From Pseudomonas sp. P8_229 (GTDB lineage Bacteria > Pseudomonadota > Gammaproteobacteria > Pseudomonadales > Pseudomonadaceae): a stretch of 64,000 nucleotides of DNA. The position numbers and the translations under genes are program-made. Of the stretch, positions 1-64,000 are shown piece by piece. The stretch spans positions 4,650,501-4,714,500 of the forward strand of contig NZ_CP125378.1 of NCBI RefSeq assembly GCF_034008635.1, given 5' to 3'. Below the pieces are notes generated by a model. It searched no databases, was not told where the DNA came from, and saw nothing but the letters and a program-made list of their open reading frames with translations. The stretch's first letter is position 1. Each line of letters begins with the position of its first letter.

Positions 1-1387
1 GTTGTGTCAGTTGTTTGCGTTTGAATGTTTCAAGGCGAATCAACCGATCACAATCAAGCATGACGGGGTGTTGTGTCTCAAAGTGCGTGTCCAGATATTT
101 TCGCAATGACAGTCCTTGGTCCGACTCATGCAGATCTTGCTGAATCAAGGCTTTATATTCGCTCAATTTGCGAGAGGGTTCATTGTCTGGTGTGGGGTCA
201 ATACCCATGATGTATGCCAGAACCTGAGAACTGGTGACGCCCTGAGTTTGTTGATCGACATTACTTATTCTAACGTGACGGCAATTGTCGTCAGTCACTG
301 TATGCAGCACACGGATACACGTTGCCTGAACGGAGGTAATTACTTGCGGGCTATGTGTGGTGACGACGAACTGGATGTTCGGAAAGGCGCCGAGCAGATC
401 GGGTATGACCGTTTGCTGCCAAGCAGGATGAAGGTGCATATCGACTTCATCGATCAGCACCACTCCCATGCATTGGCGTGGCGCGGTGCTGCCGAAGTGA
501 GGATTCAGCTTTACGCAGCGATAGGCAATATCGGCTGCCAAGGCAACTATGTTGCGAATACCGTCGCTGAGTTGGCTGACTTTCAGCACGCCATGTATTG
601 GATGCTCCAACACCAAATCTGCGAACTCACTACTGTAGGCAAGATTTCTCCATCCAGTTTGTGATTCAAGCATCGAGTTGACTGTGTTCTGAACTGCTTT
701 GACTGGATTCAAAAACTCGTCTTTAACATCGAACGTTGTTTGTCCTCGTTCAAGACTGCGAATTTGTTCTTCACGATAGGTACGAAAAATTCGTGTGTAC
801 CATTTGCTGAACTGCTTGTAGTTGGAGGCAGGGTCAAGGCTGTCTCGATAACCATAGGTTCTGGAAAGTTCGGCGTTATCGATGGGTTCAGAGGTAGGCG
901 TGTTATCCCTCCATAGGCGACTCGTACCGTAATAGGCCAGCACAGGTAAATCGATCGGTTTGGTAACGTCCATTAATACGTTATGAAAGATCCAGCCTTG
1001 CAAATCACGAGCTTTGTTCTCCAAAGCCCTTGCACCTTGGTCGCTGCGGGTTTTCGTTCCTTTGCGAATACTGATTCGACTGCGTGACCAGGAAATGGCA
1101 GCACTCTGAAAATCAGCATGAGCCGTCAGGCGAACTGGAAGAGAGGGTTCCATTTGATGCGCCTCGACGGGGCGTAAAAAAACATCGTCAGGCTGAATGC
1201 CCGTCAAAGGAGCGTTACCCAAATCAAATCCGCGAACAAAGGGCCACAACGCCACTTTGATAGCGTCCAGCAAACTTGTCTTGCCCTGACCGTTGCGCGC
1301 AACCAGCAGCGTCAGCTGTTCATTGAGTTCCAGTGTCAGCGCGGGGAAGCAGCGGTAGTTTTCCAGATCGAGCCTGATCAGTTTCAA
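1..1387 (-). CDS. AAA family ATPase, PtuA/COG3950-like (3' end beyond window)
   Basis: About 462 codons are visible, open to the window edge, so the C-terminus lies outside. I read the start as TTG at 1387 because a GGAGGA ribosome binding site sits 6 nt upstream. The N-terminus (LIRLDLENYRCF) is the usual start of SMC/RecF/OLD-like ATPases. Walker A NGQGKTS is at residues 32-38, an ABC-type signature LSDGIRN near 272, Walker B VVLIDEVDMHLHP near 300-312, and the H-loop TTHSPQ near 345. The visible end (LDCDRLIRLETFKRK) is typical of the C-terminus of COG3950 ATPases, a family that includes the ATPase PtuA of Septu anti-phage systems and the ATPases of some retrons. Those are normally followed by an HNH gene, which would lie just outside. 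ATPase assignment is firm; a defence role is inference. Confidence 0.8.
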   Translation of the reverse strand, partial: MKLIRLDLENYRCFPALTLELNEQLTLLVARNGQGKTSLLDAIKVALWPFVRGFDLGNAPLTGIQPDDVFLRPVEAHQMEPSLPVRLTAHADFQSAAISWSRSRISIRKGTKTRSDQGARALENKARDLQGWIFHNVLMDVTKPIDLPVLAYYGTSRLWRDNTPTSEPIDNAELSRTYGYRDSLDPASNYKQFSKWYTRIFRTYREEQIRSLERGQTTFDVKDEFLNPVKAVQNTVNSMLESQTGWRNLAYSSEFADLVLEHPIHGVLKVSQLSDGIRNIVALAADIAYRCVKLNPHFGSTAPRQCMGVVLIDEVDMHLHPAWQQTVIPDLLGAFPNIQFVVTTHSPQVITSVQATCIRVLHTVTDDNCRHVRISNVDQQTQGVTSSQVLAYIMGIDPTPDNEPSRKLSEYKALIQQDLHESDQGLSLRKYLDTHFETQHPVMLDCDRLIRLETFKRKQLTQ

Positions 1388-1393
1388 AGACTT

Positions 1394-1399
1394 TCCTCC
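1394..1399 (-). promoter_or_regulatory. Ribosome binding site deciding a TTG start
   Basis: On the minus strand GGAGGA is followed by a 6-nt spacer and TTG at 1387. No ATG or GTG in frame nearby has comparable spacing. An ATG at 1401 is out of the reading frame. Confidence 0.65.
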
Positions 1400-1511
1400 A
1401 TGTGAACCGATTCCAGGCTACGGCAGTGGCTATATTGGCGGGGACCGATGTGGTGCAAATTCTACTGTGAATGAATACAGGTGAATACATGCTCACTGCT
1501 AACGGCGTGTT

Positions 1512-1907
1512 TCAGGATTTGCGCAGTGTCTTCTGCCGCAAAATATAAACCGTCACCAAAACCGCACTCGTCAACATGAACCCCCGCGCCCACGGCAGTG
1601 GCACCAGGTAACACGAAAACACAATGCTCGCCCACATCAGGCCGATCGCATAGACCTTGCCCTTGAGCGGAATGCCGTTGCCATTGAGGTAGTCACGGAT
1701 CCATGGCCCGAGCTTCGGGTGCTCGACCAGCCATTGATAGAAACGCGGAGAGCTGCGCGCGAAGCAGGCCGCTGCGAGCAGGAGGAAGGGCGTGGTGGGC
1801 AGGACGGGCAGGAAAATCCCGATCACCCCCAATGCCACGCTGAGCCAGCCGATGGCCAGCAGCAAGTAGCGCAACATCAGGGGACGGTTGCCTATGGGGT
1901 TGTCCAT
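1512..1907 (-). CDS. YbaN family inner membrane protein (DUF454)
   Basis: A 131-residue hydrophobic protein of the YbaN/DUF454 family. The N-terminal membrane segment (LRYLLLAIGWLSVALGVIGIF) is followed by the family hallmark LPVLPTTPFLLLAAACFARSS (about residues 33-53), a soluble stretch with HPKLGPWIRDYL, and two further membrane segments. The function of the family is unknown. The gene lies 10 bp downstream of the YecA-type gene on the same strand, so the two are probably co-transcribed. The start is taken as the ATG at 1907; an internal ATG at residue 11 is also possible and neither has a strong ribosome binding site. Confidence 0.85.
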   Translation of the reverse strand: MDNPIGNRPLMLRYLLLAIGWLSVALGVIGIFLPVLPTTPFLLLAAACFARSSPRFYQWLVEHPKLGPWIRDYLNGNGIPLKGKVYAIGLMWASIVFSCYLVPLPWARGFMLTSAVLVTVYILRQKTLRKS

Positions 1908-1917
1908 AGGCTGGTTC

Positions 1918-2505
1918 TTAGTGGTGACGTGGCTTGAGGATCGCCGGTTTTTCGTCTGGCGCCTGGCACAGCAGGTACAGCGCGGTCAGGGCTTCCGGGA
2001 TCTGCACGATCATGTCGTCCATCAGGTTGGCGTCCTTGGCGATGTCTTCGAACTCTGGCTGTTCGTCGAACAGGCCCGAACCGACCATGATCGGCAGGAG
2101 CATTTCGCTGACTTCCTCTTCGGCGGTCTCGAACCAGGCGGCTTCACGCAGGAATACGCCTTCCATGAAACCGATGCACCAGCCGCGCAGTTCGGAATCG
2201 TCCGGCTCTTCGCCGAGATCCAGGTCACATGGCAGCTCGAATTCTTCATCGGAGGCCAGTTGACGGGCGATGTGCGCCTTGAGGCCGATCAGCGTGGCTT
2301 CGATTTCTGCGCGCTGGGCGTCATCGGCGTAATGCGGTTCTTCAGCGAACAGGGCGTCGATCCACTCACGCTCCGGTACGTCTTCGGCACAGATCGACAA
2401 CGCGGTCAGGTAACCGTGGGCGGCCACGTAATCCAGCGCCTCTTCGTGCAGCTCGTCGGCGTCGAGAAAGACTTGCAGGCGGGTTAGTTGCTCAGCGAAG
2501 GACAT
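1918..2505 (-). CDS. YecA/UPF0149 family protein
   Basis: A 195-residue acidic protein starting MSFAEQLTRLQVFLDADELH. The reading frame is open upstream, but that part is translated REP sequence, so the ATG at 2505 is chosen. It has the UPF0149 (YecA/YgfB) layout: N-terminal helical segment with EEALDYVAAHGYLTAL, a second conserved block LRGWCIGFMEG (around residues 113-123), and a C-terminal helical end. No SEC-C zinc-binding tail (CxCxxGxxxKxxxC) is seen, so it is the short form. The molecular function is not established. It probably forms an operon with the downstream ybaN-like gene and is divergent from recQ. Confidence 0.85.
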   Translation of the reverse strand: MSFAEQLTRLQVFLDADELHEEALDYVAAHGYLTALSICAEDVPEREWIDALFAEEPHYADDAQRAEIEATLIGLKAHIARQLASDEEFELPCDLDLGEEPDDSELRGWCIGFMEGVFLREAAWFETAEEEVSEMLLPIMVGSGLFDEQPEFEDIAKDANLMDDMIVQIPEALTALYLLCQAPDEKPAILKPRHH

Positions 2506-2894
2506 TACGGGGCTACCTTGGGGGAATAAACAATGCGGGAATTCTAGGCCTTCTTGAGCGCTCAAGCCAGCCGCACGGCAGATTTGCCGGCTACAACACA
2601 AAACCTGTAGGAGTGAGCCTGCTCGCGATAGCGGTGTGTCAGTCACTTTGATGCTGGAAGTGCCGCCGTCATCGCGAGCAGGCTCACTCCTACAGGGAGT
2701 TATGTGTGGCAGATTAATCAGTGTCTTCTCAGCGGCACCCCCTGCCGGGGAGGGCTCGGGTATACTGCCGCGTTTTGCGCTCCCTGCCCGTATTGCGGCT
2801 GTCATTGCAATGCGCTCTTACGTTTTGTTTAAGCAGCCATGGCTGTCCTGAACCAGCCTGTGCAGGGATGTTTCGGTAGATTTTTGGAGTTTTT
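2506..2894. other. Intergenic region between the YecA-type gene and recQ
   Basis: 389 bp without a supported gene. It holds one REP-type inverted repeat (2604-2697). On the plus strand TATACT at 2761-2766 could be a -10 element for recQ, but I see no matching -35. A recQ ribosome binding site (TGGAG) precedes 2895. Confidence 0.6.
2604..2697. repeat. REP/REPIN-type inverted repeat, family A
   Basis: Two inverted copies of a REP unit: the left arm starts CCTGTAGGAGTGAGCCTGC and continues TCGCGATAGCGG; the right arm is its reverse complement. About 30 bp separate them. The same unit recurs at 17385, 19517, 25331, 30745 and 37570, always between genes. Confidence 0.9.
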
Positions 2895-5024
2895 ATGCTC
2901 GAACAGGCTCAACGCGTCCTCAAGGACATCTTCGGCTACGACAGTTTCCGTGGCCGTCAGGGTGCAATCATTGAGCGCGTGGCCAGCGGCGGTGATGCGC
3001 TGGTGCTGATGCCTACCGGTGGTGGCAAATCGCTGTGCTTCCAGGTGCCGGCGCTGTTGCGCGAGGGCCTGGCGGTGGTGGTCTCACCGTTGATCGCCCT
3101 GATGGACGATCAGGTCGCCACCCTCGAAGAGCTGGGCGTGGCCGCTGCGGCGCTGAACTCCACGCTGAGTGCCGAACAGCAGCGTGATCTGGCGACGCGG
3201 ATCAAGCGCGGCGAAGTGAAAATGCTCTATCTGGCCCCCGAGCGCCTGGTACAGCCGCGCATGCTGTCGTTCCTGCAAGGCTTGAACATTGCGCTGTTCG
3301 CCATCGACGAGGCGCATTGTGTATCGCAATGGGGCCACGATTTCCGTCCGGAATACCTGCAACTGGGCCAGTTGGCGGAAATGTTCCCCGACGTGCCGCG
3401 CATCGCCCTGACCGCCACCGCCGACAAGCGCACCCGCGAAGAAATCGTCACCCGGCTGCATCTGCAGAATGCCGAGCGCTTCCTCTCGAGCTTCGATCGC
3501 CCGAACATCTTCTACCGCATCGTGCCCAAGGAGCAGCCGCGCAAGCAGTTGCTGGCGTTCCTCGCCGAGCGGCGCAGCGATGCCGGCATCGTCTACTGCC
3601 TGTCGCGCAAGAAAGTCGAGGAAGTGGCGACGTTCCTCAGTGAGCAGGGTTTCCCGGCGCTGCCGTATCACGCCGGTCTGCCCAACGATCTGCGGGCGTT
3701 CAACCAGAAGCGCTTCCTCAACGAGGAAGGCCTGATCATGGTCGCCACCGTGGCGTTCGGCATGGGCATCGACAAACCCAACGTGCGTTTTGTCGCGCAC
3801 CTCGATCTGCCGAAATCCCTTGAAGCCTATTACCAGGAAACCGGTCGCGGCGGCCGTGACGGTCTGCCGGCAGATGCGTGGATGGCCTACGGTCTGCAAG
3901 ACGTGGTGATGCTCAAGCAAATGCTGCAGAACTCCGAAGGCGATGAGCGCCACAAGCGTCTGGAGCAGCACAAGCTCGACGCCATGCTGTCGCTCTGCGA
4001 AGAAACCCGTTGCCGTCGTCAGACCCTGCTGGCGTATTTCGATGAAGACATGCCCGAGCCGTGCGGCCATTGCGACAACTGTGTCGATGGCGTGCAGACC
4101 TGGGACGCCACTGAACCTGCGCGTCAGGCGTTGTCGGCGATTTTCCGCACGGGGCAGCGGTATGGCGTCGGTCATCTGGTCGACGTGCTGCTGGGCAAGG
4201 ACAACGAGAAAATTCGCAGTTTCGGCCATCAGCACCTGTCGGTGTGGGGTGTCGGCAAGGCGCTGAGCGAGAGCGAATGGCGCTCGCTGTTCCGCCAGTT
4301 GGTGGCGCGAGGGTTGGCGGATGTCGATCACGAAGGTTATGGCGGTCTGCGCCTCAACGACAGTTGCCGGCCATTGCTCAAGGGCGAAGTGAGCCTGGAG
4401 CTGCGCCGCGATCTCAAGCCGCAAGTCGCTGCCAAGAGCAACAGCAAGAGCCCGGCCAGCCAACTGGTGCGTGGCGAAGAGCGCGAACAGTGGGAAGCCC
4501 TGCGCGCGCTGCGGCGCAAACTCGCCGAAGAACATGGCGTGCCGCCGTACGTCATCTTCCCCGACTCGACGTTGCTGGAAATGCTCCGCAGCCAGCCGAC
4601 CTCGCTGGCAGACATGGCTCGGGTCAGTGGTGTCGGTGCGCGCAAACTGGAGCGTTACGGCGAGGCCTTCCTCGAAGTGCTCGGCGGCGAGGCCGAGGCG
4701 CCGAAAGTGGTGGCCGACGTGCGTCACGAACTGATCACCCTGGCCCGCGCCGGCATGACTCCGATGCAGATCGCCGGGCAGTTGCAGTGCTCGGAGAAGA
4801 ACGTCTACACGATGCTCGCCGAGGCCATCGGCAAGCAGCAGTTGTCGCTGGAGCAGGCGCTGGACTTACCGGAAGAGCTGATGGGGGAAGTGCAGGACGC
4901 GTTCCTCGACGGCGAGGGCGAATTGCCGTCGGTCGCTGAAGTGGCCGAGCTGTTTGCGGGTCGTGTTCCGGAGGGTGTGCTCTATTGCGTAAGGGCTGCG
5001 CTGCAATCGGAATTCGAAATGTAA
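2895..5024 (+). CDS. recQ: ATP-dependent DNA helicase RecQ
   Basis: A 709-residue superfamily 2 helicase that unwinds DNA 3'-5' in the RecF recombination pathway. Helicase core: Q-motif region [10 protein letters not shown], Walker A GGGKS (residues 42-46), DEAH at 138-141 followed by the RecQ aromatic-rich loop ([13 protein letters not shown]), motif [12 protein letters not shown]. The RecQ-C-terminal zinc site is present around residues 370-400 (CEETRC, then CGHCDNC). A winged helix follows, then an HRDC domain near residues 530-610, then a Pseudomonas-type helical extension that makes the protein about 100 residues longer than the E. coli enzyme. TGGAG lies 9 nt before the ATG. Confidence 0.97.
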
Positions 5025-5109
5025 GACGGCGTTTGCGCCAACCGTCAGGCAGTTGTAACGATTCAGTACAGGTCGGCTCTTGCCTATAGCCAAATGTCAT
5101 GCTTAGCTG

Positions 5110-5122
5110 ACTAATAATTAGT
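5110..5122. promoter_or_regulatory. Possible MarR-family operator
   Basis: ACTAATAATTAGT is a perfect dyad around a central A, in an AT-rich stretch 36 bp before the MarR gene. MarR proteins commonly bind such palindromes in their own promoter. Autoregulation is inferred from position only. Confidence 0.4.
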
Positions 5123-5157
5123 TTTTCTCTATTTGTCAGTCTACTCATGAGTGTTTT

Positions 5158-5592
5158 ATGCCGTTAACCGATCAACACCGCTTTGGCATGCAACTGGCCC
5201 AGATGTCCCGTGGCTGGCGTGCCGAACTGGATCGCCGCCTGGCTGGTCTGGGTCTGTCCCAGGCCCGCTGGCTGGTGCTGCTGCATCTGGCGCGATTTGA
5301 AGACGCGCCGACCCAACGCGAGCTGGCGCAAAGTGTCGGCGTCGAAGGGCCTACCCTGGCCCGCTTGCTCGATAGCCTGGAAAGCCAGGGCCTGGTGCAA
5401 CGCCAGTCCGTGATGGAAGACCGTCGGGCGAAAAAAATCGTTCTCTGCGCCCCGGCGCTGCCACTGATCGAACAAATCGAAACCATTGCCACGCAACTAC
5501 GCAGCGAGCTGTTCGTCGGTATCGACGAGGCGGACATGAAGGTCTGCATGCGGGTTCACGGGCACATTCTGGCCAACCTGGAAAAATCTTGA
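5158..5592 (+). CDS. MarR family transcriptional regulator
   Basis: 144 residues with the MarR/SlyA winged helix-turn-helix. Helices WLVLLHLARF, then TQRELAQSVGVEGPTLARLLDSLE (recognition helix about residues 56-80), then the wing LVQRQSVMEDRRAKKIVL with the conserved DRR. C-terminal dimerisation helices follow. The helix pattern is closest to SlyA-like members. It stands alone between recQ and a FimV-domain gene, the same order I recall from P. aeruginosa. An AT-rich palindrome upstream is a candidate autoregulatory site. The ligand and targets are unknown. Confidence 0.88.
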   Translation: MPLTDQHRFGMQLAQMSRGWRAELDRRLAGLGLSQARWLVLLHLARFEDAPTQRELAQSVGVEGPTLARLLDSLESQGLVQRQSVMEDRRAKKIVLCAPALPLIEQIETIATQLRSELFVGIDEADMKVCMRVHGHILANLEKS

Positions 5593-5713
5593 GGCATAAC
5601 CGCACGCCGGTTCTTTGAGGGATCGCGCAGAGCAGACTATAAGAACTACTGGGCAATATCGTGTTCGTACCGGATGTGCGAACGCATAGAAGTCGGTTTT
5701 GCTTATTTAAGGG

Positions 5714-7495
5714 ATGCTCATGCTCGCAAGTCGGCACGTGGTACTGCGCGGTGGCGCCAAATGGCTGCTGGTCGCTGGCGTATTCAGCTATTCGACCTGG
5801 TCGATGGCTCTGGGTCTGGGGGACATCACTGTTCACTCAGGCCTCAATCAGCCGCTCAAGGCCGACATCGCGCTGGTCGATGCCAGTGGCCTCAGTGCCA
5901 GCGACCTCTCGGTCAGTCTGGCCACGGCGGAGGAATTCGGCCGGGCCGGGGTCGAGCGGGTGTTCTTCCTCAATGACCTGCGGTTCACCCCGATCCTGCA
6001 TGGCAATCGCCAGATGATCCGGGTGACCTCGCGCAAACCGGTCAAAGAACCTTTCCTTAATTTTCTGCTGCAGCTCAATCAGCCCAATGGCCGTTTGCTG
6101 CGCGAGTACACGCTGCTGATCGATCCGCCGGGTTCTCCGAGCATCGTGCCGGCCACGGATGAACCCGACCCACGCCCGCAATCCTCTGAATTCCCTACCG
6201 TCGAACCCGCCACGGCGGCGCCTCAGGCTGCCCAGGGCAAACGCGACGTTGCCCCTTCAGCGTCGGTGCCACCTGCGGTGGCTGCACCGGCCAACGCGGC
6301 GCTGACCGAGCAACTGGCGGCCAGCGTGCTGCAGAACCAGCAGCTGCAAAAGACCGTCGACGAACTGAACGCGAAACTGCAGGCGCAGGATGCGCAGATT
6401 GCCGATGGCAAAAAGCAGGTCAGTGATCTGCAAACGCGGTTGACCGAGCTGCAAAAGCCACCGGCACCGGTCATATCACCAACGGCACCCGAGCCTGCGC
6501 CCGCACCGCCGCAAGCCGAAGACGACGGCCTGAACTGGCCGCTGCTCGGCGGTTTGCTGCTGTTGCTGGGCGTGTTGGGGGGCGGGCTATTCGTGCGCCG
6601 TCGCCGTCAATTGGCCCAGGATGTTGCGCCGCTGGCGATTGTCCCGGCAGGCCATGAACCGGATCTGGATGAGACCCCCACCACAGCTTCCACCAGCATC
6701 AAAGCAACCACCGAGCATCGTGAAGAGCCGGCGGCGGGCGACGTGCTGGAAGCGGTGGGGATTTACCTGGCCTACGGACGCCTGAACGAGGCTGCCGGGA
6801 TGCTACGCAATGCCTTGGACAAGGAGCCGAAGCGCATCGATCTGGGGCTGCAATTGCTCGAAGTGCTGGGGCGCCAGGGTGACAGCGCGGCCTATGAGCA
6901 ACAGGAAACCCAGTTGCGCGGGGCAGGAGTCGATCCGCAGCAACTGGAGGCTATCCGTGCACGTCATCCAAAGCTCAACAGTGCTGCGCCAATGGCACCG
7001 GTAGTGCCTGTCGTCGTTGCCGCACCGGTGGCTGCGGCACAACCGGCGCCAGAGGATGATTTCGAATTGAACCTGGGCGAGTTGTCGATGGCGTCCAGCT
7101 GGGATCTGGAGGATGGCCGTGCGGCAGCCGATCGGCCGTCAGCAGCCGTCTCCGTGTCGGGTTCGCGCCTTGAGATGTTGCCGACGGACTTTGAATTGCC
7201 TGAAGCCGCAGTGAACCATGAGACGGAGCTGGAATGGATCCCCGAGCCAGACGCGCAGCCGCTGGATGACGATTTTCTCAATGAGTTTGGCGATCCGCAG
7301 CCATCACTGGGGCTGGAGCCGCTGGCGTGGCAGGAACCGGAACCAGCCGCTGGATCAGTGAAACTCGAACAGGCGCAGACCTGCATTGATGACGGGGATA
7401 TCGACAGCGCGATTGCGTTGCTCAATGAGTTGCTCAAGGAAGGGGACGAGCCGCTCAAACAGACCGCGCGGACGTTATTGGCGGGGATTCGCTGA
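5714..7495 (+). CDS. FimV N-terminal domain protein (FimV/HubP-like, no LysM)
   Basis: 593 residues. After a signal-like N-terminus comes the FimV N-terminal domain (LGLGDITVHSGLNQPLKADI..., about residues 34-145). A Pro/Ala-rich linker and a coiled coil (about 195-250, LTEQLAASVLQNQQLQKTVDEL) follow, then one membrane segment (WPLLGGLLLLLGVLGGGLFV, near 275-295) and an arginine-rich stop. The cytoplasmic part ends in the FimV C-terminal TPR-like helix pair (QAQTCIDDGDIDSAIALLNELL). FimV proper is longer and carries a LysM domain; I do not see LysM here. FimV/HubP proteins organise polar machinery such as type IV pili and flagella. The start may be the second ATG at 5720, which is better spaced from AAGGG. 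Confidence 0.85.
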   Translation: MLMLASRHVVLRGGAKWLLVAGVFSYSTWSMALGLGDITVHSGLNQPLKADIALVDASGLSASDLSVSLATAEEFGRAGVERVFFLNDLRFTPILHGNRQMIRVTSRKPVKEPFLNFLLQLNQPNGRLLREYTLLIDPPGSPSIVPATDEPDPRPQSSEFPTVEPATAAPQAAQGKRDVAPSASVPPAVAAPANAALTEQLAASVLQNQQLQKTVDELNAKLQAQDAQIADGKKQVSDLQTRLTELQKPPAPVISPTAPEPAPAPPQAEDDGLNWPLLGGLLLLLGVLGGGLFVRRRRQLAQDVAPLAIVPAGHEPDLDETPTTASTSIKATTEHREEPAAGDVLEAVGIYLAYGRLNEAAGMLRNALDKEPKRIDLGLQLLEVLGRQGDSAAYEQQETQLRGAGVDPQQLEAIRARHPKLNSAAPMAPVVPVVVAAPVAAAQPAPEDDFELNLGELSMASSWDLEDGRAAADRPSAAVSVSGSRLEMLPTDFELPEAAVNHETELEWIPEPDAQPLDDDFLNEFGDPQPSLGLEPLAWQEPEPAAGSVKLEQAQTCIDDGDIDSAIALLNELLKEGDEPLKQTARTLLAGIR

Positions 7496-7530
7496 TGGTT
7501 GAGTTACCGGGATTGTTGGGTGACTGAACA

Positions 7531-7631
7531 ATCGCCTTCGCGAGCAAGCCCGCTCCCACAGGTTTTTGTGTCGATCAGAGATATTGTGAACACCTCCGAA
7601 ACTGTGGGAGCGGGCTTGCTCGCGAAGGCGG
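7531..7631. repeat. REP/REPIN-type inverted repeat, family A variant
   Basis: Two inverted units with the arm CGCCTTCGCGAGCAAGCCCG and CTCCCACAG, in the gap between the convergent fimV-like and plpD genes. The long stems could also act as a two-way transcription stop. Confidence 0.88.
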
Positions 7632-7662
7632 CCTGCCAGGCAACATCAATCCTCCTGAGTGC

Positions 7663-9852
7663 TTAGAACGTCTGCCCCAGATTCAGATAAACCGCCTGCT
7701 CGTTCGCATCATTCAAGCCATACGTGAAATTCAACGGCCCCAGCGGCGTATCGAAACCGATGAACACGCTGGCGGCATTGATATAGCCGCTGTCGAATTC
7801 ATTGTTGTTGTTCCATGCCCGGCCCCGTTCCAGCGAGGCGCCGGCGTACAGCGGGAAGTCCAGCGGCAGGTACGAACGCGGCGTCAGTCGACGGTAATAC
7901 ACGGCGCGCATCAGGCTGATGTTCTGCCCGGAGATCGAGTCCTCACGGAACCCCGACAACTGCCGCGCGCCGCCGAGCAGGAAGCTTGAGGTCACCACGT
8001 TGGCATCGTCCAGCGTGCGGGCATAGCGCCCGCCGAGAATCAGCGTGTCCGGGCCATGGCTCATGGCTTTGTCGAGTTTGAATTCCCACTGGCGATAGCG
8101 CGTGTCCGAACCCAGGCTCGGTTCGAATTGCTGCAGGGTCAGGCTGACGTCCTTGCCTTCGTGGGGGAAGTAGACGTTGTCCAGCGAGTCGAATGAGTAC
8201 TTCAGCGAATAGAAACCTTCCTTGAAGTTTTCGCTCGGCAGATCCTGATCGCCGATCCGCACATCCGCTTTGCCCCAGGCTTCACCGACGCCGAAGCGGA
8301 TTTCGCCGTTGTTGCCGATCTGTCGGCCAAAGTTGAGGCCGAATCCGTAGCGTTCGACGCGGTATTGGGCGATCGGGTCGTTGTCGAGCACGGCATCGAC
8401 GTTCTGCGCTTCAAACGCTGCATAAGGCGCGACGAAATAGCGCGAGCCGACGTCCAGCGGCTGATAGAACTCGGTGTAGAGCTCCTGTTTGTCGCCGATC
8501 TGCGCCCGGGTCAGCCATTCGGCGCCGAGGCGGTTGATGCCGTTGATGCGGTAACTGGCGCCGAGGTTGAAGGCGCTGTCACCGCGCATGTCGTCCGACA
8601 GGTTCAGGCCAACCCGCAGGTAATCGGTGCCGCTGCGTTTGCCCCGGGCACTGATCACCAGGGTGTGATCCTGGCCCTTGTGCACCACGCGGTACTGCAC
8701 CTGTTCGAAGTAGTCGAGGCCGTACAGTGTGCCCATGTCCGAGTGCAGTCGGCCGAGGTCCAGCGGTTCGCCGATGGGCTGGCGGATGTAGTAGCGGATC
8801 ACGTCGTCGCCGACTTTCGAGTCGTTCTCGACTTTGATCGCGGTGATGATCGGCGTGCGCTGGCCCGGGGCGCGGGCAGCATTGAGTTCGGCGTCCTGGG
8901 ATTCGCGGGGTTTGAGCACTGCGAGGCGCGCGTCGAGAATCTTCGTGGCGCGGTAACCGGCGTCGATCATCTCCTGGGCCTTGCCGAAATCAGTCACGCC
9001 GAACGCCGCCAGCGCCGGCTGGATCAGCACGTCGGAGGGCTTGAGGGCGGCCAGTTGTTCTTCGGAGTTGCGCCGGGTCATCAGGGTGATCGACTGATTC
9101 AGCACATCGACCACGGTGGTCAGTTGCTTGCGGTTGCGCAGCGGGGTGCCGATGTCGACCACGATGGCCACGTCGACGCCCATTTCCCGGGCGACGTCGA
9201 GCGGGATGTTGTCGGTCATGCCGCCGTCCACCAGCAGTCGGCCGTCCAGCTCGACCGGAGCAAATACCGCCGGGATCGACATGCTGGCGCGGATCACTTG
9301 GGGCAGATGGCCTTTGCGGAACACCACTTTTTCGCCGTTGGCGATGTCGGTGGCGACGGCGCGGAACGGGATCGGCAGTTTGTCGAAGTCCCGGGTGTCG
9401 CTGGTGTGCGCCAGCAGGCTTTCGAGCATCAGCGCCAGGTTCTGGCCCTGAATCACCCCCAATGGAAGGCCGAGGCTGCCGTCATCGCGAAAGCTCAGTT
9501 GCTGTTTCACCAGAAAATCGCGGTCGTCCTGCTTGCGTCGAAACGGCACGTCTTCGCGTGGCGGAGCGTCGGACAGTGCCTGCTGCCAGTCGATGTTCAG
9601 CGCGAGTTTTTCCAGTTCATCGATCTTGTAGCCCGAGGCATACAGGCCGCCGACCACCGCGCCCATGCTGGTGCCGGCAATCGCATCGATCTTGATGCCT
9701 TGTTCCTCAAGGGCCTTGAGCACGCCGATGTGCGCCAGTCCACGGGCGGCACCACCGGACAGCACCAGGCCGACTTTCGGGCGCGATGCCTCACTGGCGT
9801 GAACGAGCAAAGGAAGAAAGCCAAGCAACAGGCAAAACAGCAAACGGCGCAT
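7663..9852 (-). CDS. plpD: PlpD-type patatin-like phospholipase autotransporter (type Vd secretion)
   Basis: 729 residues, the same size as P. aeruginosa PlpD. Order of parts: signal peptide (MRRLLFCLLLGFLPLLVHAS), patatin domain with oxyanion loop SGGAARG, nucleophile elbow GTSMG (Ser62) and catalytic Asp209 in LVDGGMTDN, a single POTRA domain (about 320-400), and a 16-strand Omp85-like barrel ending in a C-terminal aromatic residue (LGQTF). The enzyme is a class A1 lipase exported and cleaved off at the surface. Both catalytic residues are intact. It is convergent with the FimV-like gene and divergent from the Rdx gene, matching the P. aeruginosa neighbourhood as I recall it. Confidence 0.93.
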   Translation of the reverse strand: MRRLLFCLLLGFLPLLVHASEASRPKVGLVLSGGAARGLAHIGVLKALEEQGIKIDAIAGTSMGAVVGGLYASGYKIDELEKLALNIDWQQALSDAPPREDVPFRRKQDDRDFLVKQQLSFRDDGSLGLPLGVIQGQNLALMLESLLAHTSDTRDFDKLPIPFRAVATDIANGEKVVFRKGHLPQVIRASMSIPAVFAPVELDGRLLVDGGMTDNIPLDVAREMGVDVAIVVDIGTPLRNRKQLTTVVDVLNQSITLMTRRNSEEQLAALKPSDVLIQPALAAFGVTDFGKAQEMIDAGYRATKILDARLAVLKPRESQDAELNAARAPGQRTPIITAIKVENDSKVGDDVIRYYIRQPIGEPLDLGRLHSDMGTLYGLDYFEQVQYRVVHKGQDHTLVISARGKRSGTDYLRVGLNLSDDMRGDSAFNLGASYRINGINRLGAEWLTRAQIGDKQELYTEFYQPLDVGSRYFVAPYAAFEAQNVDAVLDNDPIAQYRVERYGFGLNFGRQIGNNGEIRFGVGEAWGKADVRIGDQDLPSENFKEGFYSLKYSFDSLDNVYFPHEGKDVSLTLQQFEPSLGSDTRYRQWEFKLDKAMSHGPDTLILGGRYARTLDDANVVTSSFLLGGARQLSGFREDSISGQNISLMRAVYYRRLTPRSYLPLDFPLYAGASLERGRAWNNNNEFDSGYINAASVFIGFDTPLGPLNFTYGLNDANEQAVYLNLGQTF

Positions 9853-9923
9853 GGTGAGTCTCGGGGCAAGCGATAAAGCCGGCTATTATAGCGGCGCCCT
9901 CTGTCTCAGGAGTTTCAGCGAAC

Positions 9924-10211
9924 ATGACTGTCGCAAAAGCAGAAGTTGTCATCACCTATTGCACCCAATGCCAGTGGCTGCTGCGCGCCGCGTGGCTGGC
10001 GCAGGAACTGCTCAGCACCTTCGCTGACGACCTCGGCAAAGTGTCACTGGTGCCAGGCACCGGCGGGGTATTTCACATCACCTGCGCCGGCGTGCAGATC
10101 TGGGAACGCAAGGCCGACGGCGGTTTTCCCGAGGCCAAGGTGTTGAAGCAGCGGGTTCGCGATCAGATTGATCCTGACCGCGATCTCGGTCACAACGACC
10201 GCACTCAGTGA
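9924..10211 (+). CDS. SelT/SelW/SelH family (Rdx) protein
   Basis: 95 residues with a thioredoxin-like fold predicted from the family. The redox motif CxxC is at Cys13 and Cys16 (YCTQCQW), where animal selenoproteins W/T/H have CxxU. The conserved GTGGVF(H) block lies near residues 46-53. The family is thought to act in thiol redox reactions; the bacterial substrate is not known. It is divergent from plpD by 71 bp and its last codons overlap the end of the convergent EamA transporter by 7 bp. A CAGGAG element lies upstream of the ATG. Confidence 0.9.
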   Translation: MTVAKAEVVITYCTQCQWLLRAAWLAQELLSTFADDLGKVSLVPGTGGVFHITCAGVQIWERKADGGFPEAKVLKQRVRDQIDPDRDLGHNDRTQ

Positions 10212-11098
10212 GACGCAGCCTCGGCGGCGACGGTTTTCTTGTCGGCATGGCCGGACATCCGCGCTGACACGACGATGGCAACAATGATCAACGCACCGCC
10301 GATCAACATCTTCGACGTCGGGTTTTCATTGAACAACAGCCAGGCGACGGTGATGCCGTAGACCGGCTCCAGCGCAAACACTACTGCCGCCGTACGCGCC
10401 TTGATCACCGCCAGACTTGCCACAAACAGGCTGTGCGCGACGCCGGTACAGAACACCCCGAGCAGCGCAATCCACAGCCAGTCGAGTGCGCGCACTTCGC
10501 TCAGTTGCGGTGCTGCAACTGGGAGTAGACACAGCGCCACCACGACGTTTTGGCACAGCGCCGCTTGCACCGCCGGAATACGCCCGGAGCTGGCGCGGTT
10601 GGTCAGTGACAACAGCGAGAACAGCAGTCCCGACAGCACCGACCAAAGCAAACCGATGGTCGCGCCGCTGCCCAGGTCGAAGGCCGGGGTCACCAGAATC
10701 AGGCCGATGCTGACCAGCACCACCAGCACAATTTCATTGGCACGGATGCGTTCTCGGAAGATCAGCCCTTCGAGAATCACCGTGAAGGCCGGGAAACTGG
10801 CGAAGCCCAATGTTGCGATGGCGACACCGGCGATCTTCACCGACAGGAAGAAACTCACCCAGTGCCCGGCCAGCAATACGCCGCTGAGGGCCAGGCGCCG
10901 CCAATCCACGGCCTGAAGTTTCTGCCAGCCGTGCTGACTGGCAAAACGGGCGAAAAATGCCAAGGCGAGCACGGCGAAAGCAGCGCGACCGAAGACGATC
11001 ACGGCGGGGGACGCAGCAGCGAGTTTGCCGAACACACCGGTCAGGCCAAACATCAAAGCACCGATATGCAGAGCGCCGAGGGCGGTACGCGGAGTCAT
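10205..11098 (-). CDS. EamA/DMT family transporter
   Basis: 297 residues with about ten membrane segments arranged as two EamA repeats (about 5-140 and 150-280), the layout of drug/metabolite transporters of the RhaT/YdcZ type. Second-repeat signature ALEPVYGITVAWLLFNENPT is near residues 240-260. AAGGA lies 6 nt before the ATG at 11098. The stop overlaps the convergent Rdx gene. An AraC-type regulator lies upstream on the same strand and may control it. Substrate cannot be told from the sequence; metabolite or amino acid efflux is typical of the family. Confidence 0.9.
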   Translation of the reverse strand: MTPRTALGALHIGALMFGLTGVFGKLAAASPAVIVFGRAAFAVLALAFFARFASQHGWQKLQAVDWRRLALSGVLLAGHWVSFFLSVKIAGVAIATLGFASFPAFTVILEGLIFRERIRANEIVLVVLVSIGLILVTPAFDLGSGATIGLLWSVLSGLLFSLLSLTNRASSGRIPAVQAALCQNVVVALCLLPVAAPQLSEVRALDWLWIALLGVFCTGVAHSLFVASLAVIKARTAAVVFALEPVYGITVAWLLFNENPTSKMLIGGALIIVAIVVSARMSGHADKKTVAAEAASH

Positions 11099-11130
11099 CG
11101 AAATCCTTCTATCTCAAACACAATTCTTGA

Positions 11131-11230
11131 TCGATCCCACGCTCTGCGTGGTAACGCCTCTGGGGACGCTCTGCGTCCAGTGACGCGGAGCGTCACGGGC
11201 TGCATTCCCACGCGGAGCGTGGGAACGATC
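11131..11230. repeat. Intergenic inverted repeat, family B
   Basis: Left arm GATCCCACGCTCTGCGTGG, right arm CCCACGCGGAGCGTGGGAACGATC, with a second hairpin (GACGCTCTGCGTCC and GACGCGGAGCGTC) in between. Related copies lie at 27071, 34738 and 39260. Confidence 0.85.
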
Positions 11231-11279
11231 AGCAGCGGACACATAATGAGCCGGGGAAGGTCGAAAGTCTGTCGGCGGA

Positions 11280-12044
11280 CTATCGTCGTTTGTCGCAGGA
11301 GTCGCGACGAAGCTGGCCGGGTGATGCGCCGAACTCGCGCAGCACGGCGGCCGAGAAGGCACTCTGCGAGCTGTAGCCGACGCGACTGGCAATCTCGCCA
11401 ATCGGCAGTGCGGTGTCGCGCAGCATTTGCACCGCAAGATGCAGACGTCGGCTGCGGATGTAATCCATCGGCGTCTGCCCGCATTCGGCCATGAAGCGTG
11501 CATGCAGGCGCGCGCTTGAGAGCCCGGCAACCCGCGCCAGATCGGCAACCTGCAGCGGATAAGCGGCGTTTTGCTCGATGTGCGCATCCAGCGCCGCATA
11601 GGGCAGGCGTCGGGCCGCCAGCTCGGCCGGCCGCGCCTGATTGAGGCTGGCCAGGAGCAACACTGAACCTTGCTGCGCGATCAACGGATCGCTGACCGGG
11701 CTGTTCGCCAGCCAACTGACCAACTGACTCTGCCCGGAATCCAGCGACAGGCGCGCGGGCTGATCAAGCAAGCGGCGGCTGGCGTCGGCATGATCGCCCA
11801 GCGAGTCGACCAGCCATTGCCCGTCAGGAATATCCATCACCAGACAGCGGCTGCCATCGGGACTGCCGCAGGCATGATGAGCGCCGGAAGGGATCACCAC
11901 GAAGCTCTGCTGACGAACCTGGCTGCCACAACCCTCGACCTCGAAATCCAACGCACCGGACAACCCGAACACCAGTTGCGCGTGGTCGTGGCTGTGGACG
12001 ATCAAGTCGTGGGTGTACTGACGCAGGGTGAGGATCGGTCGCAT
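11280..12044 (-). CDS. AraC family transcriptional regulator (cupin plus HTH)
   Basis: 254 residues. The N-terminal cupin-like sensing domain contains HSHDHAQLVFGLSGALDFEVEG and IPSGAHHACGSP (about residues 15-65). The C-terminal AraC double helix-turn-helix occupies about 155-250, with LQVADLARVAGLSSARLHARF and GEIASRVGYSSQSAFSAAVLREFGASPGQLRR. It lies upstream of, and on the same strand as, the EamA transporter, separated by a family B repeat, so it is a plausible regulator of that gene. Inducer unknown. Confidence 0.88.
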   Translation of the reverse strand: MRPILTLRQYTHDLIVHSHDHAQLVFGLSGALDFEVEGCGSQVRQQSFVVIPSGAHHACGSPDGSRCLVMDIPDGQWLVDSLGDHADASRRLLDQPARLSLDSGQSQLVSWLANSPVSDPLIAQQGSVLLLASLNQARPAELAARRLPYAALDAHIEQNAAYPLQVADLARVAGLSSARLHARFMAECGQTPMDYIRSRRLHLAVQMLRDTALPIGEIASRVGYSSQSAFSAAVLREFGASPGQLRRDSCDKRR

Positions 12045-12180
12045 GGCAGGGTCGTCTCCGAAGTGATCGCCAGTCTACACCGACCCACGCCGGATGCGTT
12101 GTCACACGACTGACTCACGCTTGTCATGGTCGATTAACCGGACAAGCGCAGAGTGGCGAAAACATCGCAGAGGGTTGCCC

Positions 12181-12996
12181 ATGACCAGCGCCGAGCTCGC
12201 CAGACCCAGCCGTAAACAACGGGTGCGTACCCTGTGGATTTCCGACGTGCATTTGGGCACGCGTGATTGCCAGGCCGAGCACTTGTCGCAATTTCTCAAG
12301 GGCTACCACGCCGACAAGATCTACCTGGTCGGTGACATCATCGACGGCTGGAAGCTGCGCGGCGGCATGTATTGGCCGCAGGCGCACACCAACGTGATCC
12401 GCCGCCTGCTGACCATGAGCAAACGCGGCACCGAGGTGATCTACGTCACCGGCAACCACGACGAGTTTTTGCGTCGTTATTCGAAGCTGATCTTGGGCAA
12501 CATTCAGTTGGTTGACGAGGCGGTGCACGTCACGGCGGATGGTCGGCACCTGCTGGTGATTCACGGCGATCAGTTCGATGTGATCACCCGTTATCACCGC
12601 TGGCTGGCCTTTCTCGGCGACTCGGCCTACGAGTTCACCCTGACCCTCAATCGCTGGCTCAACCACTGGCGGGCCCGGTATGGCTACGGTTACTGGTCGC
12701 TGTCGGCGTACCTCAAGCACAAGGTCAAGACCGCGGTGAGTTTCATCAGCGACTTCGAAGAAGCCATTGCCCACGAGTGCGTCAAACGCGAGTTGCACGG
12801 CGTGGTCTGCGGGCACATTCACCATGCCGAGATCCGCAAGGTCGGCGAGGTGGACTATCTCAATTGCGGCGATTGGGTGGAGTCTTGCACGGCGTTGATC
12901 GAGCACTGGGACGGCACGATCGAGTTGTATCGTCTGGCGGATGCGCAGGCGCGGGAGGCAGAACTCAAGGCTGCCAAAGTGGCAGAGATCGCCTAG
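12181..12996 (+). CDS. LpxH-like UDP-2,3-diacylglucosamine diphosphatase family phosphoesterase
   Basis: 271 residues from the ATG at 12181, which has GAGGG 7 nt upstream; the open frame extends further 5' but without family similarity. Calcineurin-like metallophosphoesterase motifs in order: ISDVHLGT, GDIIDGW, TGNHDEF, IHGDQFD, GHIHHAE. These supply the two-metal ligands. COG2908 members with this layout are annotated as UDP-2,3-diacylglucosamine diphosphatase; true LpxH is shorter (about 240 residues) and differs in its cap, so this is likely a second paralogue acting on a phospholipid-like or nucleotide-linked substrate. The exact substrate is uncertain. Confidence 0.85.
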   Translation: MTSAELARPSRKQRVRTLWISDVHLGTRDCQAEHLSQFLKGYHADKIYLVGDIIDGWKLRGGMYWPQAHTNVIRRLLTMSKRGTEVIYVTGNHDEFLRRYSKLILGNIQLVDEAVHVTADGRHLLVIHGDQFDVITRYHRWLAFLGDSAYEFTLTLNRWLNHWRARYGYGYWSLSAYLKHKVKTAVSFISDFEEAIAHECVKRELHGVVCGHIHHAEIRKVGEVDYLNCGDWVESCTALIEHWDGTIELYRLADAQAREAELKAAKVAEIA

Positions 12997-13010
12997 ACAC
13001 CAGAGATCCC

Positions 13011-13100
13011 CTGTGGGAGGGGGCTTGCTCCCGAAGGCGGTGTATCAGTCATTACATGTTTATCTGACACACCGTCTTCGGGAGCGAGCCCCCTCCCACA
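13011..13100. repeat. REP/REPIN-type inverted repeat, family A variant
   Basis: Arms CTGTGGGAGGGGGCTTGCTC and GAGCGAGCCCCCTCCCACA, between the convergent phosphoesterase and HD-domain genes. Confidence 0.88.
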
Positions 13101-13120
13101 TTTTTGAATGGTGGCAGTCA

Positions 13121-13711
13121 TCAAGCCGGGTTGTGTTCTTCCATCGCCGCCTTGTAGATCGAATGTCTGGGCTGCGCAAACAGCCGCGCCATCATCGGCT
13201 CGAAGAAGCTCAGCGGCAGGGTGTCATACGCCGGGTCGAACGCCGCCGCATCGTACTTGGCGCAGAACTGCGCCGTGGCCTGATACTGCGGATGCGCGGC
13301 GAATTGCTCGCGCAGGTGCCGATCCATGCCCAGGTGATGGAAGAAGTAGTAGCCCTGAAAGATGCCGTGTTTCTCGACCATCCACAGGTTCTCGGCACTG
13401 ACGAACGGCTTGAGTATCGCTGCAGCGATGTCCGGATGGTTGTAGGAACCGAGGGTGTCACCGATGTCATGCAGCAGCGCGCACACCACGTATTCCTCAT
13501 CACGTCCATCGCGATAGGCGCGGGTCGCGGTTTGCAGCGAGTGGGTCAGGCGATCCACCGGGAAGCCGCCGAAATCGCCTTCGAGCAATTTCAGGTGCGC
13601 GACGATCCGGGACGGCAGTTGCCGGGCGTAGGCGCTGAAATCTGCAGCGATGATCGCCCAGTCTTCCTGCGTGCCGTCCTTCATGTGGGTGAAGCGGGCA
13701 TTGGCGTTCAT
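13121..13711 (-). CDS. HD domain protein, possibly PhnZ/MIOX-like di-iron oxygenase
   Basis: 196 residues from the ATG at 13711, with AGGAGG 7 nt upstream. The metal-binding pattern of an HD domain is clear: LTHSLQTATRA, ALLHDIGD, SYNHPDIAA, then VEKHGIFQGYYFFHH. The spacing H...HD...H...H is the one seen in HD-domain mixed-valent di-iron oxygenases (PhnZ, TmpB, myo-inositol oxygenase) as well as in some phosphohydrolases. Oxygenase activity is inferred from this spacing only. The start lies 26 bp after the DUF962 gene stop on the same strand, so the two are probably one operon, divergent from an AraC regulator. Confidence 0.82.
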   Translation of the reverse strand: MNANARFTHMKDGTQEDWAIIAADFSAYARQLPSRIVAHLKLLEGDFGGFPVDRLTHSLQTATRAYRDGRDEEYVVCALLHDIGDTLGSYNHPDIAAAILKPFVSAENLWMVEKHGIFQGYYFFHHLGMDRHLREQFAAHPQYQATAQFCAKYDAAAFDPAYDTLPLSFFEPMMARLFAQPRHSIYKAAMEEHNPA

Positions 13712-13737
13712 CGGCAAGCCTCCTGGTGTGTCGGGTT

Positions 13738-14049
13738 TCAGAACGCCACGCGGCCGAGGATCATGTCGCGGTACATGACGAAGTCGCCGAGCAGGCTGTA
13801 CAGCGGGTGCTGGAAGGTTGCCGGGCGGTTTTTCTCGAAGAAAAAGTGCCCGACCCAGGCGAAGCTGTAACCGGCCAGCGGCAAGGCGAGTAACAACAGC
13901 CAGGCGCCTTTGGCGATGGTCATGGCCAGAATGAATATCACCAGCGTAGTGCCGATGAAATGCAATCGCCGGCAGGTACTGTTGCTGTGCTCGCTGAGGT
14001 AATACGGGTAGAACTCAGCGAAGCTATTGAACTGCTTGATGTTTTCCAC
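13738..14049 (-). CDS. DUF962/Mpo1-like membrane protein
   Basis: 103 residues from GTG at 14049; an ATG at 14130 would add 27 residues, but family members start close to the FAEFYPYYLSEHSN block. Family motifs: YLSEHSNSTCRRLHFIGT (conserved His and Arg near the N-terminus), two membrane segments (LVIFILAMTIAKGAWLLLLAL), then GYSFAWVGHFFFEKNRPATFQHPLYSLLGD with the conserved GHFFFEKNRPATF. The yeast homologue Mpo1 is an Fe-dependent dioxygenase for alpha-oxidation of 2-hydroxy fatty acids, using the conserved histidines seen here. Located just upstream of the HD-domain gene in the same direction. Confidence 0.85.
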   Translation of the reverse strand: MENIKQFNSFAEFYPYYLSEHSNSTCRRLHFIGTTLVIFILAMTIAKGAWLLLLALPLAGYSFAWVGHFFFEKNRPATFQHPLYSLLGDFVMYRDMILGRVAF

Positions 14050-14213
14050 GACCGCGATCTCTGTGGTTATTGTTCTGACGGCAAGTTGTTCGGCGGGTAG
14101 CTTATTTGAGTCTAGAGTGAACAGAGTCATCAGCCAGTGACAATGGGCGCCACTTTAGTATCCTTCGCAAATCGGGTCGTAGCATGCGATCCATCATGTA
14201 AAAGAATAACGCC

Positions 14214-15269
14214 ATGAGCGAACGAACGACTTCTGCAAGCTGGGCGATGGGGATTGTCAAAGCATTGGAGATGGACGGCCTGGATTGCCGGGTACTGTTC
14301 AAGCAACTGGGGCTCGATTACGCGGCCCTGAATGATCCGGATGCGCGCTTCCCGCAAGATTCCATGACCCGACTCTGGCAACGGGCGGTCGAGCTGTCCG
14401 GCAACCCGGCGATCGGCCTGAACATGGGCAAGGTGGTGCGACCGGCCTCGTTCCATGTCGCCGGCTACGCCTTGATGTCGAGCAACACCCTGGCCGAAGG
14501 CTTTCAGCGCCTGGTGCGTTATCAGCGGATCATCGCCGAAAGCGCCGACTTGAGTTTTCGTCTGATTGAAGAAGGTTATGCGCTGATTCTGACGGTGCAT
14601 GGCGATCACCTGCCGCCGACCCGACAGAGCGCCGAAGCCTCGCTGGCCTGTGCGCTGGGCCTGTGCGGCTGGCTCACCGGGCGCACGCTGCACCCGGTCA
14701 AAGTGTTGTTTCAGGGCGACGAGCCCGATGACCTGCAACCCTACAAACAAGCCTTCCATGCGCCGCTGATGTTCAACGCGCCGTACGATGCGTTGATCTT
14801 CGAACGCACCGACATGGAGGCACCGCTGCCCACCGCCAACGAAGCCATGGCGCTGCTGCACGACCGGTTTGCCGGGGAATACCTGGCGCGGTTTTCCGAA
14901 AGCCGCGTGACCCACAAGGCACGGCAGGTGCTGTGTCGTTTATTGCCCCAGGGTGAACCCAAGCGCGATACGGTGGCGCAGACCCTGCATCTTTCGCAGC
15001 GCACCCTGCAGCGGCGATTGCAGGAGGAGGGCACGAGTTTTCAGCAGTTGCTCGATGACACCCGCCGTGAACTGGCCGAGCAGTACCTGGCGCAGCCAAG
15101 CATGACCCTGCTGGAGATTGCCTATCTGTTGGGGTTTGCCGATCCGAGCAACTTCTTCCGCGCCTTCCGCCGCTGGTTCGACACCACGCCCGGCGATTAC
15201 CGGGCGCGGCTGTTGCAGACGCCGATCAGTGACGCCAAAAGGCCGGAATACACAGCACAAACACCGTAA
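14214..15269 (+). CDS. AraC family transcriptional regulator, OruR/ArgR-like
   Basis: 351 residues. The N-terminal Arabinose_bd-type domain (about 20-210, e.g. GNPAIGLNMGKVVRPASFHVAGYALMSS split over residues 62-90) is followed by a C-terminal AraC HTH (about 235-335) with DTVAQTLHLSQRTLQRRLQEEG and LLEIAYLLGFADPSNFFRAF. It belongs to the OruR/virulence-regulator type of AraC proteins. The gene is divergent from the DUF962-HD operon with a short intergenic region, the classic arrangement for a local regulator. Its last 44 bp overlap the convergent trkH. Confidence 0.9.
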   Translation: MSERTTSASWAMGIVKALEMDGLDCRVLFKQLGLDYAALNDPDARFPQDSMTRLWQRAVELSGNPAIGLNMGKVVRPASFHVAGYALMSSNTLAEGFQRLVRYQRIIAESADLSFRLIEEGYALILTVHGDHLPPTRQSAEASLACALGLCGWLTGRTLHPVKVLFQGDEPDDLQPYKQAFHAPLMFNAPYDALIFERTDMEAPLPTANEAMALLHDRFAGEYLARFSESRVTHKARQVLCRLLPQGEPKRDTVAQTLHLSQRTLQRRLQEEGTSFQQLLDDTRRELAEQYLAQPSMTLLEIAYLLGFADPSNFFRAFRRWFDTTPGDYRARLLQTPISDAKRPEYTAQTP

Positions 15270-16680
15270 TGATCTCCAGTCGGCCGAGCAGCATGCCGAA
15301 CGACAGGATCCACTTGGCTGCATCCGGCAGGGTGGCGAAGTTGCCCGCCGGGCCGATGGTCTCGCCCAGGCCCGGGCCGACACCGGAGACGGTGCTGGCG
15401 GCGCCGGTCAGTGCAGTCATCCAGTCGACGCCGAGCAGCGACAGCAGCAGGGCGATCACGCAGATGGTGATGGCGAAGAAGAACGAAAAGGTCAGAATCG
15501 AGCGCACGATTTCTTCGTCGAGACGGTGGCCGTTGTACTTCTGTTTGATCACTGCACGCGGGTGAATCAACTGGTTAAGGTTGGCCTTGAGCAGGATGTA
15601 GGCGACCTGGAATCGGAAGATCTTGATCCCGCCCGCGGTCGAGCCGGAGCAGCCGCCGACAAAGCCCAGATAGAAAAACAGCATCAGCGAGAAGTTGCCC
15701 CACAGGCTGTAGTCGCCGAGGGCAAAACCGGTGGTGGTGACCACCGACGTGACGTTCAGCGCCACATGCCGCAATGCATCCAGCCAATGCAGGTTGGTGG
15801 TCCACCAGTACCAGGTGCCGAGCACCAGCCAGGTCACCAGCAACATGCCGAGCAAACCCTGCACCTGCTGATCGCGGATCAACGCCTTGCGGTTACCGCG
15901 CATGGTCGCCACATACAGGGTGAACGGCAGGCTGCCGAGGATCATGATCACCACCGCGACCCAGTGCACTGCCGGTTGCGTCCACTTCGCCAATGACTGG
16001 TCGGAGGTCGAGAATCCACCAGTGGAAATCGCCGACATCGCGTGGTTGATCGCATCGAACGGGCTCATCCCCGCCCACCAGAACGCCAGGCTGCCGAGGA
16101 TGGTGATGCCGACGTAGGCCGCCACGATCAGGCGCGCCACCATGTGCGAGCGCGGCATGACCTTTTCCGAACGGTCGGACGATTCGGTCTGGAACAGGCG
16201 CATGCCACCGATGCGCAGCAACGGCAGAATCGCCACCGCCATACCGATGAAGCCGATGCCGCCGAGCCAGTGCAGCAGCGAGCGCCACATCAGGATCCCC
16301 GGCGACATGGTGTCCAGCCCGCTGAGCACGGTCGAGCCGGTGGCGGTGATGCCGGACATGCTTTCGAAGAACGAGTCGGTGTAGCTGATGTGCTGGGTCA
16401 GCAAAAACGGCAGCGCGGCGAAAATGCACACCACCAGCCAGCTGCTGACGGTCAGCAGATACATGTCGCGCGGGCGCAGATGAATGTGTTCGGGGCGACC
16501 GGGGATTACCAGGGCAAGGCCGGCGACGAAGGTGATCATGCTCGCCCAGAGGAACGACGGCAGGTCGCTGGTGCGCTCGAAAATCACCAGAGTGGCCATG
16601 GGCACGACCATGGCGACGGCCAGGGTAATCAGGAAGATGCCGATGATGAAACCAATGATCCGTAAGGTCGGCAACGCCAT
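15226..16680 (-). CDS. trkH: Potassium uptake protein TrkH
   Basis: 484 residues, the usual TrkH length, with four membrane-pore-membrane repeats. The four selectivity-filter segments each keep their glycine: ITATGSTVL, ISTGGFST, VTTTGFALGD and ASTVSGVGPG. TrkH is the ion-conducting subunit of the Trk K+ uptake complex in the inner membrane and normally works with the NAD-binding subunit TrkA, which is not in this window. The 3' end overlaps the convergent AraC gene by 44 bp. Confidence 0.95.
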   Translation of the reverse strand: MALPTLRIIGFIIGIFLITLAVAMVVPMATLVIFERTSDLPSFLWASMITFVAGLALVIPGRPEHIHLRPRDMYLLTVSSWLVVCIFAALPFLLTQHISYTDSFFESMSGITATGSTVLSGLDTMSPGILMWRSLLHWLGGIGFIGMAVAILPLLRIGGMRLFQTESSDRSEKVMPRSHMVARLIVAAYVGITILGSLAFWWAGMSPFDAINHAMSAISTGGFSTSDQSLAKWTQPAVHWVAVVIMILGSLPFTLYVATMRGNRKALIRDQQVQGLLGMLLVTWLVLGTWYWWTTNLHWLDALRHVALNVTSVVTTTGFALGDYSLWGNFSLMLFFYLGFVGGCSGSTAGGIKIFRFQVAYILLKANLNQLIHPRAVIKQKYNGHRLDEEIVRSILTFSFFFAITICVIALLLSLLGVDWMTALTGAASTVSGVGPGLGETIGPAGNFATLPDAAKWILSFGMLLGRLEIITVFVLCIPAFWRH

Positions 16681-16801
16681 GAAGTCCGCTCGGGCTGAAG
16701 TGGGAAGGGCGCCATTCTACCCGTGGGGGCAGGCATGTAAACCGGCACCCGGTTGGCAGATACCGCTAGAATAGCCGCACATTTTTCTCAGGAGGTGGCC
16801 G

Positions 16802-17368
16802 ATGCAGGCTCTCGACGCGTTGCTCAACCGTGTTTCCGTTCCACGACTGGTCGAACCGGCCCCCACCGTGCAGCAGCGCGAAGCCTTGTTCGGTGCAGCT
16901 CTGCGTGCGCCGGATCACGGCCACCTGCAGCCGTATCGTTTCCTGACTGTCGAAGGTGCGGCACGCGAGCAAATGGGCGAGTTGCTCGCCGAAGCAGCGC
17001 AGATGCAGGACGGCGAAGTCACCGAAGCGATGATCGACAAGGCGCGTAACGGCCCGCTGCGGGCGCCGCTGGTGGTCGTGGTGATCGCGAAACTGCAGGA
17101 ACATGTCAAGTATCCGAAGGCCGAGCAATTGCTGGCGGCTGGCTGTGCAGCGCACGGGATTTTGCTGGCGGCGTATGCGCAGGGGATTGGTGCGGTGTGG
17201 CGCACCGGTGATCTGGCGTATTCGGCGCACGTGGCCAAGGGGCTGGGCCTGGCTGAAGGCGAACAAGTGATTGCCTTCCTGTACCTCGGCACGCCGCAGA
17301 AAGAGCCACGAGTGGCGGAGAAGGTTGATCTGGCCGAGTTCGTCAGCGCCTGGCCGTCCAAGGCCTGA
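16802..17368 (+). CDS. Nitroreductase family protein (YdjA-like)
   Basis: 188 residues, matching short NADPH-dependent FMN nitroreductases of the YdjA group. Seen: RVSVPRLVEPAPT at the N-terminus in place of the usual R-S-x-R/P start, ALRAPDHGHLQPYRF (FMN-binding), GCAAHGILLAAYAQGIGAVWRTGDLAY (dimer/FMN) and FLYLGTPQ near the C-terminus. An excellent Shine-Dalgarno (AGGAGGTGG) lies just before the ATG. The physiological substrate is not known for the group. Divergent from trkH; followed by a REP pair. Confidence 0.92.
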   Translation: MQALDALLNRVSVPRLVEPAPTVQQREALFGAALRAPDHGHLQPYRFLTVEGAAREQMGELLAEAAQMQDGEVTEAMIDKARNGPLRAPLVVVVIAKLQEHVKYPKAEQLLAAGCAAHGILLAAYAQGIGAVWRTGDLAYSAHVAKGLGLAEGEQVIAFLYLGTPQKEPRVAEKVDLAEFVSAWPSKA

Positions 17369-17384
17369 CACACCACTGATCAAA

Positions 17385-17474
17385 TGTAGGAGTGAGCCTG
17401 CTCGCGATAGCGGTGTATCAGTCAATGAATTTTTGTCTGATCCACCGCTATCGCGAGCAGGCTCACTCCTACTG
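17385..17474. repeat. REP/REPIN-type inverted repeat, family A
   Basis: Inverted units TGTAGGAGTGAGCCTGCTCG and its reverse complement, in the 110-bp gap between the convergent nitroreductase and sensor kinase genes. Confidence 0.9.
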
Positions 17475-17480
17475 TTTTGA

Positions 17481-18821
17481 TCAGGGTTGAACCACCGCTC
17501 CCGGCACCAACGGCAACTCCAGACTGGCAACAAACCCGCCCTCAGGGTGATTGGCCAGCACCAGACTCCCGCCGTGGCGCTCCGCCGCGCGCTTGGCAAT
17601 CGCCAACCCCAGACCATGTCCTGCCGCCGTCTGCCCCGGCGCCCGATAGAACGGTTCACCCAGCTGGCTCAGATGCTCATCCTGCACGCCCGACCCGTGG
17701 TCGCGGACGCTCACCACAATCCGTTCGCCCTGATGCGCTGCGTGCATTTCGATCGCCTGCCCCTCGGGGTTGAAGCGTTGGGCGTTACGCAGCAGGTTAT
17801 CGACGGCGCGCTCGATCATGGTCGGCCAGCCGGTCAGGTTCAGGTGCGGCTCGGCGATCAGGCGCACGGTCTGTTCTGGCGAGCCGAGTTGCGCGTCTTT
17901 CTGCAACGTGCCGAGTAATGAGTTCAAATCCACGGCTTCGGCGCTGGCGTTGTCGGCATCGACTCGCGCCAGCACCAGAATTTCGCTGATCAACGCTTCC
18001 AGCCGATCGCACTCGCGGGTCAGGCGCGGCCAGAGTTTTTCCCGTTCTTCAGGGCTCGCGCGCTCCGCCAGCGCCAAGGCGATGCGCAGCCGTGCCAGCG
18101 GTGAGCGCAGTTCGTGGGAGACGTCGCGCAGCAACTGGCGCTGGCTGCCGATCAAACTTTGCAGGCGTGCGCCCATGCGGTTGAAGTCAGTGGCGAGCAC
18201 GCCGAACTCGTCGCGGCGGTTGGCCAGTTTCGCCAGGCTGTTCTGCTGATAGGTGGTTTGCCCCAGATCATGCACCGCGCCGCGCAAACGGCTGAGCGGG
18301 CGGGTGATGGAGAGGGTCACCAGCAGGCTGAACAGGGTCAGCACCACCAGCGCGATGCCCAGCGCACTCAGTGGCCAGAGCAGGCTTTCGCGGTGCCAGG
18401 CGTCGAGTTCCGGGTGCGGGATGCGGAAGATGAACAGGTAGGTATCGCCGGTTTTTTCGCTGGTGAACTCGTCGGTCAGGCGCCGCCATGGCAGGCGTCG
18501 GTCATCGTTGTTTTGCCGGGCTTCGAATGCTGCGGCGCGGCGCGGGAAGGTGCCGCGCACCACCGGGTCGCCGCTCTCGTTCAGTACCTGGACGTCGATG
18601 TGGTATTGGCGCTTGCGCTGTTGAAGAATTTCCTGCGCAGCGTCTTCGCCTTGGGCTTCGTAGGTTTGCGTCCATTCGGCGGCCAGGGTGTTGAGGCCCG
18701 GATGGCGGCTGAGGATCCACGCGTCCTGGTTGAGCATGTGCCCGAGCAGAATGGACAGGCCGGCAACCAGTGCAATGGCCAGCCAGAAGCTCGCGAGAAT
18801 ACGCCAGAACAATGAACGCAC
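17481..18821 (-). CDS. cpxS: Sensor histidine kinase, Cpx-like
   Basis: 446 residues from GTG at 18821 with GAGGA 6 nt upstream. Membrane segment 1 (about 8-28), a periplasmic sensor of about 130 residues, membrane segment 2 (about 152-175, LWPLSALGIALVVLTLFSLL), HAMP (SITRPLSRLRGAV), H-box RDVSHELRSPLARLR with the phosphorylated His near 239, N-box AVDNLLRNAQRFNP, G-boxes DHGSGV and GHGLGLAIAKR. The kinase, the Spy-like gene and the response regulator are co-directional, as in P. aeruginosa PA3204-PA3206 (cpxR/cpxS) as I recall it. Likely an envelope-stress sensor. Confidence 0.88.
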   Translation of the reverse strand: MRSLFWRILASFWLAIALVAGLSILLGHMLNQDAWILSRHPGLNTLAAEWTQTYEAQGEDAAQEILQQRKRQYHIDVQVLNESGDPVVRGTFPRRAAAFEARQNNDDRRLPWRRLTDEFTSEKTGDTYLFIFRIPHPELDAWHRESLLWPLSALGIALVVLTLFSLLVTLSITRPLSRLRGAVHDLGQTTYQQNSLAKLANRRDEFGVLATDFNRMGARLQSLIGSQRQLLRDVSHELRSPLARLRIALALAERASPEEREKLWPRLTRECDRLEALISEILVLARVDADNASAEAVDLNSLLGTLQKDAQLGSPEQTVRLIAEPHLNLTGWPTMIERAVDNLLRNAQRFNPEGQAIEMHAAHQGERIVVSVRDHGSGVQDEHLSQLGEPFYRAPGQTAAGHGLGLAIAKRAAERHGGSLVLANHPEGGFVASLELPLVPGAVVQP

Positions 18822-18852
18822 AGAAAATCCTCAATCAAACAAAAACTCAACA

Positions 18853-18884
18853 ATGTGGGAGCGAGCAAGCCCGCTCCCACATTT
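18853..18884. repeat. Single REP unit hairpin, family A variant
   Basis: AATGTGGGAGCG and its inverted copy CGCTCCCACATT around AGCAAGCC, in the short gap between the Spy-like and kinase genes. A lone unit rather than a pair. Confidence 0.75.
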
Positions 18885-18938
18885 GGATTGAGTGGCAACA
18901 GGCCCGACGGGATTAACCGTCGGATCCGGGTCAGAACA

Positions 18939-19388
18939 TTATTGCGTTTTTTGCGGCTGTTGCGCTTTCCACGCCTTGAACTCGGCCCATTCGGCGCGGC
19001 GTTCAGCCTGTTTCTTCTGGATCTCGTCGAATTTCTTCTGTTGATCCGGTTTCAGCAGGTTGCGCACGTCGGCTTCGGCTTTCTTGTGGTTGGCCGCCAT
19101 CTCGTCCTTCATGGCTTTCTGGTCAGCCGGCGAGAGTTTTTCCAGGTACTTCTCGACCACCTGACGACGCTCGTGCATCTGCTCGCCCATGATCTTGCGG
19201 ATCTGATCGCGCTGTTCGCGGGACAGGTCGAGTTGGCTGTACGGGCCTTTGCCGTGCTCGCCGTGCATCTGACCGCCGTGGCGTGCACCGTCCATCGGGC
19301 CACCCATCGGGCCGCCATCCTGTGGCATGGCCATGGCGACGGTTGGCAGAGCGGCAGCGAACATCAGAGCGATAAGAGTCTTGCGCAT
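18939..19388 (-). CDS. Spy/CpxP-like periplasmic protein
   Basis: 149 residues from the ATG at 19388, with AGGAGA before it. Signal peptide MRKTLIALMFAAALPTVAMA, a His/Gly/Met-rich linker (GGPMGGPMDGARHGGQMHGEHG split across about 24-50), then the all-helical Spy/CpxP domain with LTxxQ-type motifs LSREQRDQ, LSPADQK and LKPDQQKKF. The family are periplasmic chaperones and, in CpxP, feedback inhibitors of the sensor kinase. Its position between the response regulator and kinase genes supports that role here. Confidence 0.85.
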   Translation of the reverse strand: MRKTLIALMFAAALPTVAMAMPQDGGPMGGPMDGARHGGQMHGEHGKGPYSQLDLSREQRDQIRKIMGEQMHERRQVVEKYLEKLSPADQKAMKDEMAANHKKAEADVRNLLKPDQQKKFDEIQKKQAERRAEWAEFKAWKAQQPQKTQ

Positions 19389-19516
19389 GGTGTATCTCCT
19401 TGTCTCGTTCCCGGTACGTTCCGGATGAGTACAGATTACGGAGATCAAGGTCAGCGGCGGTCAGCGCTGCGTAAAGCTTGGGTAAAGACGTTTTGTTCCC
19501 AACCTTACAAACACAC

Positions 19517-19613
19517 CCCAGCAGGAGTGAGCCTGGTCGCGATAGTGGTGTATCTGGCAAGAAAGTCTCGACTGACACACTGCCATCGCGAGCAGGTTCA
19601 CTCCTGCTGGGGG
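19517..19613. repeat. REP/REPIN-type inverted repeat, family A (diverged)
   Basis: Arms CAGCAGGAGTGAGCCTGGTC and reverse complement GAGCAGGTTCACTCCTGCTG. It lies between the response regulator and the Spy-like gene, so it would be inside the transcript if the genes are one operon. Confidence 0.85.
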
Positions 19614-19620
19614 GGCAGGT

Positions 19621-20298
19621 TCAGAGGCTGTAGTAGTAACCACGGCTGCGCAGGGCGACGATGCGCGGGCGGCCATCGGGGTGCGGGCCGATCTTCTTGC
19701 GCAGGTTGCTGACGTGCATGTCGAGGCTGCGGTCGTACAGGGTCAGCTTGCGGCCGAGGGCCAGTTGCGCCAGTTCCTGTTTGTCCAGCGGCTCGCCGGG
19801 CTGCTTGAGCAGGGCTTCGAGCAGACGGCTTTCGGAAACGGTGAGGGTCAGTTCTTTCTCGTCGATGCTGACCACGCCGCGCACCGGGCTGAAGCTCAGG
19901 TCGCCGAGTTCGAGCTGGGTCGACACCGCGGCCGGATGACTGCGGCGCAGCACGGCGCGCAGGCGGGCGGTGAGCTCGCGTGGGTCGCAGGGCTTGGCCA
20001 GATAGTCGTCAGCGCCCAGCTCCAGACCGAGAATGCGGTCCAGTGGTTCACCACGGGCCGAGAGCATCAACACCGGCAGATCGGCGTGTTCGCTGCGCAG
20101 TTGCTTGAGCAGTTCCAGGCCGCTGCCATCGGGCAGCATCACGTCCAGCACCACCGCCGCCGGGGCCGATTCGGCCAAAGCTTTGCGGGCGCTCTGGCCA
20201 TCGTGACAGGCGCGCACCTGGAAGCCTTCCTGGCTCAGCCAGCTACTCAGGAGTTCGCACAACTCCTGGTCATCATCAATCAGTAACAGCTCGCTCAT
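19621..20298 (-). CDS. cpxR: OmpR/CpxR family response regulator
   Basis: 225 residues. Receiver domain: acidic pocket DDD near residue 8-10, phospho-acceptor Asp in VVLDVMLPDGSGLELL (about residue 53), and the conserved Lys in LAKPCDPREL. The C-terminal winged helix occupies about 130-225, with LTVSESRLLEALLKQPGEPL and DMHVSNLRKKIGPHPDGRPRIVALRSRGYYY. It starts 7 bp after the stop of the small coiled-coil gene, so the two are probably co-transcribed. Pairs with the kinase at 17481-18821. Confidence 0.9.
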   Translation of the reverse strand: MSELLLIDDDQELCELLSSWLSQEGFQVRACHDGQSARKALAESAPAAVVLDVMLPDGSGLELLKQLRSEHADLPVLMLSARGEPLDRILGLELGADDYLAKPCDPRELTARLRAVLRRSHPAAVSTQLELGDLSFSPVRGVVSIDEKELTLTVSESRLLEALLKQPGEPLDKQELAQLALGRKLTLYDRSLDMHVSNLRKKIGPHPDGRPRIVALRSRGYYYSL

Positions 20299-20305
20299 GA
20301 CTCAC

Positions 20306-20716
20306 TCAATTTAGCCATTGCCGACGTTTTCGGCTTGCTCCACTGGCAAAGATACCGCAGAGCAGCGCCAATAGCGCTACTCCGGCGCCCGTGACGAACC
20401 ATTGCTGCTGTTCGGTCAACAGACGCGGCAACGGGCTGGCCTGGGCTTCCTTGAGTTGCAGCTTCAGGCGCTGGTTCTCCTGGCGCAATCGGGCAAGCTG
20501 GGCGCTTTCACGGGTGTTGTCGGCATTTTGCAGTTGTTTGTTCAGTTCTTCCCGTTGCTGCTCGCTGGCCTTAAGGCGCTGCTGCAACTCGGTAATCTGG
20601 CTGCCGGCACTCAACGACAATGGCGTGGAGCTGCCGCTTTCGGTGGTTTCCTCACCATGGGCGGGCGCCATGATCGTCAACGTGACCCACATCAGACACA
20701 ACGGACCTTTGCGCAT
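20306..20716 (-). CDS. Small signal-peptide, coiled-coil, membrane-anchor protein
   Basis: 136 residues from the ATG at 20716, with AGGAA 7 nt upstream. Predicted signal peptide (MRKGPLCLMWVTLTIMAPAHG), a coiled coil (about 40-95, ITELQQRLKASEQQREELNK and onward), one membrane segment (WFVTGAGVALLALLCGIFA) and a short basic tail RKRRQW. The C-terminal half (coiled coil, membrane segment, Arg/Lys-rich end) looks like that of SH3-and-anchor proteins (YgiM type), but no SH3 domain is present. I do not recognise a named family. It is immediately upstream of the response regulator gene and likely belongs to the same envelope-stress operon. Confidence 0.75.
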   Translation of the reverse strand: MRKGPLCLMWVTLTIMAPAHGEETTESGSSTPLSLSAGSQITELQQRLKASEQQREELNKQLQNADNTRESAQLARLRQENQRLKLQLKEAQASPLPRLLTEQQQWFVTGAGVALLALLCGIFASGASRKRRQWLN

Positions 20717-20846
20717 TGCGATTCCTGCTAGCAAATGGATATTGGGCAGGTTGTCGGCAGGCAAACGAGAATAATGAGCGATTGAGAGCGGTTAGAACCA
20801 GGAAGGTTCAGTGCGGGCGAAGGTGATATTGCGGTTGATGATTTTT

Positions 20847-20977
20847 GTGGTGAGGGGATTCATCCCCGATGGCCAGCGCAGCTGTCCCAAAACCAGAGCA
20901 TGCGGAGTACCAGGCATACGGCACTGGATGGTTTTTGGGTTGCTGCGCAACCCATCGGGGATGAATCCCCTCACCAC
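20847..20977. repeat. Long inverted repeat, family C
   Basis: Outer arms GTGGTGAGGGGATTCATCCC and GGGATGAATCCCCTCACCAC. Each arm holds its own small hairpin, and an imperfect inner match (CAGCGCAGC versus GCTGCGCAA) follows. This is a different family from A and B, seen once in this window. The 290-bp gap around it holds no gene I can support. Confidence 0.8.
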
Positions 20978-21006
20978 AGAAATCCCATTTAGCCTTGATT
21001 CAAGCC

Positions 21007-21306
21007 TTATGGCAGGACTTGCTTGAACGGCTTGACCACCACGTTGGCATACACGCCAGCGGCAATGTACGGATCGGCATCGGCCCACGCTTGCGCGGCG
21101 CTCAGCGAATCGAACTCGGCAACGATCAGGCTGCCGGTGAAACCTGCCGCGCCCGGATCATTGCTGTCGACCGCCGGATGCGGGCCGGCCAGCACGATGC
21201 GGCCTTCGCCCTTGAGCGCTTGCAGGCGTTCCAGATGCGCAGGGCGCGCGGCCAGGCGGGCTTCCAGCGAGTTGGCGACGTCGGTGGCAATGATTGCGTA
21301 GAGCAT
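21007..21306 (-). CDS. YciI family protein
   Basis: 99 residues from the ATG at 21306. Typical YciI ferredoxin-like barrel pattern: [33 protein letters not shown] (with the conserved His in the RxxHL helix) and [29 protein letters not shown]. The family is related to muconolactone isomerases and stress-response proteins; no reaction is known for this subgroup. The start lies 1 bp after the end of yciB on the same strand, so the two are probably translated from one mRNA. Confidence 0.92.
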
Positions 21307-21307
21307 G

Positions 21308-21907
21308 TCAGTCCTCGGTTTTTGGTGTTGTTGTGGTATCGGCATCGTGCAGATGGCGCGACAGGTAGATGCCCTGTGCGACCAGGAATATCAGGGTCAT
21401 GCCCAGGCTGCCGAACACCTTGAAGTCCACCCAGTAGCTCTGGAAGGTGAAGGCGACGAACAGGTTGGCGGCCCCGCAGAACAGGAAAAAGGCGATCCAG
21501 GCGATGTTCAGACGGGTCCAGACCGGATCCGGCAGGGTCAGCGCGTGGCCCATGATGCGTTTGATCAGCAGGCGGTCGCCGATGAAGTGGCTACCAATGA
21601 ATGCGACGGCGAACAGCCAGTTGACCACCGGGGCTTTCCACTTGAGGAAGGTTTCGCTGTGGAAAGCCAGCGTCAGGCTACCGAACACCAGACACGCGAT
21701 CAGGGTCAGCCATTGGCTCTTTTCCAGCTTGCGCTGTTTGATGAAAAGCGCGCCGTACACCACCAGGGAGCTGATGATCAGCATCGCGGTGGCGCTGTAA
21801 ATACCGCCTACAGTGACTTCATGGCCCGCGACATCGACCACCTGTGGATCAAGTTTGTAAACGATGAAAAACAGCAGAAGCGGGATGAAATCGATGAATT
21901 GTTTCAC
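21308..21907 (-). CDS. yciB: Inner membrane septation protein YciB/IspZ
   Basis: 199 residues from GTG at 21907 ([21 protein letters not shown]), the conserved start of the family; the frame is open slightly further upstream but that segment is not conserved. Five to six membrane segments, with the family motifs [23 protein letters not shown] and [17 protein letters not shown]. YciB is an inner-membrane protein linked to cell-envelope and septum formation in enterobacteria and intracellular septation in Shigella. Co-directional with and 1 bp from yciI; divergent from the PHP exonuclease gene. Confidence 0.93.
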
Positions 21908-21994
21908 AGTAAGAGCCAGAAGCTGGATGTGGCGGCATAATAACAAACATATGGGCGCGCGATAGCGCCAGCTGATTTGAGGTTACAACTCACC

Positions 21995-22858
21995 GTGAAT
22001 GTTGATTTGCACTGCCACAGCACGGCCTCCGATGGCGCCCTGGCGCCTGCGGTTCTGGTTGCGCGTGCGTTCGAAAACGGCGTGCGAGTCCTGGCGTTGA
22101 CCGACCACGACACCCTTGAAGGCCTCGCCGAAGCGCGCGCGACCGCCAAAGAGTTGGGCATGCAACTGGTCAACGGCGTCGAATTGTCCTGCACCTGGGG
22201 CGGCGCGACCATTCATGTGCTGGGCTACGGTTTCGACGTCAACGCCGCTCCGTTGGTCGAGGCCATCGCCAAATTGCACGATGGGCGCTGGCTGCGGTCG
22301 GAAGAAATAAGCCGCAAGCTCGCCCTCAAAGGCATGCCCGGCGCCCTCGACGGCGCGCGGAAAATTCAGCAGGAACTGGGCGACAGCGGCAACGCCCCGG
22401 CCCGTCCGCATTTCGCCGACTGGATGGTGCGTGAAGGCTTTGTAAAGGATCGCGCCGAGGCGTTCCGCAAATGGCTCGGCGCCGGCAAGCTGGGTGACGT
22501 CAAGTTGCACTGGCCAACCCTCGAAGACACCGTCGCCACGTTGCGCGCGGCCGGTGCCTGGGTCAGTCTGGCGCATCCCTGGCACTATGATTTCACCCGC
22601 AGCAAGCGCCGAAAGCTGATTGCCGACTATATTCAAGCGGGCGGGCATGCGATTGAAGTGGTCAATGGCTTTCAGCCCGCAGAACAGGTGGGCAGCCTGG
22701 CAATCCTTGCCCGTGAGTTCGGTCTGCTGGTCAGCGCCGGCAGTGACTTCCATGGCCCTGGCGGCTGGTCCGAGATCGGCCAGTACCGGCCGGTTCCCGA
22801 GGACCTTCCACCCCTGTGGTGTCGGTTCAAACATGACACAGTTATTGCCGCCGTCTGA
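21995..22858 (+). CDS. rnm: PHP domain 5'-3' exoribonuclease (RNase AM, YciV/TrpH)
   Basis: 287 residues from GTG at 21995 (VNVDLHCHSTASDG). PHP metal-binding motifs: DLHCHSTASDG, LTDHDT, GVELSC, SLAHPWHYDF and SAGSDFHG. This is the layout of the YciV/TrpH proteins, trinuclear-Mn enzymes shown in E. coli to trim 5' ends of 5S and 23S rRNA precursors (RNase AM) and able to hydrolyse 3',5'-bisnucleotides. It leads a co-directional set with yciO, scpA, scpB. No strong ribosome binding site is seen. Confidence 0.9.
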   Translation: MNVDLHCHSTASDGALAPAVLVARAFENGVRVLALTDHDTLEGLAEARATAKELGMQLVNGVELSCTWGGATIHVLGYGFDVNAAPLVEAIAKLHDGRWLRSEEISRKLALKGMPGALDGARKIQQELGDSGNAPARPHFADWMVREGFVKDRAEAFRKWLGAGKLGDVKLHWPTLEDTVATLRAAGAWVSLAHPWHYDFTRSKRRKLIADYIQAGGHAIEVVNGFQPAEQVGSLAILAREFGLLVSAGSDFHGPGGWSEIGQYRPVPEDLPPLWCRFKHDTVIAAV

Positions 22859-22871
22859 ACAGGTAGAAAAT

Positions 22872-23501
22872 GTGAGTCAATTTTTCCAGATCCATCCGGA
22901 AAACCCGCAAGCGCGCCTGATCAAACAGGCCGTCGAGATCATCCGCAAGGGCGGTGTGGTGATTTATCCCACGGATTCTTCCTACGCGATCGGTTGCCAG
23001 ATCGGCGACAAGACGGCCATCGAGCGTGTACGACGCCTGCGTCAGCTCGATGAAAAGCATAACTTCGCGTTGATCTGCAGCGACCTGTCGCAACTGGGCA
23101 ACTACGCCAAGATCGACACCGGCACCTTCCGCATTCTCAAGGCCCATCTGCCGGGGCCTTACACCTTTATCCTCAACGCCACCCGCGAAGTGCCGCGCCT
23201 GCTGCTGCATGCGAAGAAGCGCACCATCGGCCTGCGGGTGCCGAGTCATCCAATCGCGTTGGCCTTGCTGGCCGAGCTCGGCGAGCCGCTGATGAGTGTG
23301 ACCCTGATCATGCCGGGCGACGATGATCCGTTGAGCGATCCGTACGAAATGCGCCAATTGCTTGAGCATCAGGTGGACTTGATCATCGACGGCGGTTTCG
23401 GCGGAATCAAGGCGTCCACCGTGATCGACCTGACCGGCGACGACCCGGAAGTGATCCGCGTCGGTTGCGGCGACCCCGCGCCGTTCATGGTCGAGGCCTG
23501 A
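22872..23501 (+). CDS. yciO: YciO/Sua5-YrdC family protein
   Basis: 209 residues from GTG at 22872, with AGGTAG about 7 nt upstream; the N-terminus VSQFFQIHPENPQARLIKQA aligns residue for residue with the E. coli YciO start. Sua5/YciO/YrdC signature: GGVVIYPTDSSYAIGC, KHNFALICSDLSQL, LPGPYTFILNATREVPR, KKRTIGLRVPSHPIA and GEPLMSVTLI. The related TsaC/Sua5 enzymes make threonylcarbamoyl-AMP for tRNA t6A; YciO is a paralogue of weak activity whose cell role is unsettled. It begins 13 bp after the PHP gene and abuts scpA. Confidence 0.93.
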   Translation: MSQFFQIHPENPQARLIKQAVEIIRKGGVVIYPTDSSYAIGCQIGDKTAIERVRRLRQLDEKHNFALICSDLSQLGNYAKIDTGTFRILKAHLPGPYTFILNATREVPRLLLHAKKRTIGLRVPSHPIALALLAELGEPLMSVTLIMPGDDDPLSDPYEMRQLLEHQVDLIIDGGFGGIKASTVIDLTGDDPEVIRVGCGDPAPFMVEA

Positions 23502-24323
23502 ATGTCCGCAGTGGAAACCGTTGTCGATCCCCAGGCCGGCGCCCAGCAGGAACTGCCGTTTGCCATGGTCTACGGCCAGGCCGTCATGGAAATGCCGCTG
23601 GACCTGTACATCCCGCCGGATGCGCTGGAAGTGTTCCTTGACGCCTTCGAAGGCCCACTCGACCTGCTGCTGTACCTGATCCGCAAGCAGAACATCAACA
23701 TCCTCGACATTCCGGTGGCGGAAATCACCCGCCAGTACATGGGCTATGTCGAGTTGATGCAGTCGGTGCGTCTGGAGCTGGCCGCCGAGTACCTGGTGAT
23801 GGCCGCGATGCTCGCCGAGATCAAGTCCCGCATGCTCCTGCCCCGGGCCGAAACCGTCGAAGACGAGGAAGACGACCCGCGCGCCGAGCTGATCCGCCGC
23901 TTGCAGGAATACGAGCGCTTCAAGGCCGCCGCCGAAGGTATCGACGGCCTCAGCCGGGTCGGTCGCGACGTGGTGGTGCCCAAGCTCGACGCCCCTGAGG
24001 CAAGGGCGCGCAAGCTGTTGCCGGATGTCGCGCTGGAAGAGATTCTGATGTCCATGGCCGAGGTACTGCGCCGTGGCGACATGTTCGAGAGCCATCAGGT
24101 CAGCCGCGAGGCGCTGTCGACCCGCGAGCGCATGAGCGATGTGCTGGAACGGCTCAAGGGCGGCGGCTTTGTGCCGTTCGTCGAGCTGTTCACCGCCGAG
24201 GAAGGCCGCCTCGGCGTGGTGGTGACCTTTATGGCGATCCTTGAACTGGTCAAGGAATCCTTGGTCGAGCTGGTGCAGAATGAGCCGTTCGCCGCGATCC
24301 ACGTGCGAGCCCGAGCCGAATAA
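23502..24323 (+). CDS. scpA: Segregation and condensation protein A
   Basis: 273 residues. The kleisin N-terminal domain is clear (FEGPLDLLLYLIRKQNINIL, DIPVAEITRQYMGYVELM), with LELAAEYLVMAAMLAEIKSRMLLP following. The C-terminal winged helix (about 205-265) includes VPFVELFTAEEGRLGVVVTFMAILELVKE, the SMC-head-binding part. ScpA bridges the two SMC heads of the condensin-like complex with ScpB. The ATG directly follows the yciO stop, and scpB begins 11 bp downstream. About 35 residues precede the conserved domain, so a later start is possible. Confidence 0.95.
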   Translation: MSAVETVVDPQAGAQQELPFAMVYGQAVMEMPLDLYIPPDALEVFLDAFEGPLDLLLYLIRKQNINILDIPVAEITRQYMGYVELMQSVRLELAAEYLVMAAMLAEIKSRMLLPRAETVEDEEDDPRAELIRRLQEYERFKAAAEGIDGLSRVGRDVVVPKLDAPEARARKLLPDVALEEILMSMAEVLRRGDMFESHQVSREALSTRERMSDVLERLKGGGFVPFVELFTAEEGRLGVVVTFMAILELVKESLVELVQNEPFAAIHVRARAE

Positions 24324-24334
24324 CGAGTCGAAAC

Positions 24335-25300
24335 ATGAACCTGACTGAACCCCGCGAGCTGGCGCCCCTGCTTGAAGCCTTTCTGTTGGCCTCGGGAAAG
24401 CCGCAATCGCTTGAACGCCTTTTCGAACTGTTCGAAGAGGGCGAACGGCCGGAACCTGCGGTCTTCAAGAAAGCCCTGAGACTGCTGGCCAAGTCCTGCG
24501 AGGGGCGTGCGTTCGAGCTCAAGGAAGTCGCCTCCGGCTACCGCTTGCAGATCCGCGAGAAGTTTTCGCCGTGGGTCGGCCGTTTGTGGGAAGAGCGCCC
24601 ACAGCGCTATTCCCGTGCGCTGCTGGAAACCATGGCGCTGATTGCCTATCGCCAGCCGATCACCCGGGGCGAGATCGAAGACGTGCGTGGCGTGGCGGTC
24701 AACACCAACATCGTCAAGACGTTGATCGAGCGTGAGTGGATCCGCATCGTCGGTTACCGCGACGTCCCGGGCAAACCGGCGATGTTCGCTACCACCAAGG
24801 CGTTTCTCGATCACTTCAACCTGAAGAACCTCGAAGACCTGCCACCGCTGGCCGAACTGCGCGAGATGGAAACCGAACCCGTGCTCGACTTCGACGACGC
24901 GCCGGTGCCCGCCGGCCTGCAAGAGTTGGCCGATGCCAGCGCCGAGCCGGAGGAGGAGAAGGAAGAGACCAGTTTCCATACGTTGTTGCTGGAACTGGAC
25001 AGCATGGAGGAGGGGATCAAGACCGACTTCGATGATTTGCTGCGTGATGCGGCTGACGGCGAAGTGTCGACGCCTGAACCTGATGCCGAGATGGCCGGGC
25101 CGGCAATTGAAGTTGAAATTGAGCCTGAAGTCGAACCGGAAGAAGACGTGCTTGGCGTTGCACAAGCTCGGGAAAAACTCCTGGCTGCTGTCGCCGCCCT
25201 CGAGCAGCCGGCGCCAGAACCAGAACTGAGTGAAGAAGAGGCCGAAGCCCGCGCATTGGCCGAAGCCATCGAAGCCGAACGCCGCGAGTTCGAGGACTGA
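24335..25300 (+). CDS. scpB: Segregation and condensation protein B
   Basis: 321 residues. The two winged-helix domains of ScpB lie in about 5-180: LAPLLEAFLLASGKPQSLERL, LLETMALIAYRQPITRGEIEDVRGV and VGYRDVPGKPAMFATTKAFLDHF. ScpB dimerises and binds ScpA. A further 130 residues form a very acidic, low-complexity tail rich in Glu, Asp, Pro and Ala, ending AIEAERREFED. Bacterial ScpB without such a tail is about 180-200 residues. The scpA-scpB order and spacing are standard. A REP pair follows. Confidence 0.95.
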   Translation: MNLTEPRELAPLLEAFLLASGKPQSLERLFELFEEGERPEPAVFKKALRLLAKSCEGRAFELKEVASGYRLQIREKFSPWVGRLWEERPQRYSRALLETMALIAYRQPITRGEIEDVRGVAVNTNIVKTLIEREWIRIVGYRDVPGKPAMFATTKAFLDHFNLKNLEDLPPLAELREMETEPVLDFDDAPVPAGLQELADASAEPEEEKEETSFHTLLLELDSMEEGIKTDFDDLLRDAADGEVSTPEPDAEMAGPAIEVEIEPEVEPEEDVLGVAQAREKLLAAVAALEQPAPEPELSEEEAEARALAEAIEAERREFED

Positions 25301-25330
25301 CCCCGATCCCCTGAACACCGCCATCCCCCC

Positions 25331-25419
25331 TGTAGGAGTGAGCCTGCTCGCGATAGCGGTGTATCAGTCACATTTTCTTGCCTGACACACCGCCATCGCG
25401 AGCAGGCTCACTCCTACAA
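25331..25419. repeat. REP/REPIN-type inverted repeat, family A
   Basis: TGTAGGAGTGAGCCTGCTCG and its inverted copy, between scpB and the DUF1289 gene. Confidence 0.9.
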
Positions 25420-25447
25420 GGGATTTGTGTTTTTTCCGGAGATGTTG

Positions 25448-25639
25448 ATGAGTTCCACCAAAGACCCCTGCATCAGCCTCTGCAAATTCACCGACGACAT
25501 CTGCCTCGGCTGTGGCCGCAGCAAGCGCGAGATCCGCGCCTGGAAGAAACTCGACAACGACGACAAGCGCACCGTACTGGCCGAAGCCGCACTGCGCCTG
25601 ATCAAACTCGGCCGTGCCGGTCGGCGGAAAAAGAAATAA
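25448..25639 (+). CDS. DUF1289 domain protein
   Basis: 63 residues from the ATG at 25448, with CGGAG 6 nt upstream; ATGs at 25427 and 25442 are less well placed. Family pattern CISLCKFTDDICLGCGRSKREIRAWKKL: four cysteines (C-x3-C, C-x2-C) that suggest a small metal-binding fold. The C-terminus is strongly basic (GRAGRRKKK). The function of the family is not known. Lies between scpB and rluB on the same strand. Confidence 0.88.
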   Translation: MSSTKDPCISLCKFTDDICLGCGRSKREIRAWKKLDNDDKRTVLAEAALRLIKLGRAGRRKKK

Positions 25640-25781
25640 CTGTCGATCGATCAGCTAGTCTCTGATGCGCGATGGCGCACATCCGCGTATGATTCGCGAC
25701 CCTTCGGCGATCCCTTCGCCCGAATACCCGTTTTCAAAGCTTCAGGCGCCGCCTGAACAGACCACACCGGGAGGTGCCCAG

Positions 25782-27002
25782 ATGAGTGACATCAATCAGA
25801 AAGACGACCAGGAAATCGGCCCAGCAGGCGAAAAACTGCAGAAAGTCCTCGCCCGTATCGGCGTCGGCTCGCGCCGTGACGTGGAGTCCTGGATCAGCCA
25901 GGGCCGGATCAAGGTCAATGGCAAAGACGCCACCCTCGGTCTGCGCGTCGACATGCATGACGCCATCACCATCGATGGCAAGGTGATCAAGCGCGAAGAG
26001 GCTGCCGAGTCGGTCCGCCGCGTGATCATGTACAACAAGCCCGATGGCGAGATCTGCACCCGTGACGACCCGGAAGGCCGTCCGACCGTGTTCGACAAGC
26101 TGCCGCGTCCGAAAGAAGGCCGCTGGATCAACATCGGTCGTCTCGACATCAACACCACCGGTCTGCTGATGTTCACCACCGACGGTGAACTGGCCAACCG
26201 CCTGATGCACCCGTCTTACGAGATGGACCGTGAGTACGCCGTGCGTGTACGCGGTGAAGTCGACGATGAAATGATCGAGCGCCTGAAGGCCGGCGTCGTG
26301 CTGGAAGACGGCCCGGCCAAGTTCACTGACATCAAGCAGGCACCGGGCGGCGAAGGCTTCAACCACTGGTATCACTGCGTGGTGATGGAAGGGCGTAACC
26401 GTGAGGTTCGTCGTCTGTGGGAATCGCAAGGTCTGGTGGTCAGCCGTCTGAAGCGCGTGCGTTTCGGTCCGGTGTTCCTCAACTCCGACCTGCCGATGGG
26501 CCGCTGGCGCGAAATGAGCCAGTACGAAGTCGACATTCTCAGTGCTGAAGTCGGCCTGACCCCAGTGGCGATGCCGCAACTGAACGCCAAGAGCAAAGAC
26601 AAGCTTGAGCGTATGCAGCGCAAATCGTCGCGGCCGATGGCCAAGACCGAGCGCGTGCGCACGCTGCGTCCGGCTGCTGGCGCGCCGACTGGCCCACGCC
26701 CGAGCCGTGAGCCGCAGATCGAAGGCGAGCGCCCAGGTCGCAAGCCAGTTGCCCGTGACGGCGAGCGCGCTCCGCGTCCGGCTAACGGCCGCACTGAGCG
26801 TGGCGAACGTGGTGCCCCTGCCGGTCGCGGCACGCCAGTGGCGGATCGTCCTGCGGACACTACCAACAAGCGTCCGGCCAAGCCTGCGCCGAAGCGTCCT
26901 GGGATCAAACTGGTCGACGGTGACAAGCCGTCGGGCAAGCGCCGCGGCGCACCGGCCGGTTCCGGCCAGCGTCCGGGGTTTGGCCGCAAGAAGCCTGAGT
27001 GA
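25782..27002 (+). CDS. rluB: 23S rRNA pseudouridine(2605) synthase RluB
   Basis: 406 residues from the ATG at 25782, with GGGAGG upstream; the frame is open before it, but without conserved sequence. An N-terminal S4 RNA-binding domain (EKLQKVLARIGVGSRRDVESW) is followed by the RsuA-family catalytic domain with GRLDINTTGLLMFTTDGELANRL, which carries the catalytic Asp, and EGRNREVRRLWESQGL. The last 140 residues are Arg/Pro/Gly-rich and very basic, so the protein is longer than E. coli RluB (about 290). The enzyme isomerises U2605 of 23S rRNA. A strong terminator follows. Confidence 0.93.
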   Translation: MSDINQKDDQEIGPAGEKLQKVLARIGVGSRRDVESWISQGRIKVNGKDATLGLRVDMHDAITIDGKVIKREEAAESVRRVIMYNKPDGEICTRDDPEGRPTVFDKLPRPKEGRWINIGRLDINTTGLLMFTTDGELANRLMHPSYEMDREYAVRVRGEVDDEMIERLKAGVVLEDGPAKFTDIKQAPGGEGFNHWYHCVVMEGRNREVRRLWESQGLVVSRLKRVRFGPVFLNSDLPMGRWREMSQYEVDILSAEVGLTPVAMPQLNAKSKDKLERMQRKSSRPMAKTERVRTLRPAAGAPTGPRPSREPQIEGERPGRKPVARDGERAPRPANGRTERGERGAPAGRGTPVADRPADTTNKRPAKPAPKRPGIKLVDGDKPSGKRRGAPAGSGQRPGFGRKKPE

Positions 27003-27021
27003 TCGGGTTTAGCGCCAAATG

Positions 27022-27056
27022 AAAAAACGCCAACCGCAGGGTTGGCGTTTTTTTTC
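27022..27056 (+). terminator. Rho-independent terminator after rluB
   Basis: Stem AACGCCAACC / GGTTGGCGTT around GCAG, preceded by A's and followed by eight or more T's. It lies 20 bp after the rluB stop. Confidence 0.92.
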
Positions 27057-27070
27057 GTCTGGCGCACACC

Positions 27071-27180
27071 GATCGTTCCCTCGCTCTGCGTGGGAATGCC
27101 TCAACGGACGCTCCGCGTTCGGCTCTAGAGGGACGCGGAGCGTCCCAGGCTGCATTCCCACGCGGAGCGTGGGAACGATC
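27071..27180. repeat. Intergenic inverted repeat, family B
   Basis: GATCGTTCCCTCGCTCTGCG to CGCGGAGCGTGGGAACGATC, with internal arms around GGACGCTCCGCGTTCGG and GACGCGGAGCGTCC. It sits between the convergent rluB and M29-like genes. Confidence 0.88.
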
Positions 27181-27191
27181 AGGTGCCAGCC

Positions 27192-28157
27192 TTAAAAGAC
27201 GAAGCGGCCATCAAATACAGGTTTGTCATCCAGTGCCAACACCCCACCGGAGAAAATCAGGTCCAGGTGATGGCTGCCCTTGGCCCCACCGCCAAGCCCA
27301 AGATGCAAACCACAATGGCGCTCCTCAAATCCGGCATTGCGCGCATACAAATCCTTCACGCCTTCGTTGGTGCCGATCCCCAACTCTTCAATCCGTCGAT
27401 TCGACGGATTGGCGTCCAGATACTTGTTGAAATCGTGCTCCAGCCCCGGCACGTCAGTGGCGATGCGGCTGATGGTCGAGTTCTCGATCCACAGTTCCAG
27501 CGGCGACTCGAGCACGCCGTACTTGCGCGCAAACGGGATGGTGCTGAGAAACGTGCCCTTGAATTTCACATGACCGTTGATGGCTTCGCTGTGGGTGGCG
27601 ATTTCGCCGGGGGCCAGGTCGAAGTTGCCGACGCCGTTGATGTCGGTCCACTTCTTGATGCTGCTCAGCGGCGTTTCGAACCATGAGCCGTGGTCGTCCT
27701 TGAAACTCAGTGTCGTTGCCTGAGACATGCGCTGGATCAAGTGGCTGTTGAGTCCCGCGATACGTTGCGGGGTGACGCTGAAGGTGTCGTAGAAATAGTC
27801 GCCGTAATCCTTGAACAGCAGCGACTTCTTCCAGTTTTCCGCCATCACGCCTTGCAGCGCGCGGACAAATTCCGGGCCGTCGGGGCGCGGGTTGGGCAGG
27901 GTGGAAGAGTCGTAGAAGAAAATGTACAGATCGCTGTCGGTAATCGCCGAGGTCAGCGTTGCGGTGCTTTCCAGATCCAGCCGTCGGGCGCTGAAGGTGA
28001 AACGCGGATGATCGCCGGCCTGTTCGGCGATGGCCCCGGTCAGCGCTTCGTAATCAGCCGTGTGGCCGAGCAATACCTTCGCCGACTCAAGGCCGACAAG
28101 GGCCGGGTGATGTTCGAGGTAGTAAAGGAAATGCGAGATCGCGCGTGGCTTATCCAT
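27192..28157 (-). CDS. M29-like aminopeptidase (aminopeptidase T superfamily)
   Basis: 321 residues from the ATG at 28157, with GGGAGGA 6 nt upstream. The C-terminal part carries the M29 metallopeptidase pattern: an acidic residue in ELGIGTNEGV, then ERHCGLHLGLGGG and SHHLDLIFSGG, which match the E...H...HxD ligands of aminopeptidase T. The N-terminal part is unlike classical M29 enzymes, and the protein is about 90 residues shorter. Relatives include non-peptidases such as 2,5-dihydroxypyridine dioxygenase, so activity is uncertain. A 45-codon peptide gene lies 70 bp upstream on the same strand and may be a substrate or partner. Confidence 0.78.
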   Translation of the reverse strand: MDKPRAISHFLYYLEHHPALVGLESAKVLLGHTADYEALTGAIAEQAGDHPRFTFSARRLDLESTATLTSAITDSDLYIFFYDSSTLPNPRPDGPEFVRALQGVMAENWKKSLLFKDYGDYFYDTFSVTPQRIAGLNSHLIQRMSQATTLSFKDDHGSWFETPLSSIKKWTDINGVGNFDLAPGEIATHSEAINGHVKFKGTFLSTIPFARKYGVLESPLELWIENSTISRIATDVPGLEHDFNKYLDANPSNRRIEELGIGTNEGVKDLYARNAGFEERHCGLHLGLGGGAKGSHHLDLIFSGGVLALDDKPVFDGRFVF

Positions 28158-28227
28158 GTGTCCTCCCTGACTGAACGTGAAGAAAGCGGCAGGCACGACC
28201 GGCCGGATCGTGCCCGCCCGGGATGTC

Positions 28228-28365
28228 TTACAGAGGCCACATCGCCGTGCCGAACGGAACCACCGCGTCGGCTTGCATCATTTCCACGGCGGCCTCATGG
28301 GTCGGTGCTTCAAACCATTCGTCCAGTTGCAGTTCGGTATCCAAGTCTTTTTCCAGTGCTTGCAT
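28228..28365 (-). CDS. 45-residue peptide, possible precursor peptide
   Basis: ATG at 28365 with a near-perfect ribosome binding site (AGGAG, 7 nt spacing) and TAA at 28228-28230. The first half is acidic and leader-like (MQALEKDLDTELQLDEWF); the second half runs EAPTHEAAVEMMQADAV and ends VVPFGTAMWPL with no charge. No cysteine, no signal peptide. It lies 70 bp before the M29-like gene and downstream of a very AT-rich region. The split between an acidic leader and an uncharged hydrophobic end is the look of a modified-peptide (RiPP) precursor, but no modifying enzyme is next to it. I do not recognise a named family. Confidence 0.65.
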   Translation of the reverse strand: MQALEKDLDTELQLDEWFEAPTHEAAVEMMQADAVVPFGTAMWPL

Positions 28366-29134
28366 GGTCGATCTCCTAGATGACTTTCACGGTTGTGACT
28401 GGCCGGTCGAGGTGGCCGGCAAGACGTGAAGAACCTAGTTCAGGGTGTTTTGTAATGCAAAAAATTATTTATTTAAAATTTAAATAGACTTTTTATTCTG
28501 TTTTTTACCGAGCGTTTTCTTATTTGAAAACAAAAAACTAAGTGGTCACTTTGATTAGCAAGCTAGCTACCGTCAATTTGCAGACGTCCTACGGATTTTT
28601 CTGAAATGGAAAATTTGCGTTACGGATCGTAAAGAAATATTTACGAAAAGCACGTTAAAACCCAGTGGATGAGCACCGCTTTCGGTGCTGTAAGGAAAAG
28701 CTGCCGAAGCCCGATCAGCCGGGCACTGCGCAAGGCTCTGGCGCGCTTGTTTCAGCAACGTTTGAAGGGTGAGATGCGCCTCATGCCTGTCGTGCAGGTG
28801 CATAACAAGAAGGAGGCGCAATGAACGCCGTGATGGATCTTCACTTCTCTCCGTGGGGCGGTTTTTCGCTCGTCCCCGTCGATGGCCTGCAAAGGCCTGA
28901 CTCAATTTTTGCAGCCGCCCGATTATCTCGAGGCGGACCCACGCAATCCCGGCAAGCGCCACGCTGATCCAGCGGGGTCTGGCAGCAGGGGGTTAGCGGT
29001 GTACAATGCGCCGCGTTTTACTGTGACTCCCTGCGTAATCGCGCAAACCTCAAGGCTATCCGCCTTGTTCACTCCGCCGCGTCACAAGCGTGTCGGGTTC
29101 GATTTCGTCACAGATAAAAACAAACAGGTGACGC
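28366..29134. other. Long intergenic region, AT-rich then structured
   Basis: About 770 bp. 28440-28570 is strikingly AT-rich (runs of A and T) and is the likely promoter region of the minus-strand peptide gene. 28650-28810 holds possible hairpins (AGCACCG/CGGTGCT; GCCCG/CGGGC) suggesting a transcribed leader. One short plus-strand reading frame (28821-28967) has a good ribosome binding site. The rest is probably the promoter and leader of the permease gene. Confidence 0.5.
28821..28967 (+). CDS. Possible 48-residue ORF upstream of the permease
   Basis: ATG preceded by AGAAGGAGGCGCA, a strong Shine-Dalgarno, with TGA at 28965. The product begins MNAVMDLHFSPWGGFSLVP and is Arg/Ala-rich at the end. 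No family recognised. Support rests only on the ribosome binding site; codon use is not convincing. It may be a leader ORF or chance. Confidence 0.3.
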   Translation: MNAVMDLHFSPWGGFSLVPVDGLQRPDSIFAAARLSRGGPTQSRQAPR

Positions 29135-29197
29135 ATGACCGTTGTAAAAACGCTGAATTCCTGGTGCTTGCGCTGGGGTTTGATCGGGGTTGTCTGA
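29135..29197 (+). CDS. Possible 20-residue leader peptide of the permease
   Basis: ATG at 29135 (AGGTGAC 4 nt upstream) to TGA at 29195. The peptide MTVVKTLNSW-CLRWGLIGVV has two tryptophans and stops 60 nt before the permease ATG. A short tryptophan-containing ORF in front of an aromatic amino acid permease suggests translation-dependent control, as in tnaC- or trpL-type leaders. I could not identify an alternative RNA structure by eye. Confidence 0.4.
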   Translation: MTVVKTLNSWCLRWGLIGVV

Positions 29198-29257
29198 AAT
29201 CGCAACCTTGCAGCAACGTCTACTGAACATCATCAAACCTTGCGTGGGACCTTTTTC

Positions 29258-30676
29258 ATGAGTGGACAAAACTCGCAATCAGGCGAGCTGAAACGCGGCC
29301 TGAAAAATCGCCATATTCAATTGATCGCCCTCGGTGGCGCGATCGGTACCGGATTGTTCCTGGGCTCTGCCGGGGTCCTGAAATCCGCCGGCCCGTCGAT
29401 GATCCTCGGCTACGCCATCTGCGGCTTCATCGCCTTCATGATCATGCGCCAGCTCGGTGAGATGATCGTCGAAGAGCCGGTGGCCGGCTCCTTCAGCCAT
29501 TTTGCGCACAAGTACTGGGGCGGCTTTGCCGGCTTCCTGTCGGGCTGGAACTGCTGGATTCTGTACATTCTGGTGGGCATGTCGGAACTGACTGCGGTCG
29601 GCAAGTACATTCACTATTGGGCGCCGGACATTCCGACCTGGGTGTCTGCAGCGGCCTTCTTCGTACTGATCAACGCGATCAACCTGGCCAACGTCAAAGT
29701 CTTCGGTGAAGCCGAGTTCTGGTTCGCGATCATCAAGGTCGTGGCCATCGTCGGCATGATCGCCCTGGGCAGCTACCTGCTGGTCAGCGGCAACGGCGGC
29801 CCGCAAGCCTCGGTGAGCAACCTGTGGTCGCACGGTGGGTTCTTCCCCAACGGCGTCAATGGTCTGGTGATGGCCATGGCGATCATCATGTTCTCTTTCG
29901 GCGGTCTGGAAATGCTCGGTTTCACCGCAGCTGAAGCCGACAAGCCGAAGACCGTGATCCCGAAAGCGATCAATCAGGTGATCTACCGGATCCTGATTTT
30001 TTACATCGGCGCGCTGGTGATCCTGCTGTCGCTGACCCCGTGGGACAGCTTGCTGGCCACCCTCAATGCATCCGGTGACTCGTACAGCGGCAGCCCGTTC
30101 GTGCAGGTGTTCTCGATGCTGGGCAGCAACACCGCCGCGCACATCCTCAACTTTGTAGTTCTGACCGCAGCACTGTCGGTGTACAACAGCGGCACCTACT
30201 GCAACAGCCGCATGCTGCTGGGCATGGCCGAGCAGGGCGATGCGCCGAAAGGTCTGGCGAAAATCGACAAACGCGGTGTGCCGGTGCGTTCGATCCTCGC
30301 CTCCGCAGCAGTCACGCTGGTGGCGGTGCTGCTCAACTACCTGATTCCGCAACACGCGCTGGAACTGCTGATGTCGCTGGTGGTTGCGACGCTGGTGATC
30401 AACTGGGCGATGATCAGTTTCTCGCACTTCAAGTTCCGCCAGCACATGAACAAGACGAAGCAGACGCCGCTGTTCAAGGCCCTGTGGTATCCGTACGGCA
30501 ACTACGTCTGCCTGGCGTTCGTGGCGTTCATCCTCTGCGTGATGCTGTTGATCCCGGGCATCCAGATCTCGGTGTACGCGATTCCGGTGTGGGTCGTGTT
30601 CATGTGGGTCTGCTACGTGATCAAGAACAAGCGTGGGGCGCAGCAGGCGCTCCACGCGGCCAGTGCTTCGAAGTAA
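29258..30676 (+). CDS. Aromatic amino acid permease (AroP/PheP family)
   Basis: 472 residues from the ATG at 29258; an in-frame TTG at 29240 is less likely. Twelve membrane segments of the APC amino acid permease type. Signature RGLKNRHIQLIALGGAIGTGLFLGSAG, MRQLGEMIVEEPVAGSFSHFAHKYWGGFAGFLSGWN and FSFGGLEMLGFTAAEADKP (each cited only in part as family blocks) match AroP and PheP closely. It would import Phe, Tyr and/or Trp by proton symport. The phenylalanine degradation genes lie 4 kb downstream, consistent with aromatic amino acid use. A terminator follows. Confidence 0.88.
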   Translation: MSGQNSQSGELKRGLKNRHIQLIALGGAIGTGLFLGSAGVLKSAGPSMILGYAICGFIAFMIMRQLGEMIVEEPVAGSFSHFAHKYWGGFAGFLSGWNCWILYILVGMSELTAVGKYIHYWAPDIPTWVSAAAFFVLINAINLANVKVFGEAEFWFAIIKVVAIVGMIALGSYLLVSGNGGPQASVSNLWSHGGFFPNGVNGLVMAMAIIMFSFGGLEMLGFTAAEADKPKTVIPKAINQVIYRILIFYIGALVILLSLTPWDSLLATLNASGDSYSGSPFVQVFSMLGSNTAAHILNFVVLTAALSVYNSGTYCNSRMLLGMAEQGDAPKGLAKIDKRGVPVRSILASAAVTLVAVLLNYLIPQHALELLMSLVVATLVINWAMISFSHFKFRQHMNKTKQTPLFKALWYPYGNYVCLAFVAFILCVMLLIPGIQISVYAIPVWVVFMWVCYVIKNKRGAQQALHAASASK

Positions 30677-30687
30677 GCGCTGACGCA

Positions 30688-30726
30688 AAAACGACAAACC
30701 CGGCCTGTGTGCCGGGTTTGTCGTTT
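30688..30726 (+). terminator. Rho-independent terminator after the permease
   Basis: Perfect stem ACGACAAACCCGGC / GCCGGGTTTGTCGT around CTGTGT, flanked by AAAA and TT. It begins about 11 bp after the permease stop. Confidence 0.85.
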
Positions 30727-30744
30727 CTGGGGTTTACACAATCC

Positions 30745-30837
30745 CTTGTAGGAGTGAGCCTGCTCGCGATAGCGGTGTATCAGTCGACGAATATTTATCT
30801 GACTTACCGCTATCGCGAGCAGGCTCACTCCTACAGG
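30745..30837. repeat. REP/REPIN-type inverted repeat, family A
   Basis: CTTGTAGGAGTGAGCCTGCT and its inverted copy, between the permease terminator and arfB. Confidence 0.9.
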
Positions 30838-30899
30838 GGGGATCGGAGGTTCGGACAGTTTCGCGGTATCCTGCACCCTCTGATTACGGACGCTTTTCC

Positions 30900-31313
30900 A
30901 TGCTGGTGATTTCCAACAACGTGCATCTGCCGGATGCCGAGATCGAATTGACCGCCATCCGCGCGCAAGGCGCCGGTGGGCAGAACGTCAACAAGGTGTC
31001 CAGCGCCGTGCACCTGCGCTTCGACATTCCGGCCTCGTCCTTGCCCGAGTTCTACAAGGAGCGGCTGCTGGCGTTGCGCGACAGTCGCATCACCAGCGAT
31101 GGCGTGTTGATCATCAAGGCCCAGCAATATCGCACGCAGGAAGCCAACCGTGCGGATGCGCTGGAGCGTCTGGTCGAGCTGATTCTCAGCGCCACCAAAG
31201 TCGAAAAGAAGCGTCGCCCGACCAAACCGACCCTCGGCTCAAAGAAGCGTCGGCTTGAGTCGAAAACCAAGCGCGGCAGCATAAAGGCCGGGCGCGGCAA
31301 GGTGGACTTTTAG
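30900..31313 (+). CDS. arfB: Alternative ribosome-rescue factor ArfB (YaeJ)
   Basis: 137 residues, the ArfB length. The catalytic GGQ is at residues 26-28 ([15 protein letters not shown]), in the class I release-factor-like domain. The C-terminal tail (about 100-137) is basic and disordered ([20 protein letters not shown]), the part that enters the empty mRNA channel of a stalled ribosome. ArfB hydrolyses peptidyl-tRNA on non-stop ribosomes. ATG at 30900 is the only start fitting the family N-terminus ([15 protein letters not shown]). Confidence 0.95.
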
Positions 31314-31472
31314 AATCTGGCGTCTTGGAATTATTCCATTTCATCAGGAAGGGGGGGTTATACATTGCACACTCCCCGCTCAGATGAACAGCTCCGGAAT
31401 TGAAGTACACGAGCGAGCGAGAAAACCTGTAGCTGTAATTTCTAATTTCTTATAGCTCATCGGTCTAGATGA

Positions 31473-31488
31473 CTGTCATATCTGACAG
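31473..31488. promoter_or_regulatory. lux-box-like palindrome (CT-N12-AG)
   Basis: CTGTCATATCTGACAG: perfect 6-bp inverted arms around TATC, and the CT-N12-AG form of LuxR-type (las/rhl) operators. It lies 59 bp before the delta-60-repeat gene. The match is by pattern; no LuxR gene is in the window. Confidence 0.45.
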
Positions 31489-31547
31489 GTGTGTAGGATT
31501 GCTTTAAGCGGTTCACTGAGTTCTGGTTTCCTAATCGAGCAAAGCAG

Positions 31548-32844
31548 ATGACAAGCTCAATTAACCAGCGTGGCACGCCCGATAATTCTTTTGGTGTGCG
31601 CAGTCAGGTGCATCTATATGGATCAGGTCGGCGTCTGCAAGCACGGGTCGTAACGGTTCTTGCTGATCCGCACAGGATTCTTTGCGGCGCAACCCAAGAA
31701 GACCTGCAACAAACCTACTTGTCGATGCTTGATGAGCGTGGGGGGATTGATGAAAGTTTCGGTGATGGCGGTGCTGCTGTTTTCAAACTGTCGGAGTTCT
31801 TCCCGGGTTGGGGGCTGGCGCAGCCATACAGCGTAAAATTTGATAGGGCTCATCATAAGTATGTCGTGGGGTTCTTTGTTCGAAAAAACGGCTTTAACAG
31901 TGCTACCGGATTGGCTCGATTTGACTTGAGTGGGAAGCTCGATGAAGGGTTTGGCCGCAAAGGCGTCATGTTGTGGATCCCAAAGGTAAAAGAGGCGGCT
32001 CCTGTCAGTTCGGATGACCAGAAGGTGGAGCAACTTCTGACTGATAAAGGCCGCGACTACCATGGGTCTATGGAGTTATTGGACGACGGCGGCGTGTTGC
32101 TTCTGACCACGATTGAAAACAGGGTTTATTCCGACGGTGCGTTTGTGGTCAAAGTAAAAAGCGACGGAATGTTGAACGAGGAGTTCGGTGAGGGAGGATG
32201 GGAAATAGTTCGTCGAGGTTCGAGTATTGTAGTCAGAGGAGAGAGTTTGCTTCGATAAGGTGATAACTATCTTGTCGCGGCTTCTGAGGGTCTTCGTGAG
32301 AAGAGCTGGTTTGTTGGCAGATATGATGCCCAAGGTAATCTTGATCCTGATTTATCGATAAAAGGTTATTTTGATGGAGCCCCTTCGGTTAAAAAACGTC
32401 ATTTTGAAACGGGACGATCGTTCTCAGTTTTATATCGTGGGTACTTCGGATAATGGGGTTCCGCAGTATCTGTATCTCCAGCTTCAACGTCGTGGGTTGA
32501 ATGGTGAGGAGGATGCTCATTTTGGCCCGCAGGGATGGGGGGCCGATATTAGTTTGGCATTCAATGATATTTATGTGGTGAAGGCGGCCCTTTATGACGC
32601 GGCGTCAACCGTTGTAGTGGCGGGTTATGCTCATTTACGTGGGGGGCCGGACAGCCAGGCATTTATTGCCAGCATTGAACAGGACATGGGCTGGGATTTG
32701 GGATTTGCTGATGACGGGAAGGTGTTATTTCCCAAGGAGGAGATCATTCATGATCTGGTGATTCAGAAAGATCGAAAGATTGTCTTTGTTTCCAGTCGAG
32801 ACAGGGATCCCGACAGCTTCGCTATCGTTCGTTGGCATGGTTAA
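31548..32844 (+). pseudogene. Delta-60-repeat protein gene, broken by a stop and a frameshift
   Basis: The first 236 codons encode repeats of the delta-60 beta-propeller type: DNSFGVRSQVHL, DESFGDGGAAVFKL, DEGFGRKGVMLWI, NEEFGEGGWEIV. An in-frame TAA at 32256-32258 interrupts, but the same frame then continues with propeller-like sequence (GDNYLVAASEGLREKSWFVG, RYDAQGNLDPDLS). Near 32370-32400 the coding signal moves to the +1 frame (LKNVILKRDD), next to a run of six A's, and goes on to HFGPQGWGADISL and FADDGKVLFP, ending at 32842-32844. Two lesions point to a decaying gene. It has lower GC and different codon use from its neighbours, which suggests transfer. A lux-box-like site lies upstream. 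Confidence 0.72.
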
Positions 32845-32866
32845 AGTATAAAAACTTGAGTTGTAT

Positions 32867-32898
32867 ATTGGCCATTCGCAATCGTCTGAATGGCCAAT
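32867..32898. terminator. Hairpin between convergent genes
   Basis: ATTGGCCATTC and GAATGGCCAAT form a perfect 11-bp stem with a 10-nt loop. There is no T-run, but the position (between the pseudogene and the convergent MFS gene) fits a two-way terminator. Confidence 0.55.
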
Positions 32899-32907
32899 CG
32901 TGCGCGA

Positions 32908-34101
32908 TTAATGATGTTTTGGCGCAATTCGGTACAAATACACACTCAGGATCAGACCGCTCAGCGCGGCGAGGGCGGCGAACAGGAAGATCGAGGCAAA
33001 ACCAAACCCCGCCGCAATCGCCCCGGCCAATGGCCCGGTGATCCCCAGTGACAAATCGATGAACAGTGAATAAGCGCCGACCGCTGCGCCACGGCTGGAG
33101 GCCGGCACCAGGTTCACCGCTTCCACGCCCAGCGCCGGGAACACCAGCGAGAAACCGAAACCGCTCAACGCCGCACCCGCCAGCGCCCAATGCGCGTCCG
33201 GTGCCAGCCACAACAGCAACAGGCCCAGGGTCTCCACCGACAGGCAGGCAATCGCCACGCGAAAGCCGCCGAGACGGTTGATCAGGTTGCCGAACAGCAG
33301 TCGCGCGCCGATGAAGCTGGCGCCGAACAGGCTCAGGCACAGCACCGCGTTGTCCCAGTGCTGGGTGGCGTAATACAGGGTGATGAAGGTGGCGATGGTG
33401 CCGAAACCGATCGAGCCCAGCGCCAGCCCGCAGCCGTGCGGGAACACCCGCCCCAACACATGCATGAACGGCAGGCGCTCGCCGGCGACAATCGGCGCGG
33501 CGGTTTTCGGCCACGCCAGCAGCAAGCCCAGCGCCGCCAGCAGGATGATGCTGACGCCCATGCTCCACAGGCCCAACTGGCCGACCAGCCACACCCCGAA
33601 CGGTGCGCCGACCGCCAGCGCGCCGTAACTGGCGATGCCGTTCCACGAGATCACTTTGGCGGTGTTAGCCGCGCCGACCCGGCCGATGCCCCAGCCGATC
33701 GATCCGGAGCCGACCAGGCTTTCCGCGCTGCCCAATACCAGTCGACCGATCAACAGGCTGATCAGGCTGAGCATCGGCAGGTTCGGTGTCCACGCCGAGA
33801 TCAGCATGAACACACCGCTCAAGCCACAACCGGCCAGACCGATCATCACCGCGCGTTTGCTGCCCTGATTGTCGATGATCTTGCCGGCGTACGGACGGCT
33901 GAGCAGGGTAGCGAGGTATTGCACGCTGATCACCAGCCCCGCAATCACCGCGCCGAAGCCCAGATCACTGTGGACATAGCCTGGCAGCACAGCGAGCGGT
34001 ATGCCGATGTTCAGGTAGCCGATGAAGGTGAAGAGGACGATGGACACGACTTGCAGCGTGACCGCAAGGGGGCGCTGCGGCTCTGACATAGAGGACGACA
34101 T
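32908..34101 (-). CDS. MFS transporter (YfcJ/YhhS-like)
   Basis: 397 residues with twelve membrane segments in two six-helix halves. The MFS loop 2-3 signature appears as [19 protein letters not shown] (about 68-87), and the second-half equivalent near [15 protein letters not shown]. It resembles UPF0226 members YfcJ/YhhS, a group linked to sugar or drug efflux. The substrate is not evident. The start is either ATG at 34101 or the downstream ATG of MSEPQRPL at 34089. Confidence 0.88.
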
Positions 34102-34203
34102 GGGAACGATCCACGGGAAAGCAGGATTAGATAGGCTGCTTATGATACCGGCGCGAACGTGTCAGGGGCGGGGAAAAGTAAAACTATTTGCCGCAAGGCC
34201 GAT

Positions 34204-34386
34204 TCATGGCTTGGCCGGGGCGACCAGTTGTGTGGTGACGAGGGCGGCGAGGGCGTTTTCTTCGCTGCCGAAACGGGCGAGCAGGGCGGCCTGTTTTTCC
34301 GGGGAGAGACGGTTCCAGATCTCGATCATTTTCTCGGTCGCGCCGATCAGGACGGCGGCTTGGCTTTCAGAGAATTCGTCGGTCAT
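34204..34386 (-). CDS. Small hypothetical protein (60 aa)
   Basis: 60 residues, MTDEFSESQAAVLIGATEKM then IEIWNRLSPEKQAALLARFGSEENALAALV, predicted to be all-helical and amphipathic. No named family recognised; similar short proteins occur in Pseudomonas. It lies 102 bp downstream of the MFS start (divergent region shared) and is separated from the next small gene by a perfect 13-bp hairpin. The ribosome binding site is weak. Confidence 0.6.
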   Translation of the reverse strand: MTDEFSESQAAVLIGATEKMIEIWNRLSPEKQAALLARFGSEENALAALVTTQLVAPAKP

Positions 34387-34406
34387 GGCGGGCTCGGTTT
34401 CAGGCA

Positions 34407-34438
34407 GTGTGGAAAGCGCATCTTAGCGCTTTCCACAC
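34407..34438. terminator. Perfect 13-bp hairpin between two small genes
   Basis: GTGTGGAAAGCGC and GCGCTTTCCACAC around ATCTTA. No T-run follows on either strand, so it may be a terminator needing Rho, an mRNA stabiliser or an operator. Confidence 0.5.
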
Positions 34439-34455
34439 GGTCTGTACGGCGGGTT

Positions 34456-34587
34456 TTACTCTTCGCTGTCGGCCTTGCGGCTCTCAACGGCTTCTTTCGG
34501 CTCGGGTTGCCCCGCGCCGGCTTGTTGCGTGGTCGTCTGCTCAGGTACGTGCAGGCTTGGGAAGGGGAGATTAGGAATCTCGTGCAT
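34456..34587 (-). CDS. Small hypothetical protein (43 aa)
   Basis: ATG at 34587 with GAGGAG 7 nt upstream, TAA at 34456. Begins MHEIPNLPFPSLHVPEQTTT and ends with an acidic/basic mixed tail (KEAVESRKADSEE). Pro- and Gln-rich, no cysteine, no membrane segment, so probably disordered. No family recognised. The strong ribosome binding site is the main support. Confidence 0.55.
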   Translation of the reverse strand: MHEIPNLPFPSLHVPEQTTTQQAGAGQPEPKEAVESRKADSEE

Positions 34588-34737
34588 GGTTGCGCTCCTC
34601 GCTAAGTCTGTTGATAGATCTGGTAGATCCGCGCTTCTTGAAAGCCTGCGCAGGATACAGCAGGAAAAATGACAATCAGACTTTTAATTGAAATTAATGC
34701 GACAGATGGCCGCAGGGGAGCGCAAAACTGTGGTGAT

Positions 34738-34844
34738 TGATCGTTCCCTCGCTCTGCGTGGGAACGCCTCAATGGACGCTCTGCGTCCGCTGTTGGGACG
34801 CAGAGCGTCCCGGGCTGCATTCCCACGCGGAGCGTGGGAACGAG
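34738..34844. repeat. Intergenic inverted repeat, family B
   Basis: Starts TGATCGTTCCCTCGCTCTGC, ends GAGCGTGGGAACG, with internal arms GGACGCTCTGCGTCC and GGGACGCAGAGCGTCC. Lies between phhC and the 43-codon gene. Confidence 0.88.
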
Positions 34845-34856
34845 CAATGGGAGGGA

Positions 34857-36050
34857 TTATTTGCAGACGCTGGCGATGGCTTCGGCCAGCAATGCGAGGC
34901 GCGTTGCATCTATACCGGCGACGTTGGCCCGGCCCGAGCTGACCATGTACACGCTGTGATGCTCGCGCAGTTGTTTGACCTGCTCCGGCGACAGGCCGGT
35001 GTAGGAAAACATCCCGCGTTGCACGCCAATGTGCGCAAAGCGCTCACGCAAGCCATGCGGCTCCAGCGCTTCGACCAGACCGCTGCGCAACTGGGCAATA
35101 CGCAAGCGCATGGCTTCCACTTCGTCGGCCCAGCGGCTTTTCAGCTCCGGATCGGCGAGGATGGTGGCGACTACTGCCGCGCCGTGATCCGGTGGCGTCG
35201 ACCACAGGTTGCGGGCGATGTTGGCCAGTTGGCTGCGGATGTCGATGAGCTTGTCAGCGGTTTTTGCGCAGACGATCAGCGCGCCAGTACGGTCGCGATA
35301 CAGGCCGAAGTTCTTCGAGCAGGAGCTGGTGATCAGCACTTCCGGCAATTCGGCGGCGAACAGTCGGGTCGACCACGCATCCTGCTCCAGCCCGTCGCCA
35401 AAGCCCTGGTAGGCAAAGTCGATCAGCGGCAGCAGATTGCGGCTGCGCACCACGTCCAGCACGCGCTGCCAGTCGTCGTGGCTCAGGTCGAAACCGGTCG
35501 GGTTGTGGCAGCACGCATGCAGCAGCACCACATCGCCTTTCGGTACTTCGTTGAGTACGGCGAGCATCGCATCGACGTCGAGGCGGTTGTCGCTGCCCAC
35601 GTACGGGTAGTGACTGACCTTGACCCCGGCCGCCGCGAAGATGGTTTCGTGAATCGGCCAGGTCGGGTTGCTCAGCCACACGCCCTTGCCCGGCAGGCAT
35701 TGGGCAATGAAGTCAGCGGCCAGACGCAGAGCACCGGTACCGCCCGGGGTCTGGGTAGCGCCAGCACGTTGTTCGGCGATCAGTTTCGAGTCGGTGCCGA
35801 GCACCAACTCGTTGATGACCTTGCCGAACAACGGATTACCGTGACCACCGATGTAGGTCTTGGTGTCCTGGCTTTCGACTAGTCGCGCCTCGGCGATTTT
35901 CACCGCTTCGGGGATCGGCGTCAGGCCTTGGGCATCCTTGTAGACGCCAACGCCGAGGTCGAACTTGCGCGGGTTGCTGTCCTGCGCATAGGCCTCCATC
36001 AAACCGAGGATCGGGTCGCCGGGTACCCGGCCGATGGCGTCGAAGTGCAT
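34857..36050 (-). CDS. phhC: Aromatic amino acid aminotransferase PhhC
   Basis: 397 residues, class I (fold type I) PLP aminotransferase. PLP lysine is Lys246 in SSCSKNFGLYRDRTG; Asp211/Tyr214 in IDFAYQGFGDG and Asn183 in HNPTGFD bind the cofactor; the C-terminal substrate Arg lies in SSGRANVAG. It is the tyrosine/aspartate-type enzyme that transaminates tyrosine to 4-hydroxyphenylpyruvate. Its ATG overlaps the last base of phhB (36050), so it is translationally coupled. The phhA-phhB-phhC order is the Pseudomonas phenylalanine catabolic operon. Confidence 0.94.
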   Translation of the reverse strand: MHFDAIGRVPGDPILGLMEAYAQDSNPRKFDLGVGVYKDAQGLTPIPEAVKIAEARLVESQDTKTYIGGHGNPLFGKVINELVLGTDSKLIAEQRAGATQTPGGTGALRLAADFIAQCLPGKGVWLSNPTWPIHETIFAAAGVKVSHYPYVGSDNRLDVDAMLAVLNEVPKGDVVLLHACCHNPTGFDLSHDDWQRVLDVVRSRNLLPLIDFAYQGFGDGLEQDAWSTRLFAAELPEVLITSSCSKNFGLYRDRTGALIVCAKTADKLIDIRSQLANIARNLWSTPPDHGAAVVATILADPELKSRWADEVEAMRLRIAQLRSGLVEALEPHGLRERFAHIGVQRGMFSYTGLSPEQVKQLREHHSVYMVSSGRANVAGIDATRLALLAEAIASVCK

Positions 36051-36406
36051 TACTTGCGTCCTTCTGCGGTCTTGGCCACTTCGTCAGTGCGCGCGGCCAT
36101 GATGAAGTCGTTGCGGTGCAGGCCCTTGATCGAGTGGCTCCACCAGGTCACGGTGACTTTGCCCCACTCGGTCAGCAGGCCCGGGTGGTGACCTTCGGCC
36201 TCGGAGATCTCGCCGACCGCATTGGTGAAGGCCAGCGCGTGTTTGAAGTTCTTGAACAGGAAGACTTTCTCCAGCTGCATGATGCTGTCGCGTACTTCGA
36301 TGTTCCAGTCAGGGATCTGCTTGATCAGGATCGGCAGTTCTTCGTCGCTGACTTGTGGCGCATCGGCACGGCAGGCTTCGCAGTGGGCTTGGTTCAAAGT
36401 GGACAT
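36050..36406 (-). CDS. phhB: Pterin-4a-carbinolamine dehydratase PhhB
   Basis: 118 residues of the PCD/DCoH family. Signature [19 protein letters not shown] (His pair of the active site) and [16 protein letters not shown]. It dehydrates 4a-hydroxytetrahydropterin formed by PhhA, regenerating the cofactor. The start at 36406 gives the usual length. It lies 118 bp after phhA and overlaps phhC by one base. Confidence 0.96.
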
Positions 36407-36524
36407 GGTGTGATTCCTGAAATCGAGTGTGTTTTTTTTATTAAAGCGTTTGGGCCGTCAGTGCCGTCACGCTAAACCAAAGTGGCGGCGACTGACAGAC
36501 TCAATTGTCAGCAAAAGTCGCGGA

Positions 36525-37316
36525 TCACGCGGCTTTCGGTTTTGGCGGAAACTTCGGAGCGTGCAACCCCAGCTGCATGCCTTGCTTGACCATACCCATG
36601 ATGTCTTCGTGGGCCAGGTCGAACAGGCGCTTGAGGTTCGGCAGGACAAAGTACAGCGGCTGCAGGATGTCGATGCGGTACGGAGTGCGCATGGCTTCCA
36701 GCGGATCGAAGGCCTGATGCTCGGGTTCGTCCGACAGTGAGTAAACGGTTTCTTTTGGCGAGGACAGAATGCCGCCGCCATAGATGCGTTGGCCTTGCGG
36801 GGTGTCGACCAGACCGAACTCGATGGTCATCCAGTACAGACGCGCCAGATACACGCGTTCTTCCTTGGTGGCCTGCAGGCCGAGCTTGCCGTAGGTGTGG
36901 GTGAATTCGGCGAACCAGGGGTTGGTCAGCAGCGGGCAGTGGCCGAAGATCTCGTGGAAAATGTCCGGCTCTTGCAGGTAGTCCAGCTCTTCGCGGGTAC
37001 GAATGAACGTGGCCACCGGAAACTGTTTGCTGGCGAGCAATTCGAAGAAGGTCTGGAAGGGGATCAGCGCCGGGACACGAGCAACCTGCCAGCCGGTGGT
37101 TTCGCCGAGCACCTTGTTGATCTCGCCCAGTTGCGGAATGCGGTCGTGGGGCAGACCGAGTTTTTCGATACCGTCCAGGTATTCCTGGCACGCGCGACCC
37201 TCGATCACTTTCAACTGGCGGGTGATCAGCGTGTTCCACACCGCGTGTTCTTCGGCGGGGTAGTCGATAAAACCTTGCGCATCGGGCTCGCGGGCCACGT
37301 ATTGCGTCTGCTTCAT
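36525..37316 (-). CDS. phhA: Phenylalanine-4-hydroxylase PhhA
   Basis: 263 residues. The non-haem iron ligands are His121 and His126 (DIFHEIFGHCPLL) and Glu166 (YWMTIEFGLV), all present. The pterin- and Phe-binding loop GWQVARVPALIP (about 75-86) is intact. The enzyme hydroxylates phenylalanine to tyrosine with tetrahydropterin and O2. First gene of the phhABC operon, divergent from its regulator phhR across a 372-bp gap. Confidence 0.97.
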   Translation of the reverse strand: MKQTQYVAREPDAQGFIDYPAEEHAVWNTLITRQLKVIEGRACQEYLDGIEKLGLPHDRIPQLGEINKVLGETTGWQVARVPALIPFQTFFELLASKQFPVATFIRTREELDYLQEPDIFHEIFGHCPLLTNPWFAEFTHTYGKLGLQATKEERVYLARLYWMTIEFGLVDTPQGQRIYGGGILSSPKETVYSLSDEPEHQAFDPLEAMRTPYRIDILQPLYFVLPNLKRLFDLAHEDIMGMVKQGMQLGLHAPKFPPKPKAA

Positions 37317-37437
37317 ACTGCTCTCCTGCTAGGGGAATTCGTTCTTGTTATGTCCAGCGATGGACTCAGAATTACCTGAGAGTGGGGTGGTGTGCAGTAG
37401 GTGGCGACGCGCACGCGTAGGAAAAATCGGTGGATTT

Positions 37438-37455
37438 CGTAAACTATTCGTTACG
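37438..37455. promoter_or_regulatory. Probable PhhR/TyrR-type box
   Basis: CGTAAACTATTCGTTACG fits the TyrR/PhhR consensus TGTAAA-N6-TTTACA at GTAA and TTAC with the correct 6-bp centre. It lies about 120 bp upstream of phhA. A further half site (ATTTACG) is near 37474. Confidence 0.6.
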
Positions 37456-37504
37456 CTTTGGCTGGTATCTCGCATTTACGGTGACTGGCAGGTTTGAAAA
37501 TCGC

Positions 37505-37517
37505 TGTGACTGTCACA
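37505..37517. promoter_or_regulatory. 13-bp palindrome in the phhA-phhR gap
   Basis: TGTGACTGTCACA is a perfect dyad around a central T. It is close to TTGACA (37523), a possible -35 for phhR. The binding protein is unknown; the half site resembles CRP/Vfr (TGTGA) sites but the spacing is shorter. Confidence 0.4.
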
Positions 37518-37569
37518 TAATCTTGACAACTATCTGCGCGCCTCGACAGAAACATCTGGCGCCGTTCCC

Positions 37570-37661
37570 TTGTAGGAGTGAGCCTGCTCGCGATAGCGGT
37601 GTATCAGTCAGTATTAATATCAATTGACCCACCGCTATCGCGAGCAGGCTCACTCCTACAG
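37570..37661. repeat. REP/REPIN-type inverted repeat, family A
   Basis: TTGTAGGAGTGAGCCTGCTC and its inverted copy, ending 27 bp before the phhR start, so probably within the phhR 5' untranslated region. Confidence 0.9.
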
Positions 37662-37688
37662 GTATTACTGTCTTCACGGGGCGTTCCT

Positions 37689-39251
37689 ATGCGTATCAAA
37701 GTCCACTGCCAGAACCGCATCGGCATCCTGCGCGACATCCTCAACCTGCTGGTGGAGTACGGGATCAACGTCGCGCGCGGCGAGGTCGGTGGCGAGCACG
37801 GCAACGCGATCTACCTGCACTGCCCGAACCTGATCAACATTCAGTTCCAGGCGCTGCGGCCGAAGTTCGAGGCGATTGCCGGGGTGTTTGGCGTCAAGCG
37901 CGTCGGGTTGATGCCCAGCGAGCGCCGGCACATGGAATTGAACGCGTTGCTCGGCGCACTGGAGTTCCCGGTACTGTCGATCGACATGGGCGGCTCGATC
38001 GTTGCCGCCAACCGTGCGGCGGCGCAGTTGCTCGGGGTGCGCGTGGACGAGGTGCCGGGGATTCCGTTGTCACGGTATGCCGAGGATTTCGACCTGCCGG
38101 AACTGGTGCGCGCCAACAAATCGCGGATCAACGGCATGCGCGTCAAGGTCAGGGGCGACATCTTTCTCGCCGACATCGCGCCGCTGCAATCGGAGCATGA
38201 CGACAGCGAAGCCATGGCCGGTGCGGTACTGACCTTGCACCGCGCCGACCGCGTCGGCGAACGCATCTATAACGTGCGCAAGCAGGAGCTGCGTGGTTTC
38301 GACAGCATCTTCCAGAGTTCCAAAGTCATGGCGGCGGTGGTGCGCGAAGCACGACGCATGGCGCCGCTGGATGCACCGCTATTGATAGAAGGCGAAACCG
38401 GCACCGGCAAAGAATTGCTGGCGCGTGCCTGCCACCTCGCCAGCCCGCGCGGGCAGTCGCCGTTGATGGCGCTCAACTGCGCGGGGCTGCCGGAGTCGAT
38501 GGCCGAGACCGAGTTGTTCGGCTATGGCCCGGGAGCCTTCGAAGGTGCACGCGCCGAGGGCAAACTAGGACTGCTGGAATTGACCGCGGGCGGCACGCTG
38601 TTTCTTGACGGTGTCGGCGAGATGAGCCCACGCCTTCAAGTGAAGCTGCTGCGCTTTTTGCAGGATGGCTGCTTCCGCCGGGTCGGCAGTGATGAAGAGG
38701 TTTATCTGGATGTGCGGGTGATCTGCGCGACCCAGGTCGACTTGTCCGAACTGTGCGCGCGCGGTGAGTTTCGCCAGGACCTGTATCACCGTTTAAATGT
38801 GCTTTCGTTGCACATTCCGCCGCTGCGCGAATGCCTCGATGGATTGACGCCGCTGGTCGAGCACTTTCTCGATCAGGCCAGTCGGCAGATTGGCTGCTCA
38901 CTGCCAAAACTGGCGCCGGCGGCGATGGATCGCCTCAGCCACTATCACTGGCCGGGCAACGTGCGGCAGTTGGAGAACGTGCTGTTTCAGGCGGTTTCCC
39001 TGTGCGACGGCGGCACGGTCAAGGCCGAGCATATTCGCTTGCCGGATTACGGCGTGCGTCAGCCGCTTGGCGATTTCTCGCTGGAAGGTGGGCTGGATGA
39101 AATTGTCGGGCGCTTTGAGAAAGCCGTGCTGGAGCGGCTGTATTCCGAGCATCCGAGTAGTCGGCAATTGGGCAAGCGGTTGGGGGTTTCGCATACCACG
39201 ATTGCCAACAAGCTGCGCGAGTATGAAGTCGGCAAAGACCCTGCCGAGTAA
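37689..39251 (+). CDS. phhR: Phenylalanine catabolism regulator PhhR (TyrR family)
   Basis: 520 residues from the ATG at 37689; upstream in-frame starts translate REP sequence. N-terminal ACT domain (1-70, MRIKVHCQNRIGILRDILNL), PAS domain (about 78-150), AAA+ domain (about 205-430) with Walker A EGETGTGKE and Walker B GGTLFLDGVGEM, and a C-terminal Fis-type HTH (RQLGKRLGVSHTTIANKLREY). The sigma-54 contact loop reads GAFEGA, not GAFTGA, as in TyrR/PhhR proteins that can act with sigma-70. It activates phhABC in response to phenylalanine or tyrosine and is divergent from it. Confidence 0.95.
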   Translation: MRIKVHCQNRIGILRDILNLLVEYGINVARGEVGGEHGNAIYLHCPNLINIQFQALRPKFEAIAGVFGVKRVGLMPSERRHMELNALLGALEFPVLSIDMGGSIVAANRAAAQLLGVRVDEVPGIPLSRYAEDFDLPELVRANKSRINGMRVKVRGDIFLADIAPLQSEHDDSEAMAGAVLTLHRADRVGERIYNVRKQELRGFDSIFQSSKVMAAVVREARRMAPLDAPLLIEGETGTGKELLARACHLASPRGQSPLMALNCAGLPESMAETELFGYGPGAFEGARAEGKLGLLELTAGGTLFLDGVGEMSPRLQVKLLRFLQDGCFRRVGSDEEVYLDVRVICATQVDLSELCARGEFRQDLYHRLNVLSLHIPPLRECLDGLTPLVEHFLDQASRQIGCSLPKLAPAAMDRLSHYHWPGNVRQLENVLFQAVSLCDGGTVKAEHIRLPDYGVRQPLGDFSLEGGLDEIVGRFEKAVLERLYSEHPSSRQLGKRLGVSHTTIANKLREYEVGKDPAE

Positions 39252-39259
39252 CAATGCGT

Positions 39260-39364
39260 GATCGTTCCCACGCTCTGCGTGGGAATGCAGCCCGGGGCGC
39301 TCCGCGTCCCAAAGCGGACGCAGAGCGTCCATTGAGGCATTCCCACGCAGAGCGTGGGAACGAT
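39260..39364. repeat. Intergenic inverted repeat, family B
   Basis: GATCGTTCCCACGCTCTGCG to CGCAGAGCGTGGGAACGATC; 20-bp perfect arms, with the inner hairpin GGGCGCTCCGCGTCCC / GGACGCAGAGCGTCC. Confidence 0.9.
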
Positions 39365-39488
39365 CATTAGCCGGGATTGCCGCGAAGCGGCATAACACCG
39401 CCGGTTTTTCGACTTCGATACATTTCAAATTTCCCCTCGCTTGCCCTCAAGTCCTTTGTTTACCGGGCCGCAAGCCGCCAGAAAAAAG

Positions 39489-39506
39489 TTGGTCTGCAAA
39501 TTGCTT
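39489..39506 (+). promoter_or_regulatory. Sigma-54 (-24/-12) promoter of the flgF operon
   Basis: TTGGTCTGCAAATTGCTT has GG (39491-39492) and GC (39503-39504) exactly 10 bp apart and matches TGGCAC-N5-TTGCA well (TGGtct, TTGC). It lies about 56 bp before the flgF GTG, with room for a transcription start and leader. RpoN/FleQ control of mid-class flagellar operons is established in Pseudomonas. Confidence 0.75.
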
Positions 39507-39561
39507 ATGGCTCAGCAGTACAGCGGTGGGCGGCAAACGTCCGGCATGCAGAGGAAAGAGT

Positions 39562-40302
39562 GTGGACAAGTACCTTTATGTGGCAATGACCGGCGCCAGT
39601 CAGAACGCACTGGCGCAAAAGGCGCATGCCAACAACCTGGCGAACATCTCCACCAATGGTTTTCAACGCGACCTGGAGCAGGCGCGTTCGATGCCGGTGT
39701 TCGGTGACAGCTTTCCGGCGCGTGCGTTTGCCATGAGCGAACGGCCTGCCACTGACTTCTCGCCTGGCTCGCTGGTGCAGACCGGCCGTGACCTCGACGT
39801 CGCGGTGACCGGCAACGGTTTTATTGCCGTGCAAAACCCTAATGGCGGTGAAAGCTACGTGCGCACCGGCAGCCTCAACATCGACGCCCTCGGCGTACTG
39901 CGTGCCGGCAACGGCATGGCCGTGATGGGCAACGGCGGGCCGATTGCCGTGCCGCCAGAGCAGCAGGTCGAAGTCGGTGAAGACGGCACCATCAGTATTC
40001 GTGCGATGGGTGAAGGCCCGCGCGTCATGGCGGAAGTCGACCGGATCAAACTGGTCAACCCGGACATCAAGAACATGAACAAGGGCCTCGACGGTTCGAT
40101 CTACACCAAGGACGGCCAGCCTGCGCCGGCCGATGCCAACGTCAAGCTGGTGTCGGGTTTCCTTGAGTCGAGCAACGTCAACGCCGTGGAAGAAATGACC
40201 TCGGTGCTGGCCCTGGCCAAGCAGTTCGAGTTGCACGTCAAGATGATGAACACCGCCAAAGACGACGACCAGGCCATGGCTCGGGTCTTGCAGATCAGCT
40301 AA
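39562..40302 (+). CDS. flgF: Flagellar basal-body rod protein FlgF
   Basis: 246 residues from GTG at 39562, with GAGGAA 6 nt upstream; the open frame begins earlier but lacks similarity. Flagellar rod N-terminal motif KAHANNLANISTNGFQRDL, the core FlgG/F/E hook-like domain with VAVTGNGFIAVQNPNG, and the C-terminal coiled-coil helix FLESSNVNAVEEMTSVLALAKQFELH. FlgF forms part of the proximal rod. First gene of the flgFGHIJKL series. Confidence 0.95.
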   Translation: MDKYLYVAMTGASQNALAQKAHANNLANISTNGFQRDLEQARSMPVFGDSFPARAFAMSERPATDFSPGSLVQTGRDLDVAVTGNGFIAVQNPNGGESYVRTGSLNIDALGVLRAGNGMAVMGNGGPIAVPPEQQVEVGEDGTISIRAMGEGPRVMAEVDRIKLVNPDIKNMNKGLDGSIYTKDGQPAPADANVKLVSGFLESSNVNAVEEMTSVLALAKQFELHVKMMNTAKDDDQAMARVLQIS

Positions 40303-40347
40303 TTATCAGAACGTCGCGCCGTAAAACAGGCGCACGAGGAGAATCGA

Positions 40348-41133
40348 ATGCTTCCGGCTCTATGGGTTGCCAAAACCGGTCTGTCCGCCCAGGACACCAA
40401 CCTGACCACCATTTCCAACAACCTGGCGAACGTTTCGACCACGGGTTTCAAACGTGATCGTGCCGAGTTCCAGGACCTGCTGTATCAGATCAAGCGTCAG
40501 CCAGGTGCCCAGTCGACCCAGGACAGCGAACTGCCGTCGGGTCTGCAACTGGGTACCGGTGTGCGCATCGTCGGCACCCAGAAAAACTTCACCGCCGGCA
40601 GCCTGCAAACCACCGAGCAGCCGCTGGACATGGCCATCGACGGCCGCGGTTTCTTCCAGATCCTGCAGCCGGACGGCACCACGTCCTATACCCGTGACGG
40701 TACTTTCCATCTCGACTCCAATGGCCAGATCGTCAACGCCAGCGGTTTCGCCCTGGAGCCGGCCATCGTCATCCCGAACAACGCGCAGAGCTTCACCGTC
40801 GGCACCGACGGCACCGTGTCGATCACTGTGCCAGGCAACCCTGCCGCTCAGGTGATCGGCAACCTGCAAACCGCTGACTTCATCAACCCGGCCGGTCTGC
40901 AAGCGGTGGGCAACAACCTGTTCCTGGAGACCGCTGCTTCGGGCGCGCCGCAAATCGGCACCCCGGGCCTGAACGGTTTCGGTACCACGCTGCAGAACAC
41001 CCTGGAAGGTTCCAACGTCAGCACCGTTGAAGAGATGGTCAACATGATCACCACTCAACGCGCCTACGAGATGAACTCCAAGGTGATCTCCACCGCCGAC
41101 CAGATGCTCTCGTTCGTAACGCAGAATCTGTAA
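40348..41133 (+). CDS. flgG: Flagellar distal rod protein FlgG
   Basis: 261 residues, the canonical FlgG length. N-terminal motif DTNLTTISNNLANVSTTGFKRDRA, core MAIDGRGFFQILQPDGTTSYTRDG and C-terminal EGSNVSTVEEMVNMITTQRAYEMNSKVI. FlgG builds the distal rod that passes through the P and L rings. AGGAGA lies before the ATG. Follows flgF by 45 bp. Confidence 0.97.
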   Translation: MLPALWVAKTGLSAQDTNLTTISNNLANVSTTGFKRDRAEFQDLLYQIKRQPGAQSTQDSELPSGLQLGTGVRIVGTQKNFTAGSLQTTEQPLDMAIDGRGFFQILQPDGTTSYTRDGTFHLDSNGQIVNASGFALEPAIVIPNNAQSFTVGTDGTVSITVPGNPAAQVIGNLQTADFINPAGLQAVGNNLFLETAASGAPQIGTPGLNGFGTTLQNTLEGSNVSTVEEMVNMITTQRAYEMNSKVISTADQMLSFVTQNL

Positions 41134-41145
41134 TCAAGTCTATGG

Positions 41146-41163
41146 GGCGGCCATGAGGCCGCC
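41146..41163 (+). other. GC-rich hairpin between flgG and flgH
   Basis: GGCGGCC and GGCCGCC around ATGA, a perfect 7-bp stem without T-run. Inside the operon it more likely affects mRNA stability or attenuation than ends transcription. Confidence 0.5.
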
Positions 41164-41185
41164 AGCAACACCGTGAGGTAGGGTC

Positions 41186-41881
41186 ATGAAACGCTTCGTA
41201 TCTGTTCTGGCATTGGGTGGGGTCGTCTCGCTCGCGGGCTGCGTCGCACCGACGCCCAAGCCCAATGACCCTTACTACGCCCCGGTGTTGCCGCGCACGC
41301 CATTACCGGCTGCGGCCAATAACGGCTCGATCTATCAGGCCGGCTTCGAGCAGAACCTGTACAGCGACCGCAAGGCGTTCCGGGTCGGTGACATCATCAC
41401 CATCACCCTGAACGAGAAGACCCAGGCGAGCAAGAACGCCAACTCGCAAGTGGCCAAGAACAGCAAGACCGGCATCGGCCTGACCTCGCTGTTCGGCGGC
41501 AGCGGTACCACCAACAACCCGTTGGGCGGTAACGACCTGAGCCTGGACGTTGGCTACAGCGGCGACCGCGCGACCAAGGGCGACAGCAAGGCTGCGCAGG
41601 GCAACACCCTGACCGGTTCGATCACCGTGACCGTGGCCGACGTGCTGCCCAACGGCATCATCGCTGTGCGCGGCGAGAAGTGGATGACCCTCAACACCGG
41701 CGACGAACTGGTGCGGATAGCCGGTCTGGTGCGCGCCGATGACATCGCGACCGACAACACCGTGTCGTCGACCCGTGTCGCCGATGCGCGCATCACCTAC
41801 TCGGGCACCGGTTCGTTTGCCGATGCGAGTCAGCCAGGCTGGTTCGACCGTTTCTTCCTCAGCCCGCTGTTCCCTTTCTAG
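41186..41881 (+). CDS. flgH: Flagellar L-ring protein FlgH
   Basis: 231 residues. Lipoprotein signal peptide with lipobox LAGC (Cys19). Conserved FlgH blocks: [45 protein letters not shown] and [17 protein letters not shown]. FlgH forms the L ring around the rod in the outer membrane. The stop is directly followed by the flgI GTG. Confidence 0.97.
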
Positions 41882-42997
41882 GTGGCGACTTTGAATTTCA
41901 AGAGCCTCATGCTGGCTGCGGCCCTGTTGTCCGCAGCCTTTGGTGCCCACGCCGAGCGACTGAAAGATATCGCCAGTATTTCCGGCGTGCGCTCCAACCA
42001 GTTGATCGGTTACGGCCTGGTGGTCGGGCTTAACGGCACCGGCGACCAGACGACGCAAACCCCGTTCACCCTGCAGACCTTCAACAACATGCTCTCGCAG
42101 TTCGGCATCAAGGTGCCGCCTGGATCGGGCAACGTGCAGTTGAAAAACGTCGCGGCGGTGTCGGTCAGTGCCGATCTGCCAGCGTTCGCCAAACCGGGTC
42201 AGCAGGTCGACATCACCGTGTCTTCGATCGGTAACTCCAAGAGCCTGCGCGGCGGCACCCTGTTGCTGACCCCGCTCAAGGGGATCGACGGCAACGTCTA
42301 CGCCATCGCCCAGGGCAACCTGGTGGTGGGTGGTTTCGATGCCGAAGGGCGCGACGGTTCGAAGATCACCGTCAACGTTCCCTCGGCCGGTCGGATCCCC
42401 GGTGGTGCTTCGGTGGAGCGTTCGGTGCCGAGCGGTTTCAACCAGGGCAACAGCCTGACGCTGAACCTCAACCGTTCCGACTTCACCACGGCCAAGCGCA
42501 TCGTCGACAAGATCAATGACATGCTCGGCCCTGGCGTGGCGCAAGCCATCGACGGCGGTTCGATCCGTGTGACGGCGCCGCTCGATCCGAGCCAGCGTGT
42601 CGACTATCTGTCGATCCTGGAAAACCTCGAAGTTGACCCGGGGCAGGCGGTGGCGAAAGTCATCATCAACTCGCGCACTGGCACCATCGTCATCGGCCAG
42701 AACGTGAAAGTCTCGCCGGCCGCCGTGACCCACGGCAGCCTGACCGTGACCATCACCGAAGACCCGATCGTCAGTCAGCCGGGTCCGCTGTCCAACGGGC
42801 AGACCGCTGTTGTGCCGCGTTCGCGGGTCAATGCTCAGCAGGAAGCCAAACCGATGTTCAAGTTCGGCCCGGGTACCACTCTCGACGAAATCGTACGGGC
42901 GGTGAACCAGGTCGGCGCGGCACCAGGTGACCTGATGGCGATTCTCGAAGCACTGAAGCAGGCCGGCGCGTTGCAAGCCGACCTGATCGTGATCTGA
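41882..42997 (+). CDS. flgI: Flagellar P-ring protein FlgI
   Basis: 371 residues from GTG at 41882, immediately after the flgH stop. Signal peptide ([17 protein letters not shown]), then the P-ring protein hallmark [32 protein letters not shown] (cited as family block), [21 protein letters not shown] and C-terminal [33 protein letters not shown]. FlgI forms the ring in the peptidoglycan layer. flgJ starts 11 bp downstream. Confidence 0.97.
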
Positions 42998-43008
42998 GGA
43001 CGGCGACC

Positions 43009-44292
43009 ATGGATATGCGCAAAGGCAGTCTGGTGGGCACCGGCGATTCGGGTTCCTACTCCGACCTCAATCGTCTGAACCAGCTCAAGGTCGGCGACAA
43101 GAACAGCGATGCGAACATGCGCAAGGTGGCGCAGGAATTCGAATCGCTGTTCCTTGGCGAAATGCTCAAGTCGATGCGTTCGGCCACCGAGGCGTTGGGT
43201 AAAGACAACCCGATGAACACCCCGGCCGCCAAGCAGTATCAGGAAATGTACGACCAGCAACTGGCGGTGTCGCTGTCCCGCGAGGGTGGTGGTATTGGCC
43301 TCGCCGACGTGCTGATGAAGCAGATGTCGAGGAACAAACCGCTAGCGCCGGGTGAGGCTGCGGCCGCGTCCGCCGCCAAGCAGGAAGCCGCGAAAGCCGC
43401 TGCGGTGCAGACGCCGATTGCTGCTGGCACCACGGGCACCGGCCCGCTGTCGCGGCTCAATGGCGAGCGCCCGTTGTGGGCATCGCGTTCGCTGCATGCG
43501 CCGAACACTCAGTTGGCGCACGCCAACGACATGGAAATGATCAACAAGCGTCGTCTGGCACTGCCGCCGAAACTGGCCGATCGTTTGCTCGCCGGTCTGG
43601 TGCCTTCCGCTACACCGACTGCCGCCAATGCCTTGCCGCAACGCACCGCGACCGCGACCGCCACCGGCGCCGGCCCGCTGTACAACGGCGACTGGCTGAC
43701 CCGTGCCGAAGACGCCAAAGCGTCCGGCGGGCAGATGCAGATTTACGGTCGGGCGATGGCGCAGATTCCGCTGGCTCCGGCCAAGCGCGCCTTCAGCTCC
43801 GCCGACGAATTCGTCAACACCATGCTGCCGATGGCCAAAGAGGCCGCCGCCAGAATTGGCGTCGATCCGCGTTATCTGGTGGCGCAAGCCGCGCTGGAAA
43901 CCGGCTGGGGCAAATCGGTCATGCGCGCCCAGGACGGCAGCTGCAGCCACAACCTGTTCGGCATCAAGGCCAGCAGCAACTGGACCGGCGATTCGGCGCG
44001 GGCGATCACCAGCGAATTCCGCAATGGGCAGATGGTCAAGGAGACGGCGCAGTTCCGTTCCTACGCCTCGTACAAAGACAGTTTCCACGATCTGGTGACT
44101 TTGCTGCAGACCAACAATCGCTATCAAGATGTTGTGAAGTCGGCCGATAACCCAGAACAGTTTGTACGCGAGTTGCAAAAGGCCGGTTACGCAACCGACC
44201 CGCACTACGCGACGAAGATTTCGCAGATTGCCAAGCAGATGAACAGTTTCGAAAACTACGCTGCGGCCGGCGTTTCAACGACGCCTCTATAA
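43009..44292 (+). CDS. flgJ: Flagellar rod cap and peptidoglycan hydrolase FlgJ
   Basis: 427 residues. N-terminal rod-binding domain (about 35-105, QEFESLFLGEMLKSMRSA, QYQEMYDQQLAVSLS). A long Ala/Pro-rich linker (about 120-235) makes it longer than the enterobacterial protein. The C-terminal beta-N-acetylglucosaminidase domain (about 260-415) has the catalytic Glu in VAQAALETGWGKSVM and NLFGIKASSNW. It caps the growing rod and opens the peptidoglycan. Confidence 0.95.
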   Translation: MDMRKGSLVGTGDSGSYSDLNRLNQLKVGDKNSDANMRKVAQEFESLFLGEMLKSMRSATEALGKDNPMNTPAAKQYQEMYDQQLAVSLSREGGGIGLADVLMKQMSRNKPLAPGEAAAASAAKQEAAKAAAVQTPIAAGTTGTGPLSRLNGERPLWASRSLHAPNTQLAHANDMEMINKRRLALPPKLADRLLAGLVPSATPTAANALPQRTATATATGAGPLYNGDWLTRAEDAKASGGQMQIYGRAMAQIPLAPAKRAFSSADEFVNTMLPMAKEAAARIGVDPRYLVAQAALETGWGKSVMRAQDGSCSHNLFGIKASSNWTGDSARAITSEFRNGQMVKETAQFRSYASYKDSFHDLVTLLQTNNRYQDVVKSADNPEQFVRELQKAGYATDPHYATKISQIAKQMNSFENYAAAGVSTTPL

Positions 44293-44313
44293 ACATACGG
44301 TAAGGTTTGAATC

Positions 44314-46359
44314 ATGAGTTTGCTCAATATCGGGATGTCGGGGTTGGCCGCGAGCTCTTCCTCTCTGGCGACGACAGGTAACAACATTGCCAACGTCGAC
44401 ACCGCCGGTTATTCACGCCAGCAAACCGTGCAGGGCACCAAGTCCTCGCAGCAATTCGGCAACGTCTTCATCGGTACGGGGACGACTCTGGCTGACGTGC
44501 GCCGGGTCTACAACTCCTACCTCGAAACCCAGCTGCACACCGCCACCTCGCTCAATAGCGAAGCGGCTGCGTACGGTACCCAGGCGACCGCGCTGGATGC
44601 CTCGCTGTCCGATTCCAACACCGGCCTGACCGGTGTGCTGCAGAAGTTCTTCACCTCGATGCAAGGTGTGGCGACGTCGGCGACCGACGACACCTCCCGT
44701 CAGTCGGTGTTGACCGGTGCGCAGGCCCTGACCAGCCGTTTCAATGCACTGGCCAAACAGCTGAACGATCAGAACACGACGATCAACGGCAACCTTGGCG
44801 ACATGACGTCCCAAGTGAACAAGCTGGCCACCTCGATCGCCACGCTCAACCAGAAGATCGGCGAGATTTCCACCAGCGGCGGCCAGCCGAACGATCTGCT
44901 CGACAGCCGTAACGAAGCGGTGCGCCAGCTCTCCGAGCTGACCGGTGCGCAGGTCGTTGAACGTGGCAGCAGTTTTGATGTGTATATCGGTACCGGCCAG
45001 CCGCTGGTGATCGGCAACACCACCAACACCCTGAGCACCGTGCCGAGCAAGGACGATCCGACGCGCATGGCCATTCAGTTGGACCGAGGCTCAAGCGTGA
45101 TCGACATCACGTCGGCCATGAGCGGTGGCGAAATCGGTGGCCTGCTGACCTACCGCAAGGAAGTGCTCGACCCTTCGCTCAATGAGTTGGGGCGTGTCGC
45201 ACTGGTGGTGGCCGATCAGGTCAACAGCCAGCAAGCCCAGGGTATCGACAAGAACGGTGACTTCGGCGCGGCAATCTTCAACAACATCAACAGTGCCGCG
45301 CTGGTCAGCCAGCGCAGTATTGCGCAGTCGACCAATAGCGCCGGTTCGGGCAACCTCGATGTCACCATCAAGGACACCGGCAAGCTGACCACCAGCGATT
45401 ACCAGGTGACCTTCACCAGTGCCACCAACTATTCGGTCAAGCGTTCCGATGGCACCGACATGGGGGCGTTCAGCACCACGACCACGCCACCGCCTGTGAT
45501 CGACGGCTTCACCCTGGCCCTCAACGGTGGCGCCCTCAGCGCTGGCGATACCTTCAAGGTGACCCCGACCCGTAACGCGGCAACCTCGATTCAGACCGTA
45601 CTGACCGATCCGAAGAAAGTCGCGGCGGCAGCACCGTTGACTGGCGTGGCCAGTGCCAACAATTCCGGCACTTACACCCAGCCGACGCTGACCGATACCG
45701 TCGACATCTATAACCCGGCGTCCCAGGCCGAGCTGCAGAATGCGCTCAAGTATTCGACGCCGGTCAAACTGGTGTTCGGTGCGGTCGCCAGCGGCAGCCA
45801 GTCGTACAACATGGTCGACGCCAAGGGCAACACCATCGGTTCGGGCACCATCGTGCCGGGGCAGGCCAACACCTTGAACCTCAAGGTCGGCATGGTTGAT
45901 TCCACCGGTGCTCCGGTGATGGACACCACTGTCACGCCGAACGTGCAGAAGACTTTCACCGTGCAGACCACCGTGGGCGCGACGCCGAAGTCCGGCGAAA
46001 CCTTCACGATCAACCTGACCGGCGCGGCCTCTTCGGACAACCGCAACGCACAGGCGCTGGTTGGCCTGCAGACCAAACAGACCGTGGACACCGGCACCGG
46101 CAGCAAAGGCATCAGTCTGACTGACGCTTACAACAAACTGGTGACCAACGTCGGTACCAAGGCCGCGCAGAGCAAGTCCGACAACGACGCCACCTCGGTG
46201 ATCCTGGATCAGGCCAAGGGCGCGCGCGACTCGTTGTCCCAGGTCAACCTCGATGAAGAGACCGGCAACCTGGTCAAGTATCAGCAGTACTACACAGCGT
46301 CTTCGCAGATCATCAAAGCTGCGCAGGAAACATTCGCCACGCTGATCAACAGTCTTTAA
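44314..46359 (+). CDS. flgK: Flagellar hook-associated protein 1, FlgK
   Basis: 681 residues, close to P. aeruginosa FlgK. N-terminal SLLNIGMSGLAASSSSLATTGNNIANVDTAGYSRQQ (family block, in part), the FlgK helical domain (QPNDLLDSRNEAVRQLSELTGAQVVE), a variable central part (about 320-580) rich in Thr/Gly, and the C-terminal coil EETGNLVKYQQYYTASSQIIKAAQETFATLI. FlgK is the first hook-filament junction protein. Followed 13 bp later by flgL. Confidence 0.96.
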   Translation: MSLLNIGMSGLAASSSSLATTGNNIANVDTAGYSRQQTVQGTKSSQQFGNVFIGTGTTLADVRRVYNSYLETQLHTATSLNSEAAAYGTQATALDASLSDSNTGLTGVLQKFFTSMQGVATSATDDTSRQSVLTGAQALTSRFNALAKQLNDQNTTINGNLGDMTSQVNKLATSIATLNQKIGEISTSGGQPNDLLDSRNEAVRQLSELTGAQVVERGSSFDVYIGTGQPLVIGNTTNTLSTVPSKDDPTRMAIQLDRGSSVIDITSAMSGGEIGGLLTYRKEVLDPSLNELGRVALVVADQVNSQQAQGIDKNGDFGAAIFNNINSAALVSQRSIAQSTNSAGSGNLDVTIKDTGKLTTSDYQVTFTSATNYSVKRSDGTDMGAFSTTTTPPPVIDGFTLALNGGALSAGDTFKVTPTRNAATSIQTVLTDPKKVAAAAPLTGVASANNSGTYTQPTLTDTVDIYNPASQAELQNALKYSTPVKLVFGAVASGSQSYNMVDAKGNTIGSGTIVPGQANTLNLKVGMVDSTGAPVMDTTVTPNVQKTFTVQTTVGATPKSGETFTINLTGAASSDNRNAQALVGLQTKQTVDTGTGSKGISLTDAYNKLVTNVGTKAAQSKSDNDATSVILDQAKGARDSLSQVNLDEETGNLVKYQQYYTASSQIIKAAQETFATLINSL

Positions 46360-46372
46360 GGAGTCGTAATTC

Positions 46373-47944
46373 ATGCGCATTTCCACCGCCCAGTATTACG
46401 CGACGCAAGCTGCTCAATATCAGCGCAACTACAGCAAGACTGTCGCGACCGCCAACGAAGCGAGCAGCCTGCAGCGCATCAATACCGCCGCCGACGATCC
46501 GGTTGGCGCTGGCCGTCTGCTCAAGCTGGGTCAGCAAAGTGCGATGCTCGATCAGTATCAGGGCAACATCGATACCACCAAGAGCGCCCTGACCGTGCAG
46601 GAGTCTACGTTGAACTCCATTACCACGGCTTTGCAGCGCGCCAAGGAAATCGGCCTGGCGGCCAACAATGGCATCGCCACTGACGATAACCGCAAGGCTT
46701 ACGCGGCGGAGCTGGGCCAGATCCAGCAGCAAGTGCTGGGCCTGATGAACTCCAAGGATGCCAACGGCAACTATCTGTTCTCCGGTTCCAAGACCGATAC
46801 CGCGCCGTACTCGCAAAATGTCGACGGCACCTACACCTACAACGGTGACCAGACCCAGATCAACCTGGGCATTGGCGACGGCATGTCGGTCGCGACCAAT
46901 ACCACCGGTTGGGACGCCTTCCAGCAGACCATCAACACCAGCCGCACCCAGACCACCATGACCGCTCCGGCGGTGGATGACGGTCGTGTGGTGCTGTCCA
47001 ACGGTACGGTCGGCACCGCGGCGACCTACAACGCCAAGTTCACCGGCGGCCAGCCGTACACGGTCAGCTTTCTCAGCAGCACTCAGTTGAAAATCACTGA
47101 TGCCCTGGGCAACGACGTGACGTCCGAGGCCAGCCAGAACGGCTTGATCAGCAACAGCAACGGTGCCAACCAGACCGTCAGCTTCCGTGGCGTCGATATG
47201 AAGTTGAACATCAACCTCAAGGCCGGCGACACCAACCCGGACGCGGTCATCGCCGGTCACAGCTTCCAGCTGTCGGCCACGCCTGACTCGTTCACCACGG
47301 CGCGCAGCCCGGGCAACCCGTCGACCGCCGTCATCACCGGCTCCAGCATGACCAACCAGGCAGCCTACAGCGCGGCCTTCCCGTCGGGTGGTGGCGCGGT
47401 GTTGAAGTTCACCAGCGCCACCGATTTCGATCTGTACGCGGCGCCCGTGACCGCTGACAGCAAGCCAGTATCGTCGGGCACCATGGTCGGCACCAACGCC
47501 ACGGCCGCCGGTGTGACCTTCGCCATTGGTGGTACGCCGGGCGCGGGCGATCAGTTCTCGATCCAGTCCAACAACCACCAGACCCAGAACGTGCTCGACA
47601 CCCTGAGCCAGATGGTCACGGCGCTGAACCTGCCGGTCGATGGTGATCCGGTGGTCAAGCAAAAATTCCAGGGAGCCATGGAGTCGGCGTTGGGCAACAT
47701 CGACAGCGCGTCCAACCAGATTGGCGCTGCGGTGACCTCGATCGGTGCGCGGGGTCAGTCGCTGGATGACCAGAACACCACCAACCAGAGCCTGATCCAG
47801 GCCAACACCACGACCCAGGGTTCGATCCGTGATTCGGATCCGGCCGAGGTGATGACCCGCCTGACTTTGCAGCAGACCATGCTGCAAGCCTCGCAACTGG
47901 CCTTCAGCAAGATCAGTCAATTGGGTCTGTTCAACAAGATCTGA
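46373..47944 (+). CDS. flgL: Flagellar hook-associated protein 3, FlgL
   Basis: 523 residues; flagellin-like ends with N-terminal ASSLQRINTAADDPVGAGRLLKLGQQ and C-terminal LTLQQTMLQASQLAFSKISQLGLFNKI. The middle (about 200-400) is a long variable domain, making it larger than enteric FlgL (about 317). FlgL is the second junction protein on which the flagellin filament grows. Last flagellar gene before the glycosylation-type island. AAGGAG precedes the ATG. Confidence 0.95.
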   Translation: MRISTAQYYATQAAQYQRNYSKTVATANEASSLQRINTAADDPVGAGRLLKLGQQSAMLDQYQGNIDTTKSALTVQESTLNSITTALQRAKEIGLAANNGIATDDNRKAYAAELGQIQQQVLGLMNSKDANGNYLFSGSKTDTAPYSQNVDGTYTYNGDQTQINLGIGDGMSVATNTTGWDAFQQTINTSRTQTTMTAPAVDDGRVVLSNGTVGTAATYNAKFTGGQPYTVSFLSSTQLKITDALGNDVTSEASQNGLISNSNGANQTVSFRGVDMKLNINLKAGDTNPDAVIAGHSFQLSATPDSFTTARSPGNPSTAVITGSSMTNQAAYSAAFPSGGGAVLKFTSATDFDLYAAPVTADSKPVSSGTMVGTNATAAGVTFAIGGTPGAGDQFSIQSNNHQTQNVLDTLSQMVTALNLPVDGDPVVKQKFQGAMESALGNIDSASNQIGAAVTSIGARGQSLDDQNTTNQSLIQANTTTQGSIRDSDPAEVMTRLTLQQTMLQASQLAFSKISQLGLFNKI

Positions 47945-48053
47945 CGTTGGACGGGCGCGCAGGCGCTCGTTTGTCTCGTCACTCAGTTAATGTTTTTTCG
48001 CGGTTTCATGGGCTCGCTTTACCGAGCGGGCTCGTACCGCCTGTGAGCCCGCC

Positions 48054-51000
48054 GTGAATCCACTTCCTCTCGTCAGTCTGCTCATTCCCGCCTTCAATCC
48101 GCGCTTCTTCGAGCGGACCTTGAACAGTGCGGTGAGCCAGACGTATGGCCAACTCGAAATCATTGTGTGCGATGACAGTCGCGGCAGCGAGATCGAAGAC
48201 ATCGTAGTGTCTGTGACCGGGCAGACAGGCGTTGCCGTGCGTTACGTGCGTAATCCGCGGACCTTGGGCATGGTCGGCAATCTCAAGGCCTGCCTGGAAC
48301 AGGCGCAGGGCCAACTCATCAAGTTTGTGTGCGACGACGACCATCTCTACGCCGCCTGTATCGAACAGCAAGCGCAGGAAATGGCGCGCGAGGAAGTCCG
48401 CCTGGTGCTGGCTCAACGTCTGTTCTGGGACGCCGACGACATCATTCTTCCGGCGCGTCTGGAAAACACTTCGCTGTCTCCGGTCAGTGGCCTTTTCAAG
48501 GGCGACGACCTGCTGGGCATCTTTGAAAAGTTTCCAGTGAATGTGCTGGGTGGCTTCACCAATGCGCTGTTCCGTCGTGAAGATCTTGTCGAGTTGCTGC
48601 CGGCGTTGACCCAGGAAGGCCACTGTTTTGTCGCGAGCCTGGATTTCGCGCTGTTTGTCTGCCTGATGCGACGCGGCAATGTGGCGGTGTCCAACAATGT
48701 GCTCAGTGCCGAGCGACTTTACCCGGAGCGCCTGAGCGCCCAACAATCGATGAAAGATGCGGTTGAAGTCGAGCGCGAGTGGATTCTGCAAATGCTCAAT
48801 GCGCGCAGCGGCGAATCTGCGCCTGCGCCGGGCTGGGTCCGCTACATCCCGCTGAGCAAGGCGGACGAAATGCCGCGAGTCTGGGAGGAGCTGCCTCTGA
48901 GCCGCACGCTCGGTACCAAGCAGAGTCGCCAGGAGTGGTGTGTCGGTATCGACAGCTGGAGTTTTGCCGATCTCTATGCGCAATGGCTGGAGTGCCGAGT
49001 GCTCACCGAGGGACAGCGCAAGTTGCTTCCGGAGACCCTGGCCGCCTGGTCGCATCAGCCGCGCATCGTCCCGATCGTCATCGATCGCGATGGCAGTCGC
49101 GACGGCGTCGAGCGCACGCTGGAGGCGCTTGCCGCACAGGATTATCTGCCGGAACTGATCCTCGTGTTGTCGGCTGCCTGTTCCGAGGCGGAGCTCGACG
49201 GACGGGTGTTCCGCATGCCGTTGCAGGACGACGGGCTGGAGCAGCTCAACGCGTTGTTGCCGCAACTGGAAGGGGCTGACTGGTTCTACCTGTTGCAGGC
49301 TGGCGATCGTCTTGTGGTGCCGGCGTTATTGATCATGGCCGAGCGCATCGCCCATCGCCCGGCGCTGACGTGTCTGTACAGCGATGAAGGCAGTCTGCGC
49401 AACGGCGAATCGGTAGAGCCAGCATTCAAACCGGATTTCAACCTCGACCTGATGCGCAGCTATCCCTATGTCGGACGAGCGCTGGCGTTCAAGCGCGAAC
49501 GTTTTCTGGCGCTGGGCGGGTTCGAGGCGACGTTCGCCGAACTGGCCCCGCATGACATGCTGTGGCGCATGGTCGAAAGCGACGGTACGCAGGTGGTCGG
49601 GCATGTCGCCGAAGTGCTGCTGCAATCGCCATTCGATCTGTCCGCCTGGCTCGCCGCCCCAGCGGTCATCGAACAGAACCCGCGGCTACTCGAGGCTCAC
49701 CTCAAGCGTCTGGGGGTGGCCCATGGCATTCGCCGCGGCAGTTCCGCACTGCTCAACCGCATTGACTATCAGCACGCCCGGCGTCCCCTGGTGTCGATCA
49801 TTATTGTGACCAAGGACCAGACGGCTGCCCTGCAGCGCTGCGTCGAAACGCTGCTGGAAAAGACCGCTTACTCCGAATACGAGCTGTTGCTGGTCGACAA
49901 CGGCAGTGAAAGCGCTGAAGCGCGGGCATGGCTTGATGGCATGGCGCACTTGGCCGGCGAGCGGATTCGTGTCCTGAGCTATCCGCAGCAGGGCAACGCG
50001 GCGGCGCTGCATAACTTTGCGGTAGGTCAGGCGTGTGGCGAATATGTGCTGCTGCTCAATTCGTTTGCGGTAATCACCCAGGCTGACTGGCTCGACGAAC
50101 TGCTCAACCATGCGCAGCGTCCGGAAGTCGGCGTGGTCGGTGCCAAGCTCTTCAATCCCGATGGATGTGTGTTGCACGCCGGTCTGATTCTTGGCTTGCA
50201 GGGCGCGGTGGGTTTGCCGTTCTATGGTCAGTCACTGCAATCGGATGGCTACATGTTCCGGCTGCAGGCGGCCCATGACCTGAGTGCCGTGGGTGGCGAC
50301 TGTCTGATGGTGCGAAAGGTGGTTTATGAGTCTGTCGCCGGGCTTGATGAGCAAGCGCTGAAACAGACGCTGAATGTCGTGGATCTGTGCCTGCGGATCG
50401 GTCAGGAAGGTTACCTGGTCGTGTGGACTCCTTATGCCTTGTTGGCGCTGGGCGCACGCCCCGGCGCTCTGGCGACGGTAGAAGAGGAGCAATTGCAGCT
50501 CCAGGAGCAGGAAACTTTCTACAAACGCTGGTTGCCGCGCATTGCCCGTGACCCGGCGTTCAACGTCAATCTGACGTTACAGGGTGTTGGCGCGACGAGT
50601 TTCAGCCTGGAGCCGGGCTTGCGTACCGGCTGGAGTGCATTTTCCCGGGCGCAGTTGCCGAACGTGCTGGCCGTGCCAATCAATGCTTCGGCCATCGGTC
50701 ATTACCGCATGAGCCAGCCACTGATCGAACTGGAAGCGGCCAACCGCGCCGAAGGGCGGATTTGCTATGGCCTGCCATCGATCATTGATATCGAGCGTCA
50801 GTCCCCGGACGTGATTGTTCTGCAAGGGCGTTATTCGCAAGGTGCCATCGATGAAATTCCGCCGCTGAAGAAGTTCTGCCATGCCCGGCGCATCTATGAA
50901 CTGGATGATTATGTGGTCGACGTTCCGCACCGCAATGCACATATCCGCAACATGCCCAACAAGCAGGAAATGGAGCGGATGGTGCGCCGCGCGATCGGTC

Positions 51001-51647
51001 TGTGTGATCGGGTGGTGGTATCGACCCAGCCACTGGCCAACGCTTTGTCGGGCATGCATCACGACATTCGCGTCGTCCCTAATATGCTCGCCCGCAACTT
51101 GTGGACCGGCCTGCGCGGCCAGCGCCGCACCTCGAAAAAACCGCGGGTCGGCTGGGGCGGTGGCACCAGCCACCACGGTGACCTGGCGGTGATTGCCGAT
51201 GTCGTGCGTGAGCTGGCCAATGAAGTCGACTGGGTGTTCTTCGGCATGTGCCCGGATGACCTGCGTCCCTACATGCATGAGTTCCACGGCGTGATTCCGT
51301 TGGAGGTATATCCGGCGAAACTGGCGAGCCTGAACCTCGACCTCGCGCTGGCACCGCTGGAGTTCCACATCTTCAACGACTGCAAGAGTAACCTGCGGCT
51401 GTTGGAGTACGGCGCTTGCGGCTACCCGGTTGTCTGCACCGACACCGAAGCCTATCGCGGTTATCTGCCGTGTACCCGGGTCAAGACCAACACTACCGAT
51501 GAGTGGCTGCAGGCGATCCGCATGCACCTGGCCGATCCGGACGCCAGCTACCGCATGGGTGACGAACTGCGTGAGGTGGTGCTGCGCGACTACGTGTTGC
51601 GTGGCGATAACTTGCGTTACTGGGAGAACGGCTGGCTGGCGGATTGA
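48054..51647 (+). CDS. Giant multidomain glycosyltransferase (GT2 + GT2-like pair + GT4-like)
   Basis: 1197 residues from GTG at 48054. Domain order: N-terminal GT2 (1-about 230) with PLVSLLIPAFNPRFFERTL and the nucleotide-binding acidic motif KFVCDDDHLY; a degenerate GT2-like segment (about 335-570, PEFNLDLM-type PDFNLDLMRSYPYVG); a second full GT2 (about 577-800) with RPLVSIIIVTKDQ, LLLVDNGSES and PEVGVVGAKLFNPDG; and a C-terminal GT-B-like domain (about 870-1197) with VGWGGGTSHHGDL and KSNLRLLEYGACGYPVVCTD. A protein of this kind directly after flgL matches the flagellin glycosyltransferases (fgt/FgtA-type) of Pseudomonas glycosylation islands. The acceptor is inferred to be flagellin. Confidence 0.88.
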   Translation: MNPLPLVSLLIPAFNPRFFERTLNSAVSQTYGQLEIIVCDDSRGSEIEDIVVSVTGQTGVAVRYVRNPRTLGMVGNLKACLEQAQGQLIKFVCDDDHLYAACIEQQAQEMAREEVRLVLAQRLFWDADDIILPARLENTSLSPVSGLFKGDDLLGIFEKFPVNVLGGFTNALFRREDLVELLPALTQEGHCFVASLDFALFVCLMRRGNVAVSNNVLSAERLYPERLSAQQSMKDAVEVEREWILQMLNARSGESAPAPGWVRYIPLSKADEMPRVWEELPLSRTLGTKQSRQEWCVGIDSWSFADLYAQWLECRVLTEGQRKLLPETLAAWSHQPRIVPIVIDRDGSRDGVERTLEALAAQDYLPELILVLSAACSEAELDGRVFRMPLQDDGLEQLNALLPQLEGADWFYLLQAGDRLVVPALLIMAERIAHRPALTCLYSDEGSLRNGESVEPAFKPDFNLDLMRSYPYVGRALAFKRERFLALGGFEATFAELAPHDMLWRMVESDGTQVVGHVAEVLLQSPFDLSAWLAAPAVIEQNPRLLEAHLKRLGVAHGIRRGSSALLNRIDYQHARRPLVSIIIVTKDQTAALQRCVETLLEKTAYSEYELLLVDNGSESAEARAWLDGMAHLAGERIRVLSYPQQGNAAALHNFAVGQACGEYVLLLNSFAVITQADWLDELLNHAQRPEVGVVGAKLFNPDGCVLHAGLILGLQGAVGLPFYGQSLQSDGYMFRLQAAHDLSAVGGDCLMVRKVVYESVAGLDEQALKQTLNVVDLCLRIGQEGYLVVWTPYALLALGARPGALATVEEEQLQLQEQETFYKRWLPRIARDPAFNVNLTLQGVGATSFSLEPGLRTGWSAFSRAQLPNVLAVPINASAIGHYRMSQPLIELEAANRAEGRICYGLPSIIDIERQSPDVIVLQGRYSQGAIDEIPPLKKFCHARRIYELDDYVVDVPHRNAHIRNMPNKQEMERMVRRAIGLCDRVVVSTQPLANALSGMHHDIRVVPNMLARNLWTGLRGQRRTSKKPRVGWGGGTSHHGDLAVIADVVRELANEVDWVFFGMCPDDLRPYMHEFHGVIPLEVYPAKLASLNLDLALAPLEFHIFNDCKSNLRLLEYGACGYPVVCTDTEAYRGYLPCTRVKTNTTDEWLQAIRMHLADPDASYRMGDELREVVLRDYVLRGDNLRYWENGWLAD

Positions 51648-51671
51648 TCGATTTGCGTACGGCCCTATGAG

Positions 51672-51705
51672 AAACAGGCGACTTTCGAGTCGCCTGTTTT
51701 TTTTT
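51672..51705 (+). terminator. Rho-independent terminator after the giant glycosyltransferase
   Basis: AAACAGGCGACT and AGTCGCCTGTTT around TTCG (a stable tetraloop), followed by nine T's. Confidence 0.93.
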
Positions 51706-51883
51706 GCGTGGCAAAAAGGTTTTTGTATCAGGCCGGATACTTTTTTGGCGGTGGGCTCAAGCATTGGGATTTTTCTGTCGATACCTTTCCATGCGCTCAA
51801 TTGGCATGGTCAGTGAAGATCTGTCCGGCCAGTGTCTGAGGTGACCGATTTCCGGATCCGACAACAACGCAAGGAAGAAGCAG

Positions 51884-53890
51884 ATGGCAGTAGTGAATGG
51901 AACGAGTGAAGCGGATAACCTGGTGGGCACCGAGGGCAATGACGAACTCTACGGACTGGAGTCGGATGATCGGATCTGGGGGACCACGGGGTCCGATTTG
52001 CTGAATGGCGGAGAAGGATTCGATTCGGTGAGTTATCAGATGATGTCCAAGGGCGTCAGTGTCGATTTCCGTGAGGGGTTGGCCAATGTCACCAAGGCGG
52101 ACGGCTCCGTCGATACCCTGGTCGGCATCGAAAAAGTCATCGGCAGCTTTGACAATGACACCTTGGTCAGTTCGGTCAGCGGTATCACGCTGGAAGGTGA
52201 TAACGGCGATGACGTGTACATCGTCGGTAGCGAAGGTGTGACCATCGTCGAAGAGGAGCGCGGCGGTTACGACGAGCTGCGCACCAGCGTCAACACCCAG
52301 AGGATGGATCCGTTCCTGGACAAAATGATCTTCACCGGCACCGGCGACTTCAAGGGCTACGGCAATGCGGAGGCGAACGTGATTGTCGCCGGTGCAGGCA
52401 ATGACGTGCTGTGGGGCGGCGACGGCGGCGATCAGTTCATGGGGGGTGAGGGCTTCGACACTGTCAGCTATACCGACAGCCTTGAAGGCGTAAGCATCGA
52501 GCTCTCAAGCACGTGGGGCGCCACCGGTATTGCATTCGGCGATACCTACTCGAGCATCGAGGCCGTGCAGGGTTCGAACTTCAACGACGTGATCTTCGCT
52601 GGCGAAAGCGCGATGGTGGTGGACGGTGCCGAGGGTTTTGACGCCGTCGATTACAGCCGTTCGAACGATGCGGTCAGCATCGAGTTTCGTGATGGCAAGG
52701 GCTTCGGTTCCGGCGGTTACGCCGAGGGCGATACCTTGATCAATGTGGAGAAGGTTGTCGGGACGAACCTGGACGATCACTTCACCGCCAATAGCACTGG
52801 CGTGACCTTCGAAGGTGGCTGGGGCAGCGATGTCTACACGGTCAACAGCGTGGGTGTGACAATCGTCGAGGAGTGGGGGAGCCCGGGGTACGACGAGCTG
52901 TACACCAGCCTGTCGGTGATGAAGATGGATCCGTTCATCGAGAAGATGACTTACACCGGTACCGCTGATTTCACCGGTTATGGCAACGAGTCCGACAACC
53001 ACATCTTCGGCGGCAGTGGCAATGATCTGTTCTTCGGTGGCGCCGGACGTGATGTTTTCGTCGGCGGCGAGGGGACGGACATTGTCAGCTATGACGACAG
53101 CGATACTGGCGTGGTAGCGGGGTTGTGGAAGATCGGCCAGAACGGCACGGCCGAAGGTGACATGTATTACGACATCGAAGGTTTGCGTGGCAGCCGTTTC
53201 AACGATGTGCTGGATGCCAGCCGGGACGACACGAGTCTGGAGGGTGGTAACGGCGACGATGTCATCAATGGCAATGATGGCAACGATCACCTCTATGGCG
53301 GACTGAAATCCGGTCTCGAAGGCGATACCGCACAGGCTGACAAATTGTTCGGCGGCGACGGCGATGACGTCATCGTCAGTGCTGCGCATGACTTCGGCAC
53401 CGAGGCCTACGGTGGACAAGGCAATGACACCCTCAGGGTCAACAGCGGCAGCGCCTTTGGAGACGATGGTAATGACGTGCTGACCGGCACCGGTAATCAC
53501 TATCTGTTGTCCGGCGGCAGCGGCAACGATGTGCTGAATCTCAACGTCTCCGGGCAGTCGGGCACTGGCGGCGTCGCACTGGGGGGGATGGGGGATGACA
53601 CCTATATCGTGAACGCCAGCGGCCTGGTGTCGATTCAGGACGAGGGCTGGGATCTCAACGACACCCTGATCCTGAACACCCTTGCCAATATCAGTCAGAT
53701 GAACGTCACCCGCATCGGCGACGACGCCTACCTGCACAGCGCCAACGACGGCAGCACCGGCGTCCCTGACAGCGGCGTGAAACTGGCGGGATGGTATGCC
53801 GGGTTCAACAACATCGAGCACCTGCAGACTGCCGATGGCCAGGTCTACGACCTGCCTGCGACTGTCGATGGGTTCGCCATGTTTGGCTAA
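51884..53890 (+). CDS. RTX-type calcium-binding repeat protein
   Basis: 668 residues, acidic, with no N-terminal signal peptide, as expected for type I secretion substrates. Many hemolysin-type GGxGxDxUx repeats: LLNGGEGFDSVSY, VLWGGDGGDQFMGGEGFDTVSY, IFGGSGNDLFFGGAGRDVFVGGEGTD, SLEGGNGDDVINGNDGNDHLYGG, KLFGGDGDDVI. A segment of about 150 residues is duplicated (about 46-195 and 250-400): compare DVYIVGSEGVTIVEEERGGYDEL with DVYTVNSVGVTIVEEWGSPGYDEL. No enzymatic domain is seen, so it may be an adhesin or surface-layer-like protein. AAGGAAG lies before the ATG. It is a monocistronic unit between terminators. No type I secretion genes are in the window. Confidence 0.85.
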   Translation: MAVVNGTSEADNLVGTEGNDELYGLESDDRIWGTTGSDLLNGGEGFDSVSYQMMSKGVSVDFREGLANVTKADGSVDTLVGIEKVIGSFDNDTLVSSVSGITLEGDNGDDVYIVGSEGVTIVEEERGGYDELRTSVNTQRMDPFLDKMIFTGTGDFKGYGNAEANVIVAGAGNDVLWGGDGGDQFMGGEGFDTVSYTDSLEGVSIELSSTWGATGIAFGDTYSSIEAVQGSNFNDVIFAGESAMVVDGAEGFDAVDYSRSNDAVSIEFRDGKGFGSGGYAEGDTLINVEKVVGTNLDDHFTANSTGVTFEGGWGSDVYTVNSVGVTIVEEWGSPGYDELYTSLSVMKMDPFIEKMTYTGTADFTGYGNESDNHIFGGSGNDLFFGGAGRDVFVGGEGTDIVSYDDSDTGVVAGLWKIGQNGTAEGDMYYDIEGLRGSRFNDVLDASRDDTSLEGGNGDDVINGNDGNDHLYGGLKSGLEGDTAQADKLFGGDGDDVIVSAAHDFGTEAYGGQGNDTLRVNSGSAFGDDGNDVLTGTGNHYLLSGGSGNDVLNLNVSGQSGTGGVALGGMGDDTYIVNASGLVSIQDEGWDLNDTLILNTLANISQMNVTRIGDDAYLHSANDGSTGVPDSGVKLAGWYAGFNNIEHLQTADGQVYDLPATVDGFAMFG

Positions 53891-53918
53891 TCGCTCAAAC
53901 TGTTGATGCAACGCAATG

Positions 53919-53955
53919 AAAGGGATGAATCCGCTGCTGGATTCATCCCTTTTTT
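53919..53955 (+). terminator. Rho-independent terminator after the RTX-type gene
   Basis: AAAGGGATGAATCC and GGATTCATCCCTTT around GCTGCT, followed by T's. Starts 29 bp after the stop. Confidence 0.92.
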
Positions 53956-54145
53956 CATGCCTCGCGGCGCAGCTGATGCAGTGCTCGCGGAGCTGGCGCG
54001 TTTCCTGCAAGTCCCCCTTAAATCGCCATAAAACGAGCGCTCGCGGTCATCGCAGCGGCGCCGCAGGCGGCAAAAGGGTTAGCCAGACGGCCCGCATCGC
54101 TCAAGAAAGCCATGCGCAGCCCGGTGACGAACGAGAGGGGAGACG

Positions 54146-54919
54146 ATGAAGGCAGTTATTTTGGCGGGTGGCCTCGGCACACGCATCAGTGAAGAGTCGC
54201 ACCTCAAGCCCAAGCCCATGATCGAGATCGGCGGCAAGCCAATTCTCTGGCACATCATGAAGCAGTATTCCGCTCACGGAATCCACGACTTCGTGATTTG
54301 CCTGGGCTACAAGGGCTACGCGATCAAGGACTTCTTCGCCAACTACTTCCTGCACACCTCCGACGTCACGTTCGACATGCGCAACAACCGTATGGACGTG
54401 CACCAGAACTACAGCGAGCCGTGGAGCGTCACTCTGATCGACACCGGAGAGGAGACCATGACCGGTGGCCGTCTGCTGCGCGCCGGGCGTTACCTCAAGG
54501 ATGAAGAGGCGTTCTGCTTCACCTACGGCGACGGCGTTTCCGACATCAACATTGCGCAACTGGTGGACTACCACAAAGCCCACGGCCGCCTGGCGACCGT
54601 CACGGCCGTACAGCCGCCGGGACGTTACGGCGCGCTGGAGCGTCAGGGCGATCAGGTCCTCGGTTTCACCGAAAAACCGCGCGGCGACGGTGGCTGGATC
54701 AACGGCGGTTTCTTCGTGTTGTCACCCAAGGTCTTGTCGTATATCGCCGGTGACGAAACCACCTGGGAAGCCGAGCCCTTGGCGCGCCTGGCCGAGGACG
54801 AACAGCTGAACGCCTTCGAACATGAAGGCTTCTGGCATCCAATGGACACCCTGCGCGACAAGAACCACCTCGAAGCGCTGTGGCAGAGTGGGGAGGCCCC
54901 ATGGAAGCAATGGGCCTGA
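54146..54919 (+). CDS. rfbF: Glucose-1-phosphate cytidylyltransferase
   Basis: 257 residues, the usual RfbF length. Nucleotidyltransferase signature [17 protein letters not shown] followed by [56 protein letters not shown] and [20 protein letters not shown] are RfbF-specific blocks. It makes CDP-glucose from glucose-1-phosphate and CTP, the entry to CDP-6-deoxyhexoses. GAGGGGAG precedes the ATG. First gene of a long, tightly packed operon; its end overlaps rfbG by 19 bp. Confidence 0.96.
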
Positions 54920-55983
54920 GTGCGGATTTCTGGCGCGGCAAGCGTGTACTGGTCACCGGTCACACCGGTTTCAAGGGCAGTTGGCTGACGCTGTGGCTGC
55001 AAAGCCTCGGTGCGCAAGTCAGCGGCTTTTCCCTTGATCCGTCGACCGAGCCGAGCCTGTATGAGCTGGCGCGGGTTCACGAAGGCATCAACGATCAACG
55101 CGGTGATCTGCGCGATCTCGGCGCGCTCCTGGAGATCATCGCCGACACCGAGCCGGAGATCGTCCTGCACCTGGCCGCGCAGCCGCTGGTGCGTGAAGGC
55201 TATCGCGACCCGCTGGGCACTTACTCCAGCAACGTCATGGGCACGCTGAACCTGCTCGAAGCGATTCGTCAGGTCGGCTGCGTGCGCGCCTGCGTGCTGG
55301 TGACCACCGACAAGGTCTACGCCAACAAGGAATGGCTGTGGCCATACCGCGAGGACGAAGCGCTTGGCGGGCACGATCCTTACAGCAGCAGCAAGGCTTG
55401 CTGCGAACTGTTGGCGCAGTCGTATGCGGCCTCGTTCTTCCCGGCCGACAAGTACGCCGAGCACGGCCTGGCGCTGGCCACCGCGCGCGCCGGCAACGTC
55501 CTGGGCGGCGGTGACTTTGCCCCTGAGCGCCTGATTCCCGACGTGCTCAAAGCCTGGACCGCAGACGAGCCGGTGACCCTGCGCTACCCGCAAGCCGTGC
55601 GCCCGTGGCAGCACGCGCTGGAACCGCTGGCCGGTTACCTGCAACTGGCTGCAGGTCTCTACGAACAAGGCCCGGAATACGCCGGGGCGTGGAACTTCGG
55701 CCCGGGCGAGGCAGACATGTGCAGTGTCGGCGACGTGGTCGAGTTGCTCGCCAGTCGCTGGCCACAGGCACGCGGTTTGCGCATCGAAAAAAGCGAACTG
55801 CACGAGGCCGGTCTGTTGCGTCTGGACAGCAGCCGCGCCCGTCAAGTACTCGGCTGGCAGCCACGCTGGACCTTGCAGCAATGCCTGACCCAGACCCTCG
55901 ACTGGCATCTGGCCTGGCAGAACGGCGATGACATGCGCAACGTCACTCTCGGCCAACTGAACCTGTACCGAGGCGCGCTGTGA
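54901..55983 (+). CDS. rfbG: CDP-glucose 4,6-dehydratase
   Basis: 360 residues from the ATG at 54901, which has GGGAGG 4-5 nt upstream and lies inside the end of rfbF. Extended SDR: NAD-binding [16 protein letters not shown], active-site triad region [14 protein letters not shown] (the Thr-Asp-Lys loop typical of 4,6-dehydratases) and the [11 protein letters not shown]yr-x3-Lys. [14 protein letters not shown] is an RfbG hallmark. It converts CDP-glucose to CDP-4-keto-6-deoxyglucose. The stop shares GTGA with the next gene start. Confidence 0.95.
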
Positions 55984-56540
55984 GCGAGTTCTCCTTGAAA
56001 CAGTTATCGCTGGCCGGACTGTTCAGCATCCAGCACAAGCGTTTCGAAGATCAGCGCGGGCACTTCGCCCGGCTGTTCTGCGAGGGCAGCCTGAGCGCGT
56101 TCGGCCGTGAATTTCACATCCGCCAGATCAACCATTCCTGCACCCGCGAGAAGGGCAGTGTGCGCGGTTTGCATTACCAGAACGCCAACGCCCCGGAAGC
56201 CAAGCTGATCACCTGCCTGCGCGGTGAAGTGTGGGATGTGGCGGTGGATCTGCGTCCTGATTCCGAGACTTTTCTGCACTGGCACGCCGAGCATCTGAAG
56301 GCCGGTGACGGTCGCAGCCTGTTGATTCCGGCCGGCTTCGCTCACGGCTTCCAGACCCTGACCGACGACGCCGAACTGCTTTACCTGCACAGCGCCGATT
56401 ACGCGCCGGAGCATGAGGGCGGGCTGTCGGTGAACGATCCACGGCTGGCGATTGCCTGGCCGATGCCTGTCAATAATTTGTCAGCGCGTGATTCCAGCCA
56501 TCCCGCGCTCGATCAACACTTTGCTGGAGTGCGTCTATGA
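55980..56540 (+). CDS. dTDP-4-dehydrorhamnose 3,5-epimerase family protein
   Basis: 186 residues from GTG at 55980. RmlC-like cupin: FEDQRGHFARLFCEG, INHSCTREKGSVRGLHYQ (with the active-site His in RGLHYQ), EVWDVAVDLRPDSETF and LIPAGFAHGFQTLTDDAELLYLHS (Tyr and catalytic dyad region). In dTDP pathways the family epimerises C3 and/or C5 of 4-keto-6-deoxyhexoses; after rfbFG it should act on the CDP-4-keto sugar, or only at C3 or C5. Joined to both neighbours by 4-bp start-stop overlaps. Confidence 0.92.
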   Translation: MSEFSLKQLSLAGLFSIQHKRFEDQRGHFARLFCEGSLSAFGREFHIRQINHSCTREKGSVRGLHYQNANAPEAKLITCLRGEVWDVAVDLRPDSETFLHWHAEHLKAGDGRSLLIPAGFAHGFQTLTDDAELLYLHSADYAPEHEGGLSVNDPRLAIAWPMPVNNLSARDSSHPALDQHFAGVRL

Positions 56541-57763
56541 ACTGTCGTGGGTGCGCCGCACCGCTGAGCCTGCCGCTGATCGACCTCGGCACCTCGCCGC
56601 CGTCCAACGCCTACGTGCACGCCGATCGCCTGGATCAGACCGAGCAATGGGTGCCGCTGAAGGTTGCCGTGTGCCAGCAATGCTGGCTCGTGCAGACCGA
56701 GGACTACACCCGCGCCGACAGCCTGTTCGACGCCGAATACGCCTACTTCAGTTCGTTCTCCAGCACCTGGCTGTCCCATGCCGAGCGTTATGTGGCCGAG
56801 ATGGTCGAGCGCTTTGACCTGAACGCCGGCAGCCGTGTGGTCGAAATCGCCGCCAACGACGGTTATCTGCTGCAGTACGTCGCCGCTCGCGGCATCCCGT
56901 GCCTGGGCGTCGAACCAACCCGCAGCACCGCGCAAGCGGCGCGGGACAAGGGCCTGGAAATCCGCGAACTGTTCTTCGGTCGCGACAGCGCAGCACAGTT
57001 GAAAGGCGAAGGCTGGGGCGCCGACCTGATGGCCGCCAACAACGTGCTCGCGCATGTGCCGGACATCAATGATTTCCTCAATGGTTTCGCCACGCTGCTC
57101 AAGCCGACCGGCGTTGCTACTTTCGAATTCCCGCAACTGCTGACGCTGATGGCCGGTGCGCAGTTCGACACCCTGTATCACGAACACTATTCCTACCTGT
57201 CGCTGACCGCCGTGCAGACCCTGTGCGAGCGCAATGGCCTGGAAGTGTTCGACGTCAGTCAGTTGAGCACTCACGGCGGTTCGCTGCGGGTGTTCGTGCA
57301 ACGCCGGGACGGTGAGCGTCGTGCGGTGCAGCCGGCGGTGCAGCAACAGCTGCAGGCCGAACTGGATGCCGGGGTGAAAACCCCTGAGTACTACGCGACC
57401 CTCGCGCCGGCTGCCGAACGTATCAAGCATGAGTTGCTGCGCTTCCTGTTGCAGGCCAAGGCCGACGGCAAGCGTGTGGTCGGTTACGGCGCGGCGGCCA
57501 AGGGCAACACCTTGCTCAACTACGCCGGGGTCAAACCCGACCTGCTGGCGTGGGTGGCCGATGCCAACCCGCACAAGCAGGGCAAGTACCTGCCGGGCAG
57601 TCGTATCCCGATTGTCGCGCCGACGCAGATCGACATCGAAAAACCGGATTACGTGCTGGTGCTGCCGTGGAACCTGCTGCACGAAGTCAGTCAGCAACTG
57701 GCGCAGGTGCGCCAGTGGGACGGGCGCTTCGTGATCGCCGTGCCTGAGTTGAAAGTCCTGTGA
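56537..57763 (+). CDS. Sugar C-methyltransferase, TylC3-type
   Basis: 408 residues. N-terminal zinc-binding domain (about 1-65) with four cysteines in CRGCAAPL and CQQCWLVQT, a SAM-binding Rossmann core (VVEIAANDGYLLQYVAARG, about 95-115) and the Methyltransf_14 C-terminal domain with FVQRRDGER, GYGAAAKGNTLLNYAGVK and DANPHKQGKYLPGS. This three-part layout and length are those of NDP-4-keto-hexose C3-methyltransferases (TylC3, TcaB9). It should add a methyl branch at C3 of the CDP-4-keto-6-deoxyhexose. Starts with an ATGA overlap on the epimerase gene. Confidence 0.9.
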   Translation: MNCRGCAAPLSLPLIDLGTSPPSNAYVHADRLDQTEQWVPLKVAVCQQCWLVQTEDYTRADSLFDAEYAYFSSFSSTWLSHAERYVAEMVERFDLNAGSRVVEIAANDGYLLQYVAARGIPCLGVEPTRSTAQAARDKGLEIRELFFGRDSAAQLKGEGWGADLMAANNVLAHVPDINDFLNGFATLLKPTGVATFEFPQLLTLMAGAQFDTLYHEHYSYLSLTAVQTLCERNGLEVFDVSQLSTHGGSLRVFVQRRDGERRAVQPAVQQQLQAELDAGVKTPEYYATLAPAAERIKHELLRFLLQAKADGKRVVGYGAAAKGNTLLNYAGVKPDLLAWVADANPHKQGKYLPGSRIPIVAPTQIDIEKPDYVLVLPWNLLHEVSQQLAQVRQWDGRFVIAVPELKVL

Positions 57764-58611
57764 AAGTCCTGGTAACCGGGGCTACGGGCTTCGTCGGTCG
57801 GCATCTGGTCGCGGCGTTGCTCGCGCGTGGCTGCGCCGTTCGCGCAGTGGCGCGCAATACAGATACTGCCTCGACTATGCCGTGGATCGACCACGTCGAA
57901 TTCGTCGCGGCGGATATTCACGCGGCGGATCTGGACATTGCGGCGCTCACCGACGGCATCGACGTCCTCGCGCACCTGGCCTGGCCGGGCCTGCCGAACT
58001 ATCGGGCGCTGTTCCATTTCGAGCACAACCTGATGGCCGACTACCGCTTTATCAAAGGCGCGGTCGAAGCGGGTGTGCCGCAGGTATTGGTGACCGGCAC
58101 CTGCTTCGAGTACGGCATGCAAAGCGGCCCGCTCAGCGAAACCGTCGAGCCGCAGCCGAGCAATCCTTACGGTCTGGCCAAACACACGCTGCATCTGTTC
58201 TTGCAAAATCTGCAGCAGGAAAAACCGTTCACCTTGCAGTGGGCGCGTCTGTTCTACCTGCATGGTGAAGGGCAGAACCCCAACAGTCTGCTGGCGGCGC
58301 TGGACCGGACGATCGATGCCGGGGAGGCGTCGTTCAACATGTCTGGCGGCGAGCAGCTGCGGGACTTTTTGCCGATCGCCAGCGCCGCCGCTTACCTCGC
58401 CACGATCATGCATCAGCGCGATTTCAACGGCGTGATCAATTGCGCCAGCGGCCAACCGGTATCGGTGCGCGCACTGGTTGAACAACGTCTGCGCGAGCGC
58501 GGTGCGGCACTGAATCTGAACCTCGGCCATTACCCTTATCCGACCCATGAACCGATGGCGTTCTGGGCCGTGACCGAGCGTTTGCAACAGCTACTGGGAG
58601 AGCCGCAATGA
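57760..58611 (+). CDS. NAD-dependent epimerase/dehydratase (likely 4-ketoreductase)
   Basis: 283 residues from GTG at 57760. Extended SDR fold: VLVTGATGFVGRHLVAALLA, TGTCFEYGMQSGPLSE and catalytic NPYGLAKHTLHLF (Tyr-x3-Lys), GEQLRDFLPIASAAAYLA. No dehydratase-type TDK loop is present, so a C4 keto-reduction finishing the branched sugar is the likely role, as for the reductases that follow TylC3-type enzymes. The stereochemistry at C4 cannot be told. 4-bp overlaps on both sides. Confidence 0.88.
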   Translation: MKVLVTGATGFVGRHLVAALLARGCAVRAVARNTDTASTMPWIDHVEFVAADIHAADLDIAALTDGIDVLAHLAWPGLPNYRALFHFEHNLMADYRFIKGAVEAGVPQVLVTGTCFEYGMQSGPLSETVEPQPSNPYGLAKHTLHLFLQNLQQEKPFTLQWARLFYLHGEGQNPNSLLAALDRTIDAGEASFNMSGGEQLRDFLPIASAAAYLATIMHQRDFNGVINCASGQPVSVRALVEQRLRERGAALNLNLGHYPYPTHEPMAFWAVTERLQQLLGEPQ

Positions 58612-59678
58612 GGCACGAGTTGTATCGGGTCACCGACCTGCCGGTGTTGCAGAACCGCACCTTTGCCGACCCCGAGTCGGCAAAAGCTTCGGCCAGCGCC
58701 GACATGCTGCTGGTGCAGGATGAGCGCAGCGGCTTGATCTTCAACGCCGCGTTCGATGCCGACAAGCTCAGCTACGACGCCGACTATCAGAACGAGCAGG
58801 CGCACTCCGGCCAGTTCCAGAAGCACCTGAGCGACGTCGAAGGCATCATCGCCAAACACTTCAAGGGCCAGGAGCTGATCGAAGTCGGCTGCGGCAAAGG
58901 CTACTTTCTTGAGTTGCTCAAGGGCCTCGGTTATTCGATCACCGGGATCGACCCGGCCTACGAAGGCGACAACGCCGACGTGATCAAGGCGCCGTTCACC
59001 CGTGGTCTCGGCCTGGCGGCGGACGCCATCGTCCTGCGTCATGTGCTGGAGCACATCGAAGACCCGGTGAGCTTTCTGGCGGTAATCGCCGAAGCCAATC
59101 AGGGCGGGCAGATCTACATCGAAGTGCCGTGCTTCGACTGGATCCTCGAGCACAAGGCCTGGTTCGATCTGTTCTACGAGCACGTCAATTATTTCCGCCT
59201 CGATGACCTGCGCCGAATGTTCGGCACCGTGCACGAGGCCGGCAACCTGTTTGGCGGCCAGTACCTGTACATCGTCGCCGACCTGTCGACGTTGCGCCTG
59301 ACTCCGCAGCAACCGGTGCCACGCCTGACGTTGCCAGACGATTTCACCGCGAGCCTTGAGCGCGCGGTGCAGATCATCCAGTCCGCACCCGAGCAGGGTT
59401 CGGCGATCTGGGGCGCGTCGTCCAAAGGCGTGATCTATTCGCTGTTCCTGCAGCGCGCGGGTGTCGCGGTGGATCGCGTGGTGGATATCAACCCGGCCAA
59501 GCAGGGGCGTTATCTGCCCCTGAGCGGCGCGCGAGTGTCCTCGCCGCAGGAGGCTATGGACGCCTTGCCCGAAGGTGCCAATCTGTTTGTGATGAACTCC
59601 AATTACCTCGAAGAAATCAAGCGGATGACCGGTGGACGCTACGTCTATCACGCCGTCGATAGCGCTTCGTTCCAGTGA
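58608..59678 (+). CDS. Class I SAM-dependent methyltransferase
   Basis: 356 residues. SAM motif I LIEVGCGKGYFLELLKGLG (about 87-105), post-motif GIDPAYEGD and LRHVLEHIEDPVSFL. The C-terminal third has the Methyltransf_14-like pattern SAIWGASSKGVIYSLFLQRAG and VDINPAKQGRYLPLSGA, related to the gene two positions upstream but without its N-terminal zinc cysteines. It may methylate a sugar hydroxyl or carbon on the glycan. ATGA overlap upstream and GTGA overlap downstream. Confidence 0.88.
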   Translation: MRHELYRVTDLPVLQNRTFADPESAKASASADMLLVQDERSGLIFNAAFDADKLSYDADYQNEQAHSGQFQKHLSDVEGIIAKHFKGQELIEVGCGKGYFLELLKGLGYSITGIDPAYEGDNADVIKAPFTRGLGLAADAIVLRHVLEHIEDPVSFLAVIAEANQGGQIYIEVPCFDWILEHKAWFDLFYEHVNYFRLDDLRRMFGTVHEAGNLFGGQYLYIVADLSTLRLTPQQPVPRLTLPDDFTASLERAVQIIQSAPEQGSAIWGASSKGVIYSLFLQRAGVAVDRVVDINPAKQGRYLPLSGARVSSPQEAMDALPEGANLFVMNSNYLEEIKRMTGGRYVYHAVDSASFQ

Positions 59679-60433
59679 CCATTGAGACTTTGAACATGAC
59701 CGACAACAGCATCAACCAAGCCTTCGAAGCTGAATGCCGCGAGCAGATCGCTCAGCAGGGTGACGACCAGAAACTGACTGGCCTGGCCCGCGATTTCTTC
59801 AACGAATCGGCCAAACACAAGTACAGCTACCACTTCTCGTGGATGGGCCGCCCGATTATCCAGTTGCCACAAGACATGATGGCGATGCAGGAGATCATCT
59901 GGCAGGTCAAGCCGGATCTGGTCATCGAGTGCGGCATCGCCCACGGCGGCTCGATCATCTACTACGCCTCGTTGCTTGAACTGCAAGGTCACGGCGAAGT
60001 GCTGGGCATCGACCTTGACATCCGCCCGCACAACCGTGAAGCGATCGAAAGCCACCCGATGGCCAAGCGCATCAAGATGATCGAAGGCTCGAGCATCGAC
60101 CCGGCCATCGCCGCACAAGTGCAAGCAGTCGCCAAAGGCAAGAAAGTCATTCTGGTCCTCGACTCCAACCACACCCACGATCACGTACTCGAAGAGCTGC
60201 GCCTTTACGCGCCGCTGGTCTCGGTCGACAGCTACTGCGTGGTGATGGACACCGTGGTTGAGGACATGCCGGCCGATTTCTTCCCTGATCGCCCATGGGG
60301 CCCGGGTGATAACCCAAAAACCGCGGTGTGGAAGTACCTGGAAGAGAACCAGGACTTCGAGATCGACCAGCAGTTGCAGAACAAGCTGCTGATCACCGTG
60401 GCGCCGGACGGCTATCTGCGCCGCGTTCGTTAA
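59675..60433 (+). CDS. CmcI-like protein (cephalosporin hydroxylase family)
   Basis: 252 residues from GTG at 59675 (the GTGA overlap follows the pattern of the operon); an ATG at 59696 would give 245. Rossmann SAM-binding pattern: DLVIECGIAHGGSIIYYASLL, LGIDLDIRPHNREAI, IEGSSIDPAIAAQV, VLDSNHTHDHVLEEL and CVVMDTVVEDMP. Proteins named after cephalosporin hydroxylase CmcI are in fact SAM-dependent methyltransferase-like and are frequent in deoxysugar and rhamnosyl O-methylation clusters. An O-methyltransferase for the glycan is the best guess. Confidence 0.87.
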   Translation: MTIETLNMTDNSINQAFEAECREQIAQQGDDQKLTGLARDFFNESAKHKYSYHFSWMGRPIIQLPQDMMAMQEIIWQVKPDLVIECGIAHGGSIIYYASLLELQGHGEVLGIDLDIRPHNREAIESHPMAKRIKMIEGSSIDPAIAAQVQAVAKGKKVILVLDSNHTHDHVLEELRLYAPLVSVDSYCVVMDTVVEDMPADFFPDRPWGPGDNPKTAVWKYLEENQDFEIDQQLQNKLLITVAPDGYLRRVR

Positions 60434-60488
60434 TTCGCAACATCACCAAAGCGTTATTTCGGCGAGTCGCCGGTTGTGGAGAGAAGTT

Positions 60489-63404
60489 ATGCAAGGCAAG
60501 TACAGTTCTGAACTGGCGCTACCGCTCAACGAGCTGTTGACCGTGGTGCTGATTACTCACAATCGGCCGGCGTTCCTGCGTCGGGCGGTGAAGTATTACA
60601 GCAGCTTGCCCTGCCGGATCATGGTGCTGGACTCCACACCCGAGCGGCCGGAAGGGGATTTCTCTGCCGTCGATTATCACCACGTGCCGCAGTTCGCCTA
60701 TTGGGGCATGCAGGCCAAGCTGGCGTATGGCGTGGAGCGCCTGACCACGCCGTACATGGTGCTGGCGGCCGACGATGACTTCATCCTGCACGATTCGCTG
60801 GCCGAGTCCGTCGGTTTCCTGCAAGCGAACCAGGACTACGGCATGTGCCACGGCTATTGCCTGATGTACCTGACGCTTTCCGGCGGTGTGAACTATTACC
60901 GCCGCGACAAGAAAGTCCAGGAGGACTATGCGTCCGAACGGGCTCAGGATCGGGTTATCGATTATATGGGGCAGTACATCCCGCCGTTCTATGCGGTGAC
61001 CCGTACCGAACTGATGAAAACCTGGCACTCGGCATTGCCGGCGGGGACCAATTTCCAGTGGCAGGAAATCGGCCACGTGTACTTCTTGTTGGCCAGCGCC
61101 AAGGCGCGGATCCTGCCAATGCCTTACGTGGTACGCGAGATCAACTATGGCAACTCCGAGCACAGTACCGAGGTGTATCACTCGCTGACCTACGTTGATG
61201 CCAAATCGGTCGCCGAGCGTGAAGCGTTTGCCGAGTTCCTCGCCTCGCTGCCCACCGGTATCAAGGATCTCGATGCGCAACAGGGCAAGGCGTTTGCCTT
61301 GCAGAGTTTCGAGGCAATGGTCGACAGCCTGCAAAGCGGTCGGGCACTGACGGCGGAACTGATTTTCCAGTCCACCTGGAATCAGTCGCTCAAGGCACCT
61401 GATCGTCGGTTCGGACCTCTGCAATACGTCGAGATGCCATTTTACAACCAGCCATTTTTCGATCGTCTCGCGCAATTCGAATTCATGCTGCACGCCATGC
61501 CGGCCGGACGCATTCAGTTGCAGGGCCTGGAAGGTGTATGGACCCGCCAGGCGCACTTGCTGCAAGCGCGCAACAACGACACTCCGGAAAGCGTCCTCGA
61601 TCGTTTGTGGCAGGCGCACGACCTCAATGCGTTCAACCGCACGGTGGTCAAGTGTCTGACGCAGCAGCTGGAACTGGCCGGCGAGGACGAAGAGGCGCAG
61701 AAAATGCGTGACTGGAATGCCCGGCTTGATGCGTTGACGGTGGAGGACCACCATCGGGTATTTGACCAGATGCAGTCCGGCCGACTGCTCAAGTGGCTGG
61801 ATTCGCGCCGGCCCGATGCCGGTCAGGCGACGTCGATTGCCGAGCACCTGGCGGTCAACGGCGGTGGCCCGCAGTTCGGCATCTTCCTGCTGGATCTGGA
61901 CAACGATATCGACAAGTTGCAGGTCAGCCTCGACAGCCTGCTCGAAGGGCAATGCAAGGCCTTCAGGATTGTCGTGTTCACCACCGGCGAAGCACCGGCG
62001 GCCACCACCGCGCAGAACACTTTGCACTTTGTCCGGGTGACGCCGGCCAACCTGGTCGACAAGCTCAATCAGAGCGCCAGTCAGTCGCCTTGCGACTGGC
62101 TGCTGCTGGCCGAGGCGGGGGATGAGTTCACTGCCAGTGGCTTGTTGCGCGCCAGCCTGGAGTTGATGGCTGCCGGCGATTGCCGCGCTGTTTCCACCGA
62201 CGAGATCCAGCGCGGGGAGAAGGGCGCGCTGCTGGATGTGTTCCGTCCCGGCTTCAACCTCGACCTGTTGCTGAGCCTGCCGGGCCTGATGGCGCGCCAC
62301 TGGCTGGTGCGGCGTGACACGCTGATCGATATTGGCGGCTACCGCGCCGACTTCAACAAGGCCCTGGAATTTGACGTGCTGCTGCGCATCATCGAAGAGC
62401 ACGGTCTGAACAGCCTGGCCCACCTCGACGAGCCGCTGCTGATCACCGAAGCCGCGTCGCTGGAGGAAAACGCTCATGAGCGCCTGGCGCTGCTGCGCCA
62501 TCTGGGCAATCGCGGCTACAAGGCCAAGGTCACCTCGGCGGTGCCTGGCATTTACCAGATCGATTACCACCACAGCGATCGTCCGCTGGTGTCGATCGTG
62601 GTTCCGGCCGGCAACGACCTGCCAGCCCTGCAACGCTGTCTGGAAGGGGTGCAACTGCGCACTCGTTATCACCATTACGAAATTCTGATCGCCACCACGG
62701 TCACGCAATCGGCCGAGGTCAATGACTGGCTCGGTACTCACCAGCATCCGAAAGTCCAGGTGCTGCGCGCCGATCAATCGCTGAGCACAGCGGCGTTGCT
62801 CAACGCCGCCAGCCGACAGGCACAGGGCGAGTATCTGGTACTGCTCGCGGCCGACGCGGAAGTGGTCAACCCGAACTGGCTGGATTCGTTGCTCAATCAT
62901 GCCTTGCGTCCGGAAGTCGGCGTGGTGGGGCCGAAACTGGTCGACCGCGACGGCAAAGTCAGTCAGGCCGGCTTGATCCTCGGTATGAATGGCGGGGTGG
63001 GCTCGGCGTTCATCGGTGAAAAACACGACGCCGACGGCTACCTGCATCGGTTGTCGGTGGACCAGAACTGCTCGGCGGTATCGAACGTGTGCCTGATGGT
63101 GCGCAAAGAACTGTTCGATGCGCTGGGCGGTCTGGACGACAGCACTTTCAGCGACGGCTTCAACGATGTCGATCTGTGCCTGAGCGCTGCTCAGGCCGGC
63201 TACCTGACGGTGTGGACGCCGACGGTGCAGGTCCTGCATCAGGGCGAGATTGCCCAGGCGCCGCAGTCACTGGCTGCTTTGCAGGAAAAGTGGGCCGCCG
63301 CGTTTGCTCAGGATCAGGCGTACAACGCCAACCTGAGCCTGACCGGCAAAGGCTATGGCCTGAATGACAGCGCGTCGCTGAACTGGGCGCAGTTGCTCGC
63401 CTGA
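60489..63404 (+). CDS. Second giant glycosyltransferase (TIGR00180-like N-terminus + GT2 pair)
   Basis: 971 residues from the ATG at 60489, preceded by GGAGAG. N-terminal domain (1-about 330) with LLTVVLITHNRPAFLRRAVKYY and VLAADDDFILHDS, the TIGR00180-type glycosyltransferase seen in flagellar glycosylation loci. A degenerate GT2-like segment (about 459-690, FRPGFNLDLLLSLPG) is followed by a C-terminal full GT2 (about 697-930) with RPLVSIVVPAGNDLPALQR and RPEVGVVGPKLVDRDGKVSQAG. The last two parts are clearly homologous to the middle of the glycosyltransferase at 48054. Probably transfers the island sugar to flagellin or extends the glycan. Confidence 0.88.
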   Translation: MQGKYSSELALPLNELLTVVLITHNRPAFLRRAVKYYSSLPCRIMVLDSTPERPEGDFSAVDYHHVPQFAYWGMQAKLAYGVERLTTPYMVLAADDDFILHDSLAESVGFLQANQDYGMCHGYCLMYLTLSGGVNYYRRDKKVQEDYASERAQDRVIDYMGQYIPPFYAVTRTELMKTWHSALPAGTNFQWQEIGHVYFLLASAKARILPMPYVVREINYGNSEHSTEVYHSLTYVDAKSVAEREAFAEFLASLPTGIKDLDAQQGKAFALQSFEAMVDSLQSGRALTAELIFQSTWNQSLKAPDRRFGPLQYVEMPFYNQPFFDRLAQFEFMLHAMPAGRIQLQGLEGVWTRQAHLLQARNNDTPESVLDRLWQAHDLNAFNRTVVKCLTQQLELAGEDEEAQKMRDWNARLDALTVEDHHRVFDQMQSGRLLKWLDSRRPDAGQATSIAEHLAVNGGGPQFGIFLLDLDNDIDKLQVSLDSLLEGQCKAFRIVVFTTGEAPAATTAQNTLHFVRVTPANLVDKLNQSASQSPCDWLLLAEAGDEFTASGLLRASLELMAAGDCRAVSTDEIQRGEKGALLDVFRPGFNLDLLLSLPGLMARHWLVRRDTLIDIGGYRADFNKALEFDVLLRIIEEHGLNSLAHLDEPLLITEAASLEENAHERLALLRHLGNRGYKAKVTSAVPGIYQIDYHHSDRPLVSIVVPAGNDLPALQRCLEGVQLRTRYHHYEILIATTVTQSAEVNDWLGTHQHPKVQVLRADQSLSTAALLNAASRQAQGEYLVLLAADAEVVNPNWLDSLLNHALRPEVGVVGPKLVDRDGKVSQAGLILGMNGGVGSAFIGEKHDADGYLHRLSVDQNCSAVSNVCLMVRKELFDALGGLDDSTFSDGFNDVDLCLSAAQAGYLTVWTPTVQVLHQGEIAQAPQSLAALQEKWAAAFAQDQAYNANLSLTGKGYGLNDSASLNWAQLLA

Positions 63405-64000
<596 letters not shown>

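Follow-up and report, generated by a model that had tools for sequence, protein, structure and literature searches.

CDP-vinelose, a CDP-linked 6-deoxyhexose that carries 3-C-methyl and 2-O-methyl groups, was isolated from Azotobacter vinelandii in the 1960s. In the literature searched, outside which most subscription papers lie, we found no gene or role for CDP-vinelose and no paper on 3-C-methyl sugars in Azotobacter; the A. vinelandii papers on CDP-glucose appeared, judged from their listing, to be unrelated. C-3 methyltransferases of the TylC3/TcaB9 type are known from antibiotic pathways that use dTDP sugars. For the virenose of Coxiella LPS, an in silico pathway proposes that a TylCIII homologue forms a 3-C-methyl-6-deoxyhexose, and the part of that source available gives TDP and GDP routes and no CDP route (PMC3539893). 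The viosamine island of Pseudomonas syringae provides a flagellin-glycan cap, a modified 6-deoxyhexose with a 2-O-methyl group, and mutants change the flagellin mass; this sugar is dTDP-linked and 4-amino with 3-hydroxybutyryl, and it has no C-methyl according to the part of the source available (PMC3927599).

The operon described here lies in the window, the whole stretch of 64,000 nucleotides of Pseudomonas DNA that was analysed. Its predicted product resembles virenose in being a 3-C-methyl-6-deoxyhexose made by a TylCIII-type enzyme, but it would be CDP-linked and destined for flagellin rather than LPS. It resembles the P. syringae viosamine in that an island would provide a modified 6-deoxyhexose flagellin cap with 2-O-methyl, but the operon lacks an aminotransferase. 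We give a probability of roughly 0.7 to the reading in which the operon supplies the flagellar filament with a vinelose-like, CDP-activated sugar, a reading that includes the whole pathway with the second methyltransferase (MT2), the capping step, and the variant in sister strains. A CDP-linked 6-deoxy-3-C-methyl-2-O-methyl-hexose is the probable product.

The reading-frame list and translations confirm all seven open reading frames between 54146 and 60433 in the order and at the positions given by the initial annotation (Table 1), and the family profiles agree with its succession from CDP-glucose synthesis to a CmcI-like protein: rfbF, rfbG, the RmlC-type epimerase, the TylC3/TcaB9-type C-methyltransferase (cMT), SDR, MT2, and the CmcI-type O-methyltransferase. 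Five of the six junctions, from rfbG to the CmcI gene, are 4-base overlaps, and rfbF and rfbG overlap by 40 bases with the mechanically assigned GTG start of rfbG at 54880 (an alternative ATG lies at 54901). The seven genes are translationally coupled. The description of the operon as next to flgL holds only loosely, as flgL ends at 47944 and a 1,197-amino-acid glycosyltransferase and an RTX-repeat protein intervene before rfbF.

Table 1. Features of the operon and its surroundings, with window positions and supporting matches
Feature	Position	Strand	Basis and remarks
flgL (hook-filament junction protein)	46373..47944	+	upstream island edge; named by inspection of translation
Large glycosyltransferase, flgL-operon interval	48054..51647	+	PF00535, two stretches
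rfbF, glucose-1-phosphate cytidylyltransferase	54146..54919	+	TIGR02623 460 bits, cut-off 300
rfbG, CDP-glucose 4,6-dehydratase	54880..55983	+	TIGR02622 472 bits, cut-off 278
RmlC-type 4-keto-sugar epimerase	55980..56540	+	PF00908 197 bits
cMT, TylC3/TcaB9-type C-3 methyltransferase	56537..57763	+	PF08421 + PF13489 + PF08484, all over cut-off
Extended SDR, probable C4 ketoreductase	57760..58611	+	PF01370 106 bits; module A, first half
MT2, second SAM methyltransferase	58608..59678	+	PF13489; weak PF08484; module A, second half
CmcI/rhamnosyl-O-methyltransferase-type protein, proposed 2-O-methyltransferase	59675..60433	+	PF04989 319 bits, cut-off 23
Two-part glycosyltransferase (GT2) directly downstream of CmcI	60474..63404	+	TIGR04440 + GT2 domains

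In the proposed pathway, whose reactions, positions, and stereochemistry are predicted from enzyme families, RfbF would form CDP-glucose and RfbG would convert it to CDP-4-keto-6-deoxyglucose, which the RmlC-type enzyme would epimerize, probably at C5 or at C3 and C5, to an L-sugar. cMT would place a methyl group on C3, beside the keto group, and the SDR would reduce C4. The CmcI-type enzyme would O-methylate the completed sugar, with O2 as the most likely site, and MT2 may add a further methyl, restricted to the reduced form and most likely on the new O4. An island glycosyltransferase would then cap flagellin glycans with the CDP-derived sugar. A route to a CDP-3-C-methyl-6-deoxyhexose had been claimed before; we likewise favour it, since the enzyme families match, with the reactions themselves standing as predictions.

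CDP had been the expected nucleotide, and this is borne out by RfbF and RfbG, which exceed the CDP-specific equivalog cut-offs for CDP-glucose synthesis and 4,6-dehydration (NCBIfam models TIGR02623 and TIGR02622). A dTDP route is rejected on these grounds. RfbG is the sole CDP-glucose 4,6-dehydratase over the TIGR02622 cut-off in its own genome. The epimerase barely passes the NCBIfam model TIGR01221 (158 bits versus a cut-off of 156) and is 41% identical to the other RmlC of the same genome; it probably acts on a CDP sugar. Its His65, Lys75, and Tyr135, which we take to be catalytic from their role in RmlC, are kept in all 81 aligned copies. No RfbH-type 3-dehydrase was among the matches listed for the 10 proteins scanned between 48054 and 63404, and the CDP-3,6-dideoxyhexose route (paratose, abequose, and yersiniose) is therefore rejected in the window, as it had been by the initial annotation.

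cMT matches the D-mycarose 3-C-methyltransferase 4rv9 end to end (E value of 2e-69) and aligns with three solved sequences, 4rv9, 5t64, and 3ndi, at E values of 2e-67 or below. Its Tyr214, Glu216, and His217, a motif aligned with 3ndi, are kept in 81 of 81 copies, as are His173, Cys3, Cys6, Cys46, and Cys49. The Tyr/Glu/His motif is presumably catalytic, as in the TylC3/TcaB9 type, and cMT is predicted to methylate C3 of a 4-keto nucleotide sugar. The antibiotic-sugar enzymes have an identical three-domain makeup (zinc, SAM, and C-methyltransferase C-terminal domains), but their pathways run on dTDP sugars, whereas the operon of the window encodes enzymes for CDP-glucose and has no gene that we recognised as serving 2-deoxygenation. 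Both PF08484 matches in the genome, cMT and MT2, fall in this operon.

A core operon like that of the window occurs in a genome that we take to be that of A. vinelandii. A PF03139 scan, used only for locating Azotobacter genomes, was positive in 7 of 398 Pseudomonadaceae genomes, and two of these (G056 and G017) contain a full-length cMT relative. In G056, AnfG is identical to 8boq_C over 119 of 119 residues and VnfG to 5n6y_C over 113 of 113; since we take A. vinelandii to be the source of both sequences, G056 is assigned to this species, from which CDP-vinelose was isolated, and thus to a known producer. It has one TIGR02622 protein over the cut-off and one PF08484 protein, both in a single operon with no second candidate, in which homologues of rfbF (75% identity to the window), rfbG (49%), rmlC (58%), cMT (62%), and CmcI (51%) occur together. 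CDP-vinelose thus provides a precedent for a CDP-3-C-methyl-6-deoxyhexose; the initial annotation had regarded the predicted product as a flagellin sugar not known to be described. However, the A. vinelandii locus has acyltransferase, PhyH, and TylF genes that the window lacks. No orthologous C4 reductase was recognised, as the window SDR has no match to the G056 SDR at an E value of 1e-4, and MT2 is absent from the G056 operon. The window sugar therefore need not be vinelose itself, and a firm claim that it is vinelose proper is rejected.

Comparison with 80 named Pseudomonas loci, taken with flanks of 8 kb at most, reveals constant ends around a middle that is one of three modules: SDR and MT2 (module A; 46 loci), SDR (module B; 9 loci), or an aminotransferase and an acyltransferase (module C; 25 loci, with the families confirmed on one locus, L062). 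The window itself lacks an aminotransferase or acyltransferase for C4 from rfbF to CmcI, and a viosamine route is rejected for it. The statement that no aminotransferase is present is thus correct for this operon but does not extend to the 25 relatives that have module C in place of SDR and MT2. In such sister strains, this exchange would turn the C-methylated sugar into a 4-acylamido variant, and across the family the loci seem to build C-methylated caps whose C4 group can be swapped. The broader view that these are vinelose-type loci, with vinelose a flagellin sugar and strain-variable caps built from a CDP-3-C-methyl-4-keto core by swappable C4 modules and matched 2-O-methyltransferases, has in our judgment an even chance of being right. 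C4 finishing in that view would be reduction, reduction plus methylation, or amination plus acylation.

The 59675 protein belongs to the CmcI/rhamnosyl O-methyltransferase family by the PF04989 cut-off, and the CmcI gene is present in all 80 named loci; O-methylation had been called possible, a reading that stands but was worded too weakly. CmcI identity is 85.5 to 100% within module A, 94.7 to 99.6% within B, and 83.7 to 99.6% within C, versus 79.6 to 85.7% between A and B, 67.2 to 73.6% between A and C, and 68.5 to 73.9% between B and C, with the A-A minimum just under the A-B maximum. Identity of rfbG reaches 100% between loci of different modules. In these alignments, the CmcI allele tracks the C4 module and the upstream genes do not. 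This tie could reflect mere physical linkage in a recombining island, without functional matching, an explanation to which we give somewhat less than even odds. CmcI adjoins the module, and the C-terminal half of cMT on the other flank also diverges somewhat by module (median identity of 91.6 for the same and 86.3 for different modules). GT2, however, which starts 40 bases past the CmcI end in the window and is the next recognised gene past CmcI in 80 of 80 loci, ignores the module (medians of 64.1 and 66.5, respectively, with a maximum of 92.9 across modules). If our reading is right, strains of a genus whose flagellin plants sense would vary their flagellin caps by swapping a small finishing module together with its matched methyltransferase.

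The best PDB match of the SDR is MoeE5 (E value of 2e-23), and a YxxxK motif is present; among the best 25 of 29 NCBIfam matches, no family exceeds its cut-off. By sequence, MT2 is a diverged relative in the C-methyltransferase fold family, with a PF08484 score of 25.7 bits (cut-off of 23.5) and 4rv9 as its sole PDB sequence match (E value of 1e-4). NovU methylates C5 beside a keto group, and MT2 could likewise be a second C-methyltransferase acting at C5, giving a sugar with two branch methyls, since both the Glu-His dyad and the fold's C-terminal domain are retained. This is unlikely: the zinc-site cysteines are gone, Phe replaces the Tyr of the Tyr-x-Glu-His motif (Tyr222 of TcaB9), and MT2 occurs in 46 of the 55 loci that have the SDR but in 0 of the 25 with the aminotransferase, although C5 methylation before C4 finishing should fit both modules. 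O4 methylation of the reduced sugar is preferred.

We consider it similarly doubtful that MT2 and CmcI methylate the glycan after transfer, with the CDP sugar bearing the C3 methyl alone. The Pfam family of CmcI is named for a rhamnosyl O-methyltransferase, an enzyme whose substrate is a glycosidically linked sugar; against the rhamnosyl O-methyltransferase equivalog NF045824, the CmcI-type protein scores 114 bits, under the cut-off of 400. CDP-vinelose, on the other hand, has its 2-O-methyl at the nucleotide-sugar stage. The 2-O-methyl of the modified P. syringae viosamine is also proposed, in the part of the source available, to be added at the dTDP-sugar stage (PMC3927599).

The flagellin setting claimed earlier is strengthened by a full glycosylation island between flgL and fliC, in which PseC, PseF, PseG, and PseI exceed their cut-offs and Flagellin_N/C are matched. 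In the literature searched, no paper on flagellin glycosylation with a CDP sugar and a C-methyltransferase was found; those pairing CDP-glucose with a C-methyltransferase, or flagellin with glucose-1-phosphate cytidylyltransferase in Pseudomonas, were judged from their listing to be unrelated. That the same sugar serves LPS O-antigen or another surface polysaccharide, the flagellar setting being location only, is improbable: one operon relative (L132, without CmcI) belongs to a polysaccharide cluster that also has glycosyltransferases and a flippase-like gene, and 11 of 15 relatives outside the 80 loci have no match to FliC, FlgL, or FliD (those three only) in the available stretch, but the proteins scanned or read from the flgL-fliC island, pseB excepted, include none recognised as a flippase or polymerase, flgL is matched in 43 of the 80 loci despite their short flanks, and the operon lies beside flagellin in A. 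vinelandii and in one Pseudomonas genome (L141).

If the reading is right, the locus would supply the genes and likely role of a CDP-linked branched sugar isolated long ago. In A. vinelandii, where the operon adjoins a TPR/GT41-GT2 protein and fliC, genetic tractability makes the core claim testable. L141 has flgL, a TPR/GT41 protein, rfbF, rfbG, rmlC, cMT, a TylF-like gene, SDR, CmcI, and flagellin in a single run; its N-terminal and C-terminal flagellin matches, 1.3 kb apart, more likely belong to one gene.

The genes rfbF, rfbG, rmlC, the C-3 methyltransferase gene (cMT), the CmcI-type gene, and the downstream glycosyltransferase gene (GT2) were matched in that order in all of the best 80 of 235 relatives, although in one of these loci the rfbF match spans no more than 30% of the query. 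The relatives were found by scanning genome contigs with the cMT, and the 80 analyzed are all labeled Pseudomonas. What varies is the interval between cMT and CmcI, which holds a short-chain dehydrogenase/reductase (SDR) plus a second methyltransferase (MT2) in 46 loci (module A), SDR alone in 9 (module B), and a DegT aminotransferase with a NeuD/VioB-type acyltransferase in 25 (module C, its families profile-tested on one example, L062). Because mechanical ORF picking was faulty in some loci (SDR missed or misread in 16/46 module A loci, incomplete calls in the module C loci L051, L067, and L081, 3 of 25), modules were assigned from gap length and SDR matches, the latter present in 55/55 loci of modules A and B and in 0/25 of module C. 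Weak MT2 matches (23 to 26%) in 18 loci of modules B and C did not survive as separate genes and are taken as related cMT.

Identity of CmcI splits by module, while that of rfbG reaches 100% across modules. A tree of rfbG plus rmlC DNA is not a species tree, since these upstream genes have recombined internally. On it the module label requires 22 changes, with 12 forced by starred branches for A, 12 for C, and 2 for B; shuffled labels nevertheless cluster less, with a mean of 29.4 changes and 0/200 shuffles as low. The CmcI tree needs 2 changes, the minimum possible. Since CmcI follows the module and neither rfbG nor GT2, the next gene after CmcI, does so, the exchange unit is the module together with CmcI. 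We read CmcI as acting after C4 finishing and matched to the group present there; the rival explanation is that physical linkage alone ties it to the module. The identity of rfbF across the 80 loci is nearly bimodal (~86 to 92% or 95 to 99%) and not fully tied to module, which suggests an additional recombination point at the upstream end of the locus.

All seven reading frames of the operon were found where the initial annotation had placed them. Every junction from rfbG to CmcI is a 4-base overlap, rfbF and rfbG overlap by 40 bases if the mechanical start is taken, and 40 bases separate the end of CmcI from the glycosyltransferase gene. In an NCBIfam scan, RfbF and RfbG passed CDP-specific equivalog cut-offs and the epimerase just passed that for RmlC, while among the matches listed no family reached its cut-off for SDR. 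The genome has no CDP-glucose 4,6-dehydratase over cut-off besides RfbG, and both of its PF08484 matches fall in the operon; the operon's epimerase is a separate paralogue, being 41% identical over 165 residues to the other RmlC there. The 56537 protein (cMT) gives full-length alignments to D-mycarose 3-C-methyltransferase and TcaB9 chains. Both its Tyr-x-Glu-His motif and its four zinc-site cysteines, whose roles we take from work on TcaB9, are kept in 81/81 copies (80 loci plus the window), as are His65, Lys75, and Tyr135 of the RmlC-type protein. The CmcI-type protein matches PF04989 at 319 bits and falls far under the rhamnosyl O-methyltransferase equivalog cut-off in the NCBIfam scan.

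The target of MT2 can be approached through its partners. It accompanies SDR in 46/55 loci and the aminotransferase in 0/25, and an SDR-MT2 pair stands without CmcI in L132, a polysaccharide cluster; this points to O4, the hydroxyl that SDR would produce, as the probable target. Given its C-methyltransferase ancestry, MT2 may instead carry out a second C-methylation. It is distantly related to the C-methyltransferase (22 to 23% in alignment) and retains Glu-His, with the zinc-site cysteines lost; these are still present in the Azotobacter-group relative in L112.

The kind of sugar route proposed initially stands, but the sugar class has a chemical precedent. CDP-vinelose is reportedly from Azotobacter vinelandii, vinelose being 6-deoxy-3-C-methyl-2-O-methyl-L-talose; the word “vinelose” had no match in the papers searched. 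Azotobacter genomes were sought through PF03139, matched in 7 of 398 Pseudomonadaceae genomes. One of these, G056, encodes an AnfG identical to 8boq_C over 119 residues and a VnfG identical to 5n6y_C over 113 residues, PDB entries presumably from A. vinelandii. Its sole TIGR02622 protein over cut-off and its sole PF08484 protein are encoded in one operon, with identities to the window of 75% (rfbF), 49% (rfbG), 58% (rmlC), 62% (cMT), and 51% (CmcI); the two SDRs were not recognizable as orthologues in sequence comparison. If the reported chemistry is right, this operon very probably makes CDP-vinelose. The PhyH-type and TylF-type genes at its end suggest further modification beyond vinelose. 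A TPR/GT41-GT2 protein and flagellin face the end of the operon, and this adjacency suggests that vinelose, if made here, is a flagellin sugar. In G017, from the same genus group, the full set of seven window genes recurs in unchanged order (cMT, 58%; MT2, 31%; SDR, 29%; CmcI, 45%) downstream of FlhB, FHIPEP, and SRP54-type genes; the other five PF03139-positive genomes had no full-length cMT relative. The new elements are the probable gene assignment for this sugar class, its connection to flagellin, and a finishing module that can be exchanged.

With flgL upstream and pse genes and flagellin downstream, the P8_229 operon belongs to a larger island for flagellin glycosylation. PseH was weak in L003, the stretch beyond the window edge (32 bits; cut-off, 93), and the MptE-like gene there is presumably of the Maf type. 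An RTX-like match lies directly upstream of rfbF in 30 of the best 80 of 235 relatives.

Features of the P8_229 island and of two related loci
Feature	Stretch	Coordinates	Remarks
flgL	Window	46373-47944	Upstream of operon; named by inspection
Glycosyltransferase, 1197 aa	Window		Upstream, after flgL
RTX (HemolysinCabind) repeat protein, 668 aa	Window	51884-53890	Between large glycosyltransferase and rfbF
rfbF	Window	54146-54919	
PseC, PseF, PseG, PseI	L003		Downstream, past window edge; each over NCBIfam cut-off
Methyltransferase	L003		Downstream, after pse genes
KAS III-like and MptE-like genes	L003	5652-8109	After pse genes, between pseI and fliC
Flagellin	L003		After KAS III/MptE-like genes; family match
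fliD and regulator genes	L003		After flagellin; named by inspection only
A. vinelandii operon (G056)	L111		rfbF, rfbG, rmlC, cMT, hexapeptide acyltransferase, SDR, CmcI, PhyH, TylF-like
PhyH-type dioxygenase and TylF-type methyltransferase	L111	7299-8956	End of A. vinelandii operon
Island of G095, a small Pseudomonas genome	L141	347-12900	flgL, TPR/GT41-like, rfbF, rfbG, rmlC, cMT, TylF-like methyltransferase, SDR, CmcI, flagellin

Among 390 genomes of the order (P8_229 included), a cMT match with an E value of 1e-60 or better occurs in 17 and an MT2 match reaching at least 1e-30 in 4, and these genes are therefore not a common trait in the order. Fifteen further relatives were examined: L111, L112, and L130 to L142, the last group drawn from 13 of those 17 cMT-positive genomes (the other four being P8_229 itself, G030, G488, and G519). 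Flagellar genes lie nearby in four (L111, L112, L133, and L141); FliC, FlgL, and FliD, the only flagellar genes sought, had no match in the stretch examined in the other 11. No pse gene matched in the 19-kb stretch that contains the L141 island. The cMT relative lacks an adjoining rfbF-rfbG pair in L135 and L142, rmlC, SDR, and CmcI had no match in L138, and the L139 stretch stops at cMT. In L131, L133, and L134, an aminotransferase-like match (28 to 32% to PseC) directly follows cMT, as in module C.

In P. syringae, according to PMC3927599, dTDP-linked N-(3-hydroxy-1-oxobutyl)-2-O-methylviosamine caps the flagellin rhamnan, and loss of VioM leaves each glycan 14 Da lighter. The window cassette looks like a CDP-linked, C-methylated counterpart of this system. 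For virenose in Coxiella, PMC3539893 put forward a TDP route and a GDP route. The accessible text of one review (PMC8036289) has no mention of rhamnos-, viosamine, or pseudaminic, and that of another (PMC3958885) none of CDP, C-methyl, Azotobacter, or fluorescens; PMC11833859, from its accessible text, concerns the b-type flagellin of PAO1. Module C is the closest analogue of the P. syringae viosamine system, and the KAS III-like gene of L003 resembles VioS of that island.
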